DNA of 64,000 bases from Rhodoblastus sp. 17X3 (GTDB lineage: Bacteria; Pseudomonadota; Alphaproteobacteria; Rhizobiales; Beijerinckiaceae): positions 372,001 through 436,000 of the forward strand of contig NZ_JASHHX010000001.1 in assembly GCF_030056575.1 (NCBI RefSeq). The letters run 5' to 3'. A program made the position numbers and the translations under genes. How positions within the stretch are numbered: the stretch's first letter is position 1; every line of letters begins with the position of its first letter. A model generated the notes under the pieces. The model had not been told where the DNA came from. It saw nothing but the letters and a program-made list of their open reading frames with translations, and ran no database searches. Below are positions 1-64,000 of the stretch, piece after piece.

Positions 1-543
1 GCGCGCGCCGTCCAGCGTCGCCGACATGACCAGCAGGCGCAGATCGGGCCGCAGCGCCGCCTGCGCGTCGAGCGCCAAGGCGAGGCTGAGGTCGGCGTCG
101 AGCGAACGCTCGTGGAATTCGTCGAACAGGACCGCAGCGACGCCCTCCAGCGAGGGATCGTCGAGGATCATGCGGGCGAAGACGCCCTCGGTGACGACTT
201 CGATTCGGGTTTTAGGCCCGCTCAGCGATTGCAGGCGGACCTTGAGGCCGATGGTTTCCCCGAGCGTCTCGCCCAGCAGGCTCGCCATGCGCTCGGCGGC
301 GGCGCGGGCGGCGAGGCGGCGCGGCTCCAGAACCACGATCCTGCCGTCGCCGCGCCAAGGAGCGTAGCAGGGGGCGTAGGAGGCCGATTCCAGCAGCGCC
401 AGCGGAACGCGCGTGGTCTTGCCGGCGCCCGGCGGCGCGACCAGAACGACGCAGCGGGACGCGATCAGCGTCTCGCCGAGAACAGGCAGAACCTCTTCGA
501 TCGGCAAGGCCGGGGCAGGATGCGGGGGCTGGACGCTGCGCAT
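1..543 (-). CDS. hrpB: ATP-dependent helicase HrpB, N-terminal part (runs off the window)
   Basis: The first 181 residues of a DEAH-type superfamily 2 helicase are present; the rest lies beyond base 1. From the ATG at 543 the protein shows a P-loop ([16 protein letters not shown]), a motif Ia region ([17 protein letters not shown]), the Walker B box as DEFHER (DEFH rather than DEAH, usual in HrpB) and motif III (SATLDG). HrpB-family proteins are about 800-850 residues; their physiological role is poorly defined although they resemble RNA helicases. The gene is divergent from kup with about 140 bases between. Family assignment is firm; the start is the first ATG ahead of the P-loop. Confidence 0.88.
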
Positions 544-684
544 GCCGCCTCTTGCCAGCATTCGTCGCCCGGGGCAATCGCCCGTGCCAAAAGGCGAAGT
601 TCTGCCCCCCTTCTCCCCCAACGCGGAAAGGTTTATAGCTCTGCCTTGGTCACGCCTCGTTTCGGCTGCCGCCAGGAAGTATTC

Positions 685-2619
685 ATGTCGCCAGACGCTG
701 TCCCTACGCCTGCCGCCGTCACGCCCGCCCCCGAAGTCGTTCAGCAGCCGGCGGAAGCCCCCGAGCATCCGGAGGGCTTCTGGACCATGCTGCTTGGCTC
801 GATGGGCGTGGTCTATGGCGATATCGGCACGAGCCCGCTCTATGCGTTGAAAGCCGCGCTCGATCACATGAAGGCCGACGGCGTGGTCGAATCCGAGGTG
901 ATCGGGATCGTCTCGCTGCTGATCTGGGCGCTGGTCTTCGTCGTCACGCTCAAATATGTCTTCTTCCTGATGCGGGCGGACAACAAGGGGGAAGGCGGCA
1001 CGCTGTCGCTGATGGCCCTGGCGCAGAATGCGCTCGGCCGGCGCTCCAAGCTGATCTTCCTGCTGGGCGTGGCCGGCGCGGCGCTGTTTTCCGGCGACGC
1101 CATCATCACCCCGGCGATTTCCGTGCTTTCGGCGGTCGAGGGCCTCAATACGGCTTCGACCGCGTTCCAGCCCTATGTGCTCCCGATCGCCGTGGTCATT
1201 CTGGTCACGCTCTTCGTTGTGCAGAGCGGCGGCACGGCCAAGGTCGCGACCTATTTCGGCCCGATCATGGTGGTCTTCTTCGGCCTGATCGGCGCGTTGG
1301 GGCTTTATCATATCGCCGACGCGCCGCGCATCCTGCACGCCTTCAATCCGATCAACGGCCTGTCCTTCCTGTTCGGCCATGGCTCGGCCGGCTTCGTCAC
1401 CCTGGGCCTCGTCTTCCTGGCGGTGACCGGCGCCGAAGCGCTCTATGCCGACATGGGCCATTTCGGCCGGAAGCCGATCCAGATCGCCTGGCTCTGCTTC
1501 GTTCTTCCGTCGCTGGTCTGCAATTATCTCGGCCAGGGCGCGCTGGTCCTGAAAACGCCCGAGGCGGTCAGGGACCCCTTCTATCTCATGACGCCGAGCT
1601 GGGCTCTGATCCCTTTCGTCATTCTCGCCACAGTGGCGACCGTCATCGCCAGCCAGGCGGTCATCACGGGCGCCTTCTCCCTGTCGCGTCAGGCGATCCA
1701 GCTCGGCCTGCTGCCGCGCCTCGAAATCCAGCATAAATCGGCGACGACCGAAGGCCAGATCTTCGTCCCGCGCGTCAACCGCACCTTGCTGATCGGCGTG
1801 TTGCTGCTGGTTTTCCTGTTTCGCACCTCGGACAATCTGGCCAATGCCTATGGCATCGCCGTCACCGGAACCATGGTCGTGACGACGAGCCTCGCCTTTT
1901 TCGTGGTCTGGAAGCTCTGGCGTTGGCCGCTGTACTTCGCCATTCCGTTCATTGGTTTCTTCCTCGCCATCGACGGCGCCTTCCTGGCCGCCAATCTGGT
2001 CAAGGTGCTGGAAGGCGGCTGGGTGCCGCTGAGCCTGGGCTGCCTGTCCATGATCGTCATGTGGACATGGGTGCGCGGCACGGAGCTGCTGGCGAAAAAG
2101 ACCCATCGCGACTCGATCCCGACCACCGACCTCATCCGCATGATGGAGAAGTCCAAGACGACCCGCGTGCCCGGCACAGCGGTCTTCCTGACCGGCGATC
2201 CCAATGTCGCGCCCTCGGCGCTCATGCATAATCTCAAGCACAACAAGGTGCTGCATGAGCGGGTGGTGATCATGAACGTCATCACCAAGCCGACCCCGCG
2301 CGTCTCGGAAGCGAACCGGTTCGAGATCGAGAAGCTCTCGCATGACTTCATGCGCGTCACGCTTTACTTCGGCTATATGGAAAGCCCGCGCGTGCCCGCC
2401 GCCATGGCGCTGATGCGGAAATGCGGCGTCAAGTTCGACATCATGACCACGTCTTTCTTCCTCGGCAAAAGGACGCTCAAGACGTCGCCGGCCTCGGGCA
2501 TGCCGCCATGGCAGGACAAGCTTTACGTCGGCCTGTCGAAACAATCGACCAACGCCACGGACTTCTTCTCGATCCCGTCCGATCGCGTGGTCGAACTGGG
2601 CGCGCAAGTCACCATTTAA
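685..2619 (+). CDS. kup: Low-affinity potassium transporter Kup
   Basis: Integral inner-membrane K+ uptake protein of the KUP/HAK/KT family, 644 residues. An N-terminal hydrophilic lead of about 35 residues precedes the family signature [16 protein letters not shown]; about twelve hydrophobic segments follow, then a cytoplasmic C-terminal domain of roughly 150 residues starting near the [17 protein letters not shown] region. The open frame extends upstream to 112, but the ATG at 685 is preferred: an AGGAAG ribosome-binding site lies 7 bases upstream and the homology begins soon after it. The gene appears monocistronic and ends at a strong hairpin terminator at 2687-2705. Confidence 0.95.
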
Positions 2620-2686
2620 TTATTTGCCCTACGCGCAAGGCGCGTAGGGCGCCCCTCGCGTCTGCTCGGCGTCGCGTTCGCTCCTA

Positions 2687-2710
2687 GCCGCCCCTTCGGG
2701 GCGGCGTTTT
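2687..2710 (+). terminator. Rho-independent terminator after kup
   Basis: A perfect 8-bp stem (GCCGCCCC at 2687-2694 with GGGGCGGC at 2698-2705) closes on a TTC loop and is followed by GTTTT. It lies 68 bases after the kup stop codon, so it most likely ends kup transcription. The T-run is on the plus strand only. Confidence 0.8.
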
Positions 2711-2911
2711 GCAATTGCGACACGAGTCGTGCGTTCTGGCCCCGTGCCGGGGGAGGCCGCAATTCTGCGTATGCCGCCGCGGGCGAATGTCTCAGAACGG
2801 CGGACAGCGGACTAACGCCGAAGTGGCCGAGAAGGTAAATGTTGGGCGGAAAGAGGGATTACGCCAGACGACTGGATCAGACGGCAGAGCGGAAAGAGGC
2901 GGATTGCCGCG

Positions 2912-4351
2912 TTAGAGCAGAAAGTCCCTTCGATTGAGGGAGGTCACGTTGGCAAGAGCGACCTCGAAGTCCGCCTTCCTGTCGCCGTTCACATCAATCT
3001 GAAGCAGACCTCCGCTGAATCGCAATTCGTCCAATCCGCCGTTAAATGCAGCGCCCCCAATCCAGTCCAGCATTTGGTGCAGGCTTGCGTCGATCTTCGA
3101 CAGGTCAATCTTGTCTATGCCCGAAACGAAATCCGTGATCACATCGTGGGATTTGCCGACAACAGAATCCAAGAGGCTTGCGAATACGAAGGTGTCGGAC
3201 CCGCCGGCGCCTGTCATGGTGTCTTGGCCAAGTCCGCCGGTGATAACGTTGTTTGCATCATTTCCGATGATCGTATCGGCGCCGTTTCCACCTGTTGCGT
3301 TCTCGATCGTGACTCCGTGAGCGATTGTGAAACCGCCCTGGACCCCTGAGACCCAGGAAACATCGCCGCCTGCGTTTGGTCCGGTAAGCGGCGCCGCGCG
3401 CAGGTCGATGGTGCATGCGCTCTCGTTGGCCGGCGCCTGAATGGTGTCGTCGCCACCCGCGTCCCAAATGCACGACCACCCCGTTCCTGGCTCGTTCACG
3501 CCGGGCAGCGTGTAAGTATCGTCGCCGGTATGATAGGACATGTTCGCTCCGTACAGGAACTGAACGGCCGCAATATCGAATGCCATCGGCGTCATTTCGT
3601 AGCCGTAGTTAGGCGTCTTGGCCGGTTGTCCTTTCCAGCCGTCGTTGTAGCTCATTACCGTGAAGATGCCTTGGTTGAGACCGTATTGGCCGGTGTTGCT
3701 AGCGTTGTTTGCCCCCGGAAAATATGGCTCCGTGACCAACTTCCCGTTCGCATCATAGAGAGGGCTTCCGTCGGGATTCGTGAACCATCCTTTTTCATTC
3801 CATGGATGGTCTAAACCCAGCAGATGGCCCAACTCGTGGAGTATCGTGACATACCCATCGCCTCCAGGCGTCACGCCACTTTGCGTCCATGCATAGCCTT
3901 GTTGATTGAAGACGCTCCATCCGGGCGTGTAATTCGATGCGAAGACGCCGTAATTAGGCCCGTAATTGTTGGGGAGAGTCGTGAACGCCTGCACTCCTTT
4001 CTCGCCGGAGAAATAAGAGGACATGCCGGCTTCATTCGTCACAGCAATGTGAAAATTTGCGCTTGCGGGGTCGGTTGTCTGCGCGAAGCTAATATTGGCT
4101 ACGTTGGACCACGCTTGAAACGCGGAAGCGATCGCATTTTGCTCCCAGAATCCGGCACTGGCGCTAGTCTGCCAGTTTGTCGCCGCCACTCGATCATAAG
4201 TCGATTCGGGATCGAAGACCGCATAGGTCCCTGGGCCAACAAACGAATAGGTGAGAATCGTTTCTCCCGAGATGGGATCGATCTTGAACGGGTTGACCGG
4301 AGTGAGCCAAAGCAACGCATTCAGGTAGACATTGCTGGTTGGTCCCGCCAT
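2912..4351 (-). CDS. Serralysin-type M10 metalloprotease with RTX repeats
   Basis: Predicted secreted zinc endopeptidase, 479 residues. The metzincin motif HELGHLLGLDH is at residues 172-182 and the Met-turn VMSYN at 232-236. The C-terminal third carries calcium-binding RTX nonapeptides (GGNGADTIIG, GGLGQDTMTGAGGSDTFVF, about 354-388) and the serralysin C-terminal block (ITDFVSGIDKIDLSKID). There is no N-terminal signal peptide; known relatives leave through a type I secretion system using a C-terminal signal. Start: ATG after GGAGGGAA. No prtDEF-like exporter or protease inhibitor gene is nearby. Its GC content looks lower than its neighbours, which suggests transfer. Function is well supported; substrate is unknown. 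Confidence 0.88.
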   Translation of the reverse strand: MAGPTSNVYLNALLWLTPVNPFKIDPISGETILTYSFVGPGTYAVFDPESTYDRVAATNWQTSASAGFWEQNAIASAFQAWSNVANISFAQTTDPASANFHIAVTNEAGMSSYFSGEKGVQAFTTLPNNYGPNYGVFASNYTPGWSVFNQQGYAWTQSGVTPGGDGYVTILHELGHLLGLDHPWNEKGWFTNPDGSPLYDANGKLVTEPYFPGANNASNTGQYGLNQGIFTVMSYNDGWKGQPAKTPNYGYEMTPMAFDIAAVQFLYGANMSYHTGDDTYTLPGVNEPGTGWSCIWDAGGDDTIQAPANESACTIDLRAAPLTGPNAGGDVSWVSGVQGGFTIAHGVTIENATGGNGADTIIGNDANNVITGGLGQDTMTGAGGSDTFVFASLLDSVVGKSHDVITDFVSGIDKIDLSKIDASLHQMLDWIGGAAFNGGLDELRFSGGLLQIDVNGDRKADFEVALANVTSLNRRDFLL

Positions 4352-4719
4352 GGCGTTCCCTCCTACGTCTACGTGTCTAAAGCCTTACGCATCAAGATCG
4401 CGCGATGGCTTCAATAGGAATATTGATCCAATATTACGGCGCGCGCAACCTTCGCGTACGCCGACACAGCAACGAGCCTACGTGATCATTGGCCGAACAT
4501 TCCAATGCGCGCCGTTGGACCGGTCGAGAGCTGCTTACGATGAGGGTGAAGACAAGTCGTCTGCCCACTGACGCACAATGGCGGCTTCGCCTTCGCCACG
4601 GGACGCTCACCAAACTGGCACGTTGGTCTCCTTCGGGTCGACATGAGGCGCCCGCAGGGAGCGCCGGGAAGGTCTCTTCAGAGCCGAATTCAGTCGTCGC
4701 CTAGGGTTCGCTTCGCCGC
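4352..4719 (-). other. Intergenic region upstream of the metalloprotease gene
   Basis: These 368 bases lie between the protease start and the purU stop. No credible gene was seen; the short frames here lack ribosome-binding sites and recognisable sequence. The section at about 4380-4450 is AT-richer than its surroundings (for example AATATTGATCCAATATTA) and is the likely place for the protease promoter, but no confident -35/-10 pair was found. Confidence 0.5.
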
Positions 4720-5637
4720 TCACTCCGTAAAAACGATCGTCTTGGAGCCGTTGATCAGCACGCGGCTTTCGATGTGGTAGCGCACGGCGCGCGCGAGCAC
4801 GCGGCGCTCGATGTCGCGGCCCTTGCGGACCAGGTCGTCCGGCGTGTGGTGATGCGAAATCCGCTCGACGTCCTGCTCGATGATCGGGCCTTCGTCGAGG
4901 TCCGAGGTCACGTAATGGGCGGTCGCGCCGATGACCTTCACGCCGCGCGCATGGGCCTGATGATAGGGGCGGGCGCCCTTGAAGCCGGGCAGGAAGGAAT
5001 GATGGATGTTGATGCAGCGTCCCGAAAGCTTGGCGGCAAGGCCGTCCGACAGGATCTGCATATAGCGCGCAAGCACGACCAGTTCGGCCCCCGTTTGTTG
5101 CGCCAGCGACCAGATCTGCGCTTCCTGCTCCATCTTGGTTTCGCGGGTGACGGGCAGGTAATGGAATGGGATGCTCGCGAAATCGAGATGCTTGTACGCC
5201 TCGCGCGGATAATTGGCGACGATGGCGACGATGTCGATCGCCAGTTCGTCGATCCGCCAGCGATAGAGCAGGTCGGCGAGGCAATGGTCGAATTTCGACA
5301 CCAGGATCATCACGCGCGGGCGATGCGAGGCCGCGCGCAGGGTCCAGTCCATACCGAATTCCTCGGCGAGCTTGGCAAAACTCGCCCGCCAGGCGTCGAT
5401 ATCGGCGTCGGGGCGCACCGGATTGATCTCGATGCGCATGAAAAACTGATTGGTTTCGACTTCGTCGAACTGCCGGGAATCGCCAATATTGAACCCGGCA
5501 TCGAAAATATGGCCGGCGACCCGGGCCACAATGCCAGGCCTGTTCTGGCAGGTCAGCAAGAGGTTATGGACCTCGCTGGCGGGTGGCGCCGAAGCGGTCG
5601 AAAGGGCGCTCTTCTTGGACTGAGGCTTGGCGGCCAT
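4720..5637 (-). CDS. purU: Formyltetrahydrofolate deformylase PurU
   Basis: Cytosolic hydrolase that splits 10-formyl-THF into formate and THF, balancing one-carbon pools and feeding formate to PurT-type purine synthesis. Length 305 residues. An N-terminal ACT domain (about 20-100; NRPGIVARVAGHIFDAGFNI) is joined to a formyltransferase domain (about 110-305). Catalytic landmarks are the asparagine and histidine of NIHHSFLPGFKGARPY and the aspartate in GATAHYVTSDLDEGPII. A basic, alanine-rich lead of about 20 residues precedes the ACT domain, so the start could be slightly internal. The gene stands alone. Family assignment is firm. Confidence 0.95.
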   Translation of the reverse strand: MAAKPQSKKSALSTASAPPASEVHNLLLTCQNRPGIVARVAGHIFDAGFNIGDSRQFDEVETNQFFMRIEINPVRPDADIDAWRASFAKLAEEFGMDWTLRAASHRPRVMILVSKFDHCLADLLYRWRIDELAIDIVAIVANYPREAYKHLDFASIPFHYLPVTRETKMEQEAQIWSLAQQTGAELVVLARYMQILSDGLAAKLSGRCINIHHSFLPGFKGARPYHQAHARGVKVIGATAHYVTSDLDEGPIIEQDVERISHHHTPDDLVRKGRDIERRVLARAVRYHIESRVLINGSKTIVFTE

Positions 5638-5743
5638 GGCGAACTTTCACAGCGGACCGCCGACTCGGCGGGAATTGCCGCTGTTTAGCCCCAAGGCCGC
5701 CAAAAGTCGATGCGGAGCAAGACGTCGGTTCGGAAAATGCGGC

Positions 5744-6079
5744 TCAGCCCCGCGACGCGCGAGCCCGGGCCATCACATAGGCCGGCAGCAGGACCGGCGC
5801 GGGCGTGCCGCCGCCACGATCCGATTCCTCGTCCACCGGCAGCAGCATGACGGCGGTGGCGCAGACGACGCCGCCGAAGAACATGCCGAAGCCGCCGAAC
5901 AGCAGCGCCAGACCCTGCAATTCCAGGTCCGAGCGCAGCATCAGGTCGCGGATGCCGGCCATGTTCGAAGCCAGCACAAGCGCAGCGCAGGCGAAGCCGA
6001 CCGCCCAGCCAAGCATCCAGTTGGAGATCATCAGCCGGACAAGGCGGCTTTGAATTCTGCTGTTGCGATTCTGACGCAT
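5744..6079 (-). CDS. Small two-helix membrane protein of unknown function
   Basis: No family was recognised. From the ATG at 6079 it gives 111 residues: a basic N terminus (MRQNRNSRIQSRLVR), a first hydrophobic segment (NWMLGWAVGFACAALVLASN), a short charged loop (GIRDLMLRSDLELQG), a second glycine-rich hydrophobic segment (LALLFGGFGMFFGGVVCATA) and a hydrophilic tail. An in-frame upstream ATG at 6127 exists, but the 6079 start has a GGGATGG run just ahead and fits a positive-inside topology. The gene lies in the same direction downstream of yhaN with 68 bases between, so co-transcription is possible. Confidence 0.6.
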   Translation of the reverse strand: MRQNRNSRIQSRLVRLMISNWMLGWAVGFACAALVLASNMAGIRDLMLRSDLELQGLALLFGGFGMFFGGVVCATAVMLLPVDEESDRGGGTPAPVLLPAYVMARARASRG

Positions 6080-6147
6080 GGCGCCATCCCCGATGGTTTG
6101 TTGACCGGCAAGTTTATCCCAAAACAAGATTGGCGCCAGAGCCTAAA

Positions 6148-9100
6148 TCACGCGTTGACCGCGTCGAGGCGCAGAATTTGCGCGCGCGGACCCAGAACTT
6201 CTTCCGCCACACCCAGGATATGGGCGTGATGCGTGAAGAGGATGGGCTGAATTGTCGCACCCGCCGCGGCGAGGGCCCGGAAGCCGGCGGCGGCGCGGGA
6301 ATCGTCGAAACTGGCGAAAAGATCGTCGCCGACGAAGGGCGGGGCTTCGGATCGCGCGGCGTAATCCTCCAGAAAGGCCAGCCGCAGCGCGAGATAAAGC
6401 TGGTCGCGCGCGCCTTCGCTCAAGGCCGCGAGTTCCAGAGCCGCGCCGTCGGCGCGCCGCGCGCGCAGGTGCAGACGATCGTCTTCGCCGAAATCCTGGC
6501 CGAGACCGGCGTAACGCCCCTCGGTCAGGCCGGCGAACAGCTCGCCCGCGCGCTTCAGCAGCGGGTCCTGCCTTTGGCTGCGGCGCTTCTCCAGTCCCGC
6601 GCCGACCAGAAGGCCCGCGAGCTTGAGCACCGCCCAACGGCGAGATTGCTCGGCTATTTCTGCCCGCGCGCTCTCGCGCTGGAAAATGGCGGTCTCGGCG
6701 CCGGCGCTCTGTTGCAGACGCGCCAACTCGTTTTGGCTGGCGCGCTGCTCGGCGAAGACTTCGCGCGCGCGGGTTTTGCGCTCCTCGCTCTGGCGTTCGA
6801 TCGCGCCGAGACGAATCAGGGCGGCGTCGGCGTCGAAATTTTCGGCCTCGCGTGTAAGGGTCTCTTCGTCATGCCCCTCCGCGACAAGAGCCAGACTGCC
6901 GCATTCCGCGCCGATCGCCAGAGCCGCCGCCTGCCGCGCGGCAAGCCGCGCAGCGAGCTGGTCCGGTTCGCAGGCGAAGCCGAAACGCGCGCAAAGGCTT
7001 TGCAACTCGCCCTCGGCTTCGGCGTGCGCCGCCTCGGCCAGCCGCGCCGCCTCATTGCCGGCCGCCAGGGCCTGTTCGGCGCGCGTGCGCAGCACAGCTT
7101 GTTCTCTCGTCTGCGTCAGCCGCGTCCGCAATTGCGCCGCCGCCGCTTCCACGGGACGAGAAGGAATGTCGCGCGCGCAAAGCGCCAGCAACACGTCGAG
7201 GCTGTGCTCAAATGCGGCAATGTCCTTGCGGATTGCTTCGACACGGGTTTCAAGCTCTTGCTCGTCGCGCAATTCGCCGGGCAGGGCGCGCCAGAAGGCG
7301 ATGCGCGCTTGCGCTTCCTCGAAACCCGCATCGGGATCGAGGCGCAGCGCAGCCAATGCCGGGCGCCAATCGCCGCGCCAGACATCTTCTTCCCTGGTGA
7401 AAAGGACCAGTTGCGCCTTCAGCTTTGCAATGCGCTCCGGCGCGTCGGCCAGCCGGGCGCGAGCCTCGCGCGCCGCCGCCTGCGCCTTGGTGATCTCGCC
7501 GATCCGCGCCGCAATTCGTCGCGCCAGCGCGCCGGCGTCCAGGCCCATCGCCGTCAGACCGCATTCGGCAGCGAGCGCCTGCAAGCCGGGGAGGATCCGC
7601 GCCAGCGTCCCGCGCAGTTCTTCCATGCGGGCCTGATCGCGCCGCAAGGCGTCGCGGTCTTCGATCAACTGGTCCGCCTTGCCACGCCAGAGCGACATGT
7701 CGTGCGGCGCCCCCGGTTTGACGCCGCAGGCTCGCCAGCTTTCGGACCATTCCATTTGCAGCCCGACGCCTTCCTCCGCCAGCGCCGCGAGCGCCGCGTC
7801 GGCGCGCTCCTTATCCGTTTTCGCCGCGACGATTTTTTCACGCTCGGCCTCCGCTGCCGCCGCCTGCGCGGCATTGGCGAGCAAGGCGTCGGCGCTGCGG
7901 TCGGCATTTTCCGCGAGGCCTTCAAACAGGCGAGCCTTGTCGCGGACCCGCGCAGGCTCGGCGGGCGCATCGCCGGTGATGAGGTCGCGCAGGGCAATCC
8001 ATTCCTCGTCGCGGCGGGCGCGCGCGCCGCGCAACGCGGCGAGGCTGGCGACCGGTCCTTGCAGTTCCAGCGCCCGCAATCGCGTGACGGCGGCGATGAT
8101 TTGCGCCTCGGCCTCCTGAGCCTTCGCGCGGGCCTTGGCTTCGCGCGCAGAAAAATCCTCGAAGACGCGCGCCGTCCTGGCGATGGCGGCGGCGTCGGGG
8201 CTTGGACTGCGCGCAAACTGGTCGAGATCGGCCAGGGCCGGCGACAGCCGGGCGCACTTCTCGTCCAGCGCGCGGGAATCGTCGGCGCAGGCGCGCGAAA
8301 TATCACGGAATGCGGCGTCGAGGCTCTCGACCTCGCCAAAGGCGCGCAGCTTTTCCCGCAAGGCTTCCGCTTCGGGCAGAATATCCTGCGGCTGGGCGCT
8401 CAGCGCGGCGAGGCGGCCTTCTTCCTCAGCGAGCGCGCGTGCGGGCTGGTCTTTCCGCGCCAACAGGTCCCGCCCACGCGCGACCAGCTTTTCGGCGCGC
8501 AGCAATGTGGCCGCCTCGGGCATGGCGGCGCGCAAATCTTCGAGACCGGGCAGGCCGCAAGACTGCGCCCGGAGGTCGAGACCCTGTCGCGCGTCGCGCA
8601 GCGCCTTTTCGCGGCGGGGCAGGTCGGCGGTAGATTTCTCATAGGCGCCGCTGGCGCGAATGAGGTCCTCGATTTTCCCGGCCGCCGCGAGCAGGTCTGA
8701 ATCCGGCGCGGCGGCGTCCCTTTCCTGGCGCGCGGCCTCGCGCATTTTCAGGGCCTGTGCGGCTTTCTCCCTTGCGCCGTCGCGCGCGGCGAGCAGAGCC
8801 GCCAGCCTGTGCGCGTGCTCGGGCGAAATGGCGGCGAGATCGTCATATTGCGCTGATTGGGCGCGCAGAAGCGCGAGACGGCGCAGGATTGGCGCGGCCT
8901 TGCGCAGGCGCTCCAGCCGAAGCGCTTCGGCTTGCGCGTCCTTCTCGGCCTGTTCGATTTCGGCGAGCTGTTCGCTCGCGGAGGCGATGGCTTCGCCCAG
9001 AGCCTTGAGCGTCGATTCCGAAACCAGCGCCTCTTTTTCCAGCTTGCGCGCGGCGTCGAAGCGGTCGAGCGCCTGATAGAAGGCGCGATGGCCTGCGCGG

Positions 9101-9618
9101 CGATCATCGAAGATTTTCTCGGCTTCCGCATCGAGACCGGCGCGCAGGTCGAGCAGGCCGCGCAGCCCGGAGGCGGCGGCGAACAGGCTCGCGCCGATCT
9201 CGCCATCGGCCCGCAGCATGTCATTGCCGCCTTCGCGCAGGTTTTTGGCGTCAAGGCCGAAGGCGCGGTCGAAAATCTCGCGCGTGGCGGCGCCGAGAAA
9301 GGGCGCCAGGGCGTCATCGGGCAGAACGGCGCCGGAAGCGTCGAGCAAGGCGCTCTTGTCGCCGCGCCTGCGAACGAACTGCAGGATCTGCCCGTTGCGC
9401 CCGCGCAAGGTCGCGCCGAGGCGCATGTCCTTCGGCCGGAGGAAGGTGATGGTGCGGCGCGGCGCGCCATAGAACAGGTCGCCGAGCGCGGCGAGGGCCG
9501 AGGATTTGCCCGCTTCATTGGCGCCATAAACGATATGGACCTGCGCGTCCGGGTCGAAATTCAGGCGCAGGCCGTTGAACGGGCCATAGCAGTCGAGCGT
9601 GAGGTCGAGCAGCCTCAT
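6148..9618 (-). CDS. YhaN/SbcC-like AAA ATPase with long coiled coil
   Basis: ATPase subunit of an SbcCD/Rad50-Mre11-like DNA end-processing complex, 1156 residues. The N terminus has an ABC-type Walker A box (GANEAGKSS, residues 33-41) inside a YhaN-type AAA_27 start (YGPFNGLRLNF). The middle, about 170-1000, is alanine-, glutamate- and arginine-rich and coiled-coil-like. The C terminus has the signature LSEGARDQLYLALRLAFLED and a degenerate Walker B (FVGDDLFASFDD). Its ATG overlaps the stop of the nuclease gene (ATGA), so the two are translationally coupled. I did not see a clear CxxC zinc hook, so it is closer to YhaN than to SbcC. Confidence 0.85.
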   Translation of the reverse strand: MRLLDLTLDCYGPFNGLRLNFDPDAQVHIVYGANEAGKSSALAALGDLFYGAPRRTITFLRPKDMRLGATLRGRNGQILQFVRRRGDKSALLDASGAVLPDDALAPFLGAATREIFDRAFGLDAKNLREGGNDMLRADGEIGASLFAAASGLRGLLDLRAGLDAEAEKIFDDRRAGHRAFYQALDRFDAARKLEKEALVSESTLKALGEAIASASEQLAEIEQAEKDAQAEALRLERLRKAAPILRRLALLRAQSAQYDDLAAISPEHAHRLAALLAARDGAREKAAQALKMREAARQERDAAAPDSDLLAAAGKIEDLIRASGAYEKSTADLPRREKALRDARQGLDLRAQSCGLPGLEDLRAAMPEAATLLRAEKLVARGRDLLARKDQPARALAEEEGRLAALSAQPQDILPEAEALREKLRAFGEVESLDAAFRDISRACADDSRALDEKCARLSPALADLDQFARSPSPDAAAIARTARVFEDFSAREAKARAKAQEAEAQIIAAVTRLRALELQGPVASLAALRGARARRDEEWIALRDLITGDAPAEPARVRDKARLFEGLAENADRSADALLANAAQAAAAEAEREKIVAAKTDKERADAALAALAEEGVGLQMEWSESWRACGVKPGAPHDMSLWRGKADQLIEDRDALRRDQARMEELRGTLARILPGLQALAAECGLTAMGLDAGALARRIAARIGEITKAQAAAREARARLADAPERIAKLKAQLVLFTREEDVWRGDWRPALAALRLDPDAGFEEAQARIAFWRALPGELRDEQELETRVEAIRKDIAAFEHSLDVLLALCARDIPSRPVEAAAAQLRTRLTQTREQAVLRTRAEQALAAGNEAARLAEAAHAEAEGELQSLCARFGFACEPDQLAARLAARQAAALAIGAECGSLALVAEGHDEETLTREAENFDADAALIRLGAIERQSEERKTRAREVFAEQRASQNELARLQQSAGAETAIFQRESARAEIAEQSRRWAVLKLAGLLVGAGLEKRRSQRQDPLLKRAGELFAGLTEGRYAGLGQDFGEDDRLHLRARRADGAALELAALSEGARDQLYLALRLAFLEDYAARSEAPPFVGDDLFASFDDSRAAAGFRALAAAGATIQPILFTHHAHILGVAEEVLGPRAQILRLDAVNA

Positions 9619-10844
9619 GAAGCGGCTCCGCCGCGTTCCGCGCGCGCCAGGGCGAGGTCGCGCGCCTCGCGCAGCAATTCGTCGAGTTCGTCGCTCAGGC
9701 GCGGCGCCGGAGCCGGGGTCTTGGCCTCGACTGCGGCCAAAGCCGCGAGGGCGGCCTCGCGCAGGCTGGAATCAGCAAGACATTCGTCCAGCAGGGCGGC
9801 GAAGTCGAAATTGCTGTCGAGGCGCGGGACGGCGGGCGGCGGCGCGGTTTCGAGAATGAAGCGCTCCAGTGCGATATCCTCATGCGCCCGCTGGGCCGCC
9901 GCCTCGATCTCGTCGCGCCAGCGCGCAGGATCGGCGCCCAGTTGTCCATGCAGAGTACTTGCGCCGGCGATGCGGATGCGCAAGGCGAGCAGCCGTCCGT
10001 CCGCCTGCTCGACCTCGGCGCGGGCGCTTGCTTCCACGGCGCGCAGCAGGCTTGCGGCATCGTCATGGGCGGCGGCGTCGAGCGCGATTTCCGCGAAACG
10101 CGCGCGATCGACGATCAGCCGGCGCGGGCTGGCGGCGCGGCCGTCCTCGACATCGACCAGAACCGCGCCCTTGGGGCCGGTTTCGCGAATGCTGCGGCCT
10201 TGCAGATTGCCGGGAAAGACCACCCAGGGGTCCTGCGACACGATTTCATGAGCGTGGACGTGGCCGAGCGCCCAGTAATCGTAATTTTTCGCGCGGAGGT
10301 CGTCGAGCGTGCAGGGTGCATAGGCGGCGTGGCCGGGGCGTCCGTCGAGCGAGCTGTGCAGCACGCCGATATTGAACCAGCCGGGTCTCGGCGCCGGGTA
10401 AGCGCGGGCGAGGTTTTCGCTCTCGGCGCGATCCGAAAAGCCGCGTCCGTGCAAGGCGACGCGCAGATCCGGCAGTTCGAAGCTGCCGGGCCGTCGCGTC
10501 GGAAATTGCTGCGCCAGATCGGGCAAGGCGAGGCTTCGTGTGACGACGGAATCAGCGTCGTGATTGCCCTTGAGCAGGAAAATGGGAATTCCGGCCTTGG
10601 CGAGCCGCGCGATCTGGCGGTTGAAGAAGAGCGCGATGGATGCGTCGCGCCAGTCGCCGTCGAAGATGTCGCCGGCGAAAATGGCGAAGGCGACATTTTC
10701 CTCCAGCGCGCGGTCGATCAAATCCGTAAAGGCTTCGCGGCTCGCTCCGGCAAGGCGCGCGGCCAGATTTTCGTCGCGCAGGCTCAGCCCCTTGAACGGG
10801 CTGCCCAGATGCAGGTCGGCGGCGTGGAGGAAGGTGAAGCGCAT
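9615..10844 (-). CDS. YhaO-type DNA repair exonuclease (metallophosphoesterase, SbcD-like)
   Basis: Predicted Mn-dependent nuclease partner of the downstream ATPase, 409 residues. Calcineurin-type phosphoesterase motifs appear in order: LHAADLHLGSPFKG (D-x-H, near residue 8), FAGDIFDGDW (G-D-x-D), KGNHDAD (G-N-H-D), VLHSSLDG and LGHVHAHE (G-H-x-H). The open frame continues upstream to 11012, but the MRFTFLHAADLH start at 10844 matches where the family begins; its ribosome-binding site is weak. The gene is divergent from the nitrilase gene and overlaps the ATPase gene by four bases (ATGA). Assignment to the YhaO/SbcD group is firm; the substrate is inferred. Confidence 0.87.
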   Translation of the reverse strand: MRFTFLHAADLHLGSPFKGLSLRDENLAARLAGASREAFTDLIDRALEENVAFAIFAGDIFDGDWRDASIALFFNRQIARLAKAGIPIFLLKGNHDADSVVTRSLALPDLAQQFPTRRPGSFELPDLRVALHGRGFSDRAESENLARAYPAPRPGWFNIGVLHSSLDGRPGHAAYAPCTLDDLRAKNYDYWALGHVHAHEIVSQDPWVVFPGNLQGRSIRETGPKGAVLVDVEDGRAASPRRLIVDRARFAEIALDAAAHDDAASLLRAVEASARAEVEQADGRLLALRIRIAGASTLHGQLGADPARWRDEIEAAAQRAHEDIALERFILETAPPPAVPRLDSNFDFAALLDECLADSSLREAALAALAAVEAKTPAPAPRLSDELDELLREARDLALARAERGGAAS

Positions 10845-10962
10845 GAAAAGACCGGCGGCGATTCGCTGGCGCCAGTCTAGGCGCTGGCGCGGGGCGAAAG
10901 AAGAGATCCCTTGTTTTGCGGCGCCAAACTTGCTTTTTTGACTGTGCAATAGCGGAGCCACG

Positions 10963-11787
10963 ATGAAGACCTGCGTCATCCAGATGAATTCGACCGGCGA
11001 CAAAGCCGCCAATCTGGCCCAGGCGCGGCGCTTGATCGAGCAGGCCGTGGCGCTGGAAAAGCCGGACTGGATCGCCTTGCCGGAAGTGTTCGATTTTCTT
11101 GGCGGCTCGAAGGCCGAGAAATTCGAGGCGGCGGAAGTCCTCCGCGAAGGGCCGGCCTATGCTCTTTGCGCCGAACTCGCGGCGAAACATGAACTTTTCA
11201 TCCACGCCGGCTCCTTTCTGGAAAGGAACGCCGACGGCGAGAGGCTTTCCAACACTACCGCCGTATTCGACCGTCAGGGTCGGGAAATTGCGCTCTATCG
11301 CAAGATCCACATGTTCGACGTGACCACGCCGGACGGGGCGTCCTACCGCGAAAGCGCCGTGTTCAAGCCCGGTGAGCAGGTCGTGACCTATGAGGCCGAG
11401 GGCGTGACCTTCGGCTGCGCCATCTGCTACGACATCCGCTTTCCGGCTCTGTTTCAGGCCCTTGCGGCGCGCGGCGCGCAAGCCATCGTGCTGCCCGCCG
11501 CCTTCACGCTCCAGACCGGCAAGGACCATTGGGAGGTGCTCTGCCGCGCCCGCGCCATCGAGACGCAATGCTATTTTCTGGCGCCTGCGCAGGTCGGCGC
11601 CCATCGGGTGAAGGACGAGACGCGCCTGACCTATGGCCATTCGCTAATCTGCGACCCGTGGGGCCACAAAATCGCTATGGCCTCGGACGGTCCGGGCTTC
11701 GTCACGGCGCGGCTTGATCCTGCGCTGGTCGCCAGGGTGCGCGCCGCCATCCCGGTCGCGGCGCAGCGGCGCGAGTTTTTCGCATGA
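10963..11787 (+). CDS. Nitrilase-superfamily amidase (Nit1/Nit2-like)
   Basis: Carbon-nitrogen hydrolase of 274 residues. The Glu-Lys-Cys triad is visible: E41 in LPEVFDF, K114 in LYRKIHMFDV and C155 in GCAICYDIRFP. The YRKIHMFDV and CYDIRFP contexts place it near deaminated-glutathione amidase or omega-amidase rather than true nitrilases. The start has a good GGAG site (AGCGGAGCCACG before ATG). Its stop overlaps the modB start (ATGA), so it is translationally coupled to a molybdate transporter permease. That partnership is unexpected and may only reflect shared expression. Substrate is not determined by sequence. Confidence 0.87.
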   Translation: MKTCVIQMNSTGDKAANLAQARRLIEQAVALEKPDWIALPEVFDFLGGSKAEKFEAAEVLREGPAYALCAELAAKHELFIHAGSFLERNADGERLSNTTAVFDRQGREIALYRKIHMFDVTTPDGASYRESAVFKPGEQVVTYEAEGVTFGCAICYDIRFPALFQALAARGAQAIVLPAAFTLQTGKDHWEVLCRARAIETQCYFLAPAQVGAHRVKDETRLTYGHSLICDPWGHKIAMASDGPGFVTARLDPALVARVRAAIPVAAQRREFFA

Positions 11788-12494
11788 ACTGGTCGGACCT
11801 CGCGCTGACGCCCGAGCAGATTTCCGCCATCGAACTGAGCCTGCGGGTCGGCCTCGCCGCGACCTTCTGCAGCCTGCCCTTCGCGGTATTTGTGGCCTAT
11901 GCGCTGGCGCGCTGGAATTTCCCCGGCAAGATGCTGTTCGACGCCTTCGTCCACCTGCCTTTGGTGCTGCCGCCGGTGGTCACGGGCCTCGTGCTGCTGC
12001 TCACCTTCGGGCGCAAGGCGCCAGTGGGCGCTTTCCTCGCCGATCATTTCGGCATCGTCTTCGCCTTTCGCTGGACCGGCGCGGCTCTGGCCTCGGCGGT
12101 GATGGGCTTTCCGCTGATGGTGCGGGCGATCCGCCTGTCGCTGGAGGCAGTCGATCCTCGACTGGAGCGCGCGGCCTCCTCGCTCGGTGCGCCGCCGCCG
12201 GCGGTGTTCCTGCTGGTCACGCTGCCGCTTGCCGCGCCCGGCCTGATCGCCGGGGCGGTCCTCGGCTTCGCCAAGGCTCTGGGCGAGTTCGGCGCGACCA
12301 TCACCTTCGTCTCCAACATCCCCGGCGAGACGCGCACTATTCCAGCCGCGATCTATACGCTCACCCAGACGCCGGGCGGCGACATGGGCGCGCTGTCGCT
12401 GTCCATTATCGCCGCCGGCCTCGCCATCAGCGCGCTTGTCGCCTCGGAATTGCTCGCCCGCCGCATGCGGCCGCGCCGGAAAGTGTCGTCATGA
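11784..12494 (+). CDS. modB: Molybdate ABC transporter permease ModB
   Basis: Inner-membrane permease that would pair with ModC to import molybdate. At 236 residues it has the usual ModB length and about five membrane segments (for example LPLVLPPVVTGLVLLLTFG). The cytoplasmic EAA loop reads ERAASSLGAPPPAVFLLVTLPLA, and GAVLGFAKALGEFGATITF is the typical ModB C-terminal block. Start overlaps the upstream amidase stop (ATGA) and its own stop overlaps modC (ATGA), so the three genes form one translational unit. No modA binding-protein gene lies on either side within the window. Confidence 0.93.
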   Translation: MNWSDLALTPEQISAIELSLRVGLAATFCSLPFAVFVAYALARWNFPGKMLFDAFVHLPLVLPPVVTGLVLLLTFGRKAPVGAFLADHFGIVFAFRWTGAALASAVMGFPLMVRAIRLSLEAVDPRLERAASSLGAPPPAVFLLVTLPLAAPGLIAGAVLGFAKALGEFGATITFVSNIPGETRTIPAAIYTLTQTPGGDMGALSLSIIAAGLAISALVASELLARRMRPRRKVSS

Positions 12495-13582
12495 TCGAGG
12501 TGGACGTGGCGCTCAGCCGCGGCGATTTCGACCTGAACGTCTCCTTCGCCAGTTCTGCGGGCGTCACGGCTTTGTTCGGCCCGTCCGGCTCGGGCAAATC
12601 GACCTTGATCGACCTCATCGCCGGTCTGGCGCGGGCGGATCGCGGCCGCATCGTCGTCGGCGGGCGGGTGCTGGCGGATAGCGGGAAGGGGATATTCCTT
12701 TCGACTCGCAAGCGCCGCGTCGGGCTGGTGTTTCAGGACGCCATGCTGTTTCCGCATCTCAATGTGCGGCAGAATCTGCGTTTCGGCGCTTTTTTCGCGC
12801 CGCGCGGCGCCCGGCGCCTGCCGATGGGCGAAGTCGTGGACAAGCTCGGCATTGGCGCGCTGATGGATCGCCGCCCGATCGATCTTTCCGGCGGCGAACG
12901 CCAGCGCGTCGGGGTAGCGCGGGCGCTGCTCGCGGCGCCGGACATTCTGCTGATGGACGAGCCTTTCGCCTCGCTCGACGTGGCGCGGCGCCGCAAGGCG
13001 ATGGGGCTGGTGGAAATGACCCGCGACCAGTTCGCCATTCCGATCGTGCTGGTCTCGCATCAGATCGAGGAGGTCATGCGGCTGGCCGGGCAGGTCGTGA
13101 TGATCGAGCGCGGCAAGGTCAGGGAAGTCGGCGCGCCGGAGGCGATCTTCGCCAGCGCACGGCCTGAAAATCCGTCCGAGCGTTTCGGCGTCGGTTCAAG
13201 CCTCACTTGCACGGCGTCCGATTTCGACGCCCATTATGGGCTGACCCGGCTGCATCATCCGTCCGGCGAGATTTTCGCGGCGGGAAAAGTCGCCGCGCCC
13301 GGGGCGACGACGCGCATCTATGTCAAGGCGGTCGATGTCGCTCTGGCGCGCAGGCCGCCGCTGGAAACCTCGATCCGCACGGTGCTCAAGGGCCGTATCA
13401 TACGCGTCGCCGGCGGCGACGGGGCGCTGGCTCTGGCCCTGCTCGAACTGGCGGGCGGCGAGCAGCTTTATGCTTCGCTGACGCGCATGGCTGCCGATGA
13501 GCTGCGGCTCGCGCCGGGCGTCGAGGTGTTCGCGCTGGTCAAGGCGGTGGCGCTCGACGAGCGCGAAATGGCCGCCGGCTGA
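12491..13582 (+). CDS. modC: Molybdate ABC transporter ATP-binding protein ModC
   Basis: ATPase of the molybdate importer, 363 residues. Walker A GPSGSGKST is at residues 30-38, the Q-loop in GLVFQDAMLFPHL, the signature LSGGERQ at 132-138, Walker B ILLMDEP at 152-158 and the switch histidine in VLVSHQIEEV. The C terminus (about 290-355) is a Mop/TOBE molybdate-binding domain (SIRTVLKGRIIRVAGGDG), which separates ModC from other transporters and may let molybdate feed back on import. The start at 12491 overlaps the modB stop (ATGA); the open frame further upstream is only a shadow of modB. Confidence 0.94.
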   Translation: MIEVDVALSRGDFDLNVSFASSAGVTALFGPSGSGKSTLIDLIAGLARADRGRIVVGGRVLADSGKGIFLSTRKRRVGLVFQDAMLFPHLNVRQNLRFGAFFAPRGARRLPMGEVVDKLGIGALMDRRPIDLSGGERQRVGVARALLAAPDILLMDEPFASLDVARRRKAMGLVEMTRDQFAIPIVLVSHQIEEVMRLAGQVVMIERGKVREVGAPEAIFASARPENPSERFGVGSSLTCTASDFDAHYGLTRLHHPSGEIFAAGKVAAPGATTRIYVKAVDVALARRPPLETSIRTVLKGRIIRVAGGDGALALALLELAGGEQLYASLTRMAADELRLAPGVEVFALVKAVALDEREMAAG

Positions 13583-13609
13583 ACTTTACTTGCCAAAACT
13601 TTACTTGCC
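13582..13609 (+). repeat. Tandem 13-bp direct repeat between modC and folP
   Basis: AACTTTACTTGCC occurs twice, at 13582-13594 and 13597-13609, with a two-base AA spacer (period 15). It starts on the last base of the modC stop codon and lies about 45 bases ahead of the folP start. It could be an operator or a simple duplication; nothing else identifies it. Confidence 0.7.
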
Positions 13610-13652
13610 GCCGCGCAGGGCCTAAACCGGCGCTCCCGCAACGGAGGGCGCG

Positions 13653-14501
13653 ATGGAAGTTTTCGCCAAGGCCCGGGCCGCCGCTGATGACCTTGTCGCG
13701 CGCATCGGCGCCAAGCCGCAGGTCAAGCCGCTGGTCATGGGCATCTTGAACGTCACACCGGATTCCTTCTCTGACGGCGGGCGCTTCGTCGCGGTCGAGG
13801 CTGCCCTGACCCATGCGCGGGCGATGGCGGCGGCGGGCGCGGACATGGTTGACATTGGCGCGGAATCGACCCGGCCCGGCTTCGTCCCGGTGGAGGAAGC
13901 CGAGGAATGGGCAAGGCTCGAAAAAGTGCTGGCGCCTTTGATCGAAGACGTCGCTTTGCCGGTTTCCATCGACACCACCAAGGCGGCGATCGCCCGTCGC
14001 GCGGCGGCGCTCGGCGCGGCCATGATCAACGATGTCTCCGGCTTGCGCGCGGACCCGGCCATGGCCGAGGTCGCGGCGGAGAGCGGCGCGGCTCTGGTCG
14101 TGATGCATCATTGCGCCGAGATCGACCCCGACCGCGACATTGTCGCCGACATGTTCGCCTTTTTCGACGAGACGATGGAGCTTGCGCGCGCTGCGGGGAT
14201 CGCGCGTGAAAAAATCGTGCTCGATCCCGGCGTCGGATTCGGCAAGAGCTTGCGGCAGAACTTGCTCGCCATCGACGCCTGCGGCCCGCTCGGTGAAAAA
14301 TATGGCCTGCCCGTGCTGATCGGCGCTTCGCGGAAGAGCTTTATCGGCGCTCTCTCGGGCGCGCCCACGCAAGACCGCCTCGCGGGGACTCTGGCCGCCC
14401 ATTTGCGCGCCTTCTCGCGCGGCGCGGCGATCTTTCGCGTCCATGACGTCGCAGAACATGTCGCCGCCCTGAACGTCTGGAGCGAATTTGACCGCGCCTG
14501 A
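13653..14501 (+). CDS. folP: Dihydropteroate synthase
   Basis: Condenses p-aminobenzoate with hydroxymethyl-dihydropterin pyrophosphate in folate synthesis; the sulfonamide target. Length 282 residues. Family landmarks are LVMGILNVTPDSFSDGG (about 27-43), DIGAESTRPGF, VSIDTTKAAIARRA, MINDVSG, VVMHH, DPGVGFGKS, GASRKSFIG and a C-terminal FRVHDVAEH block. Start has a strong GGAGG site (ACGGAGGGCGCG before ATG). The 3' end overlaps folK by 14 bases, indicating coupled translation of consecutive pathway steps. folB, often found between them, is absent here. Confidence 0.96.
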   Translation: MEVFAKARAAADDLVARIGAKPQVKPLVMGILNVTPDSFSDGGRFVAVEAALTHARAMAAAGADMVDIGAESTRPGFVPVEEAEEWARLEKVLAPLIEDVALPVSIDTTKAAIARRAAALGAAMINDVSGLRADPAMAEVAAESGAALVVMHHCAEIDPDRDIVADMFAFFDETMELARAAGIAREKIVLDPGVGFGKSLRQNLLAIDACGPLGEKYGLPVLIGASRKSFIGALSGAPTQDRLAGTLAAHLRAFSRGAAIFRVHDVAEHVAALNVWSEFDRA

Positions 14502-14994
14502 GATCGCCGCAGAGGAGCATCGCATCGGCCTCGGCCTCGGCGCCAATCTCGGCGACGCGCCGGCCAGCTTGCGCCGCGCCGTGGATTTGTTGCGGGAGGC
14601 GGGGCTCGTGTTCGACGCCGTGTCGTCGCTCTATTCCACCAAGCCCTGGGGCGTGACCGACCAGCCGGATTTCATCAACGCCTGCGCCCTGGCGCGCACG
14701 AATCTCGACCCGCTGCCGCTGCTCGACCTGATCAAGGCGACGGAACAGGCGATGGGCCGTCGCGAGACGCGGCGCTGGGGGCCTCGCGTCATCGATATCG
14801 ATCTGCTGTTTTACGACGATCTGCGCTGGAGCGACGAGCGGCTGATCCTGCCGCATCCCGGCGCGCTGGAGCGCGCCTTCGTGCTGTTGCCGCTGGCCGA
14901 AATCGCGCCCGATCTCGTTCTCGACGGGACGCGGCTGGCGAGCGCCGCGGCGGCGGCCGACGCGCGGGGAATCGCCCGCCTGTCGCCGTTTTAA
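14488..14994 (+). CDS. folK: 2-amino-4-hydroxy-6-hydroxymethyldihydropteridine diphosphokinase (HPPK)
   Basis: Transfers pyrophosphate from ATP to hydroxymethyl-dihydropterin, the step before FolP. Length 168 residues. Motifs are GLGANLGDAPASLRRAVDLL, YSTKPWGVTDQPDFINAC, RRWGPRVIDIDLLFYDD (metal-binding DxD) and LPHPGALERAFVLLPLAEI. The start used is TTG at 14488, supported by a GGAG site at 14479-14482 and by the lack of an ATG ahead of the conserved GLGANLGD block. It overlaps the folP end by 14 bases. Confidence 0.94.
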   Translation: MTAPEIAAEEHRIGLGLGANLGDAPASLRRAVDLLREAGLVFDAVSSLYSTKPWGVTDQPDFINACALARTNLDPLPLLDLIKATEQAMGRRETRRWGPRVIDIDLLFYDDLRWSDERLILPHPGALERAFVLLPLAEIAPDLVLDGTRLASAAAAADARGIARLSPF

Positions 14995-15174
14995 CCAGCG
15001 TTTCTGCATCGCTCATGGCATTTAAGGCGTAGTCGGAACAATTACTTAATGAGTTTGACCGAAACTGGGCGCACCGGAGCCCACGAGCGGCCCGCGGCGG
15101 CGTCCGCCGTTCGCTTGGTGTTGTTCACAGCGCAATACAGGCGCGGCGCCCCGGATATGTAACCGGGTTCGTTT

Positions 15175-16752
15175 ATGTGTCTTGTCGTAATCGTCGATGA
15201 TCGGGCGACCAACCGGGCGATCTATACCCAGCTCGCCCGCACGATCGGCCAGGGCGTGGAAGTCCGCGCCTTTGGCGATCCCGAGGAAGCCCTGACCTGG
15301 CTGGCGGCCAATCGCGTCGACCTCATCGTCACCGATTACGAGATGCCGAGGATTGTCGGCGACGAATTCATTTCGCGTTTCCGCAGCCTGCCCCATTCGG
15401 GCGGCGTTCCGATCATGATGGTGACCATTTACGATCGGCGGCAATTGCGGCTGCGCGCGCTGGAGAGCGGCGCGACCGATTTCCTGCAGGCGCCGGTCGA
15501 TCATTGCGAATTCCTCACCCGCGCCCGCAACCTGCTCAAGCTGAGCCGGGGCGCGGCGGCGCCCGCTCTGCCCGCTGAAGTTCAGCCTCCGGCAGAGCCG
15601 GACGACCAATGGGACGACGAAACCCGCCGCCTGCTCGACCGCTGCGGCCAGGGCGGCTACGCCTTTCATTTCATCGAGATCGCGCTGGCCGATCAATCTC
15701 TGGACCTCACGCCGGCGTTCACGCGGCACCTGCGCGGCGGCGACCTCGCCATCAGGATCGATCCGTCGCGCTATGTCCTGCTGCAAGGCCACGTCGGCGG
15801 CCCGCCCGACGCCCGGGCGCTGGCCCGGCGGGTGGTCCGCGCGCGCTCGTCCTTCAAGGGGGTCGCCGCCTTCAGCATCGGCACGGCGCTTCCGCGCGCC
15901 GGCGAAGGCGCGCCCCGGCAGCGCGCGGTGGAGTGCCTGCGCGAGGCGCGCCGCTCCGCCCGCGAAGCCTGGCGGGTCGAGAATAACATGGCGCCGCCGG
16001 AGCAATGGGGACTTGCGCCTATCGTCGATCTCCATACAGGCGCGCTGGCCGGCGTGCAGGTTTTGAGCGGCGGGTCCGCGGCGTCAGCCGACGACGCCGA
16101 GGCCCTGCGCGTCGCGCTGGCCTGCGCGGCGGACGGCCGCCTTTCCGCCGATGATTCGTTTCGCATTTGCCTTCGCCTCGGCTTCGATGCGGACGATCTC
16201 GACGATTTCCTGCTGCGCTTGCCGCTGTTGCTCGCCGAGGCTTGCGTCAGGCCGTCGCGGCTTGATTTCATCCTGTGCGCCGGGGAAATCGTTGCGGACG
16301 AAGCGCGCGCGAGCTGGGCGCTTGCGGCGCTCGGAACGGCTGGCGTCAGCCTCACGCTCGATCTCGGAAGCCTTGCCCAGACCGCGCGCCGCCCGGCCGC
16401 GCTTGTCGAGGCTTGCGAGGCCGCGCTCGCCCTGACCTGCAACGGGACGCGGGGGCAAGGCTGGCGCCCCGAGATCAGGCTCCCATGCCGGGACGCCCGG
16501 GGCGTCGAACCGGCGCGCGTCCTTCGGGACGCGGTCGCGCAATTCGTGGAGGGAGACGCCTTGAAGCGCGGGCCCCTGTTGCTCGCCGATGGCGTTTCCT
16601 CGACCGCCTTGCTGAGCGCTCTGCGGCGCGTGGGCGTGAGCCGCGCGCAAGGCCCCTGTTTTGGCGCGCCCTTCGCCCTGCGCGACCTTGGCTCGCTGCT
16701 CGCCGCGCGCCCGGGCGCGTCCGCTCCTCGGATCGAGGCGCGCCGGGCATGA
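15175..16752 (+). CDS. Response regulator with degenerate GGDEF and EAL domains
   Basis: A 525-residue protein. The N-terminal receiver domain (about 1-125) keeps the acidic pair (VVIVDDRATNR, D8/D9) and phosphoacceptor D54 (LIVTDYEMP). The usual K-P near its end reads FLQAPVD, so the conserved lysine is missing. Residues about 150-265 resemble a GGDEF domain without a GGDEF motif. Residues about 275-520 resemble an EAL domain: the EAL position reads VQV (DLHTGALAGVQVLSGG) and the late QGxxFGxP block is QGPCFGAPF. Enzymatic cyclic-di-GMP turnover is therefore unlikely; c-di-GMP or protein binding is possible. Its stop overlaps the kinase start (ATGA), so the two almost certainly form a signalling pair. 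Confidence 0.75.
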   Translation: MCLVVIVDDRATNRAIYTQLARTIGQGVEVRAFGDPEEALTWLAANRVDLIVTDYEMPRIVGDEFISRFRSLPHSGGVPIMMVTIYDRRQLRLRALESGATDFLQAPVDHCEFLTRARNLLKLSRGAAAPALPAEVQPPAEPDDQWDDETRRLLDRCGQGGYAFHFIEIALADQSLDLTPAFTRHLRGGDLAIRIDPSRYVLLQGHVGGPPDARALARRVVRARSSFKGVAAFSIGTALPRAGEGAPRQRAVECLREARRSAREAWRVENNMAPPEQWGLAPIVDLHTGALAGVQVLSGGSAASADDAEALRVALACAADGRLSADDSFRICLRLGFDADDLDDFLLRLPLLLAEACVRPSRLDFILCAGEIVADEARASWALAALGTAGVSLTLDLGSLAQTARRPAALVEACEAALALTCNGTRGQGWRPEIRLPCRDARGVEPARVLRDAVAQFVEGDALKRGPLLLADGVSSTALLSALRRVGVSRAQGPCFGAPFALRDLGSLLAARPGASAPRIEARRA

Positions 16753-19157
16753 AGTCGATCGTTTCCGCAACCCTTTCCACATGGGCCGGCGCGCGAAAGC
16801 GCACATTCGCCCTGGCGTCGCGCCGGATGAGCGTCGCACGGGAAAATCCCGAGCAGGGGATCCTTCTTAACCGCCTGTGCCTGGCCCTGGTGGTTCTGTC
16901 GGCTGCGTCCCTGCACGCCCATTATGGCGGCGCGACGGCGCACAGCTATCTGGTCCGGGGCCTGCCCTGGCTGGAAGGCTATATCCTGCTGATTGGCCTC
17001 ACCCAGGCGCATCTGGCGTTCTGGCCCGCGCCCAATGCGATGCGGCGGGTCCTTTCCGTCTGCGCCGACGTCGTCTTCATCTCCGTCGGCCTCAGCCAGG
17101 GCGACGCCGCCTCGGCCTATCTTGCCACGATCTATTTCTGGCTGATCCTCGGCTATGGGGTGCGGTTCGGGCTGGCCTATATGGGCGTAGCCGTGGCCAG
17201 TTCGGCGGTCGGCTTCGCCTTCGCCATCTGGATGACGCCGTTCTGGCAGGCCAACGCCGCGCTTTCCGCCGGACTGTTCTGCTCCCTGATTGTGATTCCC
17301 GCCTATGGCGCGGTGCTGCTGGGGCGGCTCAACGAGGCGCGGGCCGAGGCCGAGCGCGCCAATCGCGCCAAGACCCTCCTGCTGGCCAATGTCAGCCATG
17401 AATTGCGCACGCCGCTGACTGCGATCCTCGGCCTCGGCGAATTGCTGAAACAGAGCGGCCTCGACGCGGGCCAGCGGGACATGGTGCAGACGCTTTCGGG
17501 CGCGGCGAATATTCTGCTGCGGCATATCGAGGCGCTGCTGAGCGTATCCCGCGACGATATCGGCAGCGCCGCGCCGCGGCTGGAGCGCGTCGATCTGTTC
17601 GCCCTGCTGCTGTCCCTGCGCGATCTGCTCGCGGTGGAGGCGGACAAGAAGGGCGTGCGGCTGGGCCTGTGCCTGGAGGCTGGCGCGCCGCAGCATATCC
17701 GCGCCGAGCCCGGCCTCCTGCTCGACATCCTGCACAATCTCGTCGGCAACGCCGTCAAATTCACATCGTCAGGCGCGGTGGCGATCGCCGTCCGCCTCCT
17801 GCCGGGCGACGGCGGCGATATCCGGCTCCGCTTCGAGGTGCGCGACACCGGCATCGGAATCGACAAGGCCGCCCAGGAGCGGATCTTCGAGGCTTTCGTC
17901 CAGGCAGGGCCGGACATTGCGCCGCGCTTCGGCGGCAGCGGCCTCGGCCTCGCCATCGCCCGGCGCCGGCTTGAGGCCCGGGGCGGCCGCATCGGGGTCG
18001 AAAGCGCGCCCGGCCGGGGCGCCTTGTTCTGGTTCGAACTGGCGGCGGAACGCGACGCGGCGGCGCCGGCGGCGGAATCCGCTGTCGCGCCCGCGTTGCG
18101 TCTCGACGGACTTGGCGGCGGCGGGCGGCGCCAGCGGCGCGAGCCGGTCTGCGTCGTCGCGCCCGATCCGTTCGACACGCTCAGGCTGGCGCGGCTTTTC
18201 GCGGTCTGCCTTGTCGCCCGGGAGGGAGAGGCCGACCAGATCGCCACGGCGCAAAGGATGACCGCGCGGCTGAGCCGCCTGGCGAGCGGGGCGCCCGAAT
18301 CCGCCGACATCTCCGAAACGAGAGCGCCGCGCCTCGCGGGCCGCAAGATCCTGCTGGCCGAGGACAATGGCGTCAATCGCAGGATCCTCGCGGCGATGCT
18401 GGCCGGCGGCGGCTTCGAGACGACCTGCGTCGAGGACGGCCATGCCGCGCTCGACGCCATGCTGAACGGCGCCTTCGACCTGATCCTGCTCGATTTGAAC
18501 CTGCCCCGGATCAATGGCCTCGACGCCGCGCGGCTCTATCGCTTCGGCGTCCCGGACAGCCGCCGCGCGCCGGTGCTGGCCCTGACGACGGACGCCAGTC
18601 CCGAGCGCCGCGACGAATGTCTCGAGGCGGGAATGGCGGCCTGCCTGACCAAGCCGATCGCGCCCGACGCCCTGCTGGCCGCGATTGACCACGCGCTGCT
18701 TGCTGCAGAGGCCGGGCGCGCGAAAGCGGCGCCGCCTCAAGCGCCGGCTCAAGCGATCGACGCCGAACCCGCGCCGATCCTCGCGCCGGAGGCGTTGGAT
18801 GCGCTGGCGCGTCTCGGCGGCGAGGAGTTCCTGCATGAACTGATCGCGCAATTCATCGCCGAAGCCGCCCAGATCCTGGAAAACATGGCGCTCGCCCTGG
18901 AACAGGGCGATTTCGCCGCCTTCCGCCGCGAGGCGCATGCCTTGGAGAGCAGCGCCGGCAATGTCGGCGCCGCTGCGCTGGCGCGCCTGTGCCGCAGCCG
19001 GCGCGCCGCCGCCCCCGAGGCTTTCGCGCTCTATGGCGACGATTATCTGGACGATCTGCGCAGCGAATGGGCGCGCGCCACCCGGGCGCTCAATGGCGCT
19101 CTGGCGCGCCGCGCGGCGCGCGAAACGCCGTCGCGGGGGCGCGGGGCCGCCGCCTAG
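16749..19157 (+). CDS. RpfC-like hybrid sensor histidine kinase (TM-HisKA-HATPase-REC-Hpt)
   Basis: Membrane sensor of 802 residues. Residues about 40-190 form five or so hydrophobic segments; the stretch YFWLILGYGVRFGLAYMGVAV and following WMTPFW resemble the input domain of RpfC, the diffusible-signal-factor sensor. HisKA has H217 (LLANVSHELRTPLTAI). The HATPase has N330/N334 (HNLVGNAVKF) and GSGLGLAIARR. The receiver has D582 (LILLDLNLP) and K635. The C-terminal Hpt domain has H730 (EAHALESSAGNVG). All phosphorelay residues are present, so a full His-Asp-His relay is expected, probably to the receiver encoded just upstream. The start at 16749 overlaps that gene by ATGA. The ligand is unknown; a DSF-type fatty acid is speculation. 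Confidence 0.85.
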   Translation: MKSIVSATLSTWAGARKRTFALASRRMSVARENPEQGILLNRLCLALVVLSAASLHAHYGGATAHSYLVRGLPWLEGYILLIGLTQAHLAFWPAPNAMRRVLSVCADVVFISVGLSQGDAASAYLATIYFWLILGYGVRFGLAYMGVAVASSAVGFAFAIWMTPFWQANAALSAGLFCSLIVIPAYGAVLLGRLNEARAEAERANRAKTLLLANVSHELRTPLTAILGLGELLKQSGLDAGQRDMVQTLSGAANILLRHIEALLSVSRDDIGSAAPRLERVDLFALLLSLRDLLAVEADKKGVRLGLCLEAGAPQHIRAEPGLLLDILHNLVGNAVKFTSSGAVAIAVRLLPGDGGDIRLRFEVRDTGIGIDKAAQERIFEAFVQAGPDIAPRFGGSGLGLAIARRRLEARGGRIGVESAPGRGALFWFELAAERDAAAPAAESAVAPALRLDGLGGGGRRQRREPVCVVAPDPFDTLRLARLFAVCLVAREGEADQIATAQRMTARLSRLASGAPESADISETRAPRLAGRKILLAEDNGVNRRILAAMLAGGGFETTCVEDGHAALDAMLNGAFDLILLDLNLPRINGLDAARLYRFGVPDSRRAPVLALTTDASPERRDECLEAGMAACLTKPIAPDALLAAIDHALLAAEAGRAKAAPPQAPAQAIDAEPAPILAPEALDALARLGGEEFLHELIAQFIAEAAQILENMALALEQGDFAAFRREAHALESSAGNVGAAALARLCRSRRAAAPEAFALYGDDYLDDLRSEWARATRALNGALARRAARETPSRGRGAAA

Positions 19158-19199
19158 ACGCTCGCCCAAGAACCAGATCCTCGCCCAAGATCTTGCGCC

Positions 19200-20060
19200 C
19201 TAGAACTTGCCTTGCCGGTAGTCCTCATAGGCCTGCATCAATTCCGCCCGCGTGTTCATGACGAAGGGGCCGCCCCAGGCGACGGGTTCGCGCAGGGGAC
19301 GCGCCGCCAGCAGCAACGCGCGGGCGCCCTGCGGGCCGCCGGTCAGCGTGACATCCGCTCCATTGCCAAGCGTGGCGAGGCTCAGGGCTTCAAGAGCTAT
19401 AGGCCCGGATTCGCCCGGCGCCAGGGCCGAGCCTTCATAAAGCGCGAAGAAACCGGCGTGGCCTTCCGGCAGCGGCTGGCGAAATTCGCCGCCCGGCGCC
19501 AGTTCGATGTCGAAATAGAGGGCGTCGACATGGGGCGCGCGAACCGGCCCCTCGACGCCGGTCGCGCCGGTCCCGGCGACGATCTTGACGCGGGCGCCGC
19601 CGCGCTCCTCCACCGGGATTTCCGCCGCCTTGAACTCCTGATAGGCGGGCGGCGCCATTTTTTCGGCGGCGGGCAGGTTGATCCAGAGCTGGAACCCTCG
19701 CATCAGGCCCTCGTCCTGTTCCGGCATTTCGGAATGGATCAGGCCGCGCCCGGCCTTCATCCATTGCACGTCGCCGGGTTCGATCACGCCGGAATGTCCG
19801 TGATTGTCCCAATGCCGCATGCGCCCGGCCAGCATATAGGTCACGGTTTCAAAGCCCCGATGCGGATGATCGGGAAAACCGCCGATATAATCGCCCGCGC
19901 GCTCCGAGCCGAAATAATCCAGCATCAGGAACGGGTCGATCGGACCCTGCGCGCGGGAGCCGATCAGGCGGGTCATCTTGACGCCGGCGCCGTCGGACGT
20001 CGCCTCTCCGCGCGTCACAGCAATGATTTTTCGCGTTGTCGTGTCATGGGCAAGTGTCAT
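19200..20060 (-). CDS. Pirin family protein
   Basis: Bicupin protein of 286 residues. The N-terminal cupin keeps the pirin metal site: FPDHPHRGFETVTYMLAGRMRHWDNHG, then the glutamate in HSEMPEQDEG. DPFLMLDYFG is the usual pirin lead. Bacterial pirins include quercetin 2,3-dioxygenases and proteins of unknown role, so the substrate is open. The start at 20060 has a near-perfect GAAGGAGG site seven bases away and is preferred over an upstream in-frame start at 20132. It lies about 100 bases downstream of an ArsR regulator gene on the same strand, with a perfect hairpin between them. Confidence 0.9.
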   Translation of the reverse strand: MTLAHDTTTRKIIAVTRGEATSDGAGVKMTRLIGSRAQGPIDPFLMLDYFGSERAGDYIGGFPDHPHRGFETVTYMLAGRMRHWDNHGHSGVIEPGDVQWMKAGRGLIHSEMPEQDEGLMRGFQLWINLPAAEKMAPPAYQEFKAAEIPVEERGGARVKIVAGTGATGVEGPVRAPHVDALYFDIELAPGGEFRQPLPEGHAGFFALYEGSALAPGESGPIALEALSLATLGNGADVTLTGGPQGARALLLAARPLREPVAWGGPFVMNTRAELMQAYEDYRQGKF

Positions 20061-20105
20061 GTCGCCTCCTTCAAGCCGGGGAGATTGGAGCGCGCAGAGG
20101 CGACT

Positions 20106-20130
20106 GCAAGAGGCCGCGACGGCCTCTTGC
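20106..20130. promoter_or_regulatory. Perfect 10-bp inverted repeat between the arsR-type and pirin genes
   Basis: GCAAGAGGCC at 20106-20115 and GGCCTCTTGC at 20121-20130 pair perfectly around a GCGAC spacer. On the coding strand no T-run follows the stem before the pirin gene, so it is not a textbook terminator. It sits 46 bases ahead of the pirin start codon, where an operator or an mRNA hairpin could control pirin expression. Confidence 0.6.
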
Positions 20131-20159
20131 AAAATGGCAAGATGCTCAGGCCGGCTTTC

Positions 20160-20561
20160 TCAGGCGGGCTTGGCGGGACAGAATGATTCGTACAGCACGC
20201 CGATGAGCTTACCCGCCCTTTCGTCGGCCAGGGCGTAATAGATGGTCTGGCCGTCACGGCGGGGACGCACCAGCCCATCCTTGCGCAGCAGGGCGAGATG
20301 CTGTGAAATCAAGCTCTGGCGCGCTGCGAGCTTTTCCGCGATGTCGCCAACCGGCGACTCGCCCTGGGCCAGCAGGCACAGAATTCGCAGCCGGACCGGA
20401 TTGGCGAGGGATTTCAGAAATTCGCTGGCCTGCTCGGCGGCCGCGCCCAGAGCGGCCGGGTCGACCGCGCCGGCGTTGACCACGCCAGCATCGGCCGTCC
20501 CGCTGGCGGCGGGATTGACGGGAGAGACAGCGTGCGGCTTGGTGCGCGGGACTGCGGGCAT
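20160..20561 (-). CDS. ArsR/SmtB-family winged-helix regulator
   Basis: DNA-binding repressor-type protein of 133 residues. An alanine-rich, low-complexity lead of about 35 residues is followed by the ArsR core: FLKSLANPVRLRILCLLAQGE, VGDIAEKLAARQSLISQHLALLRKDGLV (helix-turn-helix) and RRDGQTIYYAL (wing). No metal-site ELCVC motif is seen in the recognition helix, so it is not a classic arsenic or metal sensor; sulfide- or redox-responsive ArsR proteins have similar cores. The start is uncertain: ATG at 20561 is used, an in-frame ATG exists at 20615, and neither has a strong ribosome-binding site. Likely to act on the neighbouring pirin gene and itself. Confidence 0.85.
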   Translation of the reverse strand: MPAVPRTKPHAVSPVNPAASGTADAGVVNAGAVDPAALGAAAEQASEFLKSLANPVRLRILCLLAQGESPVGDIAEKLAARQSLISQHLALLRKDGLVRPRRDGQTIYYALADERAGKLIGVLYESFCPAKPA

Positions 20562-20721
20562 GATCTGGCCATCGTTTCCGAGGCGCGGGCGTCTGTCAAT
20601 TCGGCAAAGCCGCAATTCTCCGGGCGCAAGCGAGATTTATCCACAATAGGGCTTTTTCCGGATTTTGACCCGCGCCCCTCGCAGCGTTAAAAGCGCGGCC
20701 CGCACGGAAATGGAGTCGCCG

Positions 20722-23076
20722 ATGATTTCGATCGCCCGCCGCATCGCCCAGGAGCTGAAGGTGGAGGAGCGGCAGGTCGCGGCCGCCGTGGAGCTGCTGG
20801 ACGCCGGTTCGACCGTGCCCTTCATCGCCCGCTACCGCAAGGAGGCGACCGGCGCGCTGGACGACACCCAGCTGCGTAATCTGGAGGAGCGGCTACGCTA
20901 TCTCCGCGAGCTGGAGGAACGCCGCAAGGCGATTATCGATTCGGTGAAGTCGCAGGACAAGCTGACGCCCCAGCTCGAAGCCGAGATTCTCGGCGCGGAC
21001 TCCAAGGCCAAGCTCGAAGACATCTATCTGCCCTACAAGCCGAAGCGCCGGACCAAGGCGACCATTGCGCGCGAGGCGGGCCTAGGGCCGCTCGCCGCCG
21101 ATCTGCTCGCCGACCCCATGCGCGATCCGCGTGCGGAAGCGCAAAAATATGTCGATGAGGACAAGGGCGTGAAGACGCCGGAAGAAGCGCTGGACGGCGC
21201 GCGGTCCATTCTGGTCGAACAATTTTCCGAAAAGGCGGACCTGATCGGGACCTTGCGCGAAGCCTTCTGGTCGCGGGGGCGCATTGTCTCGAAGGTTCGC
21301 GACGGCAAGGCGCAGGAAGGCGCCAAATATGCCGATTATTTCGATTTCTTCGAGCCGCTGACCAAACTCCCCTCCCACCGCATCCTGGCTTTGTTCCGCG
21401 GCGAGAAGGAGGAGATGCTCGATCTCGCGCTGGAGCCGGAAAACGCGGCGGACGCCGCCGCCCAGGGCGATGTCGCTTATGAGCGCGCCATAGCCACGAG
21501 CGTCGGAATCGCCGATCGCGGCCGTCCCGCCGACAAATGGCTGACCGACTGCGCGCGCTGGGCCTGGCGCACGCGGATCAAGATTTCGCTCAGCGTCGAT
21601 CTGCGCGCCCGGCTCTGGCAGAACGCCGAGGATCAGGCGGTCAAGGTCTTCGCCGGCAATTTGCGCGACCTGCTGCTCGCCGCGCCGGGCGGGCCGCGCG
21701 CCACCATGGGGCTGGACCCCGGCTTCCGCACGGGGGTCAAGGTGGCGGTGGTGGACGCCACCGGCAAGGTGGTCGAGACCGGCGTGATCTATCCGCACGA
21801 GCCGCAACGTCGCTGGGACGACGCCCTGCTCGCGCTTGGCCGGATGTGCCGCCTGCACAAGGTGGAGCTGATCGCGATCGGAAATGGCACGGCCTCGCGC
21901 GAAACCGACAAGCTCGCCGCCGAACTCGTCGCCAAGCTGCCGGAGCAGAAGCTGATCAAGATCATGGTTTCGGAGGCGGGCGCCTCGGTCTATTCGGCTT
22001 CGGCCTTCGCCGCCAATGAATTGCCTGAACTCGACGTGACCCTGCGCGGCGCCGTCTCCATCGCCCGCAGGCTGCAGGACCCGCTGGCGGAACTGGTCAA
22101 GATCGATCCGAAGTCGATCGGGGTCGGGCAATATCAGCACGATCTCGCCGAAGGCAAATTGTCGCGTTCGCTCGACGCCGTGGTCGAGGATTGCGTCAAC
22201 GCCGTCGGCGTCGATCTCAACACGGCCTCGGCGCCCTTGCTGGCGCGGGTTTCCGGGCTCGGGGCGAATCTCGCCGCCAATGTCGTCGCCCATCGCGACG
22301 CCAATGGCCGCTTCCGCTCGCGCGACCAGCTCAAGAAAGTGCCGAGGCTCGGGGCCAAGGCGTTCGAGCAATGCGCGGGCTTCCTCCGGATTCGCGACGG
22401 CGACGATCCGCTAGACGCCTCCGGCGTGCATCCAGAAGCCTATCCGCTGGTGCGCAAGATCCTGGCGGCCGCAAAAAGCGATATCCGCGCCCTGATCGGC
22501 GATTCGAAAACCCTGCGCGGCCTGTCGCCGAAGAATTTCGTCGATGAAACTTTTGGCGCGCCGACGGTGACCGACGTTTTGCGCGAGCTGGAGAAACCCG
22601 GCCGCGATCCGCGTCCCGAGTTCAAGACCGCCGCGTTCCAGGAAGGTGTGGAAAAGCTGTCAGACCTCAAGCCCGGCATGGTGCTGGAAGGAGTGGTGAC
22701 CAATGTCGCCGCCTTTGGGGCCTTCGTGGACATTGGCGTGCATCAGGACGGACTTGTCCATATTTCCGCCATGTCCAGGAGCTTTATCAAGGACCCGCGC
22801 GAGGCGGCCAAGCCTGGCGACGTGGTCAAGGTCAAGGTTCTGGAGGTGGACGCCGCCCGCAAACGCATCGCCCTCACGATGCGGCTCGACGACGCCTTCG
22901 ACGCCCGTTCGGCGCGCAATGCGCCTCAACCGGAGCGAGGCCCGGCGCGAATTGCGCCGCAGGCCGGCAAGGGAGCGGCCTCCAGTCGCGAACCGTCCCG
23001 CCCTGCCGCAGGCAACGCGTTCGCGGACGCTTTTGCGCGCGCGGGCGCGCCGAAGGACAAGGCGCCTCGCAAATGA
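20722..23076 (+). CDS. tex: Transcription accessory protein Tex (S1 RNA-binding)
   Basis: Cytosolic nucleic-acid-binding protein of 784 residues, the usual Tex length. N-terminal Tex domain (VPFIARYRKEATGALDD), a YqgF/RNase H-like domain starting near GLDPGFRTGVKVAVVD, helix-hairpin-helix modules (AVGVDLNTASAPLLARVSGLG) and a C-terminal S1 domain (GVVTNVAAFGAFVDIGVHQDG) followed by a basic, low-complexity tail. The start at 20722 has GGAG at 20712-20715 at good spacing; ATG codons at 20710 and 20665 are in frame but less well placed. Relatives bind RNA and influence transcription, and some affect toxin expression and stress resistance. Confidence 0.94.
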   Translation: MISIARRIAQELKVEERQVAAAVELLDAGSTVPFIARYRKEATGALDDTQLRNLEERLRYLRELEERRKAIIDSVKSQDKLTPQLEAEILGADSKAKLEDIYLPYKPKRRTKATIAREAGLGPLAADLLADPMRDPRAEAQKYVDEDKGVKTPEEALDGARSILVEQFSEKADLIGTLREAFWSRGRIVSKVRDGKAQEGAKYADYFDFFEPLTKLPSHRILALFRGEKEEMLDLALEPENAADAAAQGDVAYERAIATSVGIADRGRPADKWLTDCARWAWRTRIKISLSVDLRARLWQNAEDQAVKVFAGNLRDLLLAAPGGPRATMGLDPGFRTGVKVAVVDATGKVVETGVIYPHEPQRRWDDALLALGRMCRLHKVELIAIGNGTASRETDKLAAELVAKLPEQKLIKIMVSEAGASVYSASAFAANELPELDVTLRGAVSIARRLQDPLAELVKIDPKSIGVGQYQHDLAEGKLSRSLDAVVEDCVNAVGVDLNTASAPLLARVSGLGANLAANVVAHRDANGRFRSRDQLKKVPRLGAKAFEQCAGFLRIRDGDDPLDASGVHPEAYPLVRKILAAAKSDIRALIGDSKTLRGLSPKNFVDETFGAPTVTDVLRELEKPGRDPRPEFKTAAFQEGVEKLSDLKPGMVLEGVVTNVAAFGAFVDIGVHQDGLVHISAMSRSFIKDPREAAKPGDVVKVKVLEVDAARKRIALTMRLDDAFDARSARNAPQPERGPARIAPQAGKGAASSREPSRPAAGNAFADAFARAGAPKDKAPRK

Positions 23077-23203
23077 GGCGAGAAAGGAAACGTCTTGAGT
23101 CGTAAACCAAAACCGTTCCTTTCGGGCCACACATTCGGAAAATCGCACATGCCGCCGCTCGCCTGGGCTGACACCCCGCCAAATTCCCGCTAAGTCCGTT
23201 CTA

Positions 23204-24211
23204 ATGAAAACCGCCGCCGGATTTGCCCTGCTGCTGGGGCTGACCTTGTTCGCCGCGCTGACCCTCTATGAGGGCGCCGACGATGTCGCGCGCGCCTTCG
23301 CCTCCGTCGGCTTTGGCGCCCTGTGGGTCGCGGCCATCCGCCTCTCCCAGACCTTCCTGTCCAGCTTCGCCTGGCGCGCCCTGCTGCCGAAGCCGCGGCC
23401 AAAGCCCTGGCTGTTCTGCAAATTGCGCTGGGTGCGTGAGTCCATCAACAACCTGCTGCCCGTGGCGCAGATCGGCGGCGACCTCCTCGGCGCCCGCCTT
23501 TTGCAAACCAGTGGAGTCCGGGGCGGCATGGCCTCTGCGAGCGTCGTCGTCGATCTGCTGGCGCAGACGGCGACGCAGGTCGTCTTCACGCTGGTCGGCG
23601 TGTTCTTTCTGCTCGACAGCGGCGCGGACACCGACCTGACCTTCGGCATTCTCGCGGGCATGGTCATCATGACGCCGGCTTTGGCCGGCTTCTGGCTCGC
23701 GCCGCGCCTTCTCGCTATGGGCTGGCTCGACAAAGTGGCGGAACATGTCGAGCGGCGCACCGGCTGGGATTCGGTGAGCGGCCTGCCGGCCCTGCGCGCG
23801 GGACTGGACGTCATCCTGCGTCGCCGCTCCGGCCTGACCGCCGCCTTGCTGATCCATATGTCGATCTGGTTCGTCGGCGCGCTGGAAATCTGGCTGGCGC
23901 TCTATCTGCTGGGCGATCCGCGCTCATTCGCGACGGCGATCACGATCGAGAGCCTCGGCCATGCGGTCAAGGCGGCGGGCTTTCTCATTCCCGGCGCCTG
24001 GGGCGTGCAGGAAGGCGGCTTCATCGCTCTTTGCGCCGCCTTCGGCATCGGCTCTCCCACCGCTATCGCCTTGTCTCTCGTGAAGCGCATTCCGGATTTC
24101 GTCTGTGGCGCGCCAGGCCTCTGGGTCTGGCGGCGCATGGAGGGCTCCAGCCTGCGCGAATTCTTCTTCCGCGAAAAATTCGCGGGCCGTGAGGAGCCCC
24201 ATGGTCTTTGA
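23204..24211 (+). CDS. hpnL: Hopanoid-associated membrane protein HpnL (flippase-like)
   Basis: Polytopic inner-membrane protein of 335 residues in the lysylphosphatidylglycerol synthase TM / flippase-like family. Diagnostic blocks are ESINNLLPVAQIGGDLLGARLL and AAGFLIPGAWGVQEGGFIAL, with about eight hydrophobic segments. HpnL is known from hopanoid gene clusters; its biochemical role is unproven. It overlaps hpnM by 11 bases and is followed by hpnI, giving an hpnL-hpnM-hpnI operon separate from the main hopanoid cluster at 38-49 kb. No clear ribosome-binding site precedes the ATG at 23204, though the N-terminal helix supports it. Confidence 0.88.
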   Translation: MKTAAGFALLLGLTLFAALTLYEGADDVARAFASVGFGALWVAAIRLSQTFLSSFAWRALLPKPRPKPWLFCKLRWVRESINNLLPVAQIGGDLLGARLLQTSGVRGGMASASVVVDLLAQTATQVVFTLVGVFFLLDSGADTDLTFGILAGMVIMTPALAGFWLAPRLLAMGWLDKVAEHVERRTGWDSVSGLPALRAGLDVILRRRSGLTAALLIHMSIWFVGALEIWLALYLLGDPRSFATAITIESLGHAVKAAGFLIPGAWGVQEGGFIALCAAFGIGSPTAIALSLVKRIPDFVCGAPGLWVWRRMEGSSLREFFFREKFAGREEPHGL

Positions 24212-24809
24212 TCGTCGTTTCTTTCTCGCCGCCCTCGCGACGATCCCGGCCTTGGCCGCGGCGCGGGCCGACGATTCCGCCGAGGCCGTGGCCGCCGTCA
24301 AGCAATTGCAGGACGGCCAACTCGAGGTGATTCAAAAACTGGGGCAGCTGAGCGTGAAGCAGCGTTACGACGCGCTGCGGCCCGCCATCGGCGCCACCTT
24401 CGACCTGGCGGCGATGTCAAAGACGGTCTTTGGCGCCGGCTGGGACGCGCTGACTGACGCGCAGAAGGCGGAATGGGCTCAGGCCCTGGGCGATTATATC
24501 GCCGCCTCCTACGCCGCGCGGCTCGACGGCTTCAATGGCAAGGGCTTCGAGCGGGACGACAAGACCCAGACCCGCGACGGGAATGTCGTGGTCACCACCA
24601 AGGTCATCCTCGCCGCCGGCGCGCCGATGCCGCTGGATTATGTCGTCCGGCAGACGCCCCAGGGCTGGAAGATCGGCGATATTCTCGTCGACGGTTCGCT
24701 GAGCGAGCTGGCGCAATGGCGCCGGTCGCTGCGCGGGCTTGGCGATAGCGGTTTCGCGGCGTCGAAGGCGACGTTGCGGCAGCGCACCGAATCCTTTTTG
24801 ACGCCCTGA
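24201..24809 (+). CDS. hpnM: Hopanoid-associated periplasmic protein HpnM (MlaC/Ttg2-like)
   Basis: Exported protein of 202 residues. A signal peptide is visible (FDRRFFLAALATIPALAAARA), followed by an MlaC/toluene-tolerance fold (VKQRYDALRPAIGATFDLAAM, ALGDYIAASYAARLDGF, GWKIGDILVDGSLSELAQWR). MlaC-type proteins ferry phospholipids across the periplasm, so a hopanoid or lipid shuttle role with the RND protein HpnN is plausible but inferred. The start at 24201 follows a GAGGAG site and overlaps the end of hpnL; the longer upstream frame would hide the signal peptide. Confidence 0.9.
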   Translation: MVFDRRFFLAALATIPALAAARADDSAEAVAAVKQLQDGQLEVIQKLGQLSVKQRYDALRPAIGATFDLAAMSKTVFGAGWDALTDAQKAEWAQALGDYIAASYAARLDGFNGKGFERDDKTQTRDGNVVVTTKVILAAGAPMPLDYVVRQTPQGWKIGDILVDGSLSELAQWRRSLRGLGDSGFAASKATLRQRTESFLTP

Positions 24810-24826
24810 ACGATCCGGGTGGAGGC

Positions 24827-26065
24827 ATGCAACAGGTCTGGCTCGATTTGGCGGATATGACCGCCACGGCGCCGCTCGCGACGCTGTTTTGCGCTTTGGC
24901 GATCGCCGCCAGCCTTTACACACTGCTGTCGGTGGCGAGCCTGCGGCGCTTCGCGCGCTGCCGGGCGCCGGTCAAGCCCTGGAAGTCGCCGGGCGTGAGC
25001 GTGCTCAAGCCGCTCTATGGAGCGGAGGAGGGGCTTTACGAAAATCTCCTCAGCTTCTGCCGTCAGGGCTATTCTGGGCCGGTCCAGATTCTGTTCGGCG
25101 TTCATGAGCCCGACGACCCGGCGGCCGCCGTGGCGCGGCGCATCGTCGCGATGGCCCGCGCGGGCAAGATCGAGGGCGCGCCGGCCAAGCTCAGCGTGGA
25201 ACTCGTCATTGATCCGGCGCAGCACGGCGCCAATGGCAAGGTCTCGAACCTCATCAACCTGTCCGGCCGCGTCGAGCATGAACTGGTCGTGCTCGCCGAC
25301 AGCGACATCAAGGTCGAGCCGGACTATCTATGCCGTCTGGCGGCGGCCTTGCAGCGGCCCGGCGTCGGTCTCGTCACCTGCCTCTATCGCGGCATGCCCC
25401 TCGCGGGCCTGTGGGCGAAGTTGGGCGCCATGGGCGTCGATTACGGCTTCCTGCCCAATGTCGTGACGGGCGTGACCCTGAACATGGCGCGGCCTTGCGT
25501 CGGCGCCACCATCGCGCTCCGCCGCATCACACTGGAGGCCATCGGAGGCTTCGCGGCGATCAAGGACCAGCTCGCAGATGATTACGCCCTGGGCGAAGAG
25601 GTGCGAAAGCGCGGCCTGAACGTGGTTCTGGCCGATTTCGTCGTCGCCCACGCCCATTCGGAGCGCGATGTCGCCGAAGTCTGGCGGCGCGACATGCGCT
25701 GGGCGCGGACGATCCGCGCGCTCGATCCGCTTGGCTACCTGGGTCTGGCGGTTTCGTTCCCCGTGGCCTGGGCCTTGCTCGCCCTGCTCGCCAGCGGCTT
25801 CGCGCCGGCTGCGACGATCCTGACCGCGACCGCGCTGCTCTGCCGGATGATCCTGCAGGACGAGGTCGACCAGCGTTTTCCGGGCTACCGGCACGCGCTC
25901 TGGCTCGGGCCGGTGCGCGACCTGTTCAGCTTCGTTATTTTCGTGGGAAGTTTCATTCCCGGCCAGATTCACTGGCGCGGGCGTGATTACGCCCTGGGCG
26001 AACATGGGATCATGGCGCCGGTCGGCGTCGAACCGTCCGGCGAGGCGGAAGCCGAGGTCGCCTGA
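24827..26065 (+). CDS. hpnI: Hopanoid glycosyltransferase HpnI
   Basis: Membrane-bound GT2-type glycosyltransferase of 412 residues resembling ceramide glucosyltransferase. It has an N-terminal membrane helix (LATLFCALAIAASLYTLLSV), the nucleotide-sugar DxD in VLADSDIKV, the acceptor region DDYALGEEVRKRG, an RDMRWART motif (QxxRW-like) and C-terminal membrane helices. In the bacteriohopanetetrol side-chain pathway HpnI adds N-acetylglucosamine before HpnK and HpnJ convert it to the cyclitol ether; neither of those is in the window. It follows hpnM by 17 bases. Start ATG lies directly after GGTGGAGG, a rather short spacing. Confidence 0.9.
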   Translation: MQQVWLDLADMTATAPLATLFCALAIAASLYTLLSVASLRRFARCRAPVKPWKSPGVSVLKPLYGAEEGLYENLLSFCRQGYSGPVQILFGVHEPDDPAAAVARRIVAMARAGKIEGAPAKLSVELVIDPAQHGANGKVSNLINLSGRVEHELVVLADSDIKVEPDYLCRLAAALQRPGVGLVTCLYRGMPLAGLWAKLGAMGVDYGFLPNVVTGVTLNMARPCVGATIALRRITLEAIGGFAAIKDQLADDYALGEEVRKRGLNVVLADFVVAHAHSERDVAEVWRRDMRWARTIRALDPLGYLGLAVSFPVAWALLALLASGFAPAATILTATALLCRMILQDEVDQRFPGYRHALWLGPVRDLFSFVIFVGSFIPGQIHWRGRDYALGEHGIMAPVGVEPSGEAEAEVA

Positions 26066-26072
26066 CCTCGGC
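26051..26072. repeat. Inverted repeat spanning the hpnI stop codon
   Basis: GCCGAGGTC (26051-26059) pairs with GACCTCGGC (26064-26072) across a GCCT loop, a perfect 9-bp stem overlapping the stop codon. No T-run follows on the plus strand (TTGACCG), so it is at best a weak or Rho-assisted terminator for hpnLMI. Confidence 0.5.
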
Positions 26073-26170
26073 TTGACCGCCACCTTAAGGCCACATGCCG
26101 CCCCCCAAAGGCACGAGCCTATGAGGGCCGGTCAGGAAGCGAACGCGAAGCCGAGCTTATGCAAGGGGTT

Positions 26171-26198
26171 CCGTAATCGCGATGCGTCGCGATTACGG
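26171..26198. repeat. Perfect 12-bp inverted repeat between hpnI and thiC
   Basis: CCGTAATCGCGA (26171-26182) and TCGCGATTACGG (26187-26198) pair perfectly around TGCG. It sits 10 bases past the thiC stop codon, in the gap between two convergent genes, which suggests a transcript-end or mRNA-stability hairpin. No T-run follows on either strand. Confidence 0.6.
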
Positions 26199-26208
26199 GG
26201 AACTGTTC

Positions 26209-28204
<1,996 letters not shown>

Positions 28205-28301
28205 GCTGAAAAGGCTAGCAGGGAAGAGGATCGCGCGCAAGGGTGGCGTTTCGGCCTACAGGGCTGCGGTACGTATCATGATCCGGGCGGCGACTCGCGG
28301 C

Positions 28302-28568
28302 TCACCAGGGGAAGCCGTAGTCCGGACCCACAGGGACGATATTGCCGACAGGTTCCGCGACGAGGCGGATGTAATCGTAATTTTCGTAGACGCGTCTCTG
28401 CTTCGGAATAGGGCCGGCATAGAGCCAGTAATGGTTTGAGGTGACAAAGAAGGGCAAAGGAATGCCCCGGCCGTGATGCACCGTCAGCCTCGACAGGGCG
28501 AGAGCCGGACCGGAAACCGCGAAGGCGCACATTAGGGCCGCGCCGATCGCCAAAAAACGCTTGTGCAT
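28302..28568 (-). CDS. Small secreted protein, first copy of a tandem pair
   Basis: An 88-residue protein of unrecognised family. A signal peptide (HKRFLAIGAALMCAFAVSGPALA) is followed by a mature domain of about 65 residues with RGIPLPFFVTSNHYWLYAG, NYDYIRLV and a C-terminal GNIVPVGPDYGFPW. The start at 28568 has a GGAGG site. Its neighbour at 28711-28980 shares this layout and roughly half of its residues, so the two arose by duplication. Both end in VGPDYG-x-PW at the very C terminus, which may be functional. Probably periplasmic; role unknown. Confidence 0.72.
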   Translation of the reverse strand: MHKRFLAIGAALMCAFAVSGPALALSRLTVHHGRGIPLPFFVTSNHYWLYAGPIPKQRRVYENYDYIRLVAEPVGNIVPVGPDYGFPW

Positions 28569-28710
28569 CGGTGCGCCTCCAAAAAAACAACGCCCTGTCA
28601 GGAGGATGGCGGTCCTCGGTTCCCTTTTCAAGCCTCGGACCGGCGTCCCGGCATGAACGCGGCTGGAAACGTCGACGAGGCCCTCGTTTTCATCATCCTG
28701 CCTGGTCCCG

Positions 28711-28980
28711 TCACCAGGGCATTCCGCCATAATCCGGGCCGACCGGGACGATATTGCCGATGGGATCCTCGACCAGACGGGAATAGTTGTTGGAGCGGTC
28801 CACTTCGCCGGGGGTCGGCACATTGCCGGGATTGAGCCAGTCCTCGTTCGACGTCACATAGGCGGGCAGCGGGATGCCCCTGCGGGGATGCACGGTCAGG
28901 CTCGATTGGGCCAGAGCCGAACCCAGCGCCGCTATGGCGCACAGGCCGATTACGCCGGTCGCGAGAAAGCGTTTACGCAT
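28711..28980 (-). CDS. Small secreted protein, second copy of a tandem pair
   Basis: An 89-residue paralogue of the 28302-28568 protein. Signal peptide RKRFLATGVIGLCAIAALGSALA, then RGIPLPAYVTSNEDWLNPG, NNYSRLVEDPIGN and the terminal IVPVGPDYGGMPW. It lies upstream of its partner on the same strand with 142 bases between, and may be co-transcribed with it. The start is preceded by AGAGGTTGAG. Only the spacing region between WL-x-x-G and NY differs markedly between the copies. No function can be assigned. Confidence 0.72.
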   Translation of the reverse strand: MRKRFLATGVIGLCAIAALGSALAQSSLTVHPRRGIPLPAYVTSNEDWLNPGNVPTPGEVDRSNNYSRLVEDPIGNIVPVGPDYGGMPW

Positions 28981-29015
28981 CTCAACCTCTTTTCAAGCTT
29001 CGAGCCTGGGACGGC

Positions 29016-29480
29016 TCACTTTTGCGCCGTGGGCGAGAAGGAATGCAGAAGCACCGCGAAGCGATGTTTCTGAGCGGGGTCCATGCTGGCGAACAAGGGC
29101 GCGGCGGCGTCCGCCACCCGGTTCAACTCCTCGCCGCGCGCGGCCAGATCCCGGGCGGCGAGCTTCATGCCCGAAACGACGTCGTCCTTGTCGCGGAAGG
29201 CGGCGGCCTCTTTCACATCGGCGATCTGGCGCGCCGCGCGCGCGGTGATGACCTCGCGAACGACCTTTTCCAGGTTGTCCCAATCCTTCTGCTGCGCCGG
29301 CGTGAGCTGCAATCCCGTCTTCACGGCGGCGATCCGCGCTTCGATGAGGGTCAGGCGGTCCGCGTCGCTTTGCGGCGCCTGCGCCTGCGCGGAAACGTCG
29401 GCGGATTCCGCCGCAGCCGGATGCGCCAGGGAAAAAGCGAGCAGACCCGAAATGGCGGCGGCGAAGAGATGTTTTTTCAT
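29016..29480 (-). CDS. LTXXQ-motif periplasmic protein (Spy/CpxP-like)
   Basis: A 154-residue exported protein. The signal peptide KKHLFAAAISGLLAFSLAHPAAA is followed by a helical domain with the hallmark LTPAQQKDWDNLEKVV, as in Spy/CpxP-family chaperones and envelope-stress regulators. A second, weaker match (MDPAQKHRFAVLL) is near the C terminus, as these proteins commonly have two. The start at 29480 is chosen because it begins the signal peptide; a longer frame exists. It lies between the tandem small secreted genes and an L,D-transpeptidase gene, all on the minus strand, giving an envelope-related group. Binding partner unknown. Confidence 0.82.
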   Translation of the reverse strand: MKKHLFAAAISGLLAFSLAHPAAAESADVSAQAQAPQSDADRLTLIEARIAAVKTGLQLTPAQQKDWDNLEKVVREVITARAARQIADVKEAAAFRDKDDVVSGMKLAARDLAARGEELNRVADAAAPLFASMDPAQKHRFAVLLHSFSPTAQK

Positions 29481-29590
29481 GGAGCACTTCTTCAAGACAG
29501 CGAGAATGGGGGAAGCGGAATTCGGCGCCGACCATGCCTCCATTTGACCGCTTCCACAAGCCTGAGCTTCACTTCCCGCCGTTCAAGCGG

Positions 29591-30187
29591 TTACGGCAGC
29601 ATCAGGACAGGGGTTCCGACGCCGACCCTGTCGTAAAGGTCGATGACGTCCTCGTTGCGCATGCGAATGCAGCCATGCGAAACGGCGCCGCCGATCGAGG
29701 CGCGCATGCGCTCGGTCGAGCCGTGAATGGCGATGTCGGAGCGGTCGAGCGTGATGGCGCGGGCGCCCATCGGGTTGTTCGGCGCGCCGCCCCTGACGCG
29801 GTCGGGCAGATAGGGCGCCTCGGCCTTGACTTCGTCCGGGGGGATCCAGTCCGGCCGGACAAATTTGCCGTTGACGCTGGCTGATCCAGACCATTCCGCG
29901 CCGCGCCGGGGCACGCCGACGGGATAGGAGATCGCTTTTCCGTCGCCCAGCACGAAGAACAGTTTGCGCCTGGTCGTGTCGACCACGATGGTTCCGGGCG
30001 CGGCGGAGGTTTCGTAGCGCACCTTTTCCCGGGCCGCCCCGGATCCGGGCAGCGCCAGAGCGCCCGCCAGCAGGGCCGAGATGAAGACCAGACGCAGGAT
30101 CAAAGGGCGCCTCCGCGCAATTCGCCGTAAAACCTGAACGTGGCATTTTCCGCGCCGCCTGTCATCGCCGCTTCGGACCGCCAGCAT
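29591..30187 (-). CDS. L,D-transpeptidase (YkuD domain)
   Basis: Exported enzyme of 198 residues. A basic lead and hydrophobic segment (LILRLVFISALLAGALALPG) form a signal or anchor. The YkuD catalytic domain (about 65-198) has the motif HGS (H155) followed by SHGCIRM with S170, H171, G172 and nucleophile C173. YkuD enzymes make 3-3 peptidoglycan cross-links or attach proteins to peptidoglycan; which applies here is not clear. The start is unsure: the ATG at 30187 leaves a long basic lead and a later GTG is possible. It overlaps nothing downstream and is divergent from the gene at 30269. Confidence 0.88.
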   Translation of the reverse strand: MLAVRSGDDRRRGKCHVQVLRRIARRRPLILRLVFISALLAGALALPGSGAAREKVRYETSAAPGTIVVDTTRRKLFFVLGDGKAISYPVGVPRRGAEWSGSASVNGKFVRPDWIPPDEVKAEAPYLPDRVRGGAPNNPMGARAITLDRSDIAIHGSTERMRASIGGAVSHGCIRMRNEDVIDLYDRVGVGTPVLMLP

Positions 30188-30268
30188 GGTCTGGCTCGAT
30201 GGTCCTGCTTGCGGAAATACGGGCGCGGTCCCAGACTGCCCGAAAAAGAACGATCACATCGGGGGAAC

Positions 30269-30847
30269 ATGATGAGGCGGCGGCTCTTACTGGCGGCAAG
30301 TCTCGCCGCGGCTCTGGCGGCGTGCGGTTCGGCCGCGCTGGCTGGCGAGGCGGCGCTCGATGGCGTCAAGGACATCATCCTGCATGCGGAGGACGGCAAG
30401 GCGCTCACCGTCGGGACAGTGACCTTCACCCCGGACGGCGAAAGCTCGCGCTTCAAGATCGACTTCGACGAAGCGAAATTCACGCAATATTTTCTGTCCA
30501 TGCGCGAGTTCAAATGTGTCGAGGGGCCGGAGATCCTCTGCCACGTGCCTTATCCCTATCCCAATCCGCGGGTCGTGACGGCGCGCGATCTGTCCTGGCT
30601 CGAACATGACCTGCTGTTCGTCTACAAGCGTCCGGCGGATTACGGCGCGAAAATGGCGCATGGGCTGGTCTATTCGCTGACCATGACTTCGGACGGCTTC
30701 ATCGGAACGCCGCAATTGATCGACCTCGACGAGATCGCCAGCCCGCCGGCGGATCTGGGCGCCGCCTTTTTCACGGGCGAGCATCGCTATTCCATCCAGC
30801 CGGCGTCGCGCTGGTTCGATAGCCTGACCATCGAGCCGCATCGTTGA
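30269..30847 (+). CDS. Exported protein of unknown function
   Basis: A 192-residue protein with no family I recognise. It begins MMRRRLLLAASLAAALAACGS, which could be a lipoprotein signal (LAAC) or a plain signal peptide cut after SAALA. The mature part is rich in acidic and aromatic residues (KIDFDEAKFTQYFLSMREFKC, CHVPYPYPNPRVVT, DLSWLEHDLLFVYKRP). Two cysteines (in EFKCVEGPEILC) may form a disulfide. The start at 30269 follows GGGGGAAC. It is divergent from the L,D-transpeptidase and followed by a DUF3775 gene 90 bases on. Confidence 0.75.
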   Translation: MMRRRLLLAASLAAALAACGSAALAGEAALDGVKDIILHAEDGKALTVGTVTFTPDGESSRFKIDFDEAKFTQYFLSMREFKCVEGPEILCHVPYPYPNPRVVTARDLSWLEHDLLFVYKRPADYGAKMAHGLVYSLTMTSDGFIGTPQLIDLDEIASPPADLGAAFFTGEHRYSIQPASRWFDSLTIEPHR

Positions 30848-30937
30848 CCCTTCGCAAGGCGTTTTTCGCGCAAGGGTCTATAGTGTGGCTGGTTCAATCC
30901 GAGGCGGCCAATTTGAGGCGGCGTTACGGGGTCCATC

Positions 30938-31378
30938 ATGCGCACCATAGACGAATCCACCCCCTCCATGCCGGATATCAATCCGCAGAAAGTCTGCTTC
31001 ATCGCCGCCAAGGCGAGGGAGTTGTTGAGCGAGGACGAGGGCTCGAAGCCTGACGCCTCCAACGCGACCGACGACGGCGAACGTTCGATCCTCACAGACG
31101 CGGCCTATGGCCCGGTTCATGCGGAGTTGAAGGAGTTCGTCGAGGACCTCGACGTGGACGAGGCGGCCGCCCTGGTCGCCCTGTTATGGATCGGCCGCGG
31201 CGATTTCGAGCCAAAGGACTGGGAAAACGCCGTCGCGCAGGCGCGCGAGCGCAGCGAGACGCCGACGGTCAGCTATCTGCTTGGCGAACCCTTGCTGCCG
31301 GATTATCTGGAAGACGCGCTGGCCTCCTTCGGCCATTCGTGCCGGGATTTCGATGTCGGCCCTGACGCAGACGTTTGA
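30938..31378 (+). CDS. DUF3775 domain protein
   Basis: Cytosolic protein of 146 residues. Residues about 15-130 match the DUF3775 pattern: NPQKVCFIAAKARELLSED, a variable acidic stretch, LKEFVEDLDVDEAAALVALLWIGRGDFEPKDWENAVAQARE, and YLLGEPLLPDYLEDALASFG. This family is common in Alphaproteobacteria and has no known function. An overlong acidic segment (DEGSKPDASNATDDGERS) lies where family members have a short loop. The start at 30938 has no obvious ribosome-binding site. Confidence 0.82.
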   Translation: MRTIDESTPSMPDINPQKVCFIAAKARELLSEDEGSKPDASNATDDGERSILTDAAYGPVHAELKEFVEDLDVDEAAALVALLWIGRGDFEPKDWENAVAQARERSETPTVSYLLGEPLLPDYLEDALASFGHSCRDFDVGPDADV

Positions 31379-31433
31379 TCGCGCCGGGATTCCTGATCAT
31401 ATTCGCAGACCAAACTTGCCGACGAGAGAGCGA

Positions 31434-31826
31434 ATGAAAACCGCCAGGATCGCGCCTGTCGCGCTTTGCCTTGTCTTATCCCTTGTCCTGACTCTTGGCG
31501 CCTGCGCCGGCCCGCCCCCCTCGGGGCCGAGCGTGAGCGCCGTCGCCGATCCGCATGTCAGCGACCGGAAATTCGCCCGCGACGCTTCCGAGTGCCGCGA
31601 GCGCGCCCGGGCCGCAACGGAACAAGCCGCCGCCGTGGCCGGTCAGTTCGGCCTGCAAGGCCAATATGACGCGGCCTACGCTGATTGCATGCTGGCGCGC
31701 GGCTATGGGGTTTCCGAGCGCGGCGCGCGTTTTGCGGAAGGACCCGGCGTCCGCGTCTACGGGCCGGGTCCCTATGTCTATGGCCCCGCTACCGTCTATA
31801 GCTGGGGCGTGGGCGTCGGCTTCTGA
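31434..31826 (+). CDS. Putative lipoprotein with Gly/Tyr-rich C terminus
   Basis: A 130-residue protein. The signal LCLVLSLVLTLGACAGPP contains a lipobox (LGAC), so lipidation at that cysteine is expected. The middle resembles the glycine-zipper/lipoprotein type found in many proteobacteria (FARDASECRERARAATEQAA, YDAAYADCMLARGYGV), with two further cysteines. The C terminus is repetitive (VRVYGPGPYVYGPATVY). The start at 31434 follows GAGAGA. Its stop lies only six bases from the convergent cysN stop. Function unknown. Confidence 0.78.
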   Translation: MKTARIAPVALCLVLSLVLTLGACAGPPPSGPSVSAVADPHVSDRKFARDASECRERARAATEQAAAVAGQFGLQGQYDAAYADCMLARGYGVSERGARFAEGPGVRVYGPGPYVYGPATVYSWGVGVGF

Positions 31827-31832
31827 CCGCGC

Positions 31833-33461
31833 TCAGATGCCGTCGCCGGCATTGAGCGCCTCGTCGCGCTCCGCCGTCCGCCGGGCGGCGGCGCGACGCG
31901 AGGCGTTGCGGCGATAATCGGTATAGAGGCCGCGCGCCAGCGGGCGCAGGACCGCGTCGGCGAGGCCGAGCGCGACGCCAGTGGCGGAGCTCGCGCCAAG
32001 GACGACGGCGCCGAGTCCGACGCACAACCCGCTGAACAGTGCGGGCGCGAGCCGGAGCTTCAGATTGGACCTCACCTGCGGCCAGCTGGAGACCGGTTGC
32101 GCCGGCTGTTCCGCCGTCTCGCCGGCGTCGGGCGCGGCCTTGGGGTCGATCAGGCCGAACGCCACGGTCTCGTTGGTGATGCGGTCGATCAGGATGAAGC
32201 CGCCGAGATCCCGGTTGTCTCGATAATCGCCGAGGATCATCGGACGATCGAAACGCAGCGTGGCGAGGCCGATCTCGTTCAGGCCGAGCGGACGCGCCTG
32301 CGCCGCGTCGAAAGTGTGAATATCGACCAGGTGGTGAATTCTGGCGATGGTGGCGTTGGCGGTGCGCGCGCCGAGCTTCAAGATGTAGGACGCGCCCGGA
32401 TGCATGTCGGTTTCCGCCGTCCACAGCAGCCGCGCCTGCGACTGCGAGGCGATCTCCGGCTGCCGCCCTGCGGCCGCGAGCACGTCGCCACGCGAGACGT
32501 CGATCTCGTCGGCGAGCGTGAGGGTCACGGATTGCCCGGCGATGGCGATGTCGAGATCGCCGTCCTGCGTCACGATGCGCTGCACGCGGCTGGTGCGGCC
32601 AGAGGGGAGCGAGGCGACTTCATCGCCAACCTTGACCGCGCCGCTCGCCACCCAGCCGGAAAAGCCGCGGAAATCGAGGTTCGGCCGGTTGACCCATTGC
32701 ACCGGGAAGCGGAAGGGCGCCTCGCCCGGCTCGTCGCCGGCGGTCTCGACATTTTCGAGGAAGCGCAGCAAAGGCTCGCCCTGGAACCAGGGCGTGCGTT
32801 CGGAAAAAGCGGCGATGTTGTCGCCGTTCAGCGCCGAGATCGGCAGCGGCGCGATGGTGCGGAAATTCAGGTCGCGCGCCATCTCGCGATAGGCTGCGAC
32901 GATCTCGTTGAAGCGCGCTTCGCTGTAATCGACGAGGTCCATCTTGTTGATGGCCAGCGCCACGTCGCGCACGCCGAGCATCGAGACGATGAAGGAATGG
33001 CGCCGCGTCTGCGGCAAGATGCCCTTGCGCGCGTCGATGAGAATGATGGCGAGATCGGCGGTGGAGGCGCCGGTCGCCATGTTGCGGGTATATTGCTCGT
33101 GGCCGGGGGTGTCGGCGACGATGAAACTGCGCTTGTCGGTCTTGAAATAGCGATAGGCGACGTCGATGGTGATGCCCTGCTCGCGCTCGGCGGAGAGGCC
33201 GTCCACCAGCAGGGCGAAATCGAGATTGCCGCCCTGGGTGCCGAATTTCCTGGAATCGCGGTCGAGCGCGGCGAGCTGGTCGTCCGCGATCATCCGCGAA
33301 TCATAGAGCATGCGGCCGATGAGGGTCGATTTGCCGTCATCGACCGAGCCGCAGGTGATGAAGCGCAGCAGCGCCTTGTCCTGCACGCTGTCCGCCGCCG
33401 CCGGGGCGGGCGCGCCGGCGGGCTCTTTGATGCGGTCTGTTTCCGCCAGAGCGTAAGCCAT
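31833..33461 (-). CDS. cysN: Sulfate adenylyltransferase subunit 1 (CysN GTPase) with a hydrophobic C-terminal tail
   Basis: GTPase that drives APS synthesis with CysD, 542 residues. G1 GSVDDGKST at 38-46, G3 DTPGHEQYTRN near 117, G4 NKMD at 172-175, then EF-Tu-like beta-barrel domains to about residue 438. Residues 439-542 are unusual: a proline/glutamate linker, a basic stretch (PQVRSNLKLRL), a hydrophobic segment of about 35 residues (471-505) and a basic, alanine-rich end. Many CysN proteins carry a CysC APS-kinase fusion here; this one has no kinase P-loop, consistent with an APS-reducing rather than PAPS pathway. Overlaps the cysD stop by one base. The core assignment is firm; the tail is unexplained. 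Confidence 0.94.
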   Translation of the reverse strand: MAYALAETDRIKEPAGAPAPAAADSVQDKALLRFITCGSVDDGKSTLIGRMLYDSRMIADDQLAALDRDSRKFGTQGGNLDFALLVDGLSAEREQGITIDVAYRYFKTDKRSFIVADTPGHEQYTRNMATGASTADLAIILIDARKGILPQTRRHSFIVSMLGVRDVALAINKMDLVDYSEARFNEIVAAYREMARDLNFRTIAPLPISALNGDNIAAFSERTPWFQGEPLLRFLENVETAGDEPGEAPFRFPVQWVNRPNLDFRGFSGWVASGAVKVGDEVASLPSGRTSRVQRIVTQDGDLDIAIAGQSVTLTLADEIDVSRGDVLAAAGRQPEIASQSQARLLWTAETDMHPGASYILKLGARTANATIARIHHLVDIHTFDAAQARPLGLNEIGLATLRFDRPMILGDYRDNRDLGGFILIDRITNETVAFGLIDPKAAPDAGETAEQPAQPVSSWPQVRSNLKLRLAPALFSGLCVGLGAVVLGASSATGVALGLADAVLRPLARGLYTDYRRNASRRAAARRTAERDEALNAGDGI

Positions 33462-34363
33462 CAGAAATAGCCTTCCTGCTTTTTCTGCTCCATCGAGGCG
33501 GAGCCGTCATGGTCGATGATGCGGCCCTCGCGTTCGGAGGTCTTCGAATTGCGCATTTCCGCGATGATTTCAGGCAAGGTCGAGGCCGTGCTCTCGACGG
33601 CGCCGGTGAGCGGATAGCAGCCGAGCGTCCGGAAGCGCACGCTCAGGTTTTCCACCTGCTCGCCCGGGCGGAGCGTCATGCGGTCGTCGTCGCGCATGAT
33701 GAGCGAGCCGTCGCGGCGCACCACGGGGCGCGGCTTGGCGAAATAGAGCGGCACGACGGGGATGTTTTCCTTGGCGATATAGTCCCACACGTCGGCTTCG
33801 GTCCAATTGGACAGCGGGAAGACGCGGAAGCTTTCGCCGGGGCGCTTGCGGGTGTTATAGAGCCGCCAGGGCTCCGGGCGCTGGTTCTTCGGGTCCCAGC
33901 GATGCTCCGCCGAGCGCAGGGAAAAAATGCGCTCCTTGGCGCGGGATTTCTCCTCGTCGCGCCGAGCGCCGCCGAAGGCCGCGTCAAAGCCGTATTTGTC
34001 CAGCGCCTGCTTGAGCGCCTGTGTCTTCATCACGTCGGTATGCAGGCGCGAGCCGGACGCGAATGGGCCGACCCCCGCCTTCACGCCGTCCTCATTGATG
34101 TGGACCAGCAGCTCCAGCCCCAGATCCTTCACGCGCTGGTCGCGGAATTCGATCATCTCGCGGAACTTCCAGGTCGTGTCGACATGGAGCAGCGGGAAGG
34201 GCGGCTTGGAGGGATAGAAGGCTTTCATCGCCAGATGCAGCAGGACCGCCGAATCCTTGCCGATGGAATAGAGGAAGACAGGCTTTTCGCATTCCGCCGC
34301 GACTTCGCGGAAGATGTGAATGGCTTCGGCTTCGAGCTTTTGCAGGTGGGTGAGCTGGATCAT
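33461..34363 (-). CDS. cysD: Sulfate adenylyltransferase subunit 2 (CysD)
   Basis: Adenylyltransferase subunit that makes APS from sulfate and ATP, 300 residues (the family norm). The PP-loop SIGKDS is at residues 33-38 in [20 protein letters not shown]. Further landmarks are [54 protein letters not shown] and [12 protein letters not shown]. The start at 34363 overlaps the cysH stop (ATGA), and the stop shares a base with the cysN start. The frame extends upstream but that part only shadows cysH. Confidence 0.97.
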
Positions 34364-35127
34364 GGCTTGGTCAATTCCTCGGCCAATTCCTTTGTGCGCT
34401 GCAAACGGCCGTCCTCGGCGACATGCAGGCCGCATTCCTTCTTGTCTTCGCTTTCCCACCACCAGCGGCCGGCGCGCTCCGGCTCGCCGGGCTGGATGGC
34501 GCGCGTGCAGGGCGCGCAGCCGATGGAAACAAAGCCTTTTTCGTGCAGCGCGTTGACCGGGACGCCATTGGCTTCACAAAAGGCCACGACGTCGTCGCGC
34601 GAAAAATCGAGCAGCGGGCTCGCCTTGATGAGGTTGCGCGCCGCGTCATATTCGACATAGCGAAGCCCGGCGCGGTGGTCCGACTGGTCGCCGCGCAGGC
34701 CGACGATCCAGCCCTGCGCCTTGGCGAGGGCGCGGCCGAGCGGCTCGACCTTGCGCACATTGCAGCAGGCCTTGCGCATGGCGAGGCCATAATAGAAGCC
34801 ATTGATTCCCTGATCGGCGACCAGCGCCTGCACCGCTTCGGCGTTCGGGTAATAGGCCTTGATGCGGAAGCCGTATTTCTCTTCCGTCTTCGCCCAGAGG
34901 TCATAGGTTTCGGGAAACATCCGGCCAGTGTCGAGCGTGGCGAATTCGACGTCGAGATCCTGCCCCCGGATCGCATCGGTCAGCGCCTGATCCTCGATGC
35001 CGAGGCTGGTGGTGAAGACGATGCGTCCGCTGAGCGCGTCGCGCAGCAGGCGCAGCCGCGCGGGGAGATCGGCCCTGGCGAAGGCGTCGTTGAGTTCATC
35101 GGCGAGGGCGCGAAGGTCTTCAGACAT
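34360..35127 (-). CDS. cysH: Adenylyl-sulfate (APS) reductase CysH
   Basis: Reduces APS to sulfite with thioredoxin or similar donors, 255 residues. Two cysteine pairs, C121-C122 ([12 protein letters not shown]) and C204/C207 (GCAPCTR), bind the [4Fe-4S] cluster and mark the APS-type rather than PAPS-type reductase. The catalytic cysteine is C232 in KKECGLH. The PP-loop-like [11 protein letters not shown] and [12 protein letters not shown] blocks are present. The start at 35127 was chosen because [12 protein letters not shown] matches family starts; the upstream extension shadows the DUF934 gene. Overlaps DUF934 by 8 bases and cysD by 4. Confidence 0.96.
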
Positions 35128-35647
35128 TTTTCGCTCCCGTAAGGTTCTTTTCGAGCGTCCGCGCGCGGCGGAGTTCGAGAATGCTCTCGCCCAGGCCGTT
35201 CTCATGCTGATAGGCGAGGGTGATGCGATCGCGTGCGGCGAGCCATTGCTCGACCGGCTGGCGCGCGGCGTTGGCGTCCGGGATCTCGACCTCGTCGAAG
35301 CCGCAGGCCAGCGCCTGCGGGAACTGGTCCGAGAACAACGGCCCGGAGGCGCGCAACACGCCGATAAAGCCGCGTTCGCGCAATTGCCGGGCGAGCGAAA
35401 AGCCGCGGCCGTCGGTGGCGCTGGGGAAGCGGATCGCGATCAGCGCGAGCTTGCCGAAATAAGGCTCCAGCTCCGCCGTCCGGACGTTGTTCTCGACCAG
35501 CACGCCGAGCGGCGCGCCGCCTTGCGCCGCAAGTTGGGCTTCGAGCGCGGCCAGGGGAACGAGCGGCGCCTTGCCGGCGATTTTCTTGCCGTTCTCCAGC
35601 TGGGCAAAGGAATCGTCCTTCCGGCCGTGGCGATCAAGCAACAGCAT
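35120..35647 (-). CDS. DUF934 protein of the sulfite reduction operon
   Basis: A 175-residue cytosolic protein. It matches DUF934 from the blocks VPLAALEAQL, GVLVENNVRTAELEPYFGKLALIAIRFPS, GRGFSLARQLRERGF and GVLRASGPLFSDQFPQALACGFDEVEI. Members sit next to cysI and cysH across Proteobacteria and have been proposed as accessory or electron-transfer helpers for sulfite reductase, without firm proof. Its start overlaps the cysI end by 14 bases and its stop overlaps cysH by 8, so it is embedded in one tightly packed translational unit. Confidence 0.92.
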   Translation of the reverse strand: MLLLDRHGRKDDSFAQLENGKKIAGKAPLVPLAALEAQLAAQGGAPLGVLVENNVRTAELEPYFGKLALIAIRFPSATDGRGFSLARQLRERGFIGVLRASGPLFSDQFPQALACGFDEVEIPDANAARQPVEQWLAARDRITLAYQHENGLGESILELRRARTLEKNLTGAKNV

Positions 35648-37304
35648 CGGCGATCTCCTTGAACGCCGCCTTGAACGGCGCGAGGCCGAGACGGCGATAG
35701 GCCTCGATGAAGCTCTCGCCCGGCTCGCGCCGCGCGAGATAGACCGCGACGACGCGGTCGACGGCTTCCGGGACCAGTTCGGCGGGCAGGCCGGGGCCAA
35801 GCAATTCGCCAAGCGCGTAATTCTCGCCCGGATCGCCGCCAATGGTGATCTGGTAGGATTCCGCGCCCTTCTTCTCCAGCCCCAGAATGCCGATATTGCC
35901 GACATGGTGATGGCCGCAGGCGTTGATGCAGCCGGAGATCTTGATGCTGAAATCGCCGATCTCCTTCTGCTTCGCGGGATCGGCGAAATGCTCCGCCAGA
36001 GCCTGCGCGACCGGGATCGAGCGGGCGGTGGCGAGCGCGCAATAATCGAGGCCGGGGCAGGCCAGAATATCGGTGAGGAGGCCGACATTCGGCGTGCCGA
36101 GGCCTTCCGCGCGCAGCACGGCGAAGATTTCGGGCACGTCGTCGAGACGCACATGCGGCAGGACGATGTTCTGCGCATGCGAGACGCGCGCCTCGTCGAA
36201 GGAATATTTCTCCGCGAGATCGGCGATGACGCGCATCTGATGCGAGGTCGCGTCGCCCGGCGCCTGGCCGACGGGCTTGAGCGAAATCGTCAGCGCCGTA
36301 TAGCCGCGCTGCTTGTGGCGGAAGAGATTGTGCTCGACGAAATGCGCCAGCTCTTCGTCGCTGGCCTGAGCCTGTTCCAGCTTGCGCGAGACGTCGGGCA
36401 GGCTTTCATAGGCGGGCGGCGCGAAAAAAGCGGCGATGCGCGCAAATTCCTGAGCATCGACGTCGGTGCGCCCGGAATCGATGGCGGCGAATTCCGCCTC
36501 GACCTTGGCGCGGATGGCGTCGATCCCGATCTCGTGGACGAGGATCTTGATGCGCGCCTTGTATTTGTTGTCGCGGCGGCCTTCGAGATTATAGACGCGC
36601 AGCACGGCTTCCAGATAGCTGAGCAGCTTCTCGCGCGGCAGGAACTCGCGCAGAATCCTGCCGACCATGGGCGTGCGGCCAAGGCCGCCGCCGACCAGAA
36701 TCTGATAGCCGACCTGCTGCGTCGTGGGGTCGCGCAAGATGCGCACGCCGACGTCGTGGGACTTCAGCACGGCGCGATCCTGCGCCGCGCCGGTCACGGC
36801 GATCTTGAACTTGCGGCCCAGCCATTCGAATTCGGGGTGCAGGCTCGACCATTGCCGCAGCAATTCGGCGACTGGGCGCGGGTCTTCGAGCTCGTCATGG
36901 GCGACGCCGGAGAAATGGTCCGCTGTGACATTGCGGATGCAATTGCCCGAGCTCTGGATGCAATGCATCTCGACATCGGCGAGCAGGCCGAGGATGGCCG
37001 GAACGTCCTTCAGTTTCGGCCAGTTGAACTGGAGATTCTGCCGCGTGGTGAAATGGCCGTAGCCGCGGTCGTAGACATCGGCGATATGGGCGAGCTGGCG
37101 CAACTGCCGCGCGTGCAGGGTGCCATAGGGAACGGCGATGCGCAGCATATAGGCGTGCAATTGCAGATAGAGCCCGTTCTTCAGGCGCAGCGGGCGGAAT
37201 TCCTCCTCGGTCAGCGCGCCGGCAACGCGGCGCTCGACCTGACTGGCGAATTGGGCCACGCGTTCGCGCACCAGGCGCTCGTCGAATTCGTCATAGCGAT
37301 ACAT
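35634..37304 (-). CDS. cysI: Assimilatory sulfite reductase hemoprotein (CysI-like, nitrite/sulfite reductase family)
   Basis: Reduces sulfite to sulfide with siroheme and a [4Fe-4S] cluster, 556 residues. The duplicated NiR/SiR architecture is visible, with ferredoxin-like half-domains. The siroheme-contact region reads YGHFTTRQNLQFNWPKL, and the cluster cysteines lie in LACPGLDYCALATARS and ISGCINACGHHHVGNIGI. In this operon type the protein usually takes electrons from ferredoxin or a separate reductase; no cysJ flavoprotein is nearby. Start at 37304 follows GAGGTTG. It lies 127 bases after DUF2849 and overlaps DUF934. Confidence 0.95.
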   Translation of the reverse strand: MYRYDEFDERLVRERVAQFASQVERRVAGALTEEEFRPLRLKNGLYLQLHAYMLRIAVPYGTLHARQLRQLAHIADVYDRGYGHFTTRQNLQFNWPKLKDVPAILGLLADVEMHCIQSSGNCIRNVTADHFSGVAHDELEDPRPVAELLRQWSSLHPEFEWLGRKFKIAVTGAAQDRAVLKSHDVGVRILRDPTTQQVGYQILVGGGLGRTPMVGRILREFLPREKLLSYLEAVLRVYNLEGRRDNKYKARIKILVHEIGIDAIRAKVEAEFAAIDSGRTDVDAQEFARIAAFFAPPAYESLPDVSRKLEQAQASDEELAHFVEHNLFRHKQRGYTALTISLKPVGQAPGDATSHQMRVIADLAEKYSFDEARVSHAQNIVLPHVRLDDVPEIFAVLRAEGLGTPNVGLLTDILACPGLDYCALATARSIPVAQALAEHFADPAKQKEIGDFSIKISGCINACGHHHVGNIGILGLEKKGAESYQITIGGDPGENYALGELLGPGLPAELVPEAVDRVVAVYLARREPGESFIEAYRRLGLAPFKAAFKEIADAVA

Positions 37305-37431
37305 CGGTCAACCTCGCCGCCCTGGGCGTTTGAATTGTCGCTTGGGCCGCGACGCGTCGCGGCCCTCATCCTTCGCCATTTTCGCCTCTGCGCCGCGAAG
37401 TCTCGCCTTTCGGATCGGGCGAGGCGGGGCG

Positions 37432-37755
37432 TCAGTAATTGAAATCCGCCTGCTTGCCGAGATCGCGCCGCACGCTCGGGCCGAGCATGCGCAGAACCTC
37501 GCGGTAATGGCGGGGTAGCGGAAGGCCGCCGTCGCCGACCTGCACATCGACCAGATAGGGATCGACGACCCTGGATTGGCGCAATTCCGTCGCGCCGAAA
37601 GCCTCGAGAGCCTGCGCGGCGCCTTCGTCGCTGGCGACCAGGGCCTGACGGGGGTCGCGCGTCCAGCCGCCGGCGACGGCGTAAACCACGTCGCCTTCCA
37701 GCAGATCGTTGGCGACAAGGATCACCGGCAGGGGAGGTCGCTTCACGGCGGCCAT
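37432..37755 (-). CDS. DUF2849 protein, first gene of the sulfur operon
   Basis: A 107-residue protein with DUF2849 features: VILVANDLLEGDVVYAVAGGWT, ASDEGAAQALEAFG, VVDPYLVDVQVGDGGLPLPRHYREVLRMLGPSVRRDLG. It is almost always found between siroheme synthase cysG and cysI in Alphaproteobacteria; here cysG is missing upstream and DUF2849 leads the operon. Function unknown, probably linked to sulfite reductase. The start has a GAGGAAG site. A sigma-70-like promoter lies 59-87 bases upstream. Confidence 0.9.
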   Translation of the reverse strand: MAAVKRPPLPVILVANDLLEGDVVYAVAGGWTRDPRQALVASDEGAAQALEAFGATELRQSRVVDPYLVDVQVGDGGLPLPRHYREVLRMLGPSVRRDLGKQADFNY

Positions 37756-38045
37756 TTGTCTTCCTCATTTTGCTTCGGACGCGCGAAAAAATTGCTTTCA
37801 CGCTGCTTGGGAGAGAATAATTCGGAGCGAATGACGTTTCAATGAGGAGAAAAAGAAAAAAATATCGAATTTTGTCAGTTTTGGAGATGAAAATATCTGT
37901 TTCAGTAGATTCATAGGTTCAAAAAGGAAAAAATTTACTGCTCTTGCCTGAAACCGCAGCCGCGGTCCGAGTCCCGCGCATTTCGCCATTCAGGCGCGGG
38001 CCGAGCCATGGTAGGAGGATTGCCGAGAAGAAAGGCGGGAGCTCC
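37756..38045. promoter_or_regulatory. Divergent AT-rich control region between the cys and hpn operons
   Basis: These 290 bases carry no credible gene. About 37835-37945 consists largely of A- and T-runs (for example GAAAAAGAAAAAAATATCG), unlike anything else in the window. It would hold promoters for both operons; only the minus-strand candidate at 37814-37842 is clear. No CysB-type or other known operator was identified. Confidence 0.6.
37814..37842 (-). promoter_or_regulatory. Candidate sigma-70-type promoter of the sulfur operon
   Basis: On the minus strand TTGAAA (37842-37837) and TATTCT (37819-37814) are separated by exactly 17 bases, close to the consensus spacing. It lies about 60 bases ahead of the DUF2849 start. 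The surrounding 37790-37930 section is clearly AT-rich for this genome and separates the sulfur operon from the divergent hopanoid operon. Confidence 0.6.
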
Positions 38046-39047
38046 ATGCGTTCGAGTGGAAAAACTCTGGTCACCGGCGCCACAGGCTTTGTCGGCGCGG
38101 CGGTCGCCCGCGCGCTGATCGCGCGCGGCGAGCGCGTCGTCCTGCTGGCGCGCAAGGATTCGCCGCGCGGCAATGTCGAGGGACTCGACGCCGAAGTGGT
38201 CATCGGCGATCTGCGCGACGCCGTCTCGCTGCGGCCGGCCCTGCAGGGCGTCGACAAGCTCTATCACGTCGCCGCCGATTATCGGATCTGGGCGCCAGAC
38301 CCCAGGGAAATCATCGAGGCCAATCGCGTCGGCGCCGGCAATGTCATGTCGGAGGCCTTGCGCGCCGGCGTGAGCCGCATCGTCTATTGCTCGTCGGTGG
38401 CGACGCTCAAGCTGAACCTCGAGGGTCGCCCGGTCGACGAAACCTCTCCCGCCGCGCCGGAACAGGCGATCGGGGCCTACAAGAAGAGCAAGACCGTTGC
38501 CGAGCGGCTGGTCGAGAAACTGATCGCGGAGCAGGGCCTGCCCGCCGTCATCGTCAATCCCTCGACGCCGATCGGCCCGCGCGACATCAAGCCGACGCCG
38601 ACGGGCCGCATCATCGTCGAGGCCGCCAGCGGCAAGATGCCGGGCTATATCGATACAGGCCTCAATCTCGTCCATGTGGACGATGTCGCCGCCGGCCATC
38701 TCGCCGCGATGGACAGGGGCCGCATCGGCGAGCGTTATATTCTCGGCGGGCAGGACGCGCCGCTGGGCCAGATGCTCGGCGAGATCGCCGCTCTGGTGGG
38801 GCGCCAGCCGCCCCGGCTGAAAGTGCCGCGCCGGCCCCTGTTCCCGCTGGCTTACGCCGCCGAGGCCATGGCGCAGATCACGCGAAAAGAGCCCTTCATC
38901 ACCGCCGACGCCTTGCGGATGGCGAAATATCGCATGTATTTTTCTTCCGCCAAGGCGGAGCGCGAACTCGGCTATCGGGCGCGGCCCTATGCGCAGGCTC
39001 TGGCCGACGCGGTGGAATGGTTCCGCGAAAAGGGCATGATCGCGTGA
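38046..39047 (+). CDS. hpnA: Hopanoid-associated sugar epimerase HpnA
   Basis: Extended short-chain dehydrogenase/epimerase of 333 residues. Rossmann motif TGATGFVGAAVARAL near residue 10, LYHVAADYRIW, SSVATL (catalytic region), and the catalytic YxxxK as Y-K-K-S-K in GAYKKSKTVAERL, where the tyrosine is followed by only two residues before the second lysine pair. HpnA is the first gene of classical hpn clusters; its substrate is unproven. The start at 38046 has a GGGAG site; homology begins there rather than at the upstream frame start. The stop overlaps hpnB (GTGA). Confidence 0.92.
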   Translation: MRSSGKTLVTGATGFVGAAVARALIARGERVVLLARKDSPRGNVEGLDAEVVIGDLRDAVSLRPALQGVDKLYHVAADYRIWAPDPREIIEANRVGAGNVMSEALRAGVSRIVYCSSVATLKLNLEGRPVDETSPAAPEQAIGAYKKSKTVAERLVEKLIAEQGLPAVIVNPSTPIGPRDIKPTPTGRIIVEAASGKMPGYIDTGLNLVHVDDVAAGHLAAMDRGRIGERYILGGQDAPLGQMLGEIAALVGRQPPRLKVPRRPLFPLAYAAEAMAQITRKEPFITADALRMAKYRMYFSSAKAERELGYRARPYAQALADAVEWFREKGMIA

Positions 39048-40252
39048 GCGTCTCTGACGTTCAGATCTGGCTCGGCCTGTTGGTTTTGACGATCTGGCTG
39101 GTTCTGGTCTTTGCGCGCGGAAATTTCTGGCGCTGCCTCGATCGTGACGATCTCGACGATCCGCCGGCGCCCGGCCAATGGCCCGGCGTGGTCGCCGTCG
39201 TCCCGGCGCGCGACGAGGCTTCGGTCATCGCGGCAAGCCTCGGATCGCTGCTGGCGCAGAATTATCCGGGCGAATTTCACATCGTTCTGGTGGACGACCA
39301 GAGCGCCGACGGCACGGCCCGAATTGCGCGCGAATGCGCCGCCGGCGCCGGGCGTGCGGAACGGCTTGCCATCGTCTCTGGCGCGCCGCTGCCGCAGGGC
39401 TGGACCGGAAAAGTCTGGGCCATGGCGCAAGGCGTTCGACAGGCGCGCGAATCCTTCGTGCCGCGCTACATCCTGTTCACCGACGCCGATATCGCGCATC
39501 GCCCGGACAATCTGCGCGTGGTGGTCGCGCGGGCGGAGGCCGGCGGTTATGCGATGGTGTCCCTGATGGCGACGTGGCGCTGCCAGAGCGCCGCCGAGAA
39601 ATGGATGATCCCGGCCTTCACCTATTTTTTTCAGATGCTCTACCCCTTCCGCTGGGTCTCGGACGCGCGGAAAAAGGACGCTGGCGCCGCCGGCAATTGC
39701 ATGCTGGCCCGGGCCGATCTGCTCGAAAAGGCTGGCGGAATCGAGTCCATCGCCAACGCCCTGATCGACGATTGCGCGCTTGGCGCCCGGATGAAAAGCG
39801 TCGGGCCGATCTGGCTTGGCCTGTCGCAGCGGCTGCGATCGCTGCGGCCCTATCCGCGCTTTGCCGATATCCGCAAGATGGTTTCCCGTTCGGCTTATGC
39901 GCAATTGCGCTTCTCGCCGCTCTGGCTTGCTGGCGCGGTTCTGGGCCTCGCGCTCACTTTTTTCGCGCCTGTCGCGCTCGCCGTTTCCGCGCCGGGCGCC
40001 GCGGGCCTGTGCGGGATTGCGGCTTTTGTGCTGATGAGCGTGAGTTTCGCGCCGATCCAGCGTTTTTACGGTCTGCCGCGCTGGCGCGCGCTGACTTTGC
40101 CGCTTATCGCCGCGCTTTATATGGTCTATACGCTCGATTCAGCCCTGCAATATTGGCGCGGGCGCGGCGGCATGTGGAAAGGCCGCGCGCAGGCGCATGT
40201 AGTGCATCCAGCGCGCGAGGCGCGGAATACCATCGAGACGGAGACGTCATGA
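39044..40252 (+). CDS. hpnB: Hopanoid glycosyltransferase HpnB
   Basis: Membrane-anchored GT2 glycosyltransferase of 402 residues. An N-terminal helix (IWLGLLVLTIWLVLVFA) precedes the catalytic domain with VVAVVPARDEASVIAASLGS, FHIVLVDDQSADGTA, the DxD motif FTDADIAHRPDN and DDCALGARMKSVG. Three C-terminal hydrophobic segments follow. The start is GTG at 39044, overlapping the hpnA stop; no ATG precedes the helix. Member of the hpnABCDE run, probably working on hopanoid side chains or linked sugars, though its exact reaction is not established. Confidence 0.92.
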   Translation: MSVSDVQIWLGLLVLTIWLVLVFARGNFWRCLDRDDLDDPPAPGQWPGVVAVVPARDEASVIAASLGSLLAQNYPGEFHIVLVDDQSADGTARIARECAAGAGRAERLAIVSGAPLPQGWTGKVWAMAQGVRQARESFVPRYILFTDADIAHRPDNLRVVVARAEAGGYAMVSLMATWRCQSAAEKWMIPAFTYFFQMLYPFRWVSDARKKDAGAAGNCMLARADLLEKAGGIESIANALIDDCALGARMKSVGPIWLGLSQRLRSLRPYPRFADIRKMVSRSAYAQLRFSPLWLAGAVLGLALTFFAPVALAVSAPGAAGLCGIAAFVLMSVSFAPIQRFYGLPRWRALTLPLIAALYMVYTLDSALQYWRGRGGMWKGRAQAHVVHPAREARNTIETETS

Positions 40253-41136
40253 GCGCCGCCGACAGCGCCGCCAAATCCGCGCCGGTCACGGCGGAAAGCC
40301 TGCGTTCGGGCAAAAGCGGCGGCGACGAAAATTTCCCCGTCGCCTCGCTGCTGATCGCCGCGCCTTTACGTCCGGTCATCCTCGCCTTTTACGATTTCGT
40401 GCGTGCGGGCGACGACGTCGCCGACCATCCGACCTTGCCTCCCGAAACCAAGCGCGCGCTGCTCGACCAGCTTGACCGGAGTCTGATCGGCGAAAGCGAC
40501 GCGGAGCCCTTGGGCGTAATGTTGCGCGGAAGGCTCGCGGAACGCGGCCTGACCGACCGTCACGCCCGCGATCTGCTCGACGCCTTCCGCCGCGACATTG
40601 ACAAGAACCGCTATGAGAGTTGGGACGAGCTGATCGATTATTGCCGTCTGTCGGCCATGCCTGTCGGGCGCTTCCTGCTCGACGTCCATGGCGAAAGCCG
40701 CGACCTCTGGCCCGCCTCCGACGCTGTCTGCGCCGCCTTGCAGATCAATAATCATCTGCAGGACTGCGCCAAGGACTACCGCGCCATCGACCGCGTCTAT
40801 GTCCCGCGCGACGCGCTGGCGGCGGCGGGGGCGCGGGTCGAGGATCTTGCAGCCGAAAAGGCGACGCCCGCCCTGCGCAAGTGCCTCCGCGATCTTGCGA
40901 TCAGGAACCGCGCGCTGCTTGCTGAGGGCGGCCGGCTGCCGCGCGAGATCAAGGATTTCCGCCTGAGCATGGAGATCGCCGTGGTCGTGCGCCACGCCTT
41001 CGAAATCGCCGATCTGCTGATCGCGCGCGATCCGCTGAGCGAAAATGTGAAGCTGGGCAAGGGCCAGATGCTGGCCGGCTCTCTCATCGCGGCGGCGATC
41101 GAGGCTTTTTCCCATCTTGCGGGGCGGAGGGCCTGA
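40249..41136 (+). CDS. hpnC: Squalene biosynthesis protein HpnC
   Basis: Trans-isoprenyl synthase-like enzyme of 295 residues. In the three-step bacterial route HpnC converts presqualene diphosphate to hydroxysqualene. Two aspartate-rich blocks are visible: DDVAD at 55-59 (FVRAGDDVADHP) and NHLQDCAKD at 168-176. ENFPVASLLIAAPLR near the N terminus is typical of HpnC. The start overlaps the hpnB stop (ATGA) and its stop shares one base with the hpnD start. Confidence 0.94.
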   Translation: MSAADSAAKSAPVTAESLRSGKSGGDENFPVASLLIAAPLRPVILAFYDFVRAGDDVADHPTLPPETKRALLDQLDRSLIGESDAEPLGVMLRGRLAERGLTDRHARDLLDAFRRDIDKNRYESWDELIDYCRLSAMPVGRFLLDVHGESRDLWPASDAVCAALQINNHLQDCAKDYRAIDRVYVPRDALAAAGARVEDLAAEKATPALRKCLRDLAIRNRALLAEGGRLPREIKDFRLSMEIAVVVRHAFEIADLLIARDPLSENVKLGKGQMLAGSLIAAAIEAFSHLAGRRA

Positions 41137-41975
41137 TGACCGCTGTGATCGACGAGGCGGCGAACGACGCGCGGCAGCGCGCGCGCAAAAGTTCGTTCTA
41201 CCGGGCCATGGCGATCCTGCCGCGCGAAAAGCGCGACGCCATGTTCGAGATCTATTCCTTCTGCCGCGCGGTGGACGACATCGCGGACGAGGGCGGCGAC
41301 AAACCGACCAAAAAGGCAGGCCTTGAATCGTGGCGTCGCGCCATTGACGCGCTTTACGACGGCGGCCACGCCGGCCTCGCCGAGGGGCTGGTCACGCCTT
41401 TGCGCGCGTTCAGTTTCGCGCGCGAGGATTTCCTCGCCGTGATCGACGGCATGGAAATGGACGTCGACTCCGACATTGTCGCGCCGGACGCCGCGACGCT
41501 CGATCTCTATTGCGACCGTGTGGCGAGCGCGGTGGGGCGGCTTTCGGTGCGGGTGTTCGGCCTGCCAGAGGGCGAGGGAATAGCGCTCGCCCATCATCTC
41601 GGCCGCGCCCTTCAGCTCACCAATATTCTGCGTGACATCGACGAGGACGCCGCGATCGGGCGCCTGTATTTGCCGCGCGAAAATCTTGCCGCCGCCGGGA
41701 TCACGGATCCGACCCCTGAAAAAGTCGCGGCGATGGACGATCTCGACGCCGTCTGCCTGCCGTTGCTGCAACAGGCGAAACAGCATTTCGAGAAGGCCGA
41801 CGCGATCATGGCCGCGCAGCCGCGTGAAATGATCCGCGCGCCGAAAATCATGAGCCTCGCTTATGGCGCGATCTGGCGGAAGCTGGCGGCGCGGGGGTTC
41901 GCGAGGCCGCGCAATCCGATCAAGACGCCGAAACTGGCGCTGGCGGTCGCGATCCTCCGTTATGGGTTTTTCTGA
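41136..41975 (+). CDS. hpnD: Presqualene diphosphate synthase HpnD
   Basis: Condenses two farnesyl diphosphates into presqualene diphosphate, 279 residues. Squalene/phytoene synthase motifs: SSFYRAMAILPREKRDAM, first aspartate motif DDIAD at 47-51 (FCRAVDDIADEGGD), second motif in LTNILRDIDEDAAIGRLYLP. MRFAR-type C-terminal blocks end in LAVAILRYGFF. The start shares a base with the hpnC stop (TGATG), so the two are translationally coupled; hpnE follows after two bases. Confidence 0.95.
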   Translation: MTAVIDEAANDARQRARKSSFYRAMAILPREKRDAMFEIYSFCRAVDDIADEGGDKPTKKAGLESWRRAIDALYDGGHAGLAEGLVTPLRAFSFAREDFLAVIDGMEMDVDSDIVAPDAATLDLYCDRVASAVGRLSVRVFGLPEGEGIALAHHLGRALQLTNILRDIDEDAAIGRLYLPRENLAAAGITDPTPEKVAAMDDLDAVCLPLLQQAKQHFEKADAIMAAQPREMIRAPKIMSLAYGAIWRKLAARGFARPRNPIKTPKLALAVAILRYGFF

Positions 41976-41977
41976 TC

Positions 41978-43243
41978 ATGGCGCGGGTTCACATCATCGG
42001 GGCGGGCCTCGCCGGCCTTTCGGCGGCAGTTGAACTCGTCGCCGGCGCGGAAATTTCGCTTTACGAGGCCGCGCCGCAGGCGGGCGGGCGCTGCCGCTCC
42101 TATTTCGATTCCAGCCTGAACATGACCATCGACAACGGCAATCACCTGTTGCTGTCGGGCAATGCGTCAGCTCTGGCCTATGCGAAAAAGATCGGCGGCG
42201 CGGCCAAGCTCGCCGGGCCGGACGAAGCGACGTTCGATTTCTGCGACCTCGCGCGCAACCAGCGCTGGACGCTGCGGCCCAACGCCGGAAAATTGCCGTG
42301 GTGGATTCTCGTGCCCGACCGCCGCGTGCCGAATACGGCGGGCCTGGATTATCTCGCTCTGGTCAAGCTGCTGTTCGCCAAGCCGGACCAGCTTCTGCGC
42401 CCCGTGCTGGGAACGGGCGAGATCGCCCGGAATCTTTGGGATCCACTCTTCATCTCGGCGCTCAATACCGATCCCGCCGAGGCCTCGGCGGCGCTGGCAG
42501 GGGCCATCGTGCGCGAGACTTTCGCCGAAGGCGGCGACGCCTGCCGGCCTTTGGTGGCGGTTGAGGGCCTGTCCGCCGCCTTCATCGACCCGGCGCTTGA
42601 TTTTTTGCGCGCGCGTGGCGCCGACATTCGCTTCGGCGCCAAATTGCGCGCGATCACATTCGAGGGCGACCGGGCGACGGCGCTCGATTTCGGCGAGGAC
42701 GTCGTGACGCTGGCGCCGGGAGACAGGATCGTGCTCGCGGCGACGGCGCCTGTCGCGGCGGGATTGCTGCCCGGCCTGAAGGCGCCGACCGAATTCCGCG
42801 CCATCGTCAACGCCCATTTCGCTTATCCGGCGCCGAAGGGCCTGCCGCTGCTGACCGGGGTGATCGGCGGGGCGAGCGAATGGCTGTTCGGTTTTTCCGA
42901 CCGCCTGTCGGTGACCATCAGCGCCGCCGAACGGTTTCTGGCGACGCCGCGCGAGGAATTGGCCGAGACGATCTGGGCCGAGGTCCAGGCCGTGGCGGGC
43001 TTTTCGGCGTCCTTGCCGGCCTGGCAGATCATCAAGGAAAAGCGCGCCACTTTCGCCGCCACGCCGCAACAGGACGCGCTCCGTCCCGGCGCCGGGACGC
43101 AATGGCGCAATCTCGCGCTCGCCGGCGACTGGACCCAGACCGGCCTGCCCGCGACCATCGAGGGGGCGATCCGCTCGGGCGTTGCGGCGGCGCGCCTATG
43201 CGTCGATCGGTCGTTTTCTACCTCGTCAGCGCCTGGTCAATGA
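41978..43243 (+). CDS. hpnE: Hydroxysqualene dehydroxylase HpnE
   Basis: FAD-dependent amine-oxidase-like enzyme of 421 residues that reduces hydroxysqualene to squalene, completing the HpnCDE route. The N-terminal dinucleotide site is HIIGAGLAGLSAAVELV, followed by YEAAPQAGGRCRSYFD; the C-terminal FAD block is LALAGDWTQTGLPATIEGAIRSGVAAARLC. The last 12 or so residues (SFSTSSAPGQ end) run past the normal conserved end and overlap the convergent gene at 43218 by 26 bases. This suggests that the original 3' end was altered when that gene arrived. Confidence 0.94.
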   Translation: MARVHIIGAGLAGLSAAVELVAGAEISLYEAAPQAGGRCRSYFDSSLNMTIDNGNHLLLSGNASALAYAKKIGGAAKLAGPDEATFDFCDLARNQRWTLRPNAGKLPWWILVPDRRVPNTAGLDYLALVKLLFAKPDQLLRPVLGTGEIARNLWDPLFISALNTDPAEASAALAGAIVRETFAEGGDACRPLVAVEGLSAAFIDPALDFLRARGADIRFGAKLRAITFEGDRATALDFGEDVVTLAPGDRIVLAATAPVAAGLLPGLKAPTEFRAIVNAHFAYPAPKGLPLLTGVIGGASEWLFGFSDRLSVTISAAERFLATPREELAETIWAEVQAVAGFSASLPAWQIIKEKRATFAATPQQDALRPGAGTQWRNLALAGDWTQTGLPATIEGAIRSGVAAARLCVDRSFSTSSAPGQ

Positions 43244-43979
43244 CCCACTGGACCGGGTCTGGCTCGAAGTTTCTGCTCTTCCACTCGTAAAAAGTCTTGA
43301 CCGGGTTGAAGGCCGCGTTTGCCGTGGCGATCATCGGAGCGATATTCGGGTGCTGGGAGCAGAATTTCTTCACAAGCCTGTAATTCTCCGGCATGCGAAG
43401 GAAATCCTCGGGCTTGCTCAATGTGGCGGACAAATTCGAAAAGCCCGCATGGTCTGCGCGCAAGTTGGTTCCGCCCGCCTCGGATGTGTAAATATTCGTT
43501 ACCAGGACGGCGAAATACTCCTCTTCGTCGCCATAGCCGCTCATCGGCCCCGTCAAGGGTTTTTGATTGAAGTCCCTGCCCGTGAAACGGGCCGAGTGAA
43601 CAAGTTCGTGCAGCAATATCTCGTCCGGTTTTGATCCGGGTCCGCTCGCGCATGAACCGGTCATCCACGTATCGGGAGAGTAATGCACGGTCGCCCGTCC
43701 CGGCAGAGTGAAAAATCCGGCCCTCATTTCGGGCCAATCCTCTCCGGGTTGGTTTCCGGTTGCGTTGCACGCGCCGAATTGTTTCGCGTCCTGAGTATTC
43801 CAGGGCACGATTTCAACGCCGCCATGTGCGATGATTTTACGAAAAATGGCGCGAGGAACAGCGAATGTGGAAAGCAGCAATAGGATGTTGCTTAACTTAA
43901 ACTCGTAAAGGCGCTGATCGACATTGTTGAGACCGTCGCCGTCAATGACGATACCGAGATGAGGAAATTCCATACTCAT
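43218..43979 (-). CDS. Putative zinc metallopeptidase (HExxH, M91-like) in the hpnF position
   Basis: A 253-residue protein without a recognised family name. The zinc motif HELVH (124-128, in EILLHELVHSARFTGRDF) and an acidic block 24 residues later (YGDEEEYFAVLVTNIY) give the pattern of M91/NleD-like peptidases, with a glutamate as likely third ligand. GSCASGPGSKPDE precedes it. No clear signal peptide; residues about 30-45 are hydrophobic. Start: ATG after a strong GGGAGGAAAAC site. GC content is visibly lower than the flanking hpn genes. It is convergent with hpnE, overlapping its end by 26 bases, and stands where squalene-hopene cyclase often lies. Peptidase activity is an inference. Confidence 0.65.
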   Translation of the reverse strand: MSMEFPHLGIVIDGDGLNNVDQRLYEFKLSNILLLLSTFAVPRAIFRKIIAHGGVEIVPWNTQDAKQFGACNATGNQPGEDWPEMRAGFFTLPGRATVHYSPDTWMTGSCASGPGSKPDEILLHELVHSARFTGRDFNQKPLTGPMSGYGDEEEYFAVLVTNIYTSEAGGTNLRADHAGFSNLSATLSKPEDFLRMPENYRLVKKFCSQHPNIAPMIATANAAFNPVKTFYEWKSRNFEPDPVQWVIDQALTR

Positions 43980-44405
43980 GTTTTCCTCCCGACTTTTTCA
44001 GGCCTGTTGCGCCCGGCCTGGCGGTTTGCCGCCAAAGGAAAGAAGCGACGTCGGCGGCTTGCCATAAGCGCGCTTGCTAAAAGGCGCCTTCGGTGGTCGC
44101 GCTCGCACCTTTTGTTGCTCGCGTGGCGCCGGACGCTTTTCATGGCGCGTTTCTGAAAATTGCCGCACGATTTAAACCGCGCATCACATAAAAGGTTCGG
44201 CGCCATCGAATCCGGGGGCGTCGTTGCTGGCACGGTTACTGCTTGATTGTATTCCGGCGCCGTCGACCGTCGATGCTTTGAGCGATCGTCTCCCGTTTTA
44301 GAGTTGACTCAGAGTTTTCTTGGCCTAAGCGGATAGACTCTTGACGCTTCCAAAGGGCCGGCGGGTCCAGGGGCGCGTTTTTGTGGGCGCCCTTGTCGGC
44401 GCGGC
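43980..44405 (+). other. Intergenic region between the metallopeptidase-like gene and hpnG
   Basis: These 426 bases lie upstream of both genes, which diverge from it. I see no credible coding sequence and no fragment recognisable as squalene-hopene cyclase. A sigma-54-like element lies at 44227-44244; a TTGACT and a TTGACG occur near 44303 and 44342 without convincing -10 partners. Confidence 0.55.
44227..44244 (+). promoter_or_regulatory. Candidate sigma-54 promoter upstream of hpnG
   Basis: CTGGCACGGTTACTGCTT matches the -24/-12 consensus (TGGCACG, then TTGCW) with one mismatch. GG at 44229-44230 and GC at 44241-44242 are exactly 10 bases apart, as required. It lies about 160 bases ahead of hpnG. 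A match of this quality can occur by chance once in a window this size, so it needs support. Confidence 0.35.
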
Positions 44406-45185
44406 ATGTCTCAGGGGGGCAGGCAGGTGAGCATTTCGCGGGCTTATGACCAAGCGCCGGCGCTCGCGGCGCGGCGCGGCCGCGGCGAGCCCGTCCGTCC
44501 GCGCATCGCCATCGTCGTCGGCATGAAGTCGGAGGCGCGGATCGCCGCCTCCAGCGCGGACCTGACGATCATCGGCGGCGGCTCGGCGGCGCAGGTCGAG
44601 AATGGCCTCGCCCGCGCCCATCATCGCGCCAGAGCGGATGGCAAGCCGCTGCATGGCGTGCTGAGCTTCGGCATTGCGGGCGCGCTGGCGCCGCATCTGC
44701 GCCCCGGCGATGTTCTGCTGCCGCACGCCGTCCATGCGGGCGGCAAGGCCTATGCCTGCCACGCGGGCTGGACTGGCCAGTTGTCGCGTCATTTGCCGCA
44801 CGCGCATAGCGGAGCGCTGCTCGGCGTCGATCAGCCGATCCTGACCCCGGAGCACAAGCGTCGTCTGCACGGCGCCCATGGCGCGCTGGCGGTAGATATG
44901 GAATCGCATGGCGCCGCGCGTTTCGCGGCCATGAACGGCCTGCCTTTCGCGGCATTGCGCGCGATCGCCGATCCGCAGGGACGGGCGATTCCCCCCGCGG
45001 CCATGGCGGGATTCAAGCCCGATGGAACGGCGGATGTCTGGGCGGTTCTCGCCGCGCTCGCGCTCAGCCCGGGCCAGCTCGGCGGTCTGATCCGCACGGC
45101 CTTCGACGCCCGGGCCGGAATGGCCGCCTTACTCGGCAGCCGCCGTGCGCTGGGGAGCTTTTTCGGCTTCGATGATCTCGTTTAG
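44406..45185 (+). CDS. hpnG: Hopanoid-associated phosphorylase HpnG
   Basis: Nucleoside-phosphorylase-like protein of 259 residues that removes adenine from adenosylhopane to give ribosylhopane phosphate. Landmarks are IAIVVGMKSEARIA, LSFGIAGALAPHLRPGDVLLP, LAVDMESHGAARFAAMNGLPF (the PNP-type D-x-E region) and LRAIADPQGRAIP. The start is uncertain: ATG at 44406, or GTG at 44427 with a GGGGGGCAGG run upstream. It is convergent with hpnH and their coding ends overlap by 57 bases. HpnG and HpnH carry out consecutive side-chain steps. Confidence 0.9.
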   Translation: MSQGGRQVSISRAYDQAPALAARRGRGEPVRPRIAIVVGMKSEARIAASSADLTIIGGGSAAQVENGLARAHHRARADGKPLHGVLSFGIAGALAPHLRPGDVLLPHAVHAGGKAYACHAGWTGQLSRHLPHAHSGALLGVDQPILTPEHKRRLHGAHGALAVDMESHGAARFAAMNGLPFAALRAIADPQGRAIPPAAMAGFKPDGTADVWAVLAALALSPGQLGGLIRTAFDARAGMAALLGSRRALGSFFGFDDLV

Positions 45186-46277
45186 CTGCTGGCCGACCTG
45201 CGCCGTATAGGCGTATTCGGCCGGGCGCTGCTTGTCGAGCGGGATGTCCGGCGCGAAGGGGCCTTCGGTATTCACGCCGAACAGCGCGACCTTGAGCGCC
45301 GCGAAGGGGTTCTTCACCGCATGGGTGACGGCGCTCGGCTCGAAGCCGCAATGCACCATGCAATCGGCGCATTTTTCATAATTGCCGACGCCATAGGAAT
45401 CCCAGTCCGTTGTCTCCATCAGCTCCTTGAAGGTCTTGGCGTAGCCTTCGTTGAGCAGATAGCAGGGACGCTGCCAGCCAAACACCGTGCGCAGCGGATT
45501 GCCCCACGGCGTGCAGTGATAGGTCTGGTTGCCGGCGAGGAAGTCGAGGAACAGCGACGATTGGAAGAAGGCCCATTTGCGGCCCTTGTCCCCGCGCCGG
45601 AAGATCGCGCGGAACAATTCCTTGGTCTTGTTGCGGTTCAGGAAGTGGTCCTGATCGGGGGCGCGCTCATAGGCGTAGCCCGGCGAGACGGTGGCGCTGT
45701 CCACGCCCATGCCCTTGAGCGTGTCGAGGAAGCCGGCGACGCGCTCGGGATCGGCGTCGTTGAACAGCGTGCAATTGATGGTGACCCGGAAGCCCTTGGC
45801 GCGTGCGGCCTTGATCGCTTGCACCGCGCGGTCGTAAACGCCGCTCTGGCAGACGGATTTGTCGTGCATCTCGCGGTCGCCGTCGAGATGGACCGAGAAA
45901 TTGAACGCCTGCGAGGGCTGGAACTCGTTCATTTTCTTTTCGAGCAGCAGGGCGTTGGTGCAGAGCGTGACGAATTTGCCCCGATCCAGCGCGCCGCGCA
46001 CGATCTTGCCGATTTCCTTGTGCAGCAGCGGCTCGCCGCCGGCGATCACAACCACCGGCGCGCCGCATTCGTCGATCGCCTCCATGCAGTCTTCGTAGGG
46101 CAGGCGCTGGTTCAGGATCTTGTCGGGATAGTCGATCTTGCCGCAGCCGGCGCAGGCGAGATTGCAGCGGAACAGGGGCTCCAGCATCAGAACGAGGGGA
46201 TAGCGCTTCCGTCCGAGCAGATGCTGCTTGAGGATATAGGCGCCGATCCGCGCCCCCTGAATCACCGGGATTCCCAT
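45129..46277 (-). CDS. hpnH: Adenosylhopane synthase HpnH (radical SAM)
   Basis: Radical SAM enzyme of 382 residues that adds 5'-deoxyadenosine to diploptene, the first step in extended hopanoid side chains. The cluster motif CNLACAGC gives C38, C42 and C45 (FRCNLACAGCGKIDYP). It also has VVIAGGEPLLHKEIGKIVRG and the YHCTPWGNPLRTVFGWQ and CADCMVHCGFEPSA blocks. The start at 46277 follows GAGG (CAGAGGAGCGGCA before ATG); the upstream frame lacks homology. The 3' end overlaps hpnG by 57 bases. It diverges from hpnN with about 220 bases between. Confidence 0.95.
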   Translation of the reverse strand: MGIPVIQGARIGAYILKQHLLGRKRYPLVLMLEPLFRCNLACAGCGKIDYPDKILNQRLPYEDCMEAIDECGAPVVVIAGGEPLLHKEIGKIVRGALDRGKFVTLCTNALLLEKKMNEFQPSQAFNFSVHLDGDREMHDKSVCQSGVYDRAVQAIKAARAKGFRVTINCTLFNDADPERVAGFLDTLKGMGVDSATVSPGYAYERAPDQDHFLNRNKTKELFRAIFRRGDKGRKWAFFQSSLFLDFLAGNQTYHCTPWGNPLRTVFGWQRPCYLLNEGYAKTFKELMETTDWDSYGVGNYEKCADCMVHCGFEPSAVTHAVKNPFAALKVALFGVNTEGPFAPDIPLDKQRPAEYAYTAQVGQQLNEIIEAEKAPQRTAAAE

Positions 46278-46498
46278 TGCCGCTCCTCTGGCGTAGGCGC
46301 CCCTGCGCCCTTGAATTGTCAGCTTTCCAACGGACCAATAGGCCGAACTCGCCTTTCGTCGCAAGCAAAAACCGGACTGCTCCGAATGGCTTGGAGACGA
46401 ATAATGCCCCGGGCTGGTTCCCTTTCCTTAAAAAATAAAGCAATTTCCGGGCGCCGGCGGCGGCGATCCAGCCCGAATCGCGTCGGCGCGGGAACGAC

Positions 46499-49162
46499 AT
46501 GACCGATACTGACGAGTTTCTTCATCCGGATGCCGAAGAGATCGGCATTGTCGCTCAAACCGTCGCCTTCTGCGCCGCTCACAAGTTCCTGGTGCTGGCC
46601 CTTTCGCTCATCGTGACCGTCCTTGCCGGGATGTATGCGGCGGACCGCTTCGCCATGAGCACCGACCTCAACAAGCTCATCAATCCCGATTTGCCCTGGC
46701 GCCAGCGCGAGATTGCGCTTGGGAAAGCCTTTCCCCAGCGCGAGAACATGCTGCTGGCTGTGCTCGACGGGCCCTCGCCGGAGCTGGCGACCAGGGGCGC
46801 GCTTGCGCTGGCCGAGGCGCTCAAGCCGCAGAAGCAGTTTTTCGCCGGCGTCACCAGCCTCGAGACCAGCGATTTCTTCCGCCGCAACGGCCTGCTGTTC
46901 CTCCCGGCGAAGGAGGTCGAGGCCAAGACGGACCAGTTGATCGAGGCGCAACCTTTTCTCGGGGCTCTGGCCAAGGACCCGACCCTGCGCGGATTTTCCG
47001 GCGCGCTCGGCCTGATGGCGCGCGGCGGAAAGGAAGCCGCCGGCCTCGCCAAGCCGCTCGAAAGCATCGCCGGCGCGGTCGAGGCGGCCAACGCCGGAAA
47101 GCCGAGCGATTTCTCGTGGTCGGCCTTGTTCTCGGGCGAACCGCCTTCGGCGCGCGACAAGCGGCGCTTCCTGATGGTCAAGCCGGTGATGGACTTTTCC
47201 GCGCTGGAGCCCGGCGCTGACGCTGCCGACGCCCTGCGCGCGACCGCGCAGCAGATCGGACTGACGCCGGAGACCGGCTACCGCCTGCGCCTGACCGGCG
47301 ACGTGGCCTTGCAGGACGAGGAGTTCTCGACGCTGGCCGAGGGCGCCGCGCTCAACAACGGCCTTATGGTTCTGGCGGTTCTGTTCATCCTGTGGCGCGC
47401 GCTGCGCTGGGGGAGGCTGATCCTCGCCGTGATGATCAATCTTGTGATCGGCCTGGCCCTCACCGCCGCGCTTGGCCTGTGGATGGTCGGCTCGCTCAAT
47501 CCGATTTCGGTCGCCTTCGCGGTGCTCTTCGTCGGCATCGGCGTCGATTTCGGCATCCAGTTCTCGGTGCGCTACCGCGAGGAGCGCTATCGCGACGATA
47601 ATGTGCGGCGCGCCCTGAATTCATCGGGCGCAAAGGCCAGCCTGCCGCTGGCTCTGGCGGCGGCGACCACGGCGGCGGGCTTTTATTCCTTCATCCCCAC
47701 CGATTATCGGGGCGTGTCGGAACTCGGCCTGATCGCTGGCGGCGGCATGATCATCGCCTTCCTGACCTCGATTACGGCGCTGCCGGCCTTGCTCGCGGCG
47801 CTGAAGCCGCCCTCCGAAACCAAGCCGGTCGGCTACGCCTTCCTCGCGCCGCTCGACGAATTCCAGATGAGCCATCGCAAGGGCATTATCGGCGCCGCTC
47901 TGGGTCTGGCGATCATTGGCTCGCCGTTGCTGGCCAAGGTGCGGTTCGATTACAACCCGCTCAATCTGCGCAGCGCGCAGACTGAATCGGTGGCGGCCCT
48001 GCTTGACCTGATGCAGGACCCGCACACGAGCCCCAATATCATCGAGGTTCTTGCGCCGTCGCTGGCCGCGGCGGACCAGCTTGCGGTCAAGCTTCGCGCT
48101 TTGCCGCTGGTCGAGGGCGTGACCAGCCTGTCGGATTTCGTGCCGGAGGACCAGACGCCCAAACTCGCGGCGATTGCAGAGGCGCGGGGCCTGCTCGGCC
48201 CGAGCCTCGATCCTGGCCGCCCGCGTCCGGCGTCGGACGCCGAAGACGTCCAGGCTCTGGCCGGCGCTGGCGCGGCTTTGCGCAAGGCGGCGGGCGACAG
48301 TCCGGAACTGGCGCCGCTCGCCCGCCTCGGCGCGGCGCTCGAACGTCTGAGCCAGGGGCCGGAGCCCGCCCGCGCGCTTGCGCGGGCGATGCTCATCGCG
48401 CCGATGCAGGCCTTGCTCGAAGACGTGCGCCTGACGCTTCAGGCGGGTCCGGTCACGATCGACAATCTGCCGCAGGAATTGCGCCGCGACTGGATCACGG
48501 CGGACGGGAGGGCGCGGCTTGAGATCGCGCCGCGCGGCGACAAGAATGATTATGACAAGATGCGCCCCTTCGTGAATCAGGTTCTGGCGGTCGCGCCCGA
48601 CGCCTCCGGCGCGCCGGTCTCCATCCTCGCCTCGGGCGACACCGTCATTGGCGCCTTCATGGAGGCGGGCGCGCTGGCCCTGATCTCGATTTCCCTCCTG
48701 CTGTACCTCGCCTTGCGCCGGGTCGGCGACGTCGCCCTGACCCTTGCGCCGCTGCTGCTGGCGGGCGTCTACACCATGGAAATCTGCGCTCTGATCGGGT
48801 TGCGGCTGAATTTCGCCAATATCATCGCTCTACCGCTGCTGCTCGGCCTCGGCGTCGCCTTCAAGATCTATTATGTCATCGCCTGGCGCGCCGGTTCGGC
48901 CAAATTGCTGCGCACCGGGCTAACGCGGGCGATCTTCTTCAGCGCCATGACCACGGCCACGGCTTTCGGCAGCCTCTGGATGTCCAACCATCCCGGGACC
49001 TCGAGCATGGGCAAGCTGCTGGCCCTGTCGCTCGCCACCACGCTCTGCGCGGCGGTGCTGTTCCAGCCCGCCCTGATGGGCCCGCCGCGCCCGCGCGAGG
49101 AGAAAGTTCGGGAAGTCGTTGAGGAGGAAGTTGAGGAAGAGGCCAAGGAGGACGCCAGATGA
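46499..49162 (+). CDS. hpnN: Hopanoid transporter HpnN (RND/MMPL family)
   Basis: Inner-membrane RND exporter of 887 residues that moves hopanoids towards the outer membrane. An N-terminal helix (HKFLVLALSLIVTVLAGMYAA) precedes a periplasmic loop; the first MMPL membrane block includes NPISVAFAVLFVGIGVDFGIQFSVRYREE, with the mid-membrane GxGxDxxI pattern. The second half repeats it (FANIIALPLLLGLGVAFKIYYVIAWR), giving about 12 segments. The C terminus is highly acidic (EEKVREVVEEEVEEEAKED). Its stop overlaps the mog start (ATGA). Confidence 0.94.
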   Translation: MTDTDEFLHPDAEEIGIVAQTVAFCAAHKFLVLALSLIVTVLAGMYAADRFAMSTDLNKLINPDLPWRQREIALGKAFPQRENMLLAVLDGPSPELATRGALALAEALKPQKQFFAGVTSLETSDFFRRNGLLFLPAKEVEAKTDQLIEAQPFLGALAKDPTLRGFSGALGLMARGGKEAAGLAKPLESIAGAVEAANAGKPSDFSWSALFSGEPPSARDKRRFLMVKPVMDFSALEPGADAADALRATAQQIGLTPETGYRLRLTGDVALQDEEFSTLAEGAALNNGLMVLAVLFILWRALRWGRLILAVMINLVIGLALTAALGLWMVGSLNPISVAFAVLFVGIGVDFGIQFSVRYREERYRDDNVRRALNSSGAKASLPLALAAATTAAGFYSFIPTDYRGVSELGLIAGGGMIIAFLTSITALPALLAALKPPSETKPVGYAFLAPLDEFQMSHRKGIIGAALGLAIIGSPLLAKVRFDYNPLNLRSAQTESVAALLDLMQDPHTSPNIIEVLAPSLAAADQLAVKLRALPLVEGVTSLSDFVPEDQTPKLAAIAEARGLLGPSLDPGRPRPASDAEDVQALAGAGAALRKAAGDSPELAPLARLGAALERLSQGPEPARALARAMLIAPMQALLEDVRLTLQAGPVTIDNLPQELRRDWITADGRARLEIAPRGDKNDYDKMRPFVNQVLAVAPDASGAPVSILASGDTVIGAFMEAGALALISISLLLYLALRRVGDVALTLAPLLLAGVYTMEICALIGLRLNFANIIALPLLLGLGVAFKIYYVIAWRAGSAKLLRTGLTRAIFFSAMTTATAFGSLWMSNHPGTSSMGKLLALSLATTLCAAVLFQPALMGPPRPREEKVREVVEEEVEEEAKEDAR

Positions 49163-49698
49163 CCGCCGCTCCCGCCAAAATCGGCGTCCTGACCATTTCC
49201 GACCGCGCCAGCGCCGGGCTTTATGAGGATATTTCCGGCCCGGCCATCGCCGAATGGCTCGGCAAGGCCCTGTCCGTGCCATATGAACTGGACGTCCGGG
49301 TGATCCCCGACGGTTTCGAGCGCGTGCGCGACGAACTGATCGACATGGCCGACAGGGCGGGCTGCTGCCTTGTCCTGACTACGGGGGGCACCGGCCCGGC
49401 CCCGCGCGACCTGACGCCGGAGGCGACTTTGGCCGCCGCGCATCGCGAAATGCCGGGATTTGGCGAGCTGATGCGCATGAAAAGCCTGGAGCAGACGCCC
49501 ACGGCCATTCTGTCGCGCCAGACGGCGGCCCATCGCGGCGCCTGCCTCTTCGTGAACCTGCCCGGCAGCCCGCGCTCCATCGATCTCTGCCTCAAGGCGG
49601 TCTTTCCGGCCATCCCCTATTGCGTCGAGCTGATCGGCGGCGCATGGCTGGACACGCATGAGGATTTTGTAAAGACAGTGCGGCCGATGAAAAAATAG
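49159..49698 (+). CDS. mog: Molybdopterin adenylyltransferase (Mog/MoaB type)
   Basis: Activates molybdopterin with AMP before molybdate insertion, 179 residues, the usual Mog length. Motifs are IGVLTISDRASAGLYEDISGPAI, LVLTTGGTGPAPRDLTPEA (MPT-binding GGTG and D-x-T-P), ILSRQTAAHRGACLFVNLPGSPRSI and KAVFPAIPYCVELIGG. Its ATG overlaps the hpnN stop (ATGA), so it is coupled to a hopanoid transporter. The functional connection is not obvious; modBC lies 37 kb away. Confidence 0.93.
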   Translation: MTAAPAKIGVLTISDRASAGLYEDISGPAIAEWLGKALSVPYELDVRVIPDGFERVRDELIDMADRAGCCLVLTTGGTGPAPRDLTPEATLAAAHREMPGFGELMRMKSLEQTPTAILSRQTAAHRGACLFVNLPGSPRSIDLCLKAVFPAIPYCVELIGGAWLDTHEDFVKTVRPMKK

Positions 49699-49829
49699 GC
49701 TGAAGCGCTGCTTTTTCGCCCGTGGAATTTTTCATGGGGCGACTATGATAATCTGCGCCGGTCGCTAAAATTTATGCAACGCGGCCTTCGGGCGGCGTGG
49801 ACTCGTGTACGGGTTGTTCAGGGGGTTTG

Positions 49830-52349
49830 ATGCTGGGACCGACGCCGGGGAGCGCCTCGAACGCCAAGGCGAGGCGCCTGGTGGAGATGACGGCGGCCTA
49901 TCGCCCGCTTGACGGCGCGCCCGATGAATTCATTGGCGCGGACGGATGTCCGCGCGGCCATTGGCTTGAATTCTTCGACAAGCTGGCGGGACTGGGCAGC
50001 GACGACATCGCCCGCCGCTTCGAGGCCATCGAGCGCAACATCCGCGAGCAGGGCGTGTCCTATCGCGCCTATGGCGAGACGGTGGACCGCACCTGGCCGC
50101 TCAGCCACATGCCGTTGTTGATCTCGGAACAGGACTGGGCGGTGATCGAAGCCGGCGTCATGCAGCGCGCCGAGGCCTTCGAAGGGCTGCTCGCCGATCT
50201 TTACGGCAAGGGCGAGCTGGTCTCCGAGGGCTTTCTGCCCGCCGCGGCGGTGACCGGAAGCGCCGACTTCCTGCATCCGATGGTCGGGATCAAGCCGCGC
50301 GGCGGCCGCTATCTCAGCCTATACGCCGCCGATCTCGGTCGCGGGCCCGACGGCCAGTGGTGGGTGCTCAACGACCGCACCCAGGCGCCCTCCGGCCTCG
50401 GCTACGCGCTGGAGAACCGCCTTAACCTGTCGCGCGCCTTCCAGACGATCTACCGCGACATGAACGTGCCCCGGCTGGCCCCCTTCTTCCAGGCCTTTCG
50501 CGCCGGGTTGGCGGAGCTCGCCAGCCGCTCGGAGCCGCGCATCTGCCTGCACACGCCCGGCCCTTACAGCGAAACCTATTACGAGCAGGCCTATCTCGCG
50601 CGCTATCTTGGCTTCGTTCTGGTCGAGGGCGCCGATCTCGTCGCGCGCGACGGCCTCGCCCATGTCCGCACCATAGCGGGCATGAAGCGCGCGGACGTGA
50701 TCTGGCGCCGCATCGACGCCGATTTCGCGGATCCGCTGGAGCTGAAGGGCGGCTCCCAGCTCGGCGTGCCGGGTCTGGTCGAGACGATCCGTCAGGGCAA
50801 TGTCGCGGTCGCCAACGCCCTCGGCGCCGGCGTCGCGGAAACCCCGGCGCTTCTGGGCTTCATGACCTCCATCGCCGGCCATCTGCTCGGCGAAAAACTG
50901 ATCTTGCCGACCATCGCGACCTGGTGGTGCGGGCAGGAGGCGGAGCGCGAATATGTGCTCGACCGTCTCGAGGACATGGCCATCGCCCCGGCTTTCGGCG
51001 CCTCGACCTCCCGCGCCCTGCTCGGCCGCTCGGTCGTGGCGGGCGAACTGACGAAAGAACAGCGCGAGAAGCTCGCGAACGCGATCCGCGAGCGCGGCGC
51101 GGATTTCGTTGGCCAGGAGGTTGTTCGCCTCTCGACCACGCCGGTCTGGGTGGACAACAGGCTGGAGCCGCGTCCCTTTGTCCTGCGCGTCTATGCGGCC
51201 ATGGGGCCCGACGGCAAGTTTCAGGTCATGCCCGGCGGTTTCTGCCGCATTTCCGACCGCGTGGATTCGCGCGCCCTCGCCATGGGGCAAGGGGTGCAGA
51301 CCTCCGACGTCTGGATCGCGGGCACCCGCCCGGTCGAGCCAACCACCCTGCTGCCGCGCGGCGACACGGTTTCGATCCGCCGCATCATGGGCAATCTGCC
51401 GAGCCGCGCCGCCGACAACCTGTTCTGGCTCGGACGCTATATCGAGCGCGCCGAGGCGACCTTGCGCCTGATCCGCTGCCTGACGCGGCGGGCGATCGAG
51501 AACGAGGACATGTTCCAGGAAGGCGCCACCACCACGCAGCGCCTGCGCAAGTTGCTCAGCGACTGGGGCGCCGTCCCGGCCAAGCTGAAAGTCCCGCTGA
51601 CGCCGCAGGGATTTCTCAACGCGGCCATGTTCAATGTCGACGAATATGGCTCGGCGGTGTCGCTGGCGCGCGCCTCGCAGCGCACGGCCTCGGTGATCCG
51701 CGAACGCCTGTCGAGCGACACCTGGCGCATTGTCGTCGATTTGAGCCAGAAGCTGGAGAATGGCCGCGTTCCGCTCGACGAGCCGGAAATCCTGGAGCTG
51801 ACCGATGGCGCGCTGCAGGCCCTCGCCAGCATTTCCGGGCTGGCGCAGGAGAACATGAACCGGGTCGCGGGCTGGCGCTTTCTCGAAATCGGCCGCCGTC
51901 TCGAGCGCAGCGTCAACACCTGCCGCTTCATTCGCGCCTTCGGCATGGAGCAGGCCCGCGCCACCGATTTCGACGTTCTGCTCGACCTGATCGATTCGCA
52001 GATCACCTATCGCTCGCGCTATATTTCCGGCGTCGCGCCTTATCCAGTGCGCGACATGGCGCTGCTTGATCCCTTTAATCCGCGCTCCGTCGCCTTCCAG
52101 ACCGAAAGGCTCGCCGAACATATCGCGACCCTGCCGGTGCTGAAGCTCGACGGCATGCTGGAGGCTCCCAATCGAATCGCGATCGAGGTCAACGCCGATC
52201 TCGCCACCAAGGTCGCCGCCTGCATCACAGCGGAATTCGTCATCTCGGTCGAGCGCCGGCTGATGGGGCTGGCCGACGCCGTCGCCGCGCGTTATTTCCT
52301 GCAGGGCGCCCATGCGGCGCAGGCGGAAAAACAGGTGGGCCTCGCATGA
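49830..52349 (+). CDS. Circularly permuted ATP-grasp / alpha-E fusion protein
   Basis: An 839-residue protein joining two domains that are separate genes in the second locus at 61-63.7 kb. Residues about 1-510 are a circularly permuted type 2 ATP-grasp ligase (VVIEAGVMQRAEAFEGLLADLYG region, HTPGPYSETYYEQAYLARYLG, LVEGADLV, RRIDADFADPLELKGGSQLG). Residues about 525-830 are the all-helical alpha-E domain (SRAADNLFWLGRYIERAEAT). Start: ATG at 49830 after a GGGGG run; an upstream GTG at 49797 is less likely. It overlaps the transglutaminase gene (ATGA). Comparative work predicts peptide-bond-forming activity; substrate unknown. Confidence 0.88.
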   Translation: MLGPTPGSASNAKARRLVEMTAAYRPLDGAPDEFIGADGCPRGHWLEFFDKLAGLGSDDIARRFEAIERNIREQGVSYRAYGETVDRTWPLSHMPLLISEQDWAVIEAGVMQRAEAFEGLLADLYGKGELVSEGFLPAAAVTGSADFLHPMVGIKPRGGRYLSLYAADLGRGPDGQWWVLNDRTQAPSGLGYALENRLNLSRAFQTIYRDMNVPRLAPFFQAFRAGLAELASRSEPRICLHTPGPYSETYYEQAYLARYLGFVLVEGADLVARDGLAHVRTIAGMKRADVIWRRIDADFADPLELKGGSQLGVPGLVETIRQGNVAVANALGAGVAETPALLGFMTSIAGHLLGEKLILPTIATWWCGQEAEREYVLDRLEDMAIAPAFGASTSRALLGRSVVAGELTKEQREKLANAIRERGADFVGQEVVRLSTTPVWVDNRLEPRPFVLRVYAAMGPDGKFQVMPGGFCRISDRVDSRALAMGQGVQTSDVWIAGTRPVEPTTLLPRGDTVSIRRIMGNLPSRAADNLFWLGRYIERAEATLRLIRCLTRRAIENEDMFQEGATTTQRLRKLLSDWGAVPAKLKVPLTPQGFLNAAMFNVDEYGSAVSLARASQRTASVIRERLSSDTWRIVVDLSQKLENGRVPLDEPEILELTDGALQALASISGLAQENMNRVAGWRFLEIGRRLERSVNTCRFIRAFGMEQARATDFDVLLDLIDSQITYRSRYISGVAPYPVRDMALLDPFNPRSVAFQTERLAEHIATLPVLKLDGMLEAPNRIAIEVNADLATKVAACITAEFVISVERRLMGLADAVAARYFLQGAHAAQAEKQVGLA

Positions 52350-53245
52350 TTTACGATATCCGCCACGTCACCACCTACAGCTATGAAACGCCGGTGGCCT
52401 TTTCGCTCTGCGCCCTGCGGCTGCGGCCGACCAGCCGTGCGGGCCAGCGCGTGATCGACGTCAAGATCGACATCGATCCGCCGGCCGCCAAGCGCATCCA
52501 GCGCGAATGTTTTTTTGGCAACAGCTTCGAGATCGTCCGGATCGAGGCGGAGCATCGCGAGCTTTCGGTCACGGCGCGGGCCCGGATCGCGGTGTCGCGG
52601 CCCGTCGCGCCGGCGACGACGCCAAGCTGGGAGGAAGTGCGCCAGCTCGCCTTCAGCGTCGAGGATCTTGGGCCGCAATCGCCGGCCCATTTTATCTACG
52701 CCAGCCGCGCCATCACGCTCGACGAGCCGGTCGTCGCCTATGCCCGCGAAAGTTTTCCGCCCGGACGCGAGATTCTGGACGGCGCCGTGAACCTGATGGA
52801 GCGGATCTGGGACGATTTCGATTACGATCCCAAGGCGACTCTGGTCTCGACCCCGCTCGGCGAGGCTTTCGAGAAGAAGCGCGGCGTCTGCCAGGACTTC
52901 GCCCATATCATGATCGCGGGCCTGCGCGGCATCGGGCTGCCGGCGCGCTATGTCAGCGGCTACCTGCGCACGGTGCCGCCGGCGGGGCAGGAGCGGCTCG
53001 AAGGCGCCGACGCCACCCACGCCTGGGTCGCGGTATGGTGCGGTCCGTTCGACGGCTGGGTCGGGCTCGATCCCACCAACAAGATCCTTGTCGGCGACGA
53101 TCACATCATTCTCGCGGAAGGCCGCGACTATTCGGACATCTCGCCGATCGACGGCGTCATTCTCTCCTCCGGCGGGCAGGACGTCGATGTCGGCGTTGAT
53201 GTCATCCCGGTCGCGTCGGAAAGCGTCCCCCTGACCTTCGGCTAA
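52346..53245 (+). CDS. Transglutaminase-like cysteine peptidase family protein, intact triad
   Basis: A 299-residue protein. The N-terminal beta domain ([20 protein letters not shown]) is typical of bacterial transglutaminase family proteins. The catalytic triad is complete: C182 in [20 protein letters not shown]225 in ATHAWVAVW and D242 in [19 protein letters not shown] starts directly at the ATG, which overlaps the stop of the ATP-grasp/alpha-E gene (ATGA). In this system the enzyme may cut or transfer a peptide made by the ATP-grasp partner; that is inference. Confidence 0.92.
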
Positions 53246-53388
53246 TCGCGCCTGAAACGCTCCAGGCGCCTCTTTTTTGTGCGTGTCGCCCGTCGCACCG
53301 CCGAAAAGCCTGCAATTCGGACGTGACAGGCCCGCGCTCCCATCAGCATAAATGGAATAACTCGCCGCCAAGAAAGGCACTTGCCGCA

Positions 53389-56300
53389 ATGGCCATCCTC
53401 GCGAAACTCCACCACGCCACCCGCTATTCCTATGACCGTCCCGTCACCTTGGGACCGCAGATCGTCCGGCTGCGGCCGGCGCCTCATTGCCGCACGCCGG
53501 TGCTGGCCTATTCGCTGAAAATCCAGCCGGAAAACCACTTCATCAACTGGCAGCAGGATCCGCACGGCAATTATCTGGCGCGGCTGGTCTTCCCGGAACC
53601 AACCGACGAATTCTCCATCACAGTCGACGTGCTCGCTGAAATGGCGGTCTATAACCCGTTCGACTTCTTCATCGAGGAATATGCGCAGACCGTTCCGTTC
53701 AAATATGCCGAGTCGCTGACCAAGGACATCTCCGCCTATATCGGCGCCGATCCGGCCGGTCCGCTGCTGCAGGCCTATCTCGACTCGATTCCGCGCAAGG
53801 AGACCCCCACGGTCGATTTCCTGGTCGCGCTGAACACGGCGCTGCAGCAGAAGATCAAATATCTCGTGCGCATGGAGCCCGGCGTCCAGACGCCGGAGGA
53901 GACCCTGCAGCTGGCCTCGGGCTCCTGCCGCGACACCGGCTGGCTGCTGGTCCAGATTCTGCGCCATCTCGGCTTCGCCGCGCGTTTCGTCTCGGGCTAT
54001 CTCATCCAGCTCAAGCCGGATGTGAAATCGCTCGACGGCCCCTCGGGCACGGACCACGACTTCACCGACCTCCACGCCTGGGCCGAAGTCTATATTCCCG
54101 GCGCGGGCTGGGTCGGCCTCGATCCGACCTCCGGCCTGTTCGCGGGCGAGGGCCATCTGCCGCTCGCCGCCACGCCGCATTATTCCTCCGCCGCGCCGAT
54201 CGAGGGCTATATCGCCGGCGACGCCCACGCGGATTTCGGCTTCGAGATGACCGTGGAGCGGATCGACGAGAAGCCGCGCGTCACCGCGCCCTTCTCCGAC
54301 GAGGCCTGGGAGGCGCTGGACAAGCTGGGCAGGAAGGTCGACGTCGATCTCAACGCCCAGGACGTGCGCCTGACCATGGGCGGCGAGCCGACCTTCGTCT
54401 CGATCGACGATTACCAGTCGCCGGAATGGAACACCGAGGCCGTCGGCCCGACCAAGCGCAGCCTGGCCGACGATTTGACCCGCCGCCTGCGCGAGGCCTT
54501 CGCGCCCAACGGCTTCCTGCATTACGGCCAGGGCAAATGGTATCCCGGCGAGAGCCTGCCGCGCTGGACCTTCTCGATCTATTGGCGCAAGGACGGCCAG
54601 CCGATCTGGCGCAACCTCGATCTGATCGCGCGCGAGAAGCCCGCGGTCTGGGCGACGCCCGACCAGGCCCGGCAGATGTGCGAGACCATCGCCGCCAAGC
54701 TGGAGATCACCGAGGATTACATCATCCCGGCCTATGAGGATCCGGCGGAATGGGTGCTCAAGGAGGCGGAGCTGCCGGTCAATGTGACGCCGGGCGATTC
54801 CAAGCTCTCGGAACCAGAGGAACGCGCCCGCTACGCCCGCGTGTTCGATCAGGGCCTGAATGTGCCGACCGGCTTCGTCCTGCCGGTGCAACGCTGGAAC
54901 GCCCAGACGCGCCAACGCTCGTGGATCAGCCAGAAATGGCCGCTGCGCCGCGGCGCCCTGTTCCTCAAGCCCGGCGATTCCCCGGTCGGCTTCCGCCTGC
55001 CGCTGGCCTCGCTGCCCTATATTCCTCAGAGCGCCTATCCCTTCGTCGTGGAACAGGATCCGACGGAATGGCGCCGCGCCTTGCCGTCCGCAGACGAAAT
55101 CGCGCAGAAATACCGGCGCGGCAATTACGAGACCGACCGGCAGGTCCTCAACCAGCAGTTGGTGGGCTTCACCGCCGATGTCAGGACCGCCGTGGCGGTC
55201 GAGCCGCGCGACGGGCGCCTGCACATTTTCATGCCGCCGGTCAGCTATCTCGAAGATTACCTCGAACTGCTCGCTGCCGTTGAAGCCAGCGCCGCCGATC
55301 TCGGCATGCCAGTCCATATCGAGGGCTATCCGCCTCCGCTCGATTGGCGCTTGCAAGTCATTCGCGTCGCGCCGGACCCGGGCGTGATCGAGGTCAACGT
55401 CCATCCGTCCGACAATTGGAACGAACTGGCCGCGATCAGCCGCGAGCTTTATGACATGGCCCGCGAATGCCGGCTGGGAACAGAAAAATTCATGGTCGAC
55501 GGGCGCCATGTCGGCACCGGCGGCGGCAATCATGTTGTCATCGGCGGCGCCACGCCCAATGATTCGCCCTTCCTGCGCCGTCCCGACCTGTTGAAGAGCC
55601 TCGTGGTCTATTGGCAGCGCCATCCGGCGCTGTCCTATCTGTTCTCCGGCCTTTTCATCGGCCCGACCTCGCAATCGCCGCGCGTGGACGAAGCGCGGCA
55701 CGACTCGCTCTACGAATTGGAGATTGCGCTGGCCAATACGCCGCGGCCCGGCGAGGGCCAGTGCCCGCCGTGGCTGGTGGACCGCCTCTATCGCAACCTG
55801 CTCACCGACGTCACCGGCAACACCCATCGCGCGGAAATCTGCATCGACAAGCTCTATTCGCCGTCGGGTCCGACGGGGCGTCTGGGCCTGGTCGAATTCC
55901 GCTCGTTCGAAATGCCGCCGGATGCGCGGATGTCGCTGGCGCAGCAGCTTCTGTTGCGCGCCCTGGTCGCCTGGTTCTGGCGCGAGCCTCAGGAAGGCGA
56001 ACTGGTCCGCTGGGGCACCAGCCTGCATGATCGCTTCATGCTGCCGCATTACGTCTGGCAGGATTTCCTCGACGTGCTCGACGACCTCCAGCGCGCGGGC
56101 TATGCGTTCGACCGCGAATGGTATCGCGCGCAGTTTGAATTCCGCTTCCCCTTCTATGGCCAGGTCGAGCATTCCGGCGTGAAGCTGGAAATCCGGCAGG
56201 CTCTGGAGCCCTGGCACGTCATGGGCGAAGAGGGCGCCATCGGCGGCACGGTGCGTTTCGTCGATTCCTCCGTCGAGCGCCTCCAGGTGCGCGTCGAGGG

Positions 56301-56694
56301 CTTCAACGAGGAGCGCCATATCGTCACCTGCAATGGCCGGCGCCTGCCGCTCGGCTCGACGGGCCGGCGCGGTGAGGCCGTCGCGGGCGTGCGCTTCAAG
56401 GCCTGGCAGCCTTATTCCGGCTACCACCCGACCATCTGGCCGCATACGCCGCTGACCTTCGACATCATCGACAAATGGAGCAAAAGGTCGCTGGGCGGCT
56501 GCGTCTATTACACGGCCCATCCCGGCGGCCGCAATTACGAGACCTTCCCGGTCAATTCCTATGAAGCGGAGGCGCGCCGCCTCGCCCGCTTTCAGGATCA
56601 CGGCCATACGCCGGGCAAGGTCTGGCTGCCGTCGGCGGAAGTCACGGGCGACTTCCCGACCACGCTCGACCTGCGCCGTCCGGTCGGGGTTTAG
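53389..56694 (+). CDS. Transglutaminase-DUF2126 fusion protein
   Basis: A 1101-residue protein, the longest in this locus. The N-terminal 280 residues are a complete transglutaminase: C180 ([19 protein letters not shown]), H229 ([11 protein letters not shown]) and D245 (GLDPTSG). The rest, from about 310, is DUF2126: [62 protein letters not shown] and [18 protein letters not shown]2126 shows distant likeness to COOH-NH2 ligases of the glutamine-synthetase type. The start at 53389 follows AGAAAGGCA. It is 143 bases after the previous transglutaminase gene. Function of the family is unproven. Confidence 0.92.
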
Positions 56695-56779
56695 GCGGCC
56701 GTTCAAATCGGGGCGTCGGGCTTAACTTGAAGGAAAGACGCGCGCGTTTACGCTGGCGCGTCGCCTTCAGGAAAGCCCG

Positions 56780-57538
56780 ATGACCGAACCCGCCTCTCCG
56801 CCCGACGCCTTGCGCCTGCGCGATTTGCGCAAATCTTTCGGCAAGCCCGCCGTGGACGGGCTCGACCTGACGATCCGGCCCGGCGAGTTTTACGCCTTGC
56901 TTGGCGCCAATGGCGCGGGCAAGACCACCACCCTGCGCATGGTCGCGGGCCTGCTGCAGCCCGACAGCGGCGAAGTCTCGATCTGCGGGATCGACGCGCG
57001 GCGCAACCCGCTGGAGGCCAAGGCGCTCACCGCATGGCTGCCCGACGAACCGCTGCTCTATGACAAGCTCGCGCCGCTGGAATATCTCGAATTCGTCGCC
57101 GGTCTCTGGGGCATGGATTCGGATGAAGCCGGCGCCCGCGCGGAAGACCTGCTGCGCCGCCTCGGCCTGTGGGAGCAGCGCAACCAGCGCTGCGAAGGTT
57201 TTTCACGCGGCATGCGGCAAAAGGTGGCGCTGGCGGGCGCGCTGATTCATGAGCCGCGCCTGCTGATGCTGGACGAGCCCTTGACCGGGCTCGACGCCGG
57301 CGCCGCGCGTCTGGTCAAGGACATGCTCGCCGAACAGACCCGGCAGGGCGTGGCCGTGGTGCTGACGACCCATATTCTGGAAGTCGCGGAAAAGCTCGCC
57401 GACCGCATTGGGATCATCGCCGATGGCAAATTGATCGCCGAAGGCGATCTCGCGCAATTGCGACGTCTGAGCGCCATCGCGAGCGCGAGCCTCGAAGATG
57501 TGTTCCTCGATCTCACCGCGCGCGGAGTGGCGGCGTGA
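56780..57538 (+). CDS. ABC transporter ATP-binding protein
   Basis: A 252-residue ATPase. Walker A GANGAGKTT (in LLGANGAGKTTTLRMVAG), a Q-loop region, signature FSRGMRQKVALAGAL (degenerate LSGGQ), Walker B RLLMLDEPLTGLD and switch histidine in LTTHILEVAEKL. This is the DrrA/CcmA-like class of exporters. Start ATG follows AGGAAAG. Its stop overlaps the permease start (GTGA), so they form one transporter. It sits between the two ATP-grasp/transglutaminase loci, which raises the possibility that it exports their product; adjacency is the only evidence. Confidence 0.92.
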   Translation: MTEPASPPDALRLRDLRKSFGKPAVDGLDLTIRPGEFYALLGANGAGKTTTLRMVAGLLQPDSGEVSICGIDARRNPLEAKALTAWLPDEPLLYDKLAPLEYLEFVAGLWGMDSDEAGARAEDLLRRLGLWEQRNQRCEGFSRGMRQKVALAGALIHEPRLLMLDEPLTGLDAGAARLVKDMLAEQTRQGVAVVLTTHILEVAEKLADRIGIIADGKLIAEGDLAQLRRLSAIASASLEDVFLDLTARGVAA

Positions 57539-59058
57539 GGCCGCGTTCTCTGACGCTCGCTCGCCTCGTCCGCCACGATCTGGCCATTTCATGGCGGCGC
57601 CTGTGTGGCTTCCTGCGCGCGAAAACGACGACCCGGGCCTTGATCGTTCTGGGGCTGGCGTCGGCGGTGCTGCACCTCGCGGCCTGGCCTTTAGCCTTGG
57701 GCCTGCTCGCGCTGGAGGCGCGTGACGGCGCTGTCGCGCTTGACGGGTTGGGCTTCGTCATCGTGCTGCCCTGGCTGATGTCGCAGGGCCTCACCGGCGC
57801 GACGCGAGCGCTCTATTCGCGCGGCGATCTCGACCTGCTGCTGTCGGCGCCGCTGCCGCCGCAAAAAATTCTGGCCTCGCGCGCTCTGGCTGTGGGCATC
57901 GAAAGTTTCGGCGCCGTCGGCATGTTCCTGCTGCCGGTGGTCAATATGGCGGCGCTGCTCGGGGGGGCGCGCTGGCTCGCGGTCTATCCGGCGCTCGCCA
58001 GCGCCGTGCTGATGGCGACGGGCGCGAGCTTCGCCGCGACGCTCGGCCTTTTCCGCCTGCTGGGGCCGAAACGGACCCGGGCCGCGACGCAGGTGATCGC
58101 CACTTTGGTCGGCGCGTGGTTCGTGATCTGCGCGCAGATCTTCAATTTCATTCCTGCCGATAGCCAGAAGGCGTTGCGGGAGGCGCTCGCGCACCCCGCG
58201 CCCGGAAGCTGGCTCGATCCGCAAGGCGCGCTCTGGCTGCCCGCCCGGGCGGCGGCGGCGGAAGGACGCGCGCTGGCGCTCTGGGTCCTGCTGGGCTGCG
58301 GCGCCTTCGTCCTGGCGGTTCGCGCCTTGGGCCCCGCCTTCGCGCGCGGCGCGTTGATCGCGGCGGGCGAGGGGAGGGCGCGGGCGACGACCCGCGACGC
58401 GCGCTTCCGGTGCGAGCGCGCCGGTGCGCTGCGCCGCAAGGAATGGCGGCTGCTTGCGCGCGATCCCTATCTGCTGTCGCAGATCCTGCTGCAATCGCTT
58501 TATACCCTGCCGGTGGCGCTGATCATCTGGAAGAGCCTCGGACCCAACGGCTCGGTGGCGCTTTCCGTCGCGCCTGCGCTCGTCGCCATCGCCGCGCAGC
58601 TCAGCGCCGCGCTCGCCTTCCTGGCGGGGTCGAGCGAGGACGCCGGCGATTTCGTCGCCACGGCGCCGGTTGCGCCGGGCGAAATCCTTCGCCGCAAGAT
58701 CGAGGCCATCGCCGTTCCGGTCGCGCTGCTGCTGGCCCTGCCGCTCGCCGGCGTGGCCTTCGCCGCGCCGCGCATCGGACTCGTGACGTTTCTTTGCGCG
58801 GCGGCGGGGGCGGCCTCCACCGCCACTCTGAATTTCTGGAAACCGCTGGAGAACCGGCGCGGCGACCTCATCAAGACCCACGCCCAGAACAAGCTGGTCG
58901 GCCTGGTCGAGCATGGGCTTTCGATCTGCTGGGCGCTGGCCGCGCTGCTGCTCTGCCTTGGCTCCTGGATGGCGCTGGCGCCAATCGCCATCGCGCTGGC
59001 CCTGTTGTGGGCGAACAAGCCGCGCGCGCGCCGCGTCAAGGCTTTCGCCCCCGCCTGA
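57535..59058 (+). CDS. ABC exporter permease
   Basis: A 507-residue integral membrane protein with about ten to twelve hydrophobic segments and Arg-rich cytoplasmic loops. LLLSAPLPPQKILASRALAVG and FVATAPVAPGEILRRKIEAIAVP are duplicated loop motifs, one in each half, as in large two-repeat ABC-2-like permeases; DPYLLSQILLQSLYTLPV marks the middle. The start is GTG at 57535, overlapping the ATPase stop; MRPRSLTLARLVRHDLAISWRR is a plausible lead. Pairs with the ATPase upstream. Substrate unknown. Confidence 0.88.
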   Translation: MRPRSLTLARLVRHDLAISWRRLCGFLRAKTTTRALIVLGLASAVLHLAAWPLALGLLALEARDGAVALDGLGFVIVLPWLMSQGLTGATRALYSRGDLDLLLSAPLPPQKILASRALAVGIESFGAVGMFLLPVVNMAALLGGARWLAVYPALASAVLMATGASFAATLGLFRLLGPKRTRAATQVIATLVGAWFVICAQIFNFIPADSQKALREALAHPAPGSWLDPQGALWLPARAAAAEGRALALWVLLGCGAFVLAVRALGPAFARGALIAAGEGRARATTRDARFRCERAGALRRKEWRLLARDPYLLSQILLQSLYTLPVALIIWKSLGPNGSVALSVAPALVAIAAQLSAALAFLAGSSEDAGDFVATAPVAPGEILRRKIEAIAVPVALLLALPLAGVAFAAPRIGLVTFLCAAAGAASTATLNFWKPLENRRGDLIKTHAQNKLVGLVEHGLSICWALAALLLCLGSWMALAPIAIALALLWANKPRARRVKAFAPA

Positions 59059-59081
59059 CGCCTTGCAAGGCGTCCTTCGCC

Positions 59082-59113
59082 AAAAGAAAAACGCCGGCCC
59101 CTGGGGACCGGCG
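59082..59113 (-). terminator. Rho-independent terminator for the 97-residue gene
   Basis: On the minus strand CGCCGG (59113-59108) pairs with CCGGCG (59097-59092) around a 10-base loop and is followed directly by TTTTTCTTTTG. It lies 57 bases past the stop of the minus-strand gene at 59170. A second palindrome, GACGCCTT/AAGGCGTC at 59057-59074, overlaps the permease stop on the plus strand. Confidence 0.75.
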
Positions 59114-59169
59114 CCAAGTTGGCCACTTTCTCGCGGTTTCCCGCGGAGAGCAGCCTTCGACATCGCGCT

Positions 59170-59463
59170 TCAGCTGCGCGACATCATATAGAGCAATTGC
59201 GTCTCGAAGGCCGGGATCTTGGTCGCGCCGAACGCGCGCAAGGCGGCGGGCGCGTCCACGGCGACCACGGAATATCCGCCGGCCGCGCTTTTTTTCATCA
59301 GTTCCGAAATCTCTTCCGCGAAAGCTTTGGCCGGATCGATTTTCGCAGGCAGGTCCTGCGGCGACCATTTTGCGGCCCAGCCCCAGATCGTGTCATGCCC
59401 GGCCGGAATATTTGTGGATATGAAATCCTGAGGGAGGTAGGACCTCCCGTTCGCATAGGGCAT
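59170..59463 (-). CDS. Orphan 97-residue protein of unknown function
   Basis: No family was recognised. From ATG at 59463 it has an N-terminal aromatic-rich half (YANGRSYLPQDFISTNIPAG, then HDTIWGWAAKWSPQDLP) and a helical C-terminal half (DPAKAFAEEISELMKKSAAGG, DAPAALRAFGATKIPAFETQ). No signal peptide or membrane segment. The start is strongly marked: GGGAGGAAAA lies 7 bases upstream, almost identical to the site before the HExxH gene at 43979. GC content is below that of the neighbours and it has its own terminator. It sits alone between the ABC exporter and the lrp gene. Possibly a recent acquisition. Confidence 0.6.
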   Translation of the reverse strand: MPYANGRSYLPQDFISTNIPAGHDTIWGWAAKWSPQDLPAKIDPAKAFAEEISELMKKSAAGGYSVVAVDAPAALRAFGATKIPAFETQLLYMMSRS

Positions 59464-59666
59464 TATTTTTCCTCCCGCCAAGATGGCCGCCTAAAAAGGC
59501 GCGGCCTCTCGCTTGTCCTGTGGCGTTGACCAGCCCGGCTCGTTCTTCTTGTCGAGAATGGAACGTGTCCGTTTGCCGCCTTTAGCGGTCTTGTGCTTTA
59601 GTCGTACCATAGTGCGTAGCATCATGTAACAGGAATGCGACGCCCGGCAATTGACCCAGCGCAAAT

Positions 59667-60137
59667 TCAGCGCTCGCTTCCTGCCTCAGGAATTCTATAG
59701 GCCGAGCTGGCCTTGACCCGCTCCATCGCGAAGCGCGAGGTGACTTTTTTCAGCGGCACCGCCGAAATGAGCCGCTGGTAAAAGGCGTCATAGGCGGCGG
59801 TGTCGACGACGACGACGCGCAGCAGGTAATCGACGTCGCCCGCCATGCGATAAATGTCCATCACCTCGGGCATGGCGGAAACGGCGGCGGCGAAACGCGC
59901 CAGCCAGGGCTGGGAATGATCCTCCGTCTCGATGGAGACGAAGACGGTGAGGCCGAGGCCGATCTTCTGCGGATCGACCAGCGCGACGCGGCCCAGAATG
60001 ACGCCCGCGTTTTCCAGCTTCTGCACCCGCTTCCAGCACGGAGTCGGCGACAGTCCGACCGCACGCGCGAGATCCGCGACGGCGATATCGGCTTTGTCCT
60101 GCAGAATGGTCAGGATTTTACGGTCAATCGCGTCCAT
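59667..60137 (-). CDS. Lrp/AsnC-family transcriptional regulator
   Basis: A 156-residue regulator. The N-terminal helix-turn-helix (LTILQDKADIAVADLARAVGLSPTPCWKRVQKLENAGVI) is followed by the RAM/AsnC ligand domain (GLTVFVSIETEDHSQPWLARFAAAVSAMPEV, AGDVDYLLRVVV, VPLKKVTSRFAMERVK). Lrp-type proteins respond to amino acids and often act on adjacent genes. The ATG at 60137 is preferred to the GTG at 60146, which is too close to the GGGAGG site. It lies 49 bases after the transglutaminase gene on the same strand, so it may be part of that operon. Confidence 0.92.
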   Translation of the reverse strand: MDAIDRKILTILQDKADIAVADLARAVGLSPTPCWKRVQKLENAGVILGRVALVDPQKIGLGLTVFVSIETEDHSQPWLARFAAAVSAMPEVMDIYRMAGDVDYLLRVVVVDTAAYDAFYQRLISAVPLKKVTSRFAMERVKASSAYRIPEAGSER

Positions 60138-60186
60138 GCCCCTCACGCCTCCCTCGGACTCTGGCGAGATTATCGGCGGAAGGCAA

Positions 60187-61020
60187 TCATTGCTGGCCTT
60201 GCCAGCTCGCCTGACGGCTGACGTCCACCTTCAGCACCGCGATCGAGGCTTCCCGCGCATAGCCGAAGACGGCCGAGCGCCGGGGCGCCGCGCCTGCGAA
60301 ATCGAGGCCCAGGGCGATCCGCAAATATTCGTCGCGCGGGCAGCAGCCGAAGGCGGGGTCGAAGCCGATCCAGCCGATCGGTTCGACAAAGACTTCCGCC
60401 CAGGCGTGATGCGCCCCTGCTGCGCCGACGCCTTCCGTCCCGAGGAAAAAGCCGGAAATCAAGCGGGCCGGAACATCGACGCCGCGCGCGGCCGCGACGA
60501 AGACCTGGGCCAGTTCGCGCGCGGAGCCGGCGCGCGAGGCGAAGGCCTCCCGCGCCGGGCGGGGCGTCTCGCCTTCGCCCGGCGCGAAGGCGCAGGCCTC
60601 GTGAAGCGCGTCGTTGAGGACATGCATGCGGCCGAGCGGATCCGTCTCGCGCGACAGGGCGTCCTGCGTGAAGGCGAGCAAATCCTTGTCGGCAAGCGTC
60701 GCTGCCGTGTGGCGAAGATAGACGTCGAGCGGCAATTTTTCGGGCAGGCCGCGCACGACTCCGGCCGTGTCATTGGTCTCGATTTCGCCCTCGGCCATGA
60801 TGCTCAGCTGCTCCAGCGGGCCGTCATGGGAGCAGGAATGGACGATGTTGCCGAAGGCGTCCTCATTGCGGCGCATGCGCGCATCCGGCAGGACGTCGAC
60901 GCGCCAGTCCTTGATCTCCTGGCCGTCGAAGCCGCGGGGCGTGAGACGAAGAACCTGGTTCATCGCGCGAACCGGGTCGGCATAGGAAATCTGGAAGTGA
61001 TACTGGACAGAGGCGCGCAT
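60187..61020 (-). CDS. Transglutaminase-like protein lacking the catalytic cysteine
   Basis: A 277-residue member of the transglutaminase family. The N-terminal domain (VQYHFQISYADPVRAMNQVLRLTPRGFDG) and the second half of the core are intact: H205 in GAHHAWAEVFVEP and D221 in IGFDPAFG. The nucleophile position is changed: where the two relatives have GVC and GSC, this reads RAGSARELAQVFVAAARG, so the cysteine is Ala167. It is thus predicted to be inactive as a peptidase, but may bind substrate or partner. The gene follows the alpha-E gene with 80 bases between and precedes an lrp gene. Confidence 0.87.
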   Translation of the reverse strand: MRASVQYHFQISYADPVRAMNQVLRLTPRGFDGQEIKDWRVDVLPDARMRRNEDAFGNIVHSCSHDGPLEQLSIMAEGEIETNDTAGVVRGLPEKLPLDVYLRHTAATLADKDLLAFTQDALSRETDPLGRMHVLNDALHEACAFAPGEGETPRPAREAFASRAGSARELAQVFVAAARGVDVPARLISGFFLGTEGVGAAGAHHAWAEVFVEPIGWIGFDPAFGCCPRDEYLRIALGLDFAGAAPRRSAVFGYAREASIAVLKVDVSRQASWQGQQ

Positions 61021-61100
61021 GGAGCGAGAGTCTCCCGCTGGCTGATTCGACCTTGTTGTTATAGCCGCCCGGAAAGCCGTCGTCCCTCCGGGCGAAAGGC

Positions 61101-62060
61101 TTAGCCGATCAAATATTGTTCGGCGATCTCGGTCCCGAGCCGGTTGTTGTCGGTGACGAAGCCATCGACGAATTCATGCAGGCCGGACTGGAAAATATCC
61201 TTGATCGAAGTGCTTTCCAGACGCCGCTTCATATTGCGGGCGTGGCGCTGCGCCGGTCCCTGGCGGCCATATTGATTGCCGATGGCGTCGAGGAAACGCA
61301 CGATATTGTCGCAGCAGGACAGGAGCGAGCGCGGCATTTCCTGACGCAGGATCAGCAGGTCCGCCACGTTCCAGGGCTTGATGCTCTCGCGATAGACCCA
61401 GTGATAGGCGGTGAGCGCCGAAACCGAGCGCAGGATCGCGGTCCACTGGAAATAATCGACCGAGCCGCCGACGGCTTCCTGCTCGGGCAGCAACACGTGA
61501 TATTTCACGTCGAGCACGCGGGCGGTGTTGTCGGCGCGCTCGACATAGACGCCAAGGCGGGAGAAATAATAGGCGTCGTTGCGCAGCATGGTGCGGTAGC
61601 CGGAGCCGTCGTAAAGGCTCGACGTCTGCTTGACATATTCGAGGAACTTGATCAGCTCCTCGCGGTCGATCCGGCCCAGCTCCTTCTGCACTGCTTCGAA
61701 CTTCTTCAGCTCGAGCCAGGCGCTGTTGATGCCTTCCCACATTTCAACGGTGAGCGCGGTGCGCACCGCGCGGGCGTTGGTGCGGGCGAACTCGATGCAA
61801 TTGCGGATGCTTGAGGGATTGCGCGCGTCGAAGGCCAGATAGGCGATGACGCTGGCCTCGTTGGGCTCCGGGAAATGCTCATAGAAGGTCTCGTCGGCTC
61901 CCGACGCGATCAGCACGCTCTGCCATTCGTCCTGGGCGGAGGCGTAGGTCTTCGGCAGGGCCGCGATGCGGCTGGAGGCCTCGATCAGGCGGGCGAGGAA
62001 ATCCGCGCGCTCCAGATAGCGCGAGACCCAGTAGAGATTGTCGGCGGTGCGGGAAAGCAT
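61101..62060 (-). CDS. Alpha-E domain protein (stand-alone)
   Basis: An all-alpha protein of 319 residues that matches the alpha-E domain throughout: LSRTADNLYWVSRYLERADFLARLI at the start, NPSSIRNCIEFARTNARAVR in the middle, and the ERADNTARVLDVKYH block near residue 175. It is the separate counterpart of the C-terminal half of the 49830-52349 fusion protein (compare SRAADNLFWLGRYIERAEAT). Alpha-E proteins accompany circularly permuted ATP-grasp ligases; the biochemical role is unknown. It lies between the ATP-grasp and transglutaminase genes in one operon. Confidence 0.93.
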   Translation of the reverse strand: MLSRTADNLYWVSRYLERADFLARLIEASSRIAALPKTYASAQDEWQSVLIASGADETFYEHFPEPNEASVIAYLAFDARNPSSIRNCIEFARTNARAVRTALTVEMWEGINSAWLELKKFEAVQKELGRIDREELIKFLEYVKQTSSLYDGSGYRTMLRNDAYYFSRLGVYVERADNTARVLDVKYHVLLPEQEAVGGSVDYFQWTAILRSVSALTAYHWVYRESIKPWNVADLLILRQEMPRSLLSCCDNIVRFLDAIGNQYGRQGPAQRHARNMKRRLESTSIKDIFQSGLHEFVDGFVTDNNRLGTEIAEQYLIG

Positions 62061-62142
62061 GGGGCGACCTTGACAAGATTGGGCAAGACAGGAATGGCGT
62101 TGCCGGATCGCCCCGCGAGCGGCGACGATCCGCGTCGGCGGA

Positions 62143-63606
62143 TCAGGGCGTGGCGGCGTCCGTCTCGAGCACCCAGGTGTCCTTGGTGCCGCCGCCCTGG
62201 CTGGAATTGACGACCAGTGAGCCTTCCTTCAGCGCGACGCGCGTCAGCCCGCCGGGGACGACGCGCACGCCGTCGGAGCCGGAGAGCACGAAGGGGCGCA
62301 GATCGACATGGCGTGGCGCGACGCCGCCGAGGAAGGACGTCGGGCAGGTCGAAAGCGACAGGGTCGGCTGGGCGATGAAATTGTCCGGCGCGGTCAGGAG
62401 CTTCTTGCGGAAGTCCTCGATCTGCTCCTTGGTCGCGTGCGGCCCGACCAGCATGCCGTAACCGCCGGAGCCATTGACCTCCTTCACCACCAGTTCGGAC
62501 AGGTGGTCGAGGACATATTTCAGGGCGTCGGGCTCGCGGCAGCGCCAGGTGGCGACATTCTTCAGCTTCGGCTCCTCGCCGAGATAGAAGCGGGTGATCT
62601 CCGGCATATAGGTGTAGATCGCTTTGTCGTCGGCGACGCCCGCGCCCACGGCGTTGGCCAGGGTGACATTGCCGGAAAGATAGGCGCCCATCAGCCCGGC
62701 GGCGCCGAGCACGGAATCCGGGTTGAACACCAGCGGGTCGATGAATTCGTCGTCGACGCGGCGATAGATCACGTCGACCCGCTTCGGGCCCTCGGTGGTT
62801 CGCATATAGACCACGTCGTCCTTCACGGTGAGGTCGCCGCCTTCCACCAGTTCCACGCCGAGCTTGTCGGCGAGGAAGGAATGTTCGTAATAGGCCGAAT
62901 TGAACTGCCCGGGCGTCAGCACCACGATGTTCGGCTCGCTCGCGCATCTCGGCGGGGCGACGGAGCGCAGCGAGGCGAGCAGGGAATCGGGATAGTTCTC
63001 CACCGGCATCACGGCGTGTTCCGCGAAGAGATCGGGCGCCAGCCGGATCATCATCTCGCGGTTCTCCAGCATGTAGGAGACGCCGGACGGCGTGCGGCAA
63101 TTGTCTTCCAGGACATAGAAATCCTGATCGTCCGTGCGCACGATGTCGATCCCGGCGATATGGGTCCAGATGTCGTGCGGCGCGCGATGTCCCTGCATTT
63201 CGGGCCGGTAGCAGTCATTGCGGAACACCAGGTCCGCGGGCACCACGCCGGCGCGGATGATCTCCTGCGCGCCATAGACGTCGGTGAGGAACATGTTCAG
63301 CACCTTGACGCGCTGGACCAGCCCCGCTTCGAGCCGCAGCCATTCGTCATGGCCGAGCAGGCGCGGGATGATGTCGAAGGGAATCAGGCGCTCGGCGGCC
63401 TCCTTGTCGCCATAGACGGCGAAGGTGATGCCAATGCGGCGGAACAGCATCTCCGCCTGTTGCCGGCGCGAATCCAGCAGTCCGGGCGGGGACGTCTCCA
63501 GCCATTTGGCGATGCGGCTATAGAGGGCGCGCGCCGCTCCGTCGCCTTCGGTCATCTCGTCGAAACAGGGCAAGGTCATCGGCTTGATCGCCTTTTTGGA
63601 ACTCAT
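62143..63606 (-). CDS. Circularly permuted type 2 ATP-grasp protein (stand-alone)
   Basis: A 487-residue predicted ligase. Blocks of the family are VLNMFLTDVYGAQEIIRAGVVP, YRPEMQGHRAPHDIWTHIAG, VLEDNCRTPSGVSYMLENREM, LTPGQFNSAYYEHSFLADKLG, VDVIYRRVDDEFIDPL and KEVNGSGGYGMLVGPHATK. It resembles the N-terminal half of the fusion protein at 49830. The start is uncertain: ATG at 63606 is used, with alternatives at 63651 and 63579 and no strong ribosome-binding site at any. First gene of the ATP-grasp, alpha-E, transglutaminase operon, 82 bases before alpha-E. Activity is predicted only. Confidence 0.9.
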   Translation of the reverse strand: MSSKKAIKPMTLPCFDEMTEGDGAARALYSRIAKWLETSPPGLLDSRRQQAEMLFRRIGITFAVYGDKEAAERLIPFDIIPRLLGHDEWLRLEAGLVQRVKVLNMFLTDVYGAQEIIRAGVVPADLVFRNDCYRPEMQGHRAPHDIWTHIAGIDIVRTDDQDFYVLEDNCRTPSGVSYMLENREMMIRLAPDLFAEHAVMPVENYPDSLLASLRSVAPPRCASEPNIVVLTPGQFNSAYYEHSFLADKLGVELVEGGDLTVKDDVVYMRTTEGPKRVDVIYRRVDDEFIDPLVFNPDSVLGAAGLMGAYLSGNVTLANAVGAGVADDKAIYTYMPEITRFYLGEEPKLKNVATWRCREPDALKYVLDHLSELVVKEVNGSGGYGMLVGPHATKEQIEDFRKKLLTAPDNFIAQPTLSLSTCPTSFLGGVAPRHVDLRPFVLSGSDGVRVVPGGLTRVALKEGSLVVNSSQGGGTKDTWVLETDAATP

Positions 63607-63931
63607 TTCGGGGCGTTTTGCGCCGCGAGCGCAAACGGCCAGGGATTTCATGTTTGTCAGTCTGAATCGCCTGCGCCGGTTGCGCTTTGACCTAACTTAA
63701 ATGCCGCCTCGCGCGATTTGACAGTCTAAATTTTAAGCTTGGCGCCCGATAGCGTGCGGATGAATGTTTCAATCCTGATTGGCGCCTATAAATTAGGCAG
63801 CTTCGCCAAATGGCTCATGCCGCCGGTTCTTCTGACCATTATTTCCCAATCGCAATTTGCCTGCCGGCGCCGCGATGCGGTAAAAGCGCGCACGGGTCTT
63901 CGAGCCCGCAAGCGCGAAATTGGTCCGGTCG
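63607..63931. other. Intergenic region between the ATP-grasp operon and the gene entering the right edge
   Basis: No gene is seen in these 325 bases. The strip around 63690-63800 is AT-richer and presumably holds divergent promoters. A perfect TTGACA occurs at 63718-63723 on the plus strand but without a convincing -10 at the right spacing. Part of the region could belong to the ATP-grasp gene if its start is at 63651. Confidence 0.5.
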
Positions 63932-64000
63932 ATGCGCAAATTTGTCTTTCTTGTCGTCTTCGTCGTGCTCGCCGCGCTCGTCGGCGGGATTTATCATTTC
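63932..64000 (+). CDS. N terminus of an exported or membrane-anchored protein (runs off the window)
   Basis: Only 23 codons are present, starting MRKFVFLVVFVVLAALVGG and continuing to the edge. The pattern of two basic residues followed by about 17 hydrophobic ones is a signal peptide or membrane anchor. Such starts are common in periplasmic adaptor subunits of efflux pumps, but nothing here fixes the family. No clear ribosome-binding site; the ATG directly follows GGTCCGGTCG. Confidence 0.45.
   Translation, partial: MRKFVFLVVFVVLAALVGGIYHF

Follow-up and report, generated by a model that had tools for sequence, protein, structure and literature searches.

Two ATP-grasp/alpha-E/transglutaminase loci with reciprocal active-site losses in Rhodoblastus as candidate halves of one amide-bond-forming system

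Related systems and gene content of the two loci

Among the closest described systems is the Anbu operon, which, in the account of Iyer et al. 2009, reportedly comprises genes for an ATP-grasp protein, an alpha-E protein, a transglutaminase and the Ntn-hydrolase Anbu. Locus B of our window, the 64,000-nucleotide stretch of Rhodoblastus sp. 17X3 DNA analysed here, has the first three of these genes in the same order. It differs in that an Lrp gene rather than an Anbu gene follows its transglutaminase, B1, and in that B1 is devoid of the catalytic cysteine. Anbu was not found in this genome, in which the sole PF00227 match is HslV-like and lies beside an HslU-like gene, both named by the look of the sequence. 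The Anbu operon is also treated in PMC5666114 and PMC6376114, the latter of which reports that a Y. bercovieri relative of B3, the ATP-grasp protein of locus B, releases phosphate from ATP. According to PMC5491218, the genes I35_5080-5083 of Burkholderia cenocepacia H111 encode DUF404/407, DUF403, transglutaminase-like and large transglutaminase-like proteins and are NtrC/sigma54 dependent; compared by domains only, their content matches parts of the composite cluster described below.

Locus A lies on the plus strand and begins with A1 (49797..52349), a fusion of CP_ATPgrasp_2 and Alpha-E of 850 aa (Pfam 2e-138 and 3e-66), or of 839 aa if the alternative start at 49830 is used. It continues with the transglutaminase-like protein A2 (52346..53245), whose Cys-His-Asp triad is intact by Pfam and residue comparison, and with A3 (53389..56694, upstream in-frame start at 53323), in which a transglutaminase with intact triad is fused to the putative amidoligase DUF2126 (Pfam E=0). 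The middle block consists of an ABC transporter ATPase (56780..57538, plus strand; Pfam), an ABC permease (57535..59058, plus strand), an orphan gene of 103 aa (59170..59481, minus strand) and an Lrp/AsnC regulator (59667..60146, minus strand; Pfam), the permease and the orphan being without Pfam match. Locus B, on the minus strand, holds B1 (60187..61020), transglutaminase-like by Pfam and Cys-less by residue comparison, the stand-alone alpha-E protein B2 (61101..62060; Pfam 2e-94) and B3 (62143..63651; Pfam 2e-165), a stand-alone circularly permuted ATP-grasp protein with intact active-site residues. Apart from A1 and B2, the genome has no Alpha-E match. Pfam and frame mapping confirm the gene content that a sequence-only reading had assigned to both loci, the ABC pair, the orphan and the Lrp gene, and Pfam supports its placing of them in the ATP-grasp/alpha-E/transglutaminase system. 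Its further statement that A and B carry the same modules holds for the module families, but B is without DUF2126 and the active sites differ.

Distribution of loci A and B

The system is common, alpha-E being found in 86 of the 150 sampled genomes of the phylum, and the literature found, in its available parts, names no product or substrate. Locus B often occurs without A. Locus A is accompanied by B in 92 of the 93 genomes that have A, and in the remaining one the contig breaks inside B; in 18 of the 93 the fusion was recognised by a long frame containing a second Alpha-E match and not from the sequence (15 alphaproteobacteria of the phylum sample together with G180, G260 and G272, the match in G260 being weak at 118 bits). 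Of the 28 genomes from other classes of the phylum in which both loci occur, 25 have them no more than 15 kb apart. These composite clusters combine B3 and B2 with A1 and A2, and A3 is present in 24 of the 25; B1 is absent in 22, present in 1 and not scorable in 2, i.e. absent in 22 of the 23 judged. Plasmid pNK81 of Caballeronia sp. NK8 carries the same composite cluster. The two loci are apart in most of the alphaproteobacteria sampled: they are adjacent in 5 of 33 genomes of the relatives sample, judged by Alpha-E positions, plus G009, where the contig ends in B1 so that only B1 of locus B is seen without B2 and B3, and in 2 of 17 genomes of the class sample.

The pairing of a fused and a split form, which had seemed special to the window, is therefore usual in other classes and occasional in Alphaproteobacteria. 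The earlier expectation that A, B and the ABC genes stay together in relatives fails twice: the ABC genes do not keep to the loci, and A and B are separated in the majority of the alphaproteobacteria sampled. The guess of one joint pathway gains support from the co-occurrence and from this clustering: side-by-side A and B are a common arrangement, and the two probably serve one pathway.

If A and B were two independent copies, redundant or differently specialised, each locus would work alone. Their domain names do match, their separation in most of the alphaproteobacteria suits this reading, and B, which stands alone in many genomes, must work alone there. We nevertheless regard two copies as unlikely. 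The single case of A without B is at a contig end, and most composite clusters have one intact ATP-grasp protein and A-type transglutaminases only. One system in two clusters is more likely than two copies because A has lost the ATP-enzyme site, while B, in this genus, has lost the transglutaminase site.

Active sites of the ATP-grasp, DUF2126 and transglutaminase proteins

In B3, the motif E182-D183-N184 (63100..63108, minus strand) and the loop K390...G396-G397-Y398-G399 (62455..62484, minus strand) were located by sequence comparison, and their residues are invariant in a 19-row alignment of the split family. By analogy with glutathione synthetase, for whose metal ligands the literature searched yielded no paper, we take E-x-N to be the metal motif and K...GG.G the ATP loop. 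The same comparison places N-D-R in A1 where the split family has E-D-N (50370..50378, plus strand), and a different stretch where it has the glycine-rich K..GSGG loop (50985..51008, plus strand). EDN occurs in 0 of 155 fused-type frames vs 135 of 137 split-type frames, the other two being fragments without the stretch; the K..GG.G loop is likewise found in none of the 155 and in 135 of the 137, the rest being one KGGR and one fragment. The 137 frames represent 136 distinct sequences, the B3 of the window having been read from two overlapping loci, with one gene in two pieces. At the same time, 74 other columns are conserved in both families. The sequence-only reading had held that a lack of relation between the two ATP-grasp active sites would count against its proposal. 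The sites do differ outright, and these sequences point to complementary parts rather than unrelated systems.

The structure model of A1 (pLDDT 83.9) finds its best PDB match in 3n6x, a putative glutathionylspermidine synthase of Methylobacillus flagellatus, which shares the fold of the ATP-grasp part, is matched by sequence for both B3 and A1, and in the alignment keeps the ATP-site residues that A1 lost. Eukaryotic glutathione synthetases come next in the structure search, having a fold like that of the ATP-grasp part. The Globodera pallida effectors GSS22 and GSS30 (5oeu, 5oev, 5oet), which are glutathione-synthetase-like, also match A1 in fold, but they are eukaryotic and their context is unrelated. 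A1 is predicted to be a fold-preserving pseudo-ATP-grasp, and the loss of canonical residues alone does not prove that ATP use is lost. The literature searched, outside which the defining paper of Iyer et al. 2009 lies, contains no recognisable prior statement of a degenerate ATP site in the fused form.

Alternatively, A1 might be active with a remodelled site, or use ATP otherwise, such as in nucleotide sensing. The replacement D-R-[TA]-Q-A-P-S-G is conserved in many fused proteins, and purifying selection is comparable on the two proteins, dN/dS being 0.04-0.13 for A1 vs 0.05-0.12 for B3. On this reading, a conserved replacement under a constraint as strong as that on B3 implies that the A1 site has a function, and single canonical residues survive here and there among the 155 frames (Glu in 4, the Lys column in 8, the His of PRHxDLRP in 11). 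However, the stretch replacing the glycine-rich loop varies in both sequence and length, the model has low confidence over part of it (residues 392-396), and none of the 155 frames retains the Asn, the Gly pair or the Asp of PRHxDLRP. We therefore consider catalysis or other ATP use by A1 doubtful. The alpha-E part is preserved: all 28 fused and all 36 split sequences that were compared, drawn from 30 fused and 48 split proteins with over-long frames left out, have both E-R pairs.

The DUF2126 part of A3 may be a second ligase with a glutamine-synthetase-like fold, as suggested by a low-confidence model (pLDDT 65.9) for which Foldseek returns glutamine synthetases among weak matches (best match 8fbp, E 0.035, probability 0.82). 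Assignment of this fold by sequence was rejected, since no convincing PDB sequence match was obtained for this part, the searches giving the transglutaminase part and one chance-level match. Papers matched by our literature search on the system do not mention DUF2126.

The triads of A2 and A3 are intact in all mapped copies except one broken extra A2 piece (G007). In B1, an Ala codon (60520..60522, minus strand) occupies the catalytic Cys position, giving G-S-A-R vs G-V-C-Q, and Ala is found in all 12 copies mapped in the genus, with His and Asp kept. Among 135 split loci, 4 of which are not scorable at contig ends (G059, G091, G224, G228), the B1 Cys is lost in 24, of which 23 have fused A and 1 a DUF2126 gene, and intact in 58, of which 37 have neither fused A nor A3. 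Of the remaining intact loci, 19 have fused A and 2 have A3 alone; thus A does not force the loss. The losses fall into 12 clades with differing replacement contexts at the Cys position. In a simulation on a tree that leaves out the fragment G010, the association of Cys loss with A was reached in 3 of 200,000 accepted draws, and a weaker association, 2,274 of 200,000 or about 0.011, is obtained when loss and absence of B1 are pooled. An independent-pairs test is concordant for Cys loss, the pairs being too few to reach 0.05; the tree itself and the pairs test predate removal of the G277 row, where the A3 transglutaminase had counted as B1.

B1 could also have decayed independently of A, as a result of common descent or of general relaxation. 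A single genus contributes ten of the 24 Cys-less loci, B1 is absent in 9 loci for which no fused A or A3 was found (five of these fall in one ATP-grasp clade), and the pairs test is underpowered. Yet no Cys-less B1 was found among these split loci in genomes without A or A3, vs the 37 intact ones there, and all 12 separate loss clades have A or A3, so that we hold independent decay to be rather improbable.

Neighbouring genes and the proposed system

Among the genomes mapped, it is in this genus alone that the ABC ATPase and permease neighbour A or B, and linkage of the ABC pair, the orphan and the Lrp gene to B is likewise seen only there. Of the 11 genus genomes (G000-G010), 9 have the orphan next to the Lrp gene and 8 have the permease, which lies close to the B-Lrp block or some 11 kb from it, permease and block being on separate short contigs in G010. 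None of the 11 permease matches listed outside the genus lies at A or B loci. We accordingly reject the ABC and Lrp genes as core members, and what is left of their earlier description as conserved members is linkage within the genus. A peptide natural-product cluster with the ABC pair as exporter, Lrp as regulator and the orphan as precursor, which the gene order here and the frequent B-Lrp-orphan-ABC linkage within the genus might suggest, is highly improbable given those listed matches and the conservation of the orphan as a protein of roughly 100 aa next to an Lrp gene.

Induction under nitrogen limitation is reported for relatives in PMC5491218 and PMC8050072, and by analogy a role under nitrogen limitation may be inferred here. 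Whereas the B. cenocepacia genes depend on sigma54, the window contains 26 sigma54-like pattern matches (at most one mismatch) vs 29 expected by chance, none of them lying ahead of A1 or within the 349 bases that precede B3; sigma54/NtrC control, looked for in this way, is not supported for these loci.

We consider it fairly probable that A and B complement each other as the two halves of a single system of the Iyer/Aravind type, one that forms amide bonds and depends on ATP. The working ATP-grasp ligase would be B3, with the alpha-E protein B2 beside it. A1, which brings a second, intact alpha-E, would most likely have no catalytic role and act as a partner or as the subunit that holds the substrate. 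The thiol chemistry, cleaving or transferring an amide or peptide product, would be supplied by A2 and the transglutaminase domain of A3, whose DUF2126 may act as a second ligase. B1 would be a demoted, Cys-less transglutaminase under weaker purifying selection, dispensable where A is present. The sequences themselves show the residue losses, the co-occurrence and clustering of the loci, the link between B1 Cys loss and A, and the purifying selection; we infer the partnership of A1 with B3, this division of labour and the chemistry of the product.

The analysis indicates which proteins should be studied together, namely the predicted pseudoenzyme A1 and the intact ligase in B, and the transglutaminase function appears to have passed from B1 to A2/A3. 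For the family at large, we give about even chances to a widespread peptide- or protein-modifying machine composed of an active ATP-grasp protein, an obligate pseudo-ATP-grasp/alpha-E subunit and the transglutaminase-ligase A3. The arrival of A would then have repeatedly made the operon's own transglutaminase redundant, so that it became a pseudoenzyme or was removed, and the Anbu operon would represent the ancestral simple form, with the A and B composite as the derived two-engine form.

Gene content and company of the two loci

Pfam searches of the window bear out the gene content, order and strands proposed in the sequence-only reading. Locus A, on the plus strand, comprises A1 (850 aa; 49797/49830-52349), in which CP_ATPgrasp_2 and Alpha-E are joined in a single protein, the transglutaminase A2 (52346-53245) and the transglutaminase-DUF2126 protein A3 (53323/53389-56694). 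Locus B, on the minus strand, consists of three separate genes, for a transglutaminase (B1, 60187-61020), Alpha-E (B2, 61101-62060) and a CP ATP-grasp (B3, 62143-63651). Between them lie an ABC ATPase (56780-57538, plus), a permease without a Pfam match (57535-59058, plus), a 103-aa orphan (59170-59481, minus) and an Lrp-type regulator (59667-60146, minus). The 4.18-Mb genome has two Alpha-E matches. Anbu was not found in its proteasome-family search, since the only match (L062:1471-3374) is a gene that, by the look of the sequence, we take to be HslV-like and adjoining an HslU-like gene. Among the 80 named loci listed, which may omit records very near the window's genome, the nearest fused proteins share at most 63% identity and belong to an uncultured Rhizobiales bacterium, Methylocella, Methylocapsa and other Beijerinckiaceae.

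Upstream of A1 (45129-49698) are, by the look of their sequences, presumably HpnH-like radical SAM and HpnN-like RND genes and a MogA/MoaB-like gene. Most genus genomes have a mog-like gene a short way upstream of A1-A2, as do three other genera of the family (G013, G019, G031). Just past the window end (L064:1920-6331), genes resembling a membrane-fusion protein and an RND transporter are divergent from B3.

Our neighbourhood survey covered 60 genomes, including the window's own, with 80 stretches mapped. The window's genome and G003 each carry the complete order of locus A, ABC genes, orphan, Lrp gene and locus B on a single contig; G010, whose contigs are broken, is compatible with it. In G009, locus A, the orphan, the Lrp gene and B1 share a contig without the ABC genes; in G002 and G007 the two loci adjoin divergently, also without them. 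In G001, G004, G005, G006 and G008, the A1-A2 pair adjoins hopanoid genes and mog, A3 is separate from that pair and the B-Lrp-orphan block is intact; the ABC genes lie close to this block in G004, G006 and G008, and at a distance of about 11 kb in G001 and G005. Because the order and the ABC linkage vary within the genus and none of the 11 permease matches listed outside it lies at locus A or B, the transporter and regulator, earlier proposed as pathway parts, are lineage-specific company and not core parts.

A second Cys-less B1 with an Lrp gene is found beside mog and hopanoid genes in G002 (L142:8417-14900), apart from the A and B cluster, and G007 may likewise have one on a short contig. 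Broken extra DUF2126 pieces adjoin the intact copy in G009 (L080:10091-10686), a sign of local duplication.

The ATP-grasp domain of A1

Active-site residues had been named in the sequence-only reading as the ground for comparing the two ATP-grasps; these residues differ, but A1 and B3 are still homologous across 484 profile columns (hhalign, probability 100). In Foldseek, the A1 structure model (pLDDT 83.9) matches 3n6x (E 1.1e-31) and glutathione synthetases (1.7e-11 and weaker). B3-type proteins contain E-D-N, K...GG.G and R-H-x-D-L-R-P, residues which, by analogy with glutathione synthetase, we take to bind ATP and metal. A1-type proteins have mostly [GSNA]-D-R at the E-D-N position and variable sequence in place of the loop, and A1 of the window has R-P-x-V where B3-type proteins have R-H-x-D-L-R-P.

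Across 155 fused-type (ATP-grasp and Alpha-E in one protein) and 137 split-type (separate genes) frames, EDN is present in 0 versus 135, K-G-G-G in 0 versus 135 (plus one split-type KGGR) and the Asp of PRHxDLRP in 0 versus 136; the two split-type EDN exceptions are a gene cut at a contig end and a gene in two pieces. Lone residues survive in a few fused-type frames (Glu in 4/155, the Lys column in 8/155, His in 11/155). On these residues, the fused ATP-grasp is predicted to be a pseudoenzyme. The domain is nevertheless maintained, though not as a canonical ATP-grasp, because 74 columns hold the same residue at ≥90% in both families, both Alpha-E E-R pairs are kept in all proteins compared (28/28 fused, 36/36 split), and the ATP-grasp part of A1 has a dN/dS (0.04-0.13, five pairs) equal to that of B3 (0.05-0.12).

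Separately, 13 split ATP-grasps (L241, L243-L247, L249, L251, L253-L255, L258, L259) form a clade with mostly K-P-V-G-E-[SA]-G-G, not K-E-V-x-G-S-G-G, in the loop, and the adjacent transglutaminase is often missing there.

B1 cysteine loss and the presence of locus A

All 12 genus copies of B1 mapped have G-[SC]-A-R instead of G-V-C-Q at the catalytic motif, with His and Asp of the triad kept; dN/dS (0.17-0.27) is higher than for B2 and B3 (0.01-0.15) and far under 1. A2 and A3 retain the full triad in every copy mapped, the sole exception being a broken additional piece of A2 in G007.

With class-wide (105 genomes) and phylum-wide (150 genomes) samples and further loci added, 135 split loci in 134 genomes were surveyed, four of them unassigned at contig ends. 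The B1 Cys is lost in 24 (23 with fused A, one with A3 only, none with neither), intact in 58 (19, 2 and 37, respectively) and B1 is absent in 49 (37, 3 and 9). B1 Cys loss goes with locus A. Since the genus supplies 10 of the 24 Cys-less loci, these are not 24 events; they form 12 clades on the B3 tree, with GSAR, GGAE, GDAS, GAAS, GHAR, GDSA, GIPQ, GLPQ, GSPT and others as replacements. When 12 losses were placed by branch length, accepting draws at 0.5-2 times the observed lost tips, 3 of 200,000 accepted draws gave zero losses without A, and with loss and absence pooled 2,274 of 200,000 were equally extreme; the B3 tree is a quick tree, an earlier 84-row version of which gave weak support to 29 of 81 inner branches. 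For Cys loss, an independent-pairs test, mostly with 1-5 informative pairs, gave concordant results that fell short of 0.05. The rule is not simple, however: the Cys persists in 21 loci that have A or A3, and nine B1-less loci have neither, five of these belonging to one ATP-grasp clade with mostly a GE[SA]GG loop.

The split locus accompanies the fused protein in 92 of 93 genomes (33, 17 and 43 from three samples; 18 judged from the match table alone), and the remaining one, G009, has a contig that breaks off within locus B. Locus B is frequently found without locus A. In other classes of the phylum, 25 of 28 sampled genomes with both loci have them within 15 kb; these clusters all contain B3, B2, A1 and A2, with A3 in 24. 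B1 could be judged in 23 of them, being missing from 22 and intact only in G290, and the other two are cut by contig ends. In Caballeronia sp. NK8, for example, plasmid pNK81 carries B3, B2, A3, A1 and A2 on one strand, with no B1, and with EDN and the loop in B3 only. As judged from gene content, locus A would need locus B. In G099 and G153, two class-sample genomes with locus A, B1 is gone and a weak proteasome-family match, consistent with Anbu, directly follows B2.

A proposed single pathway and its known relatives

The best reading is that loci A and B form one pathway. The sequences themselves show the lost residues, the co-occurrence, the clustering and the selection; partner contacts, chemistry and product we infer as follows. 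B3 would activate a carboxylate with ATP and then form an amide bond, B2 and the Alpha-E part of A1 would be helical partners, A1 would serve as a non-catalytic ATP-grasp partner, and A2 and A3 would supply the thiol chemistry. DUF2126 may act as a second ligase; a glutamine-synthetase fold is only suggested for it by a weak model and weak structure matches.

The outline of the system is already known. For the Anbu operon (ATP-grasp, alpha-E, transglutaminase and Anbu), it is reported that the ATP-grasp releases phosphate, that Anbu used as bait revealed no specific interactions, and that nitrogen limitation brings upregulation in P. putida (PMC6376114, PMC5666114). A B. cenocepacia cluster with the same domains is described as NtrC- and sigma54-dependent (PMC5491218), P. 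putida PP_2685 and PP_2688 as elevated on nitrate relative to ammonium (PMC8050072), and these domains as linked to urea metabolism in marine metagenomes (PMC3597751). The passages available from the literature searched on such systems make no mention of a degenerate fused ATP-grasp or a Cys-less B1. The two-locus observation is real and informative. Within the literature searched, the complementary way in which the loci have degenerated appears to be new, as does the reliance of one locus on its counterpart.
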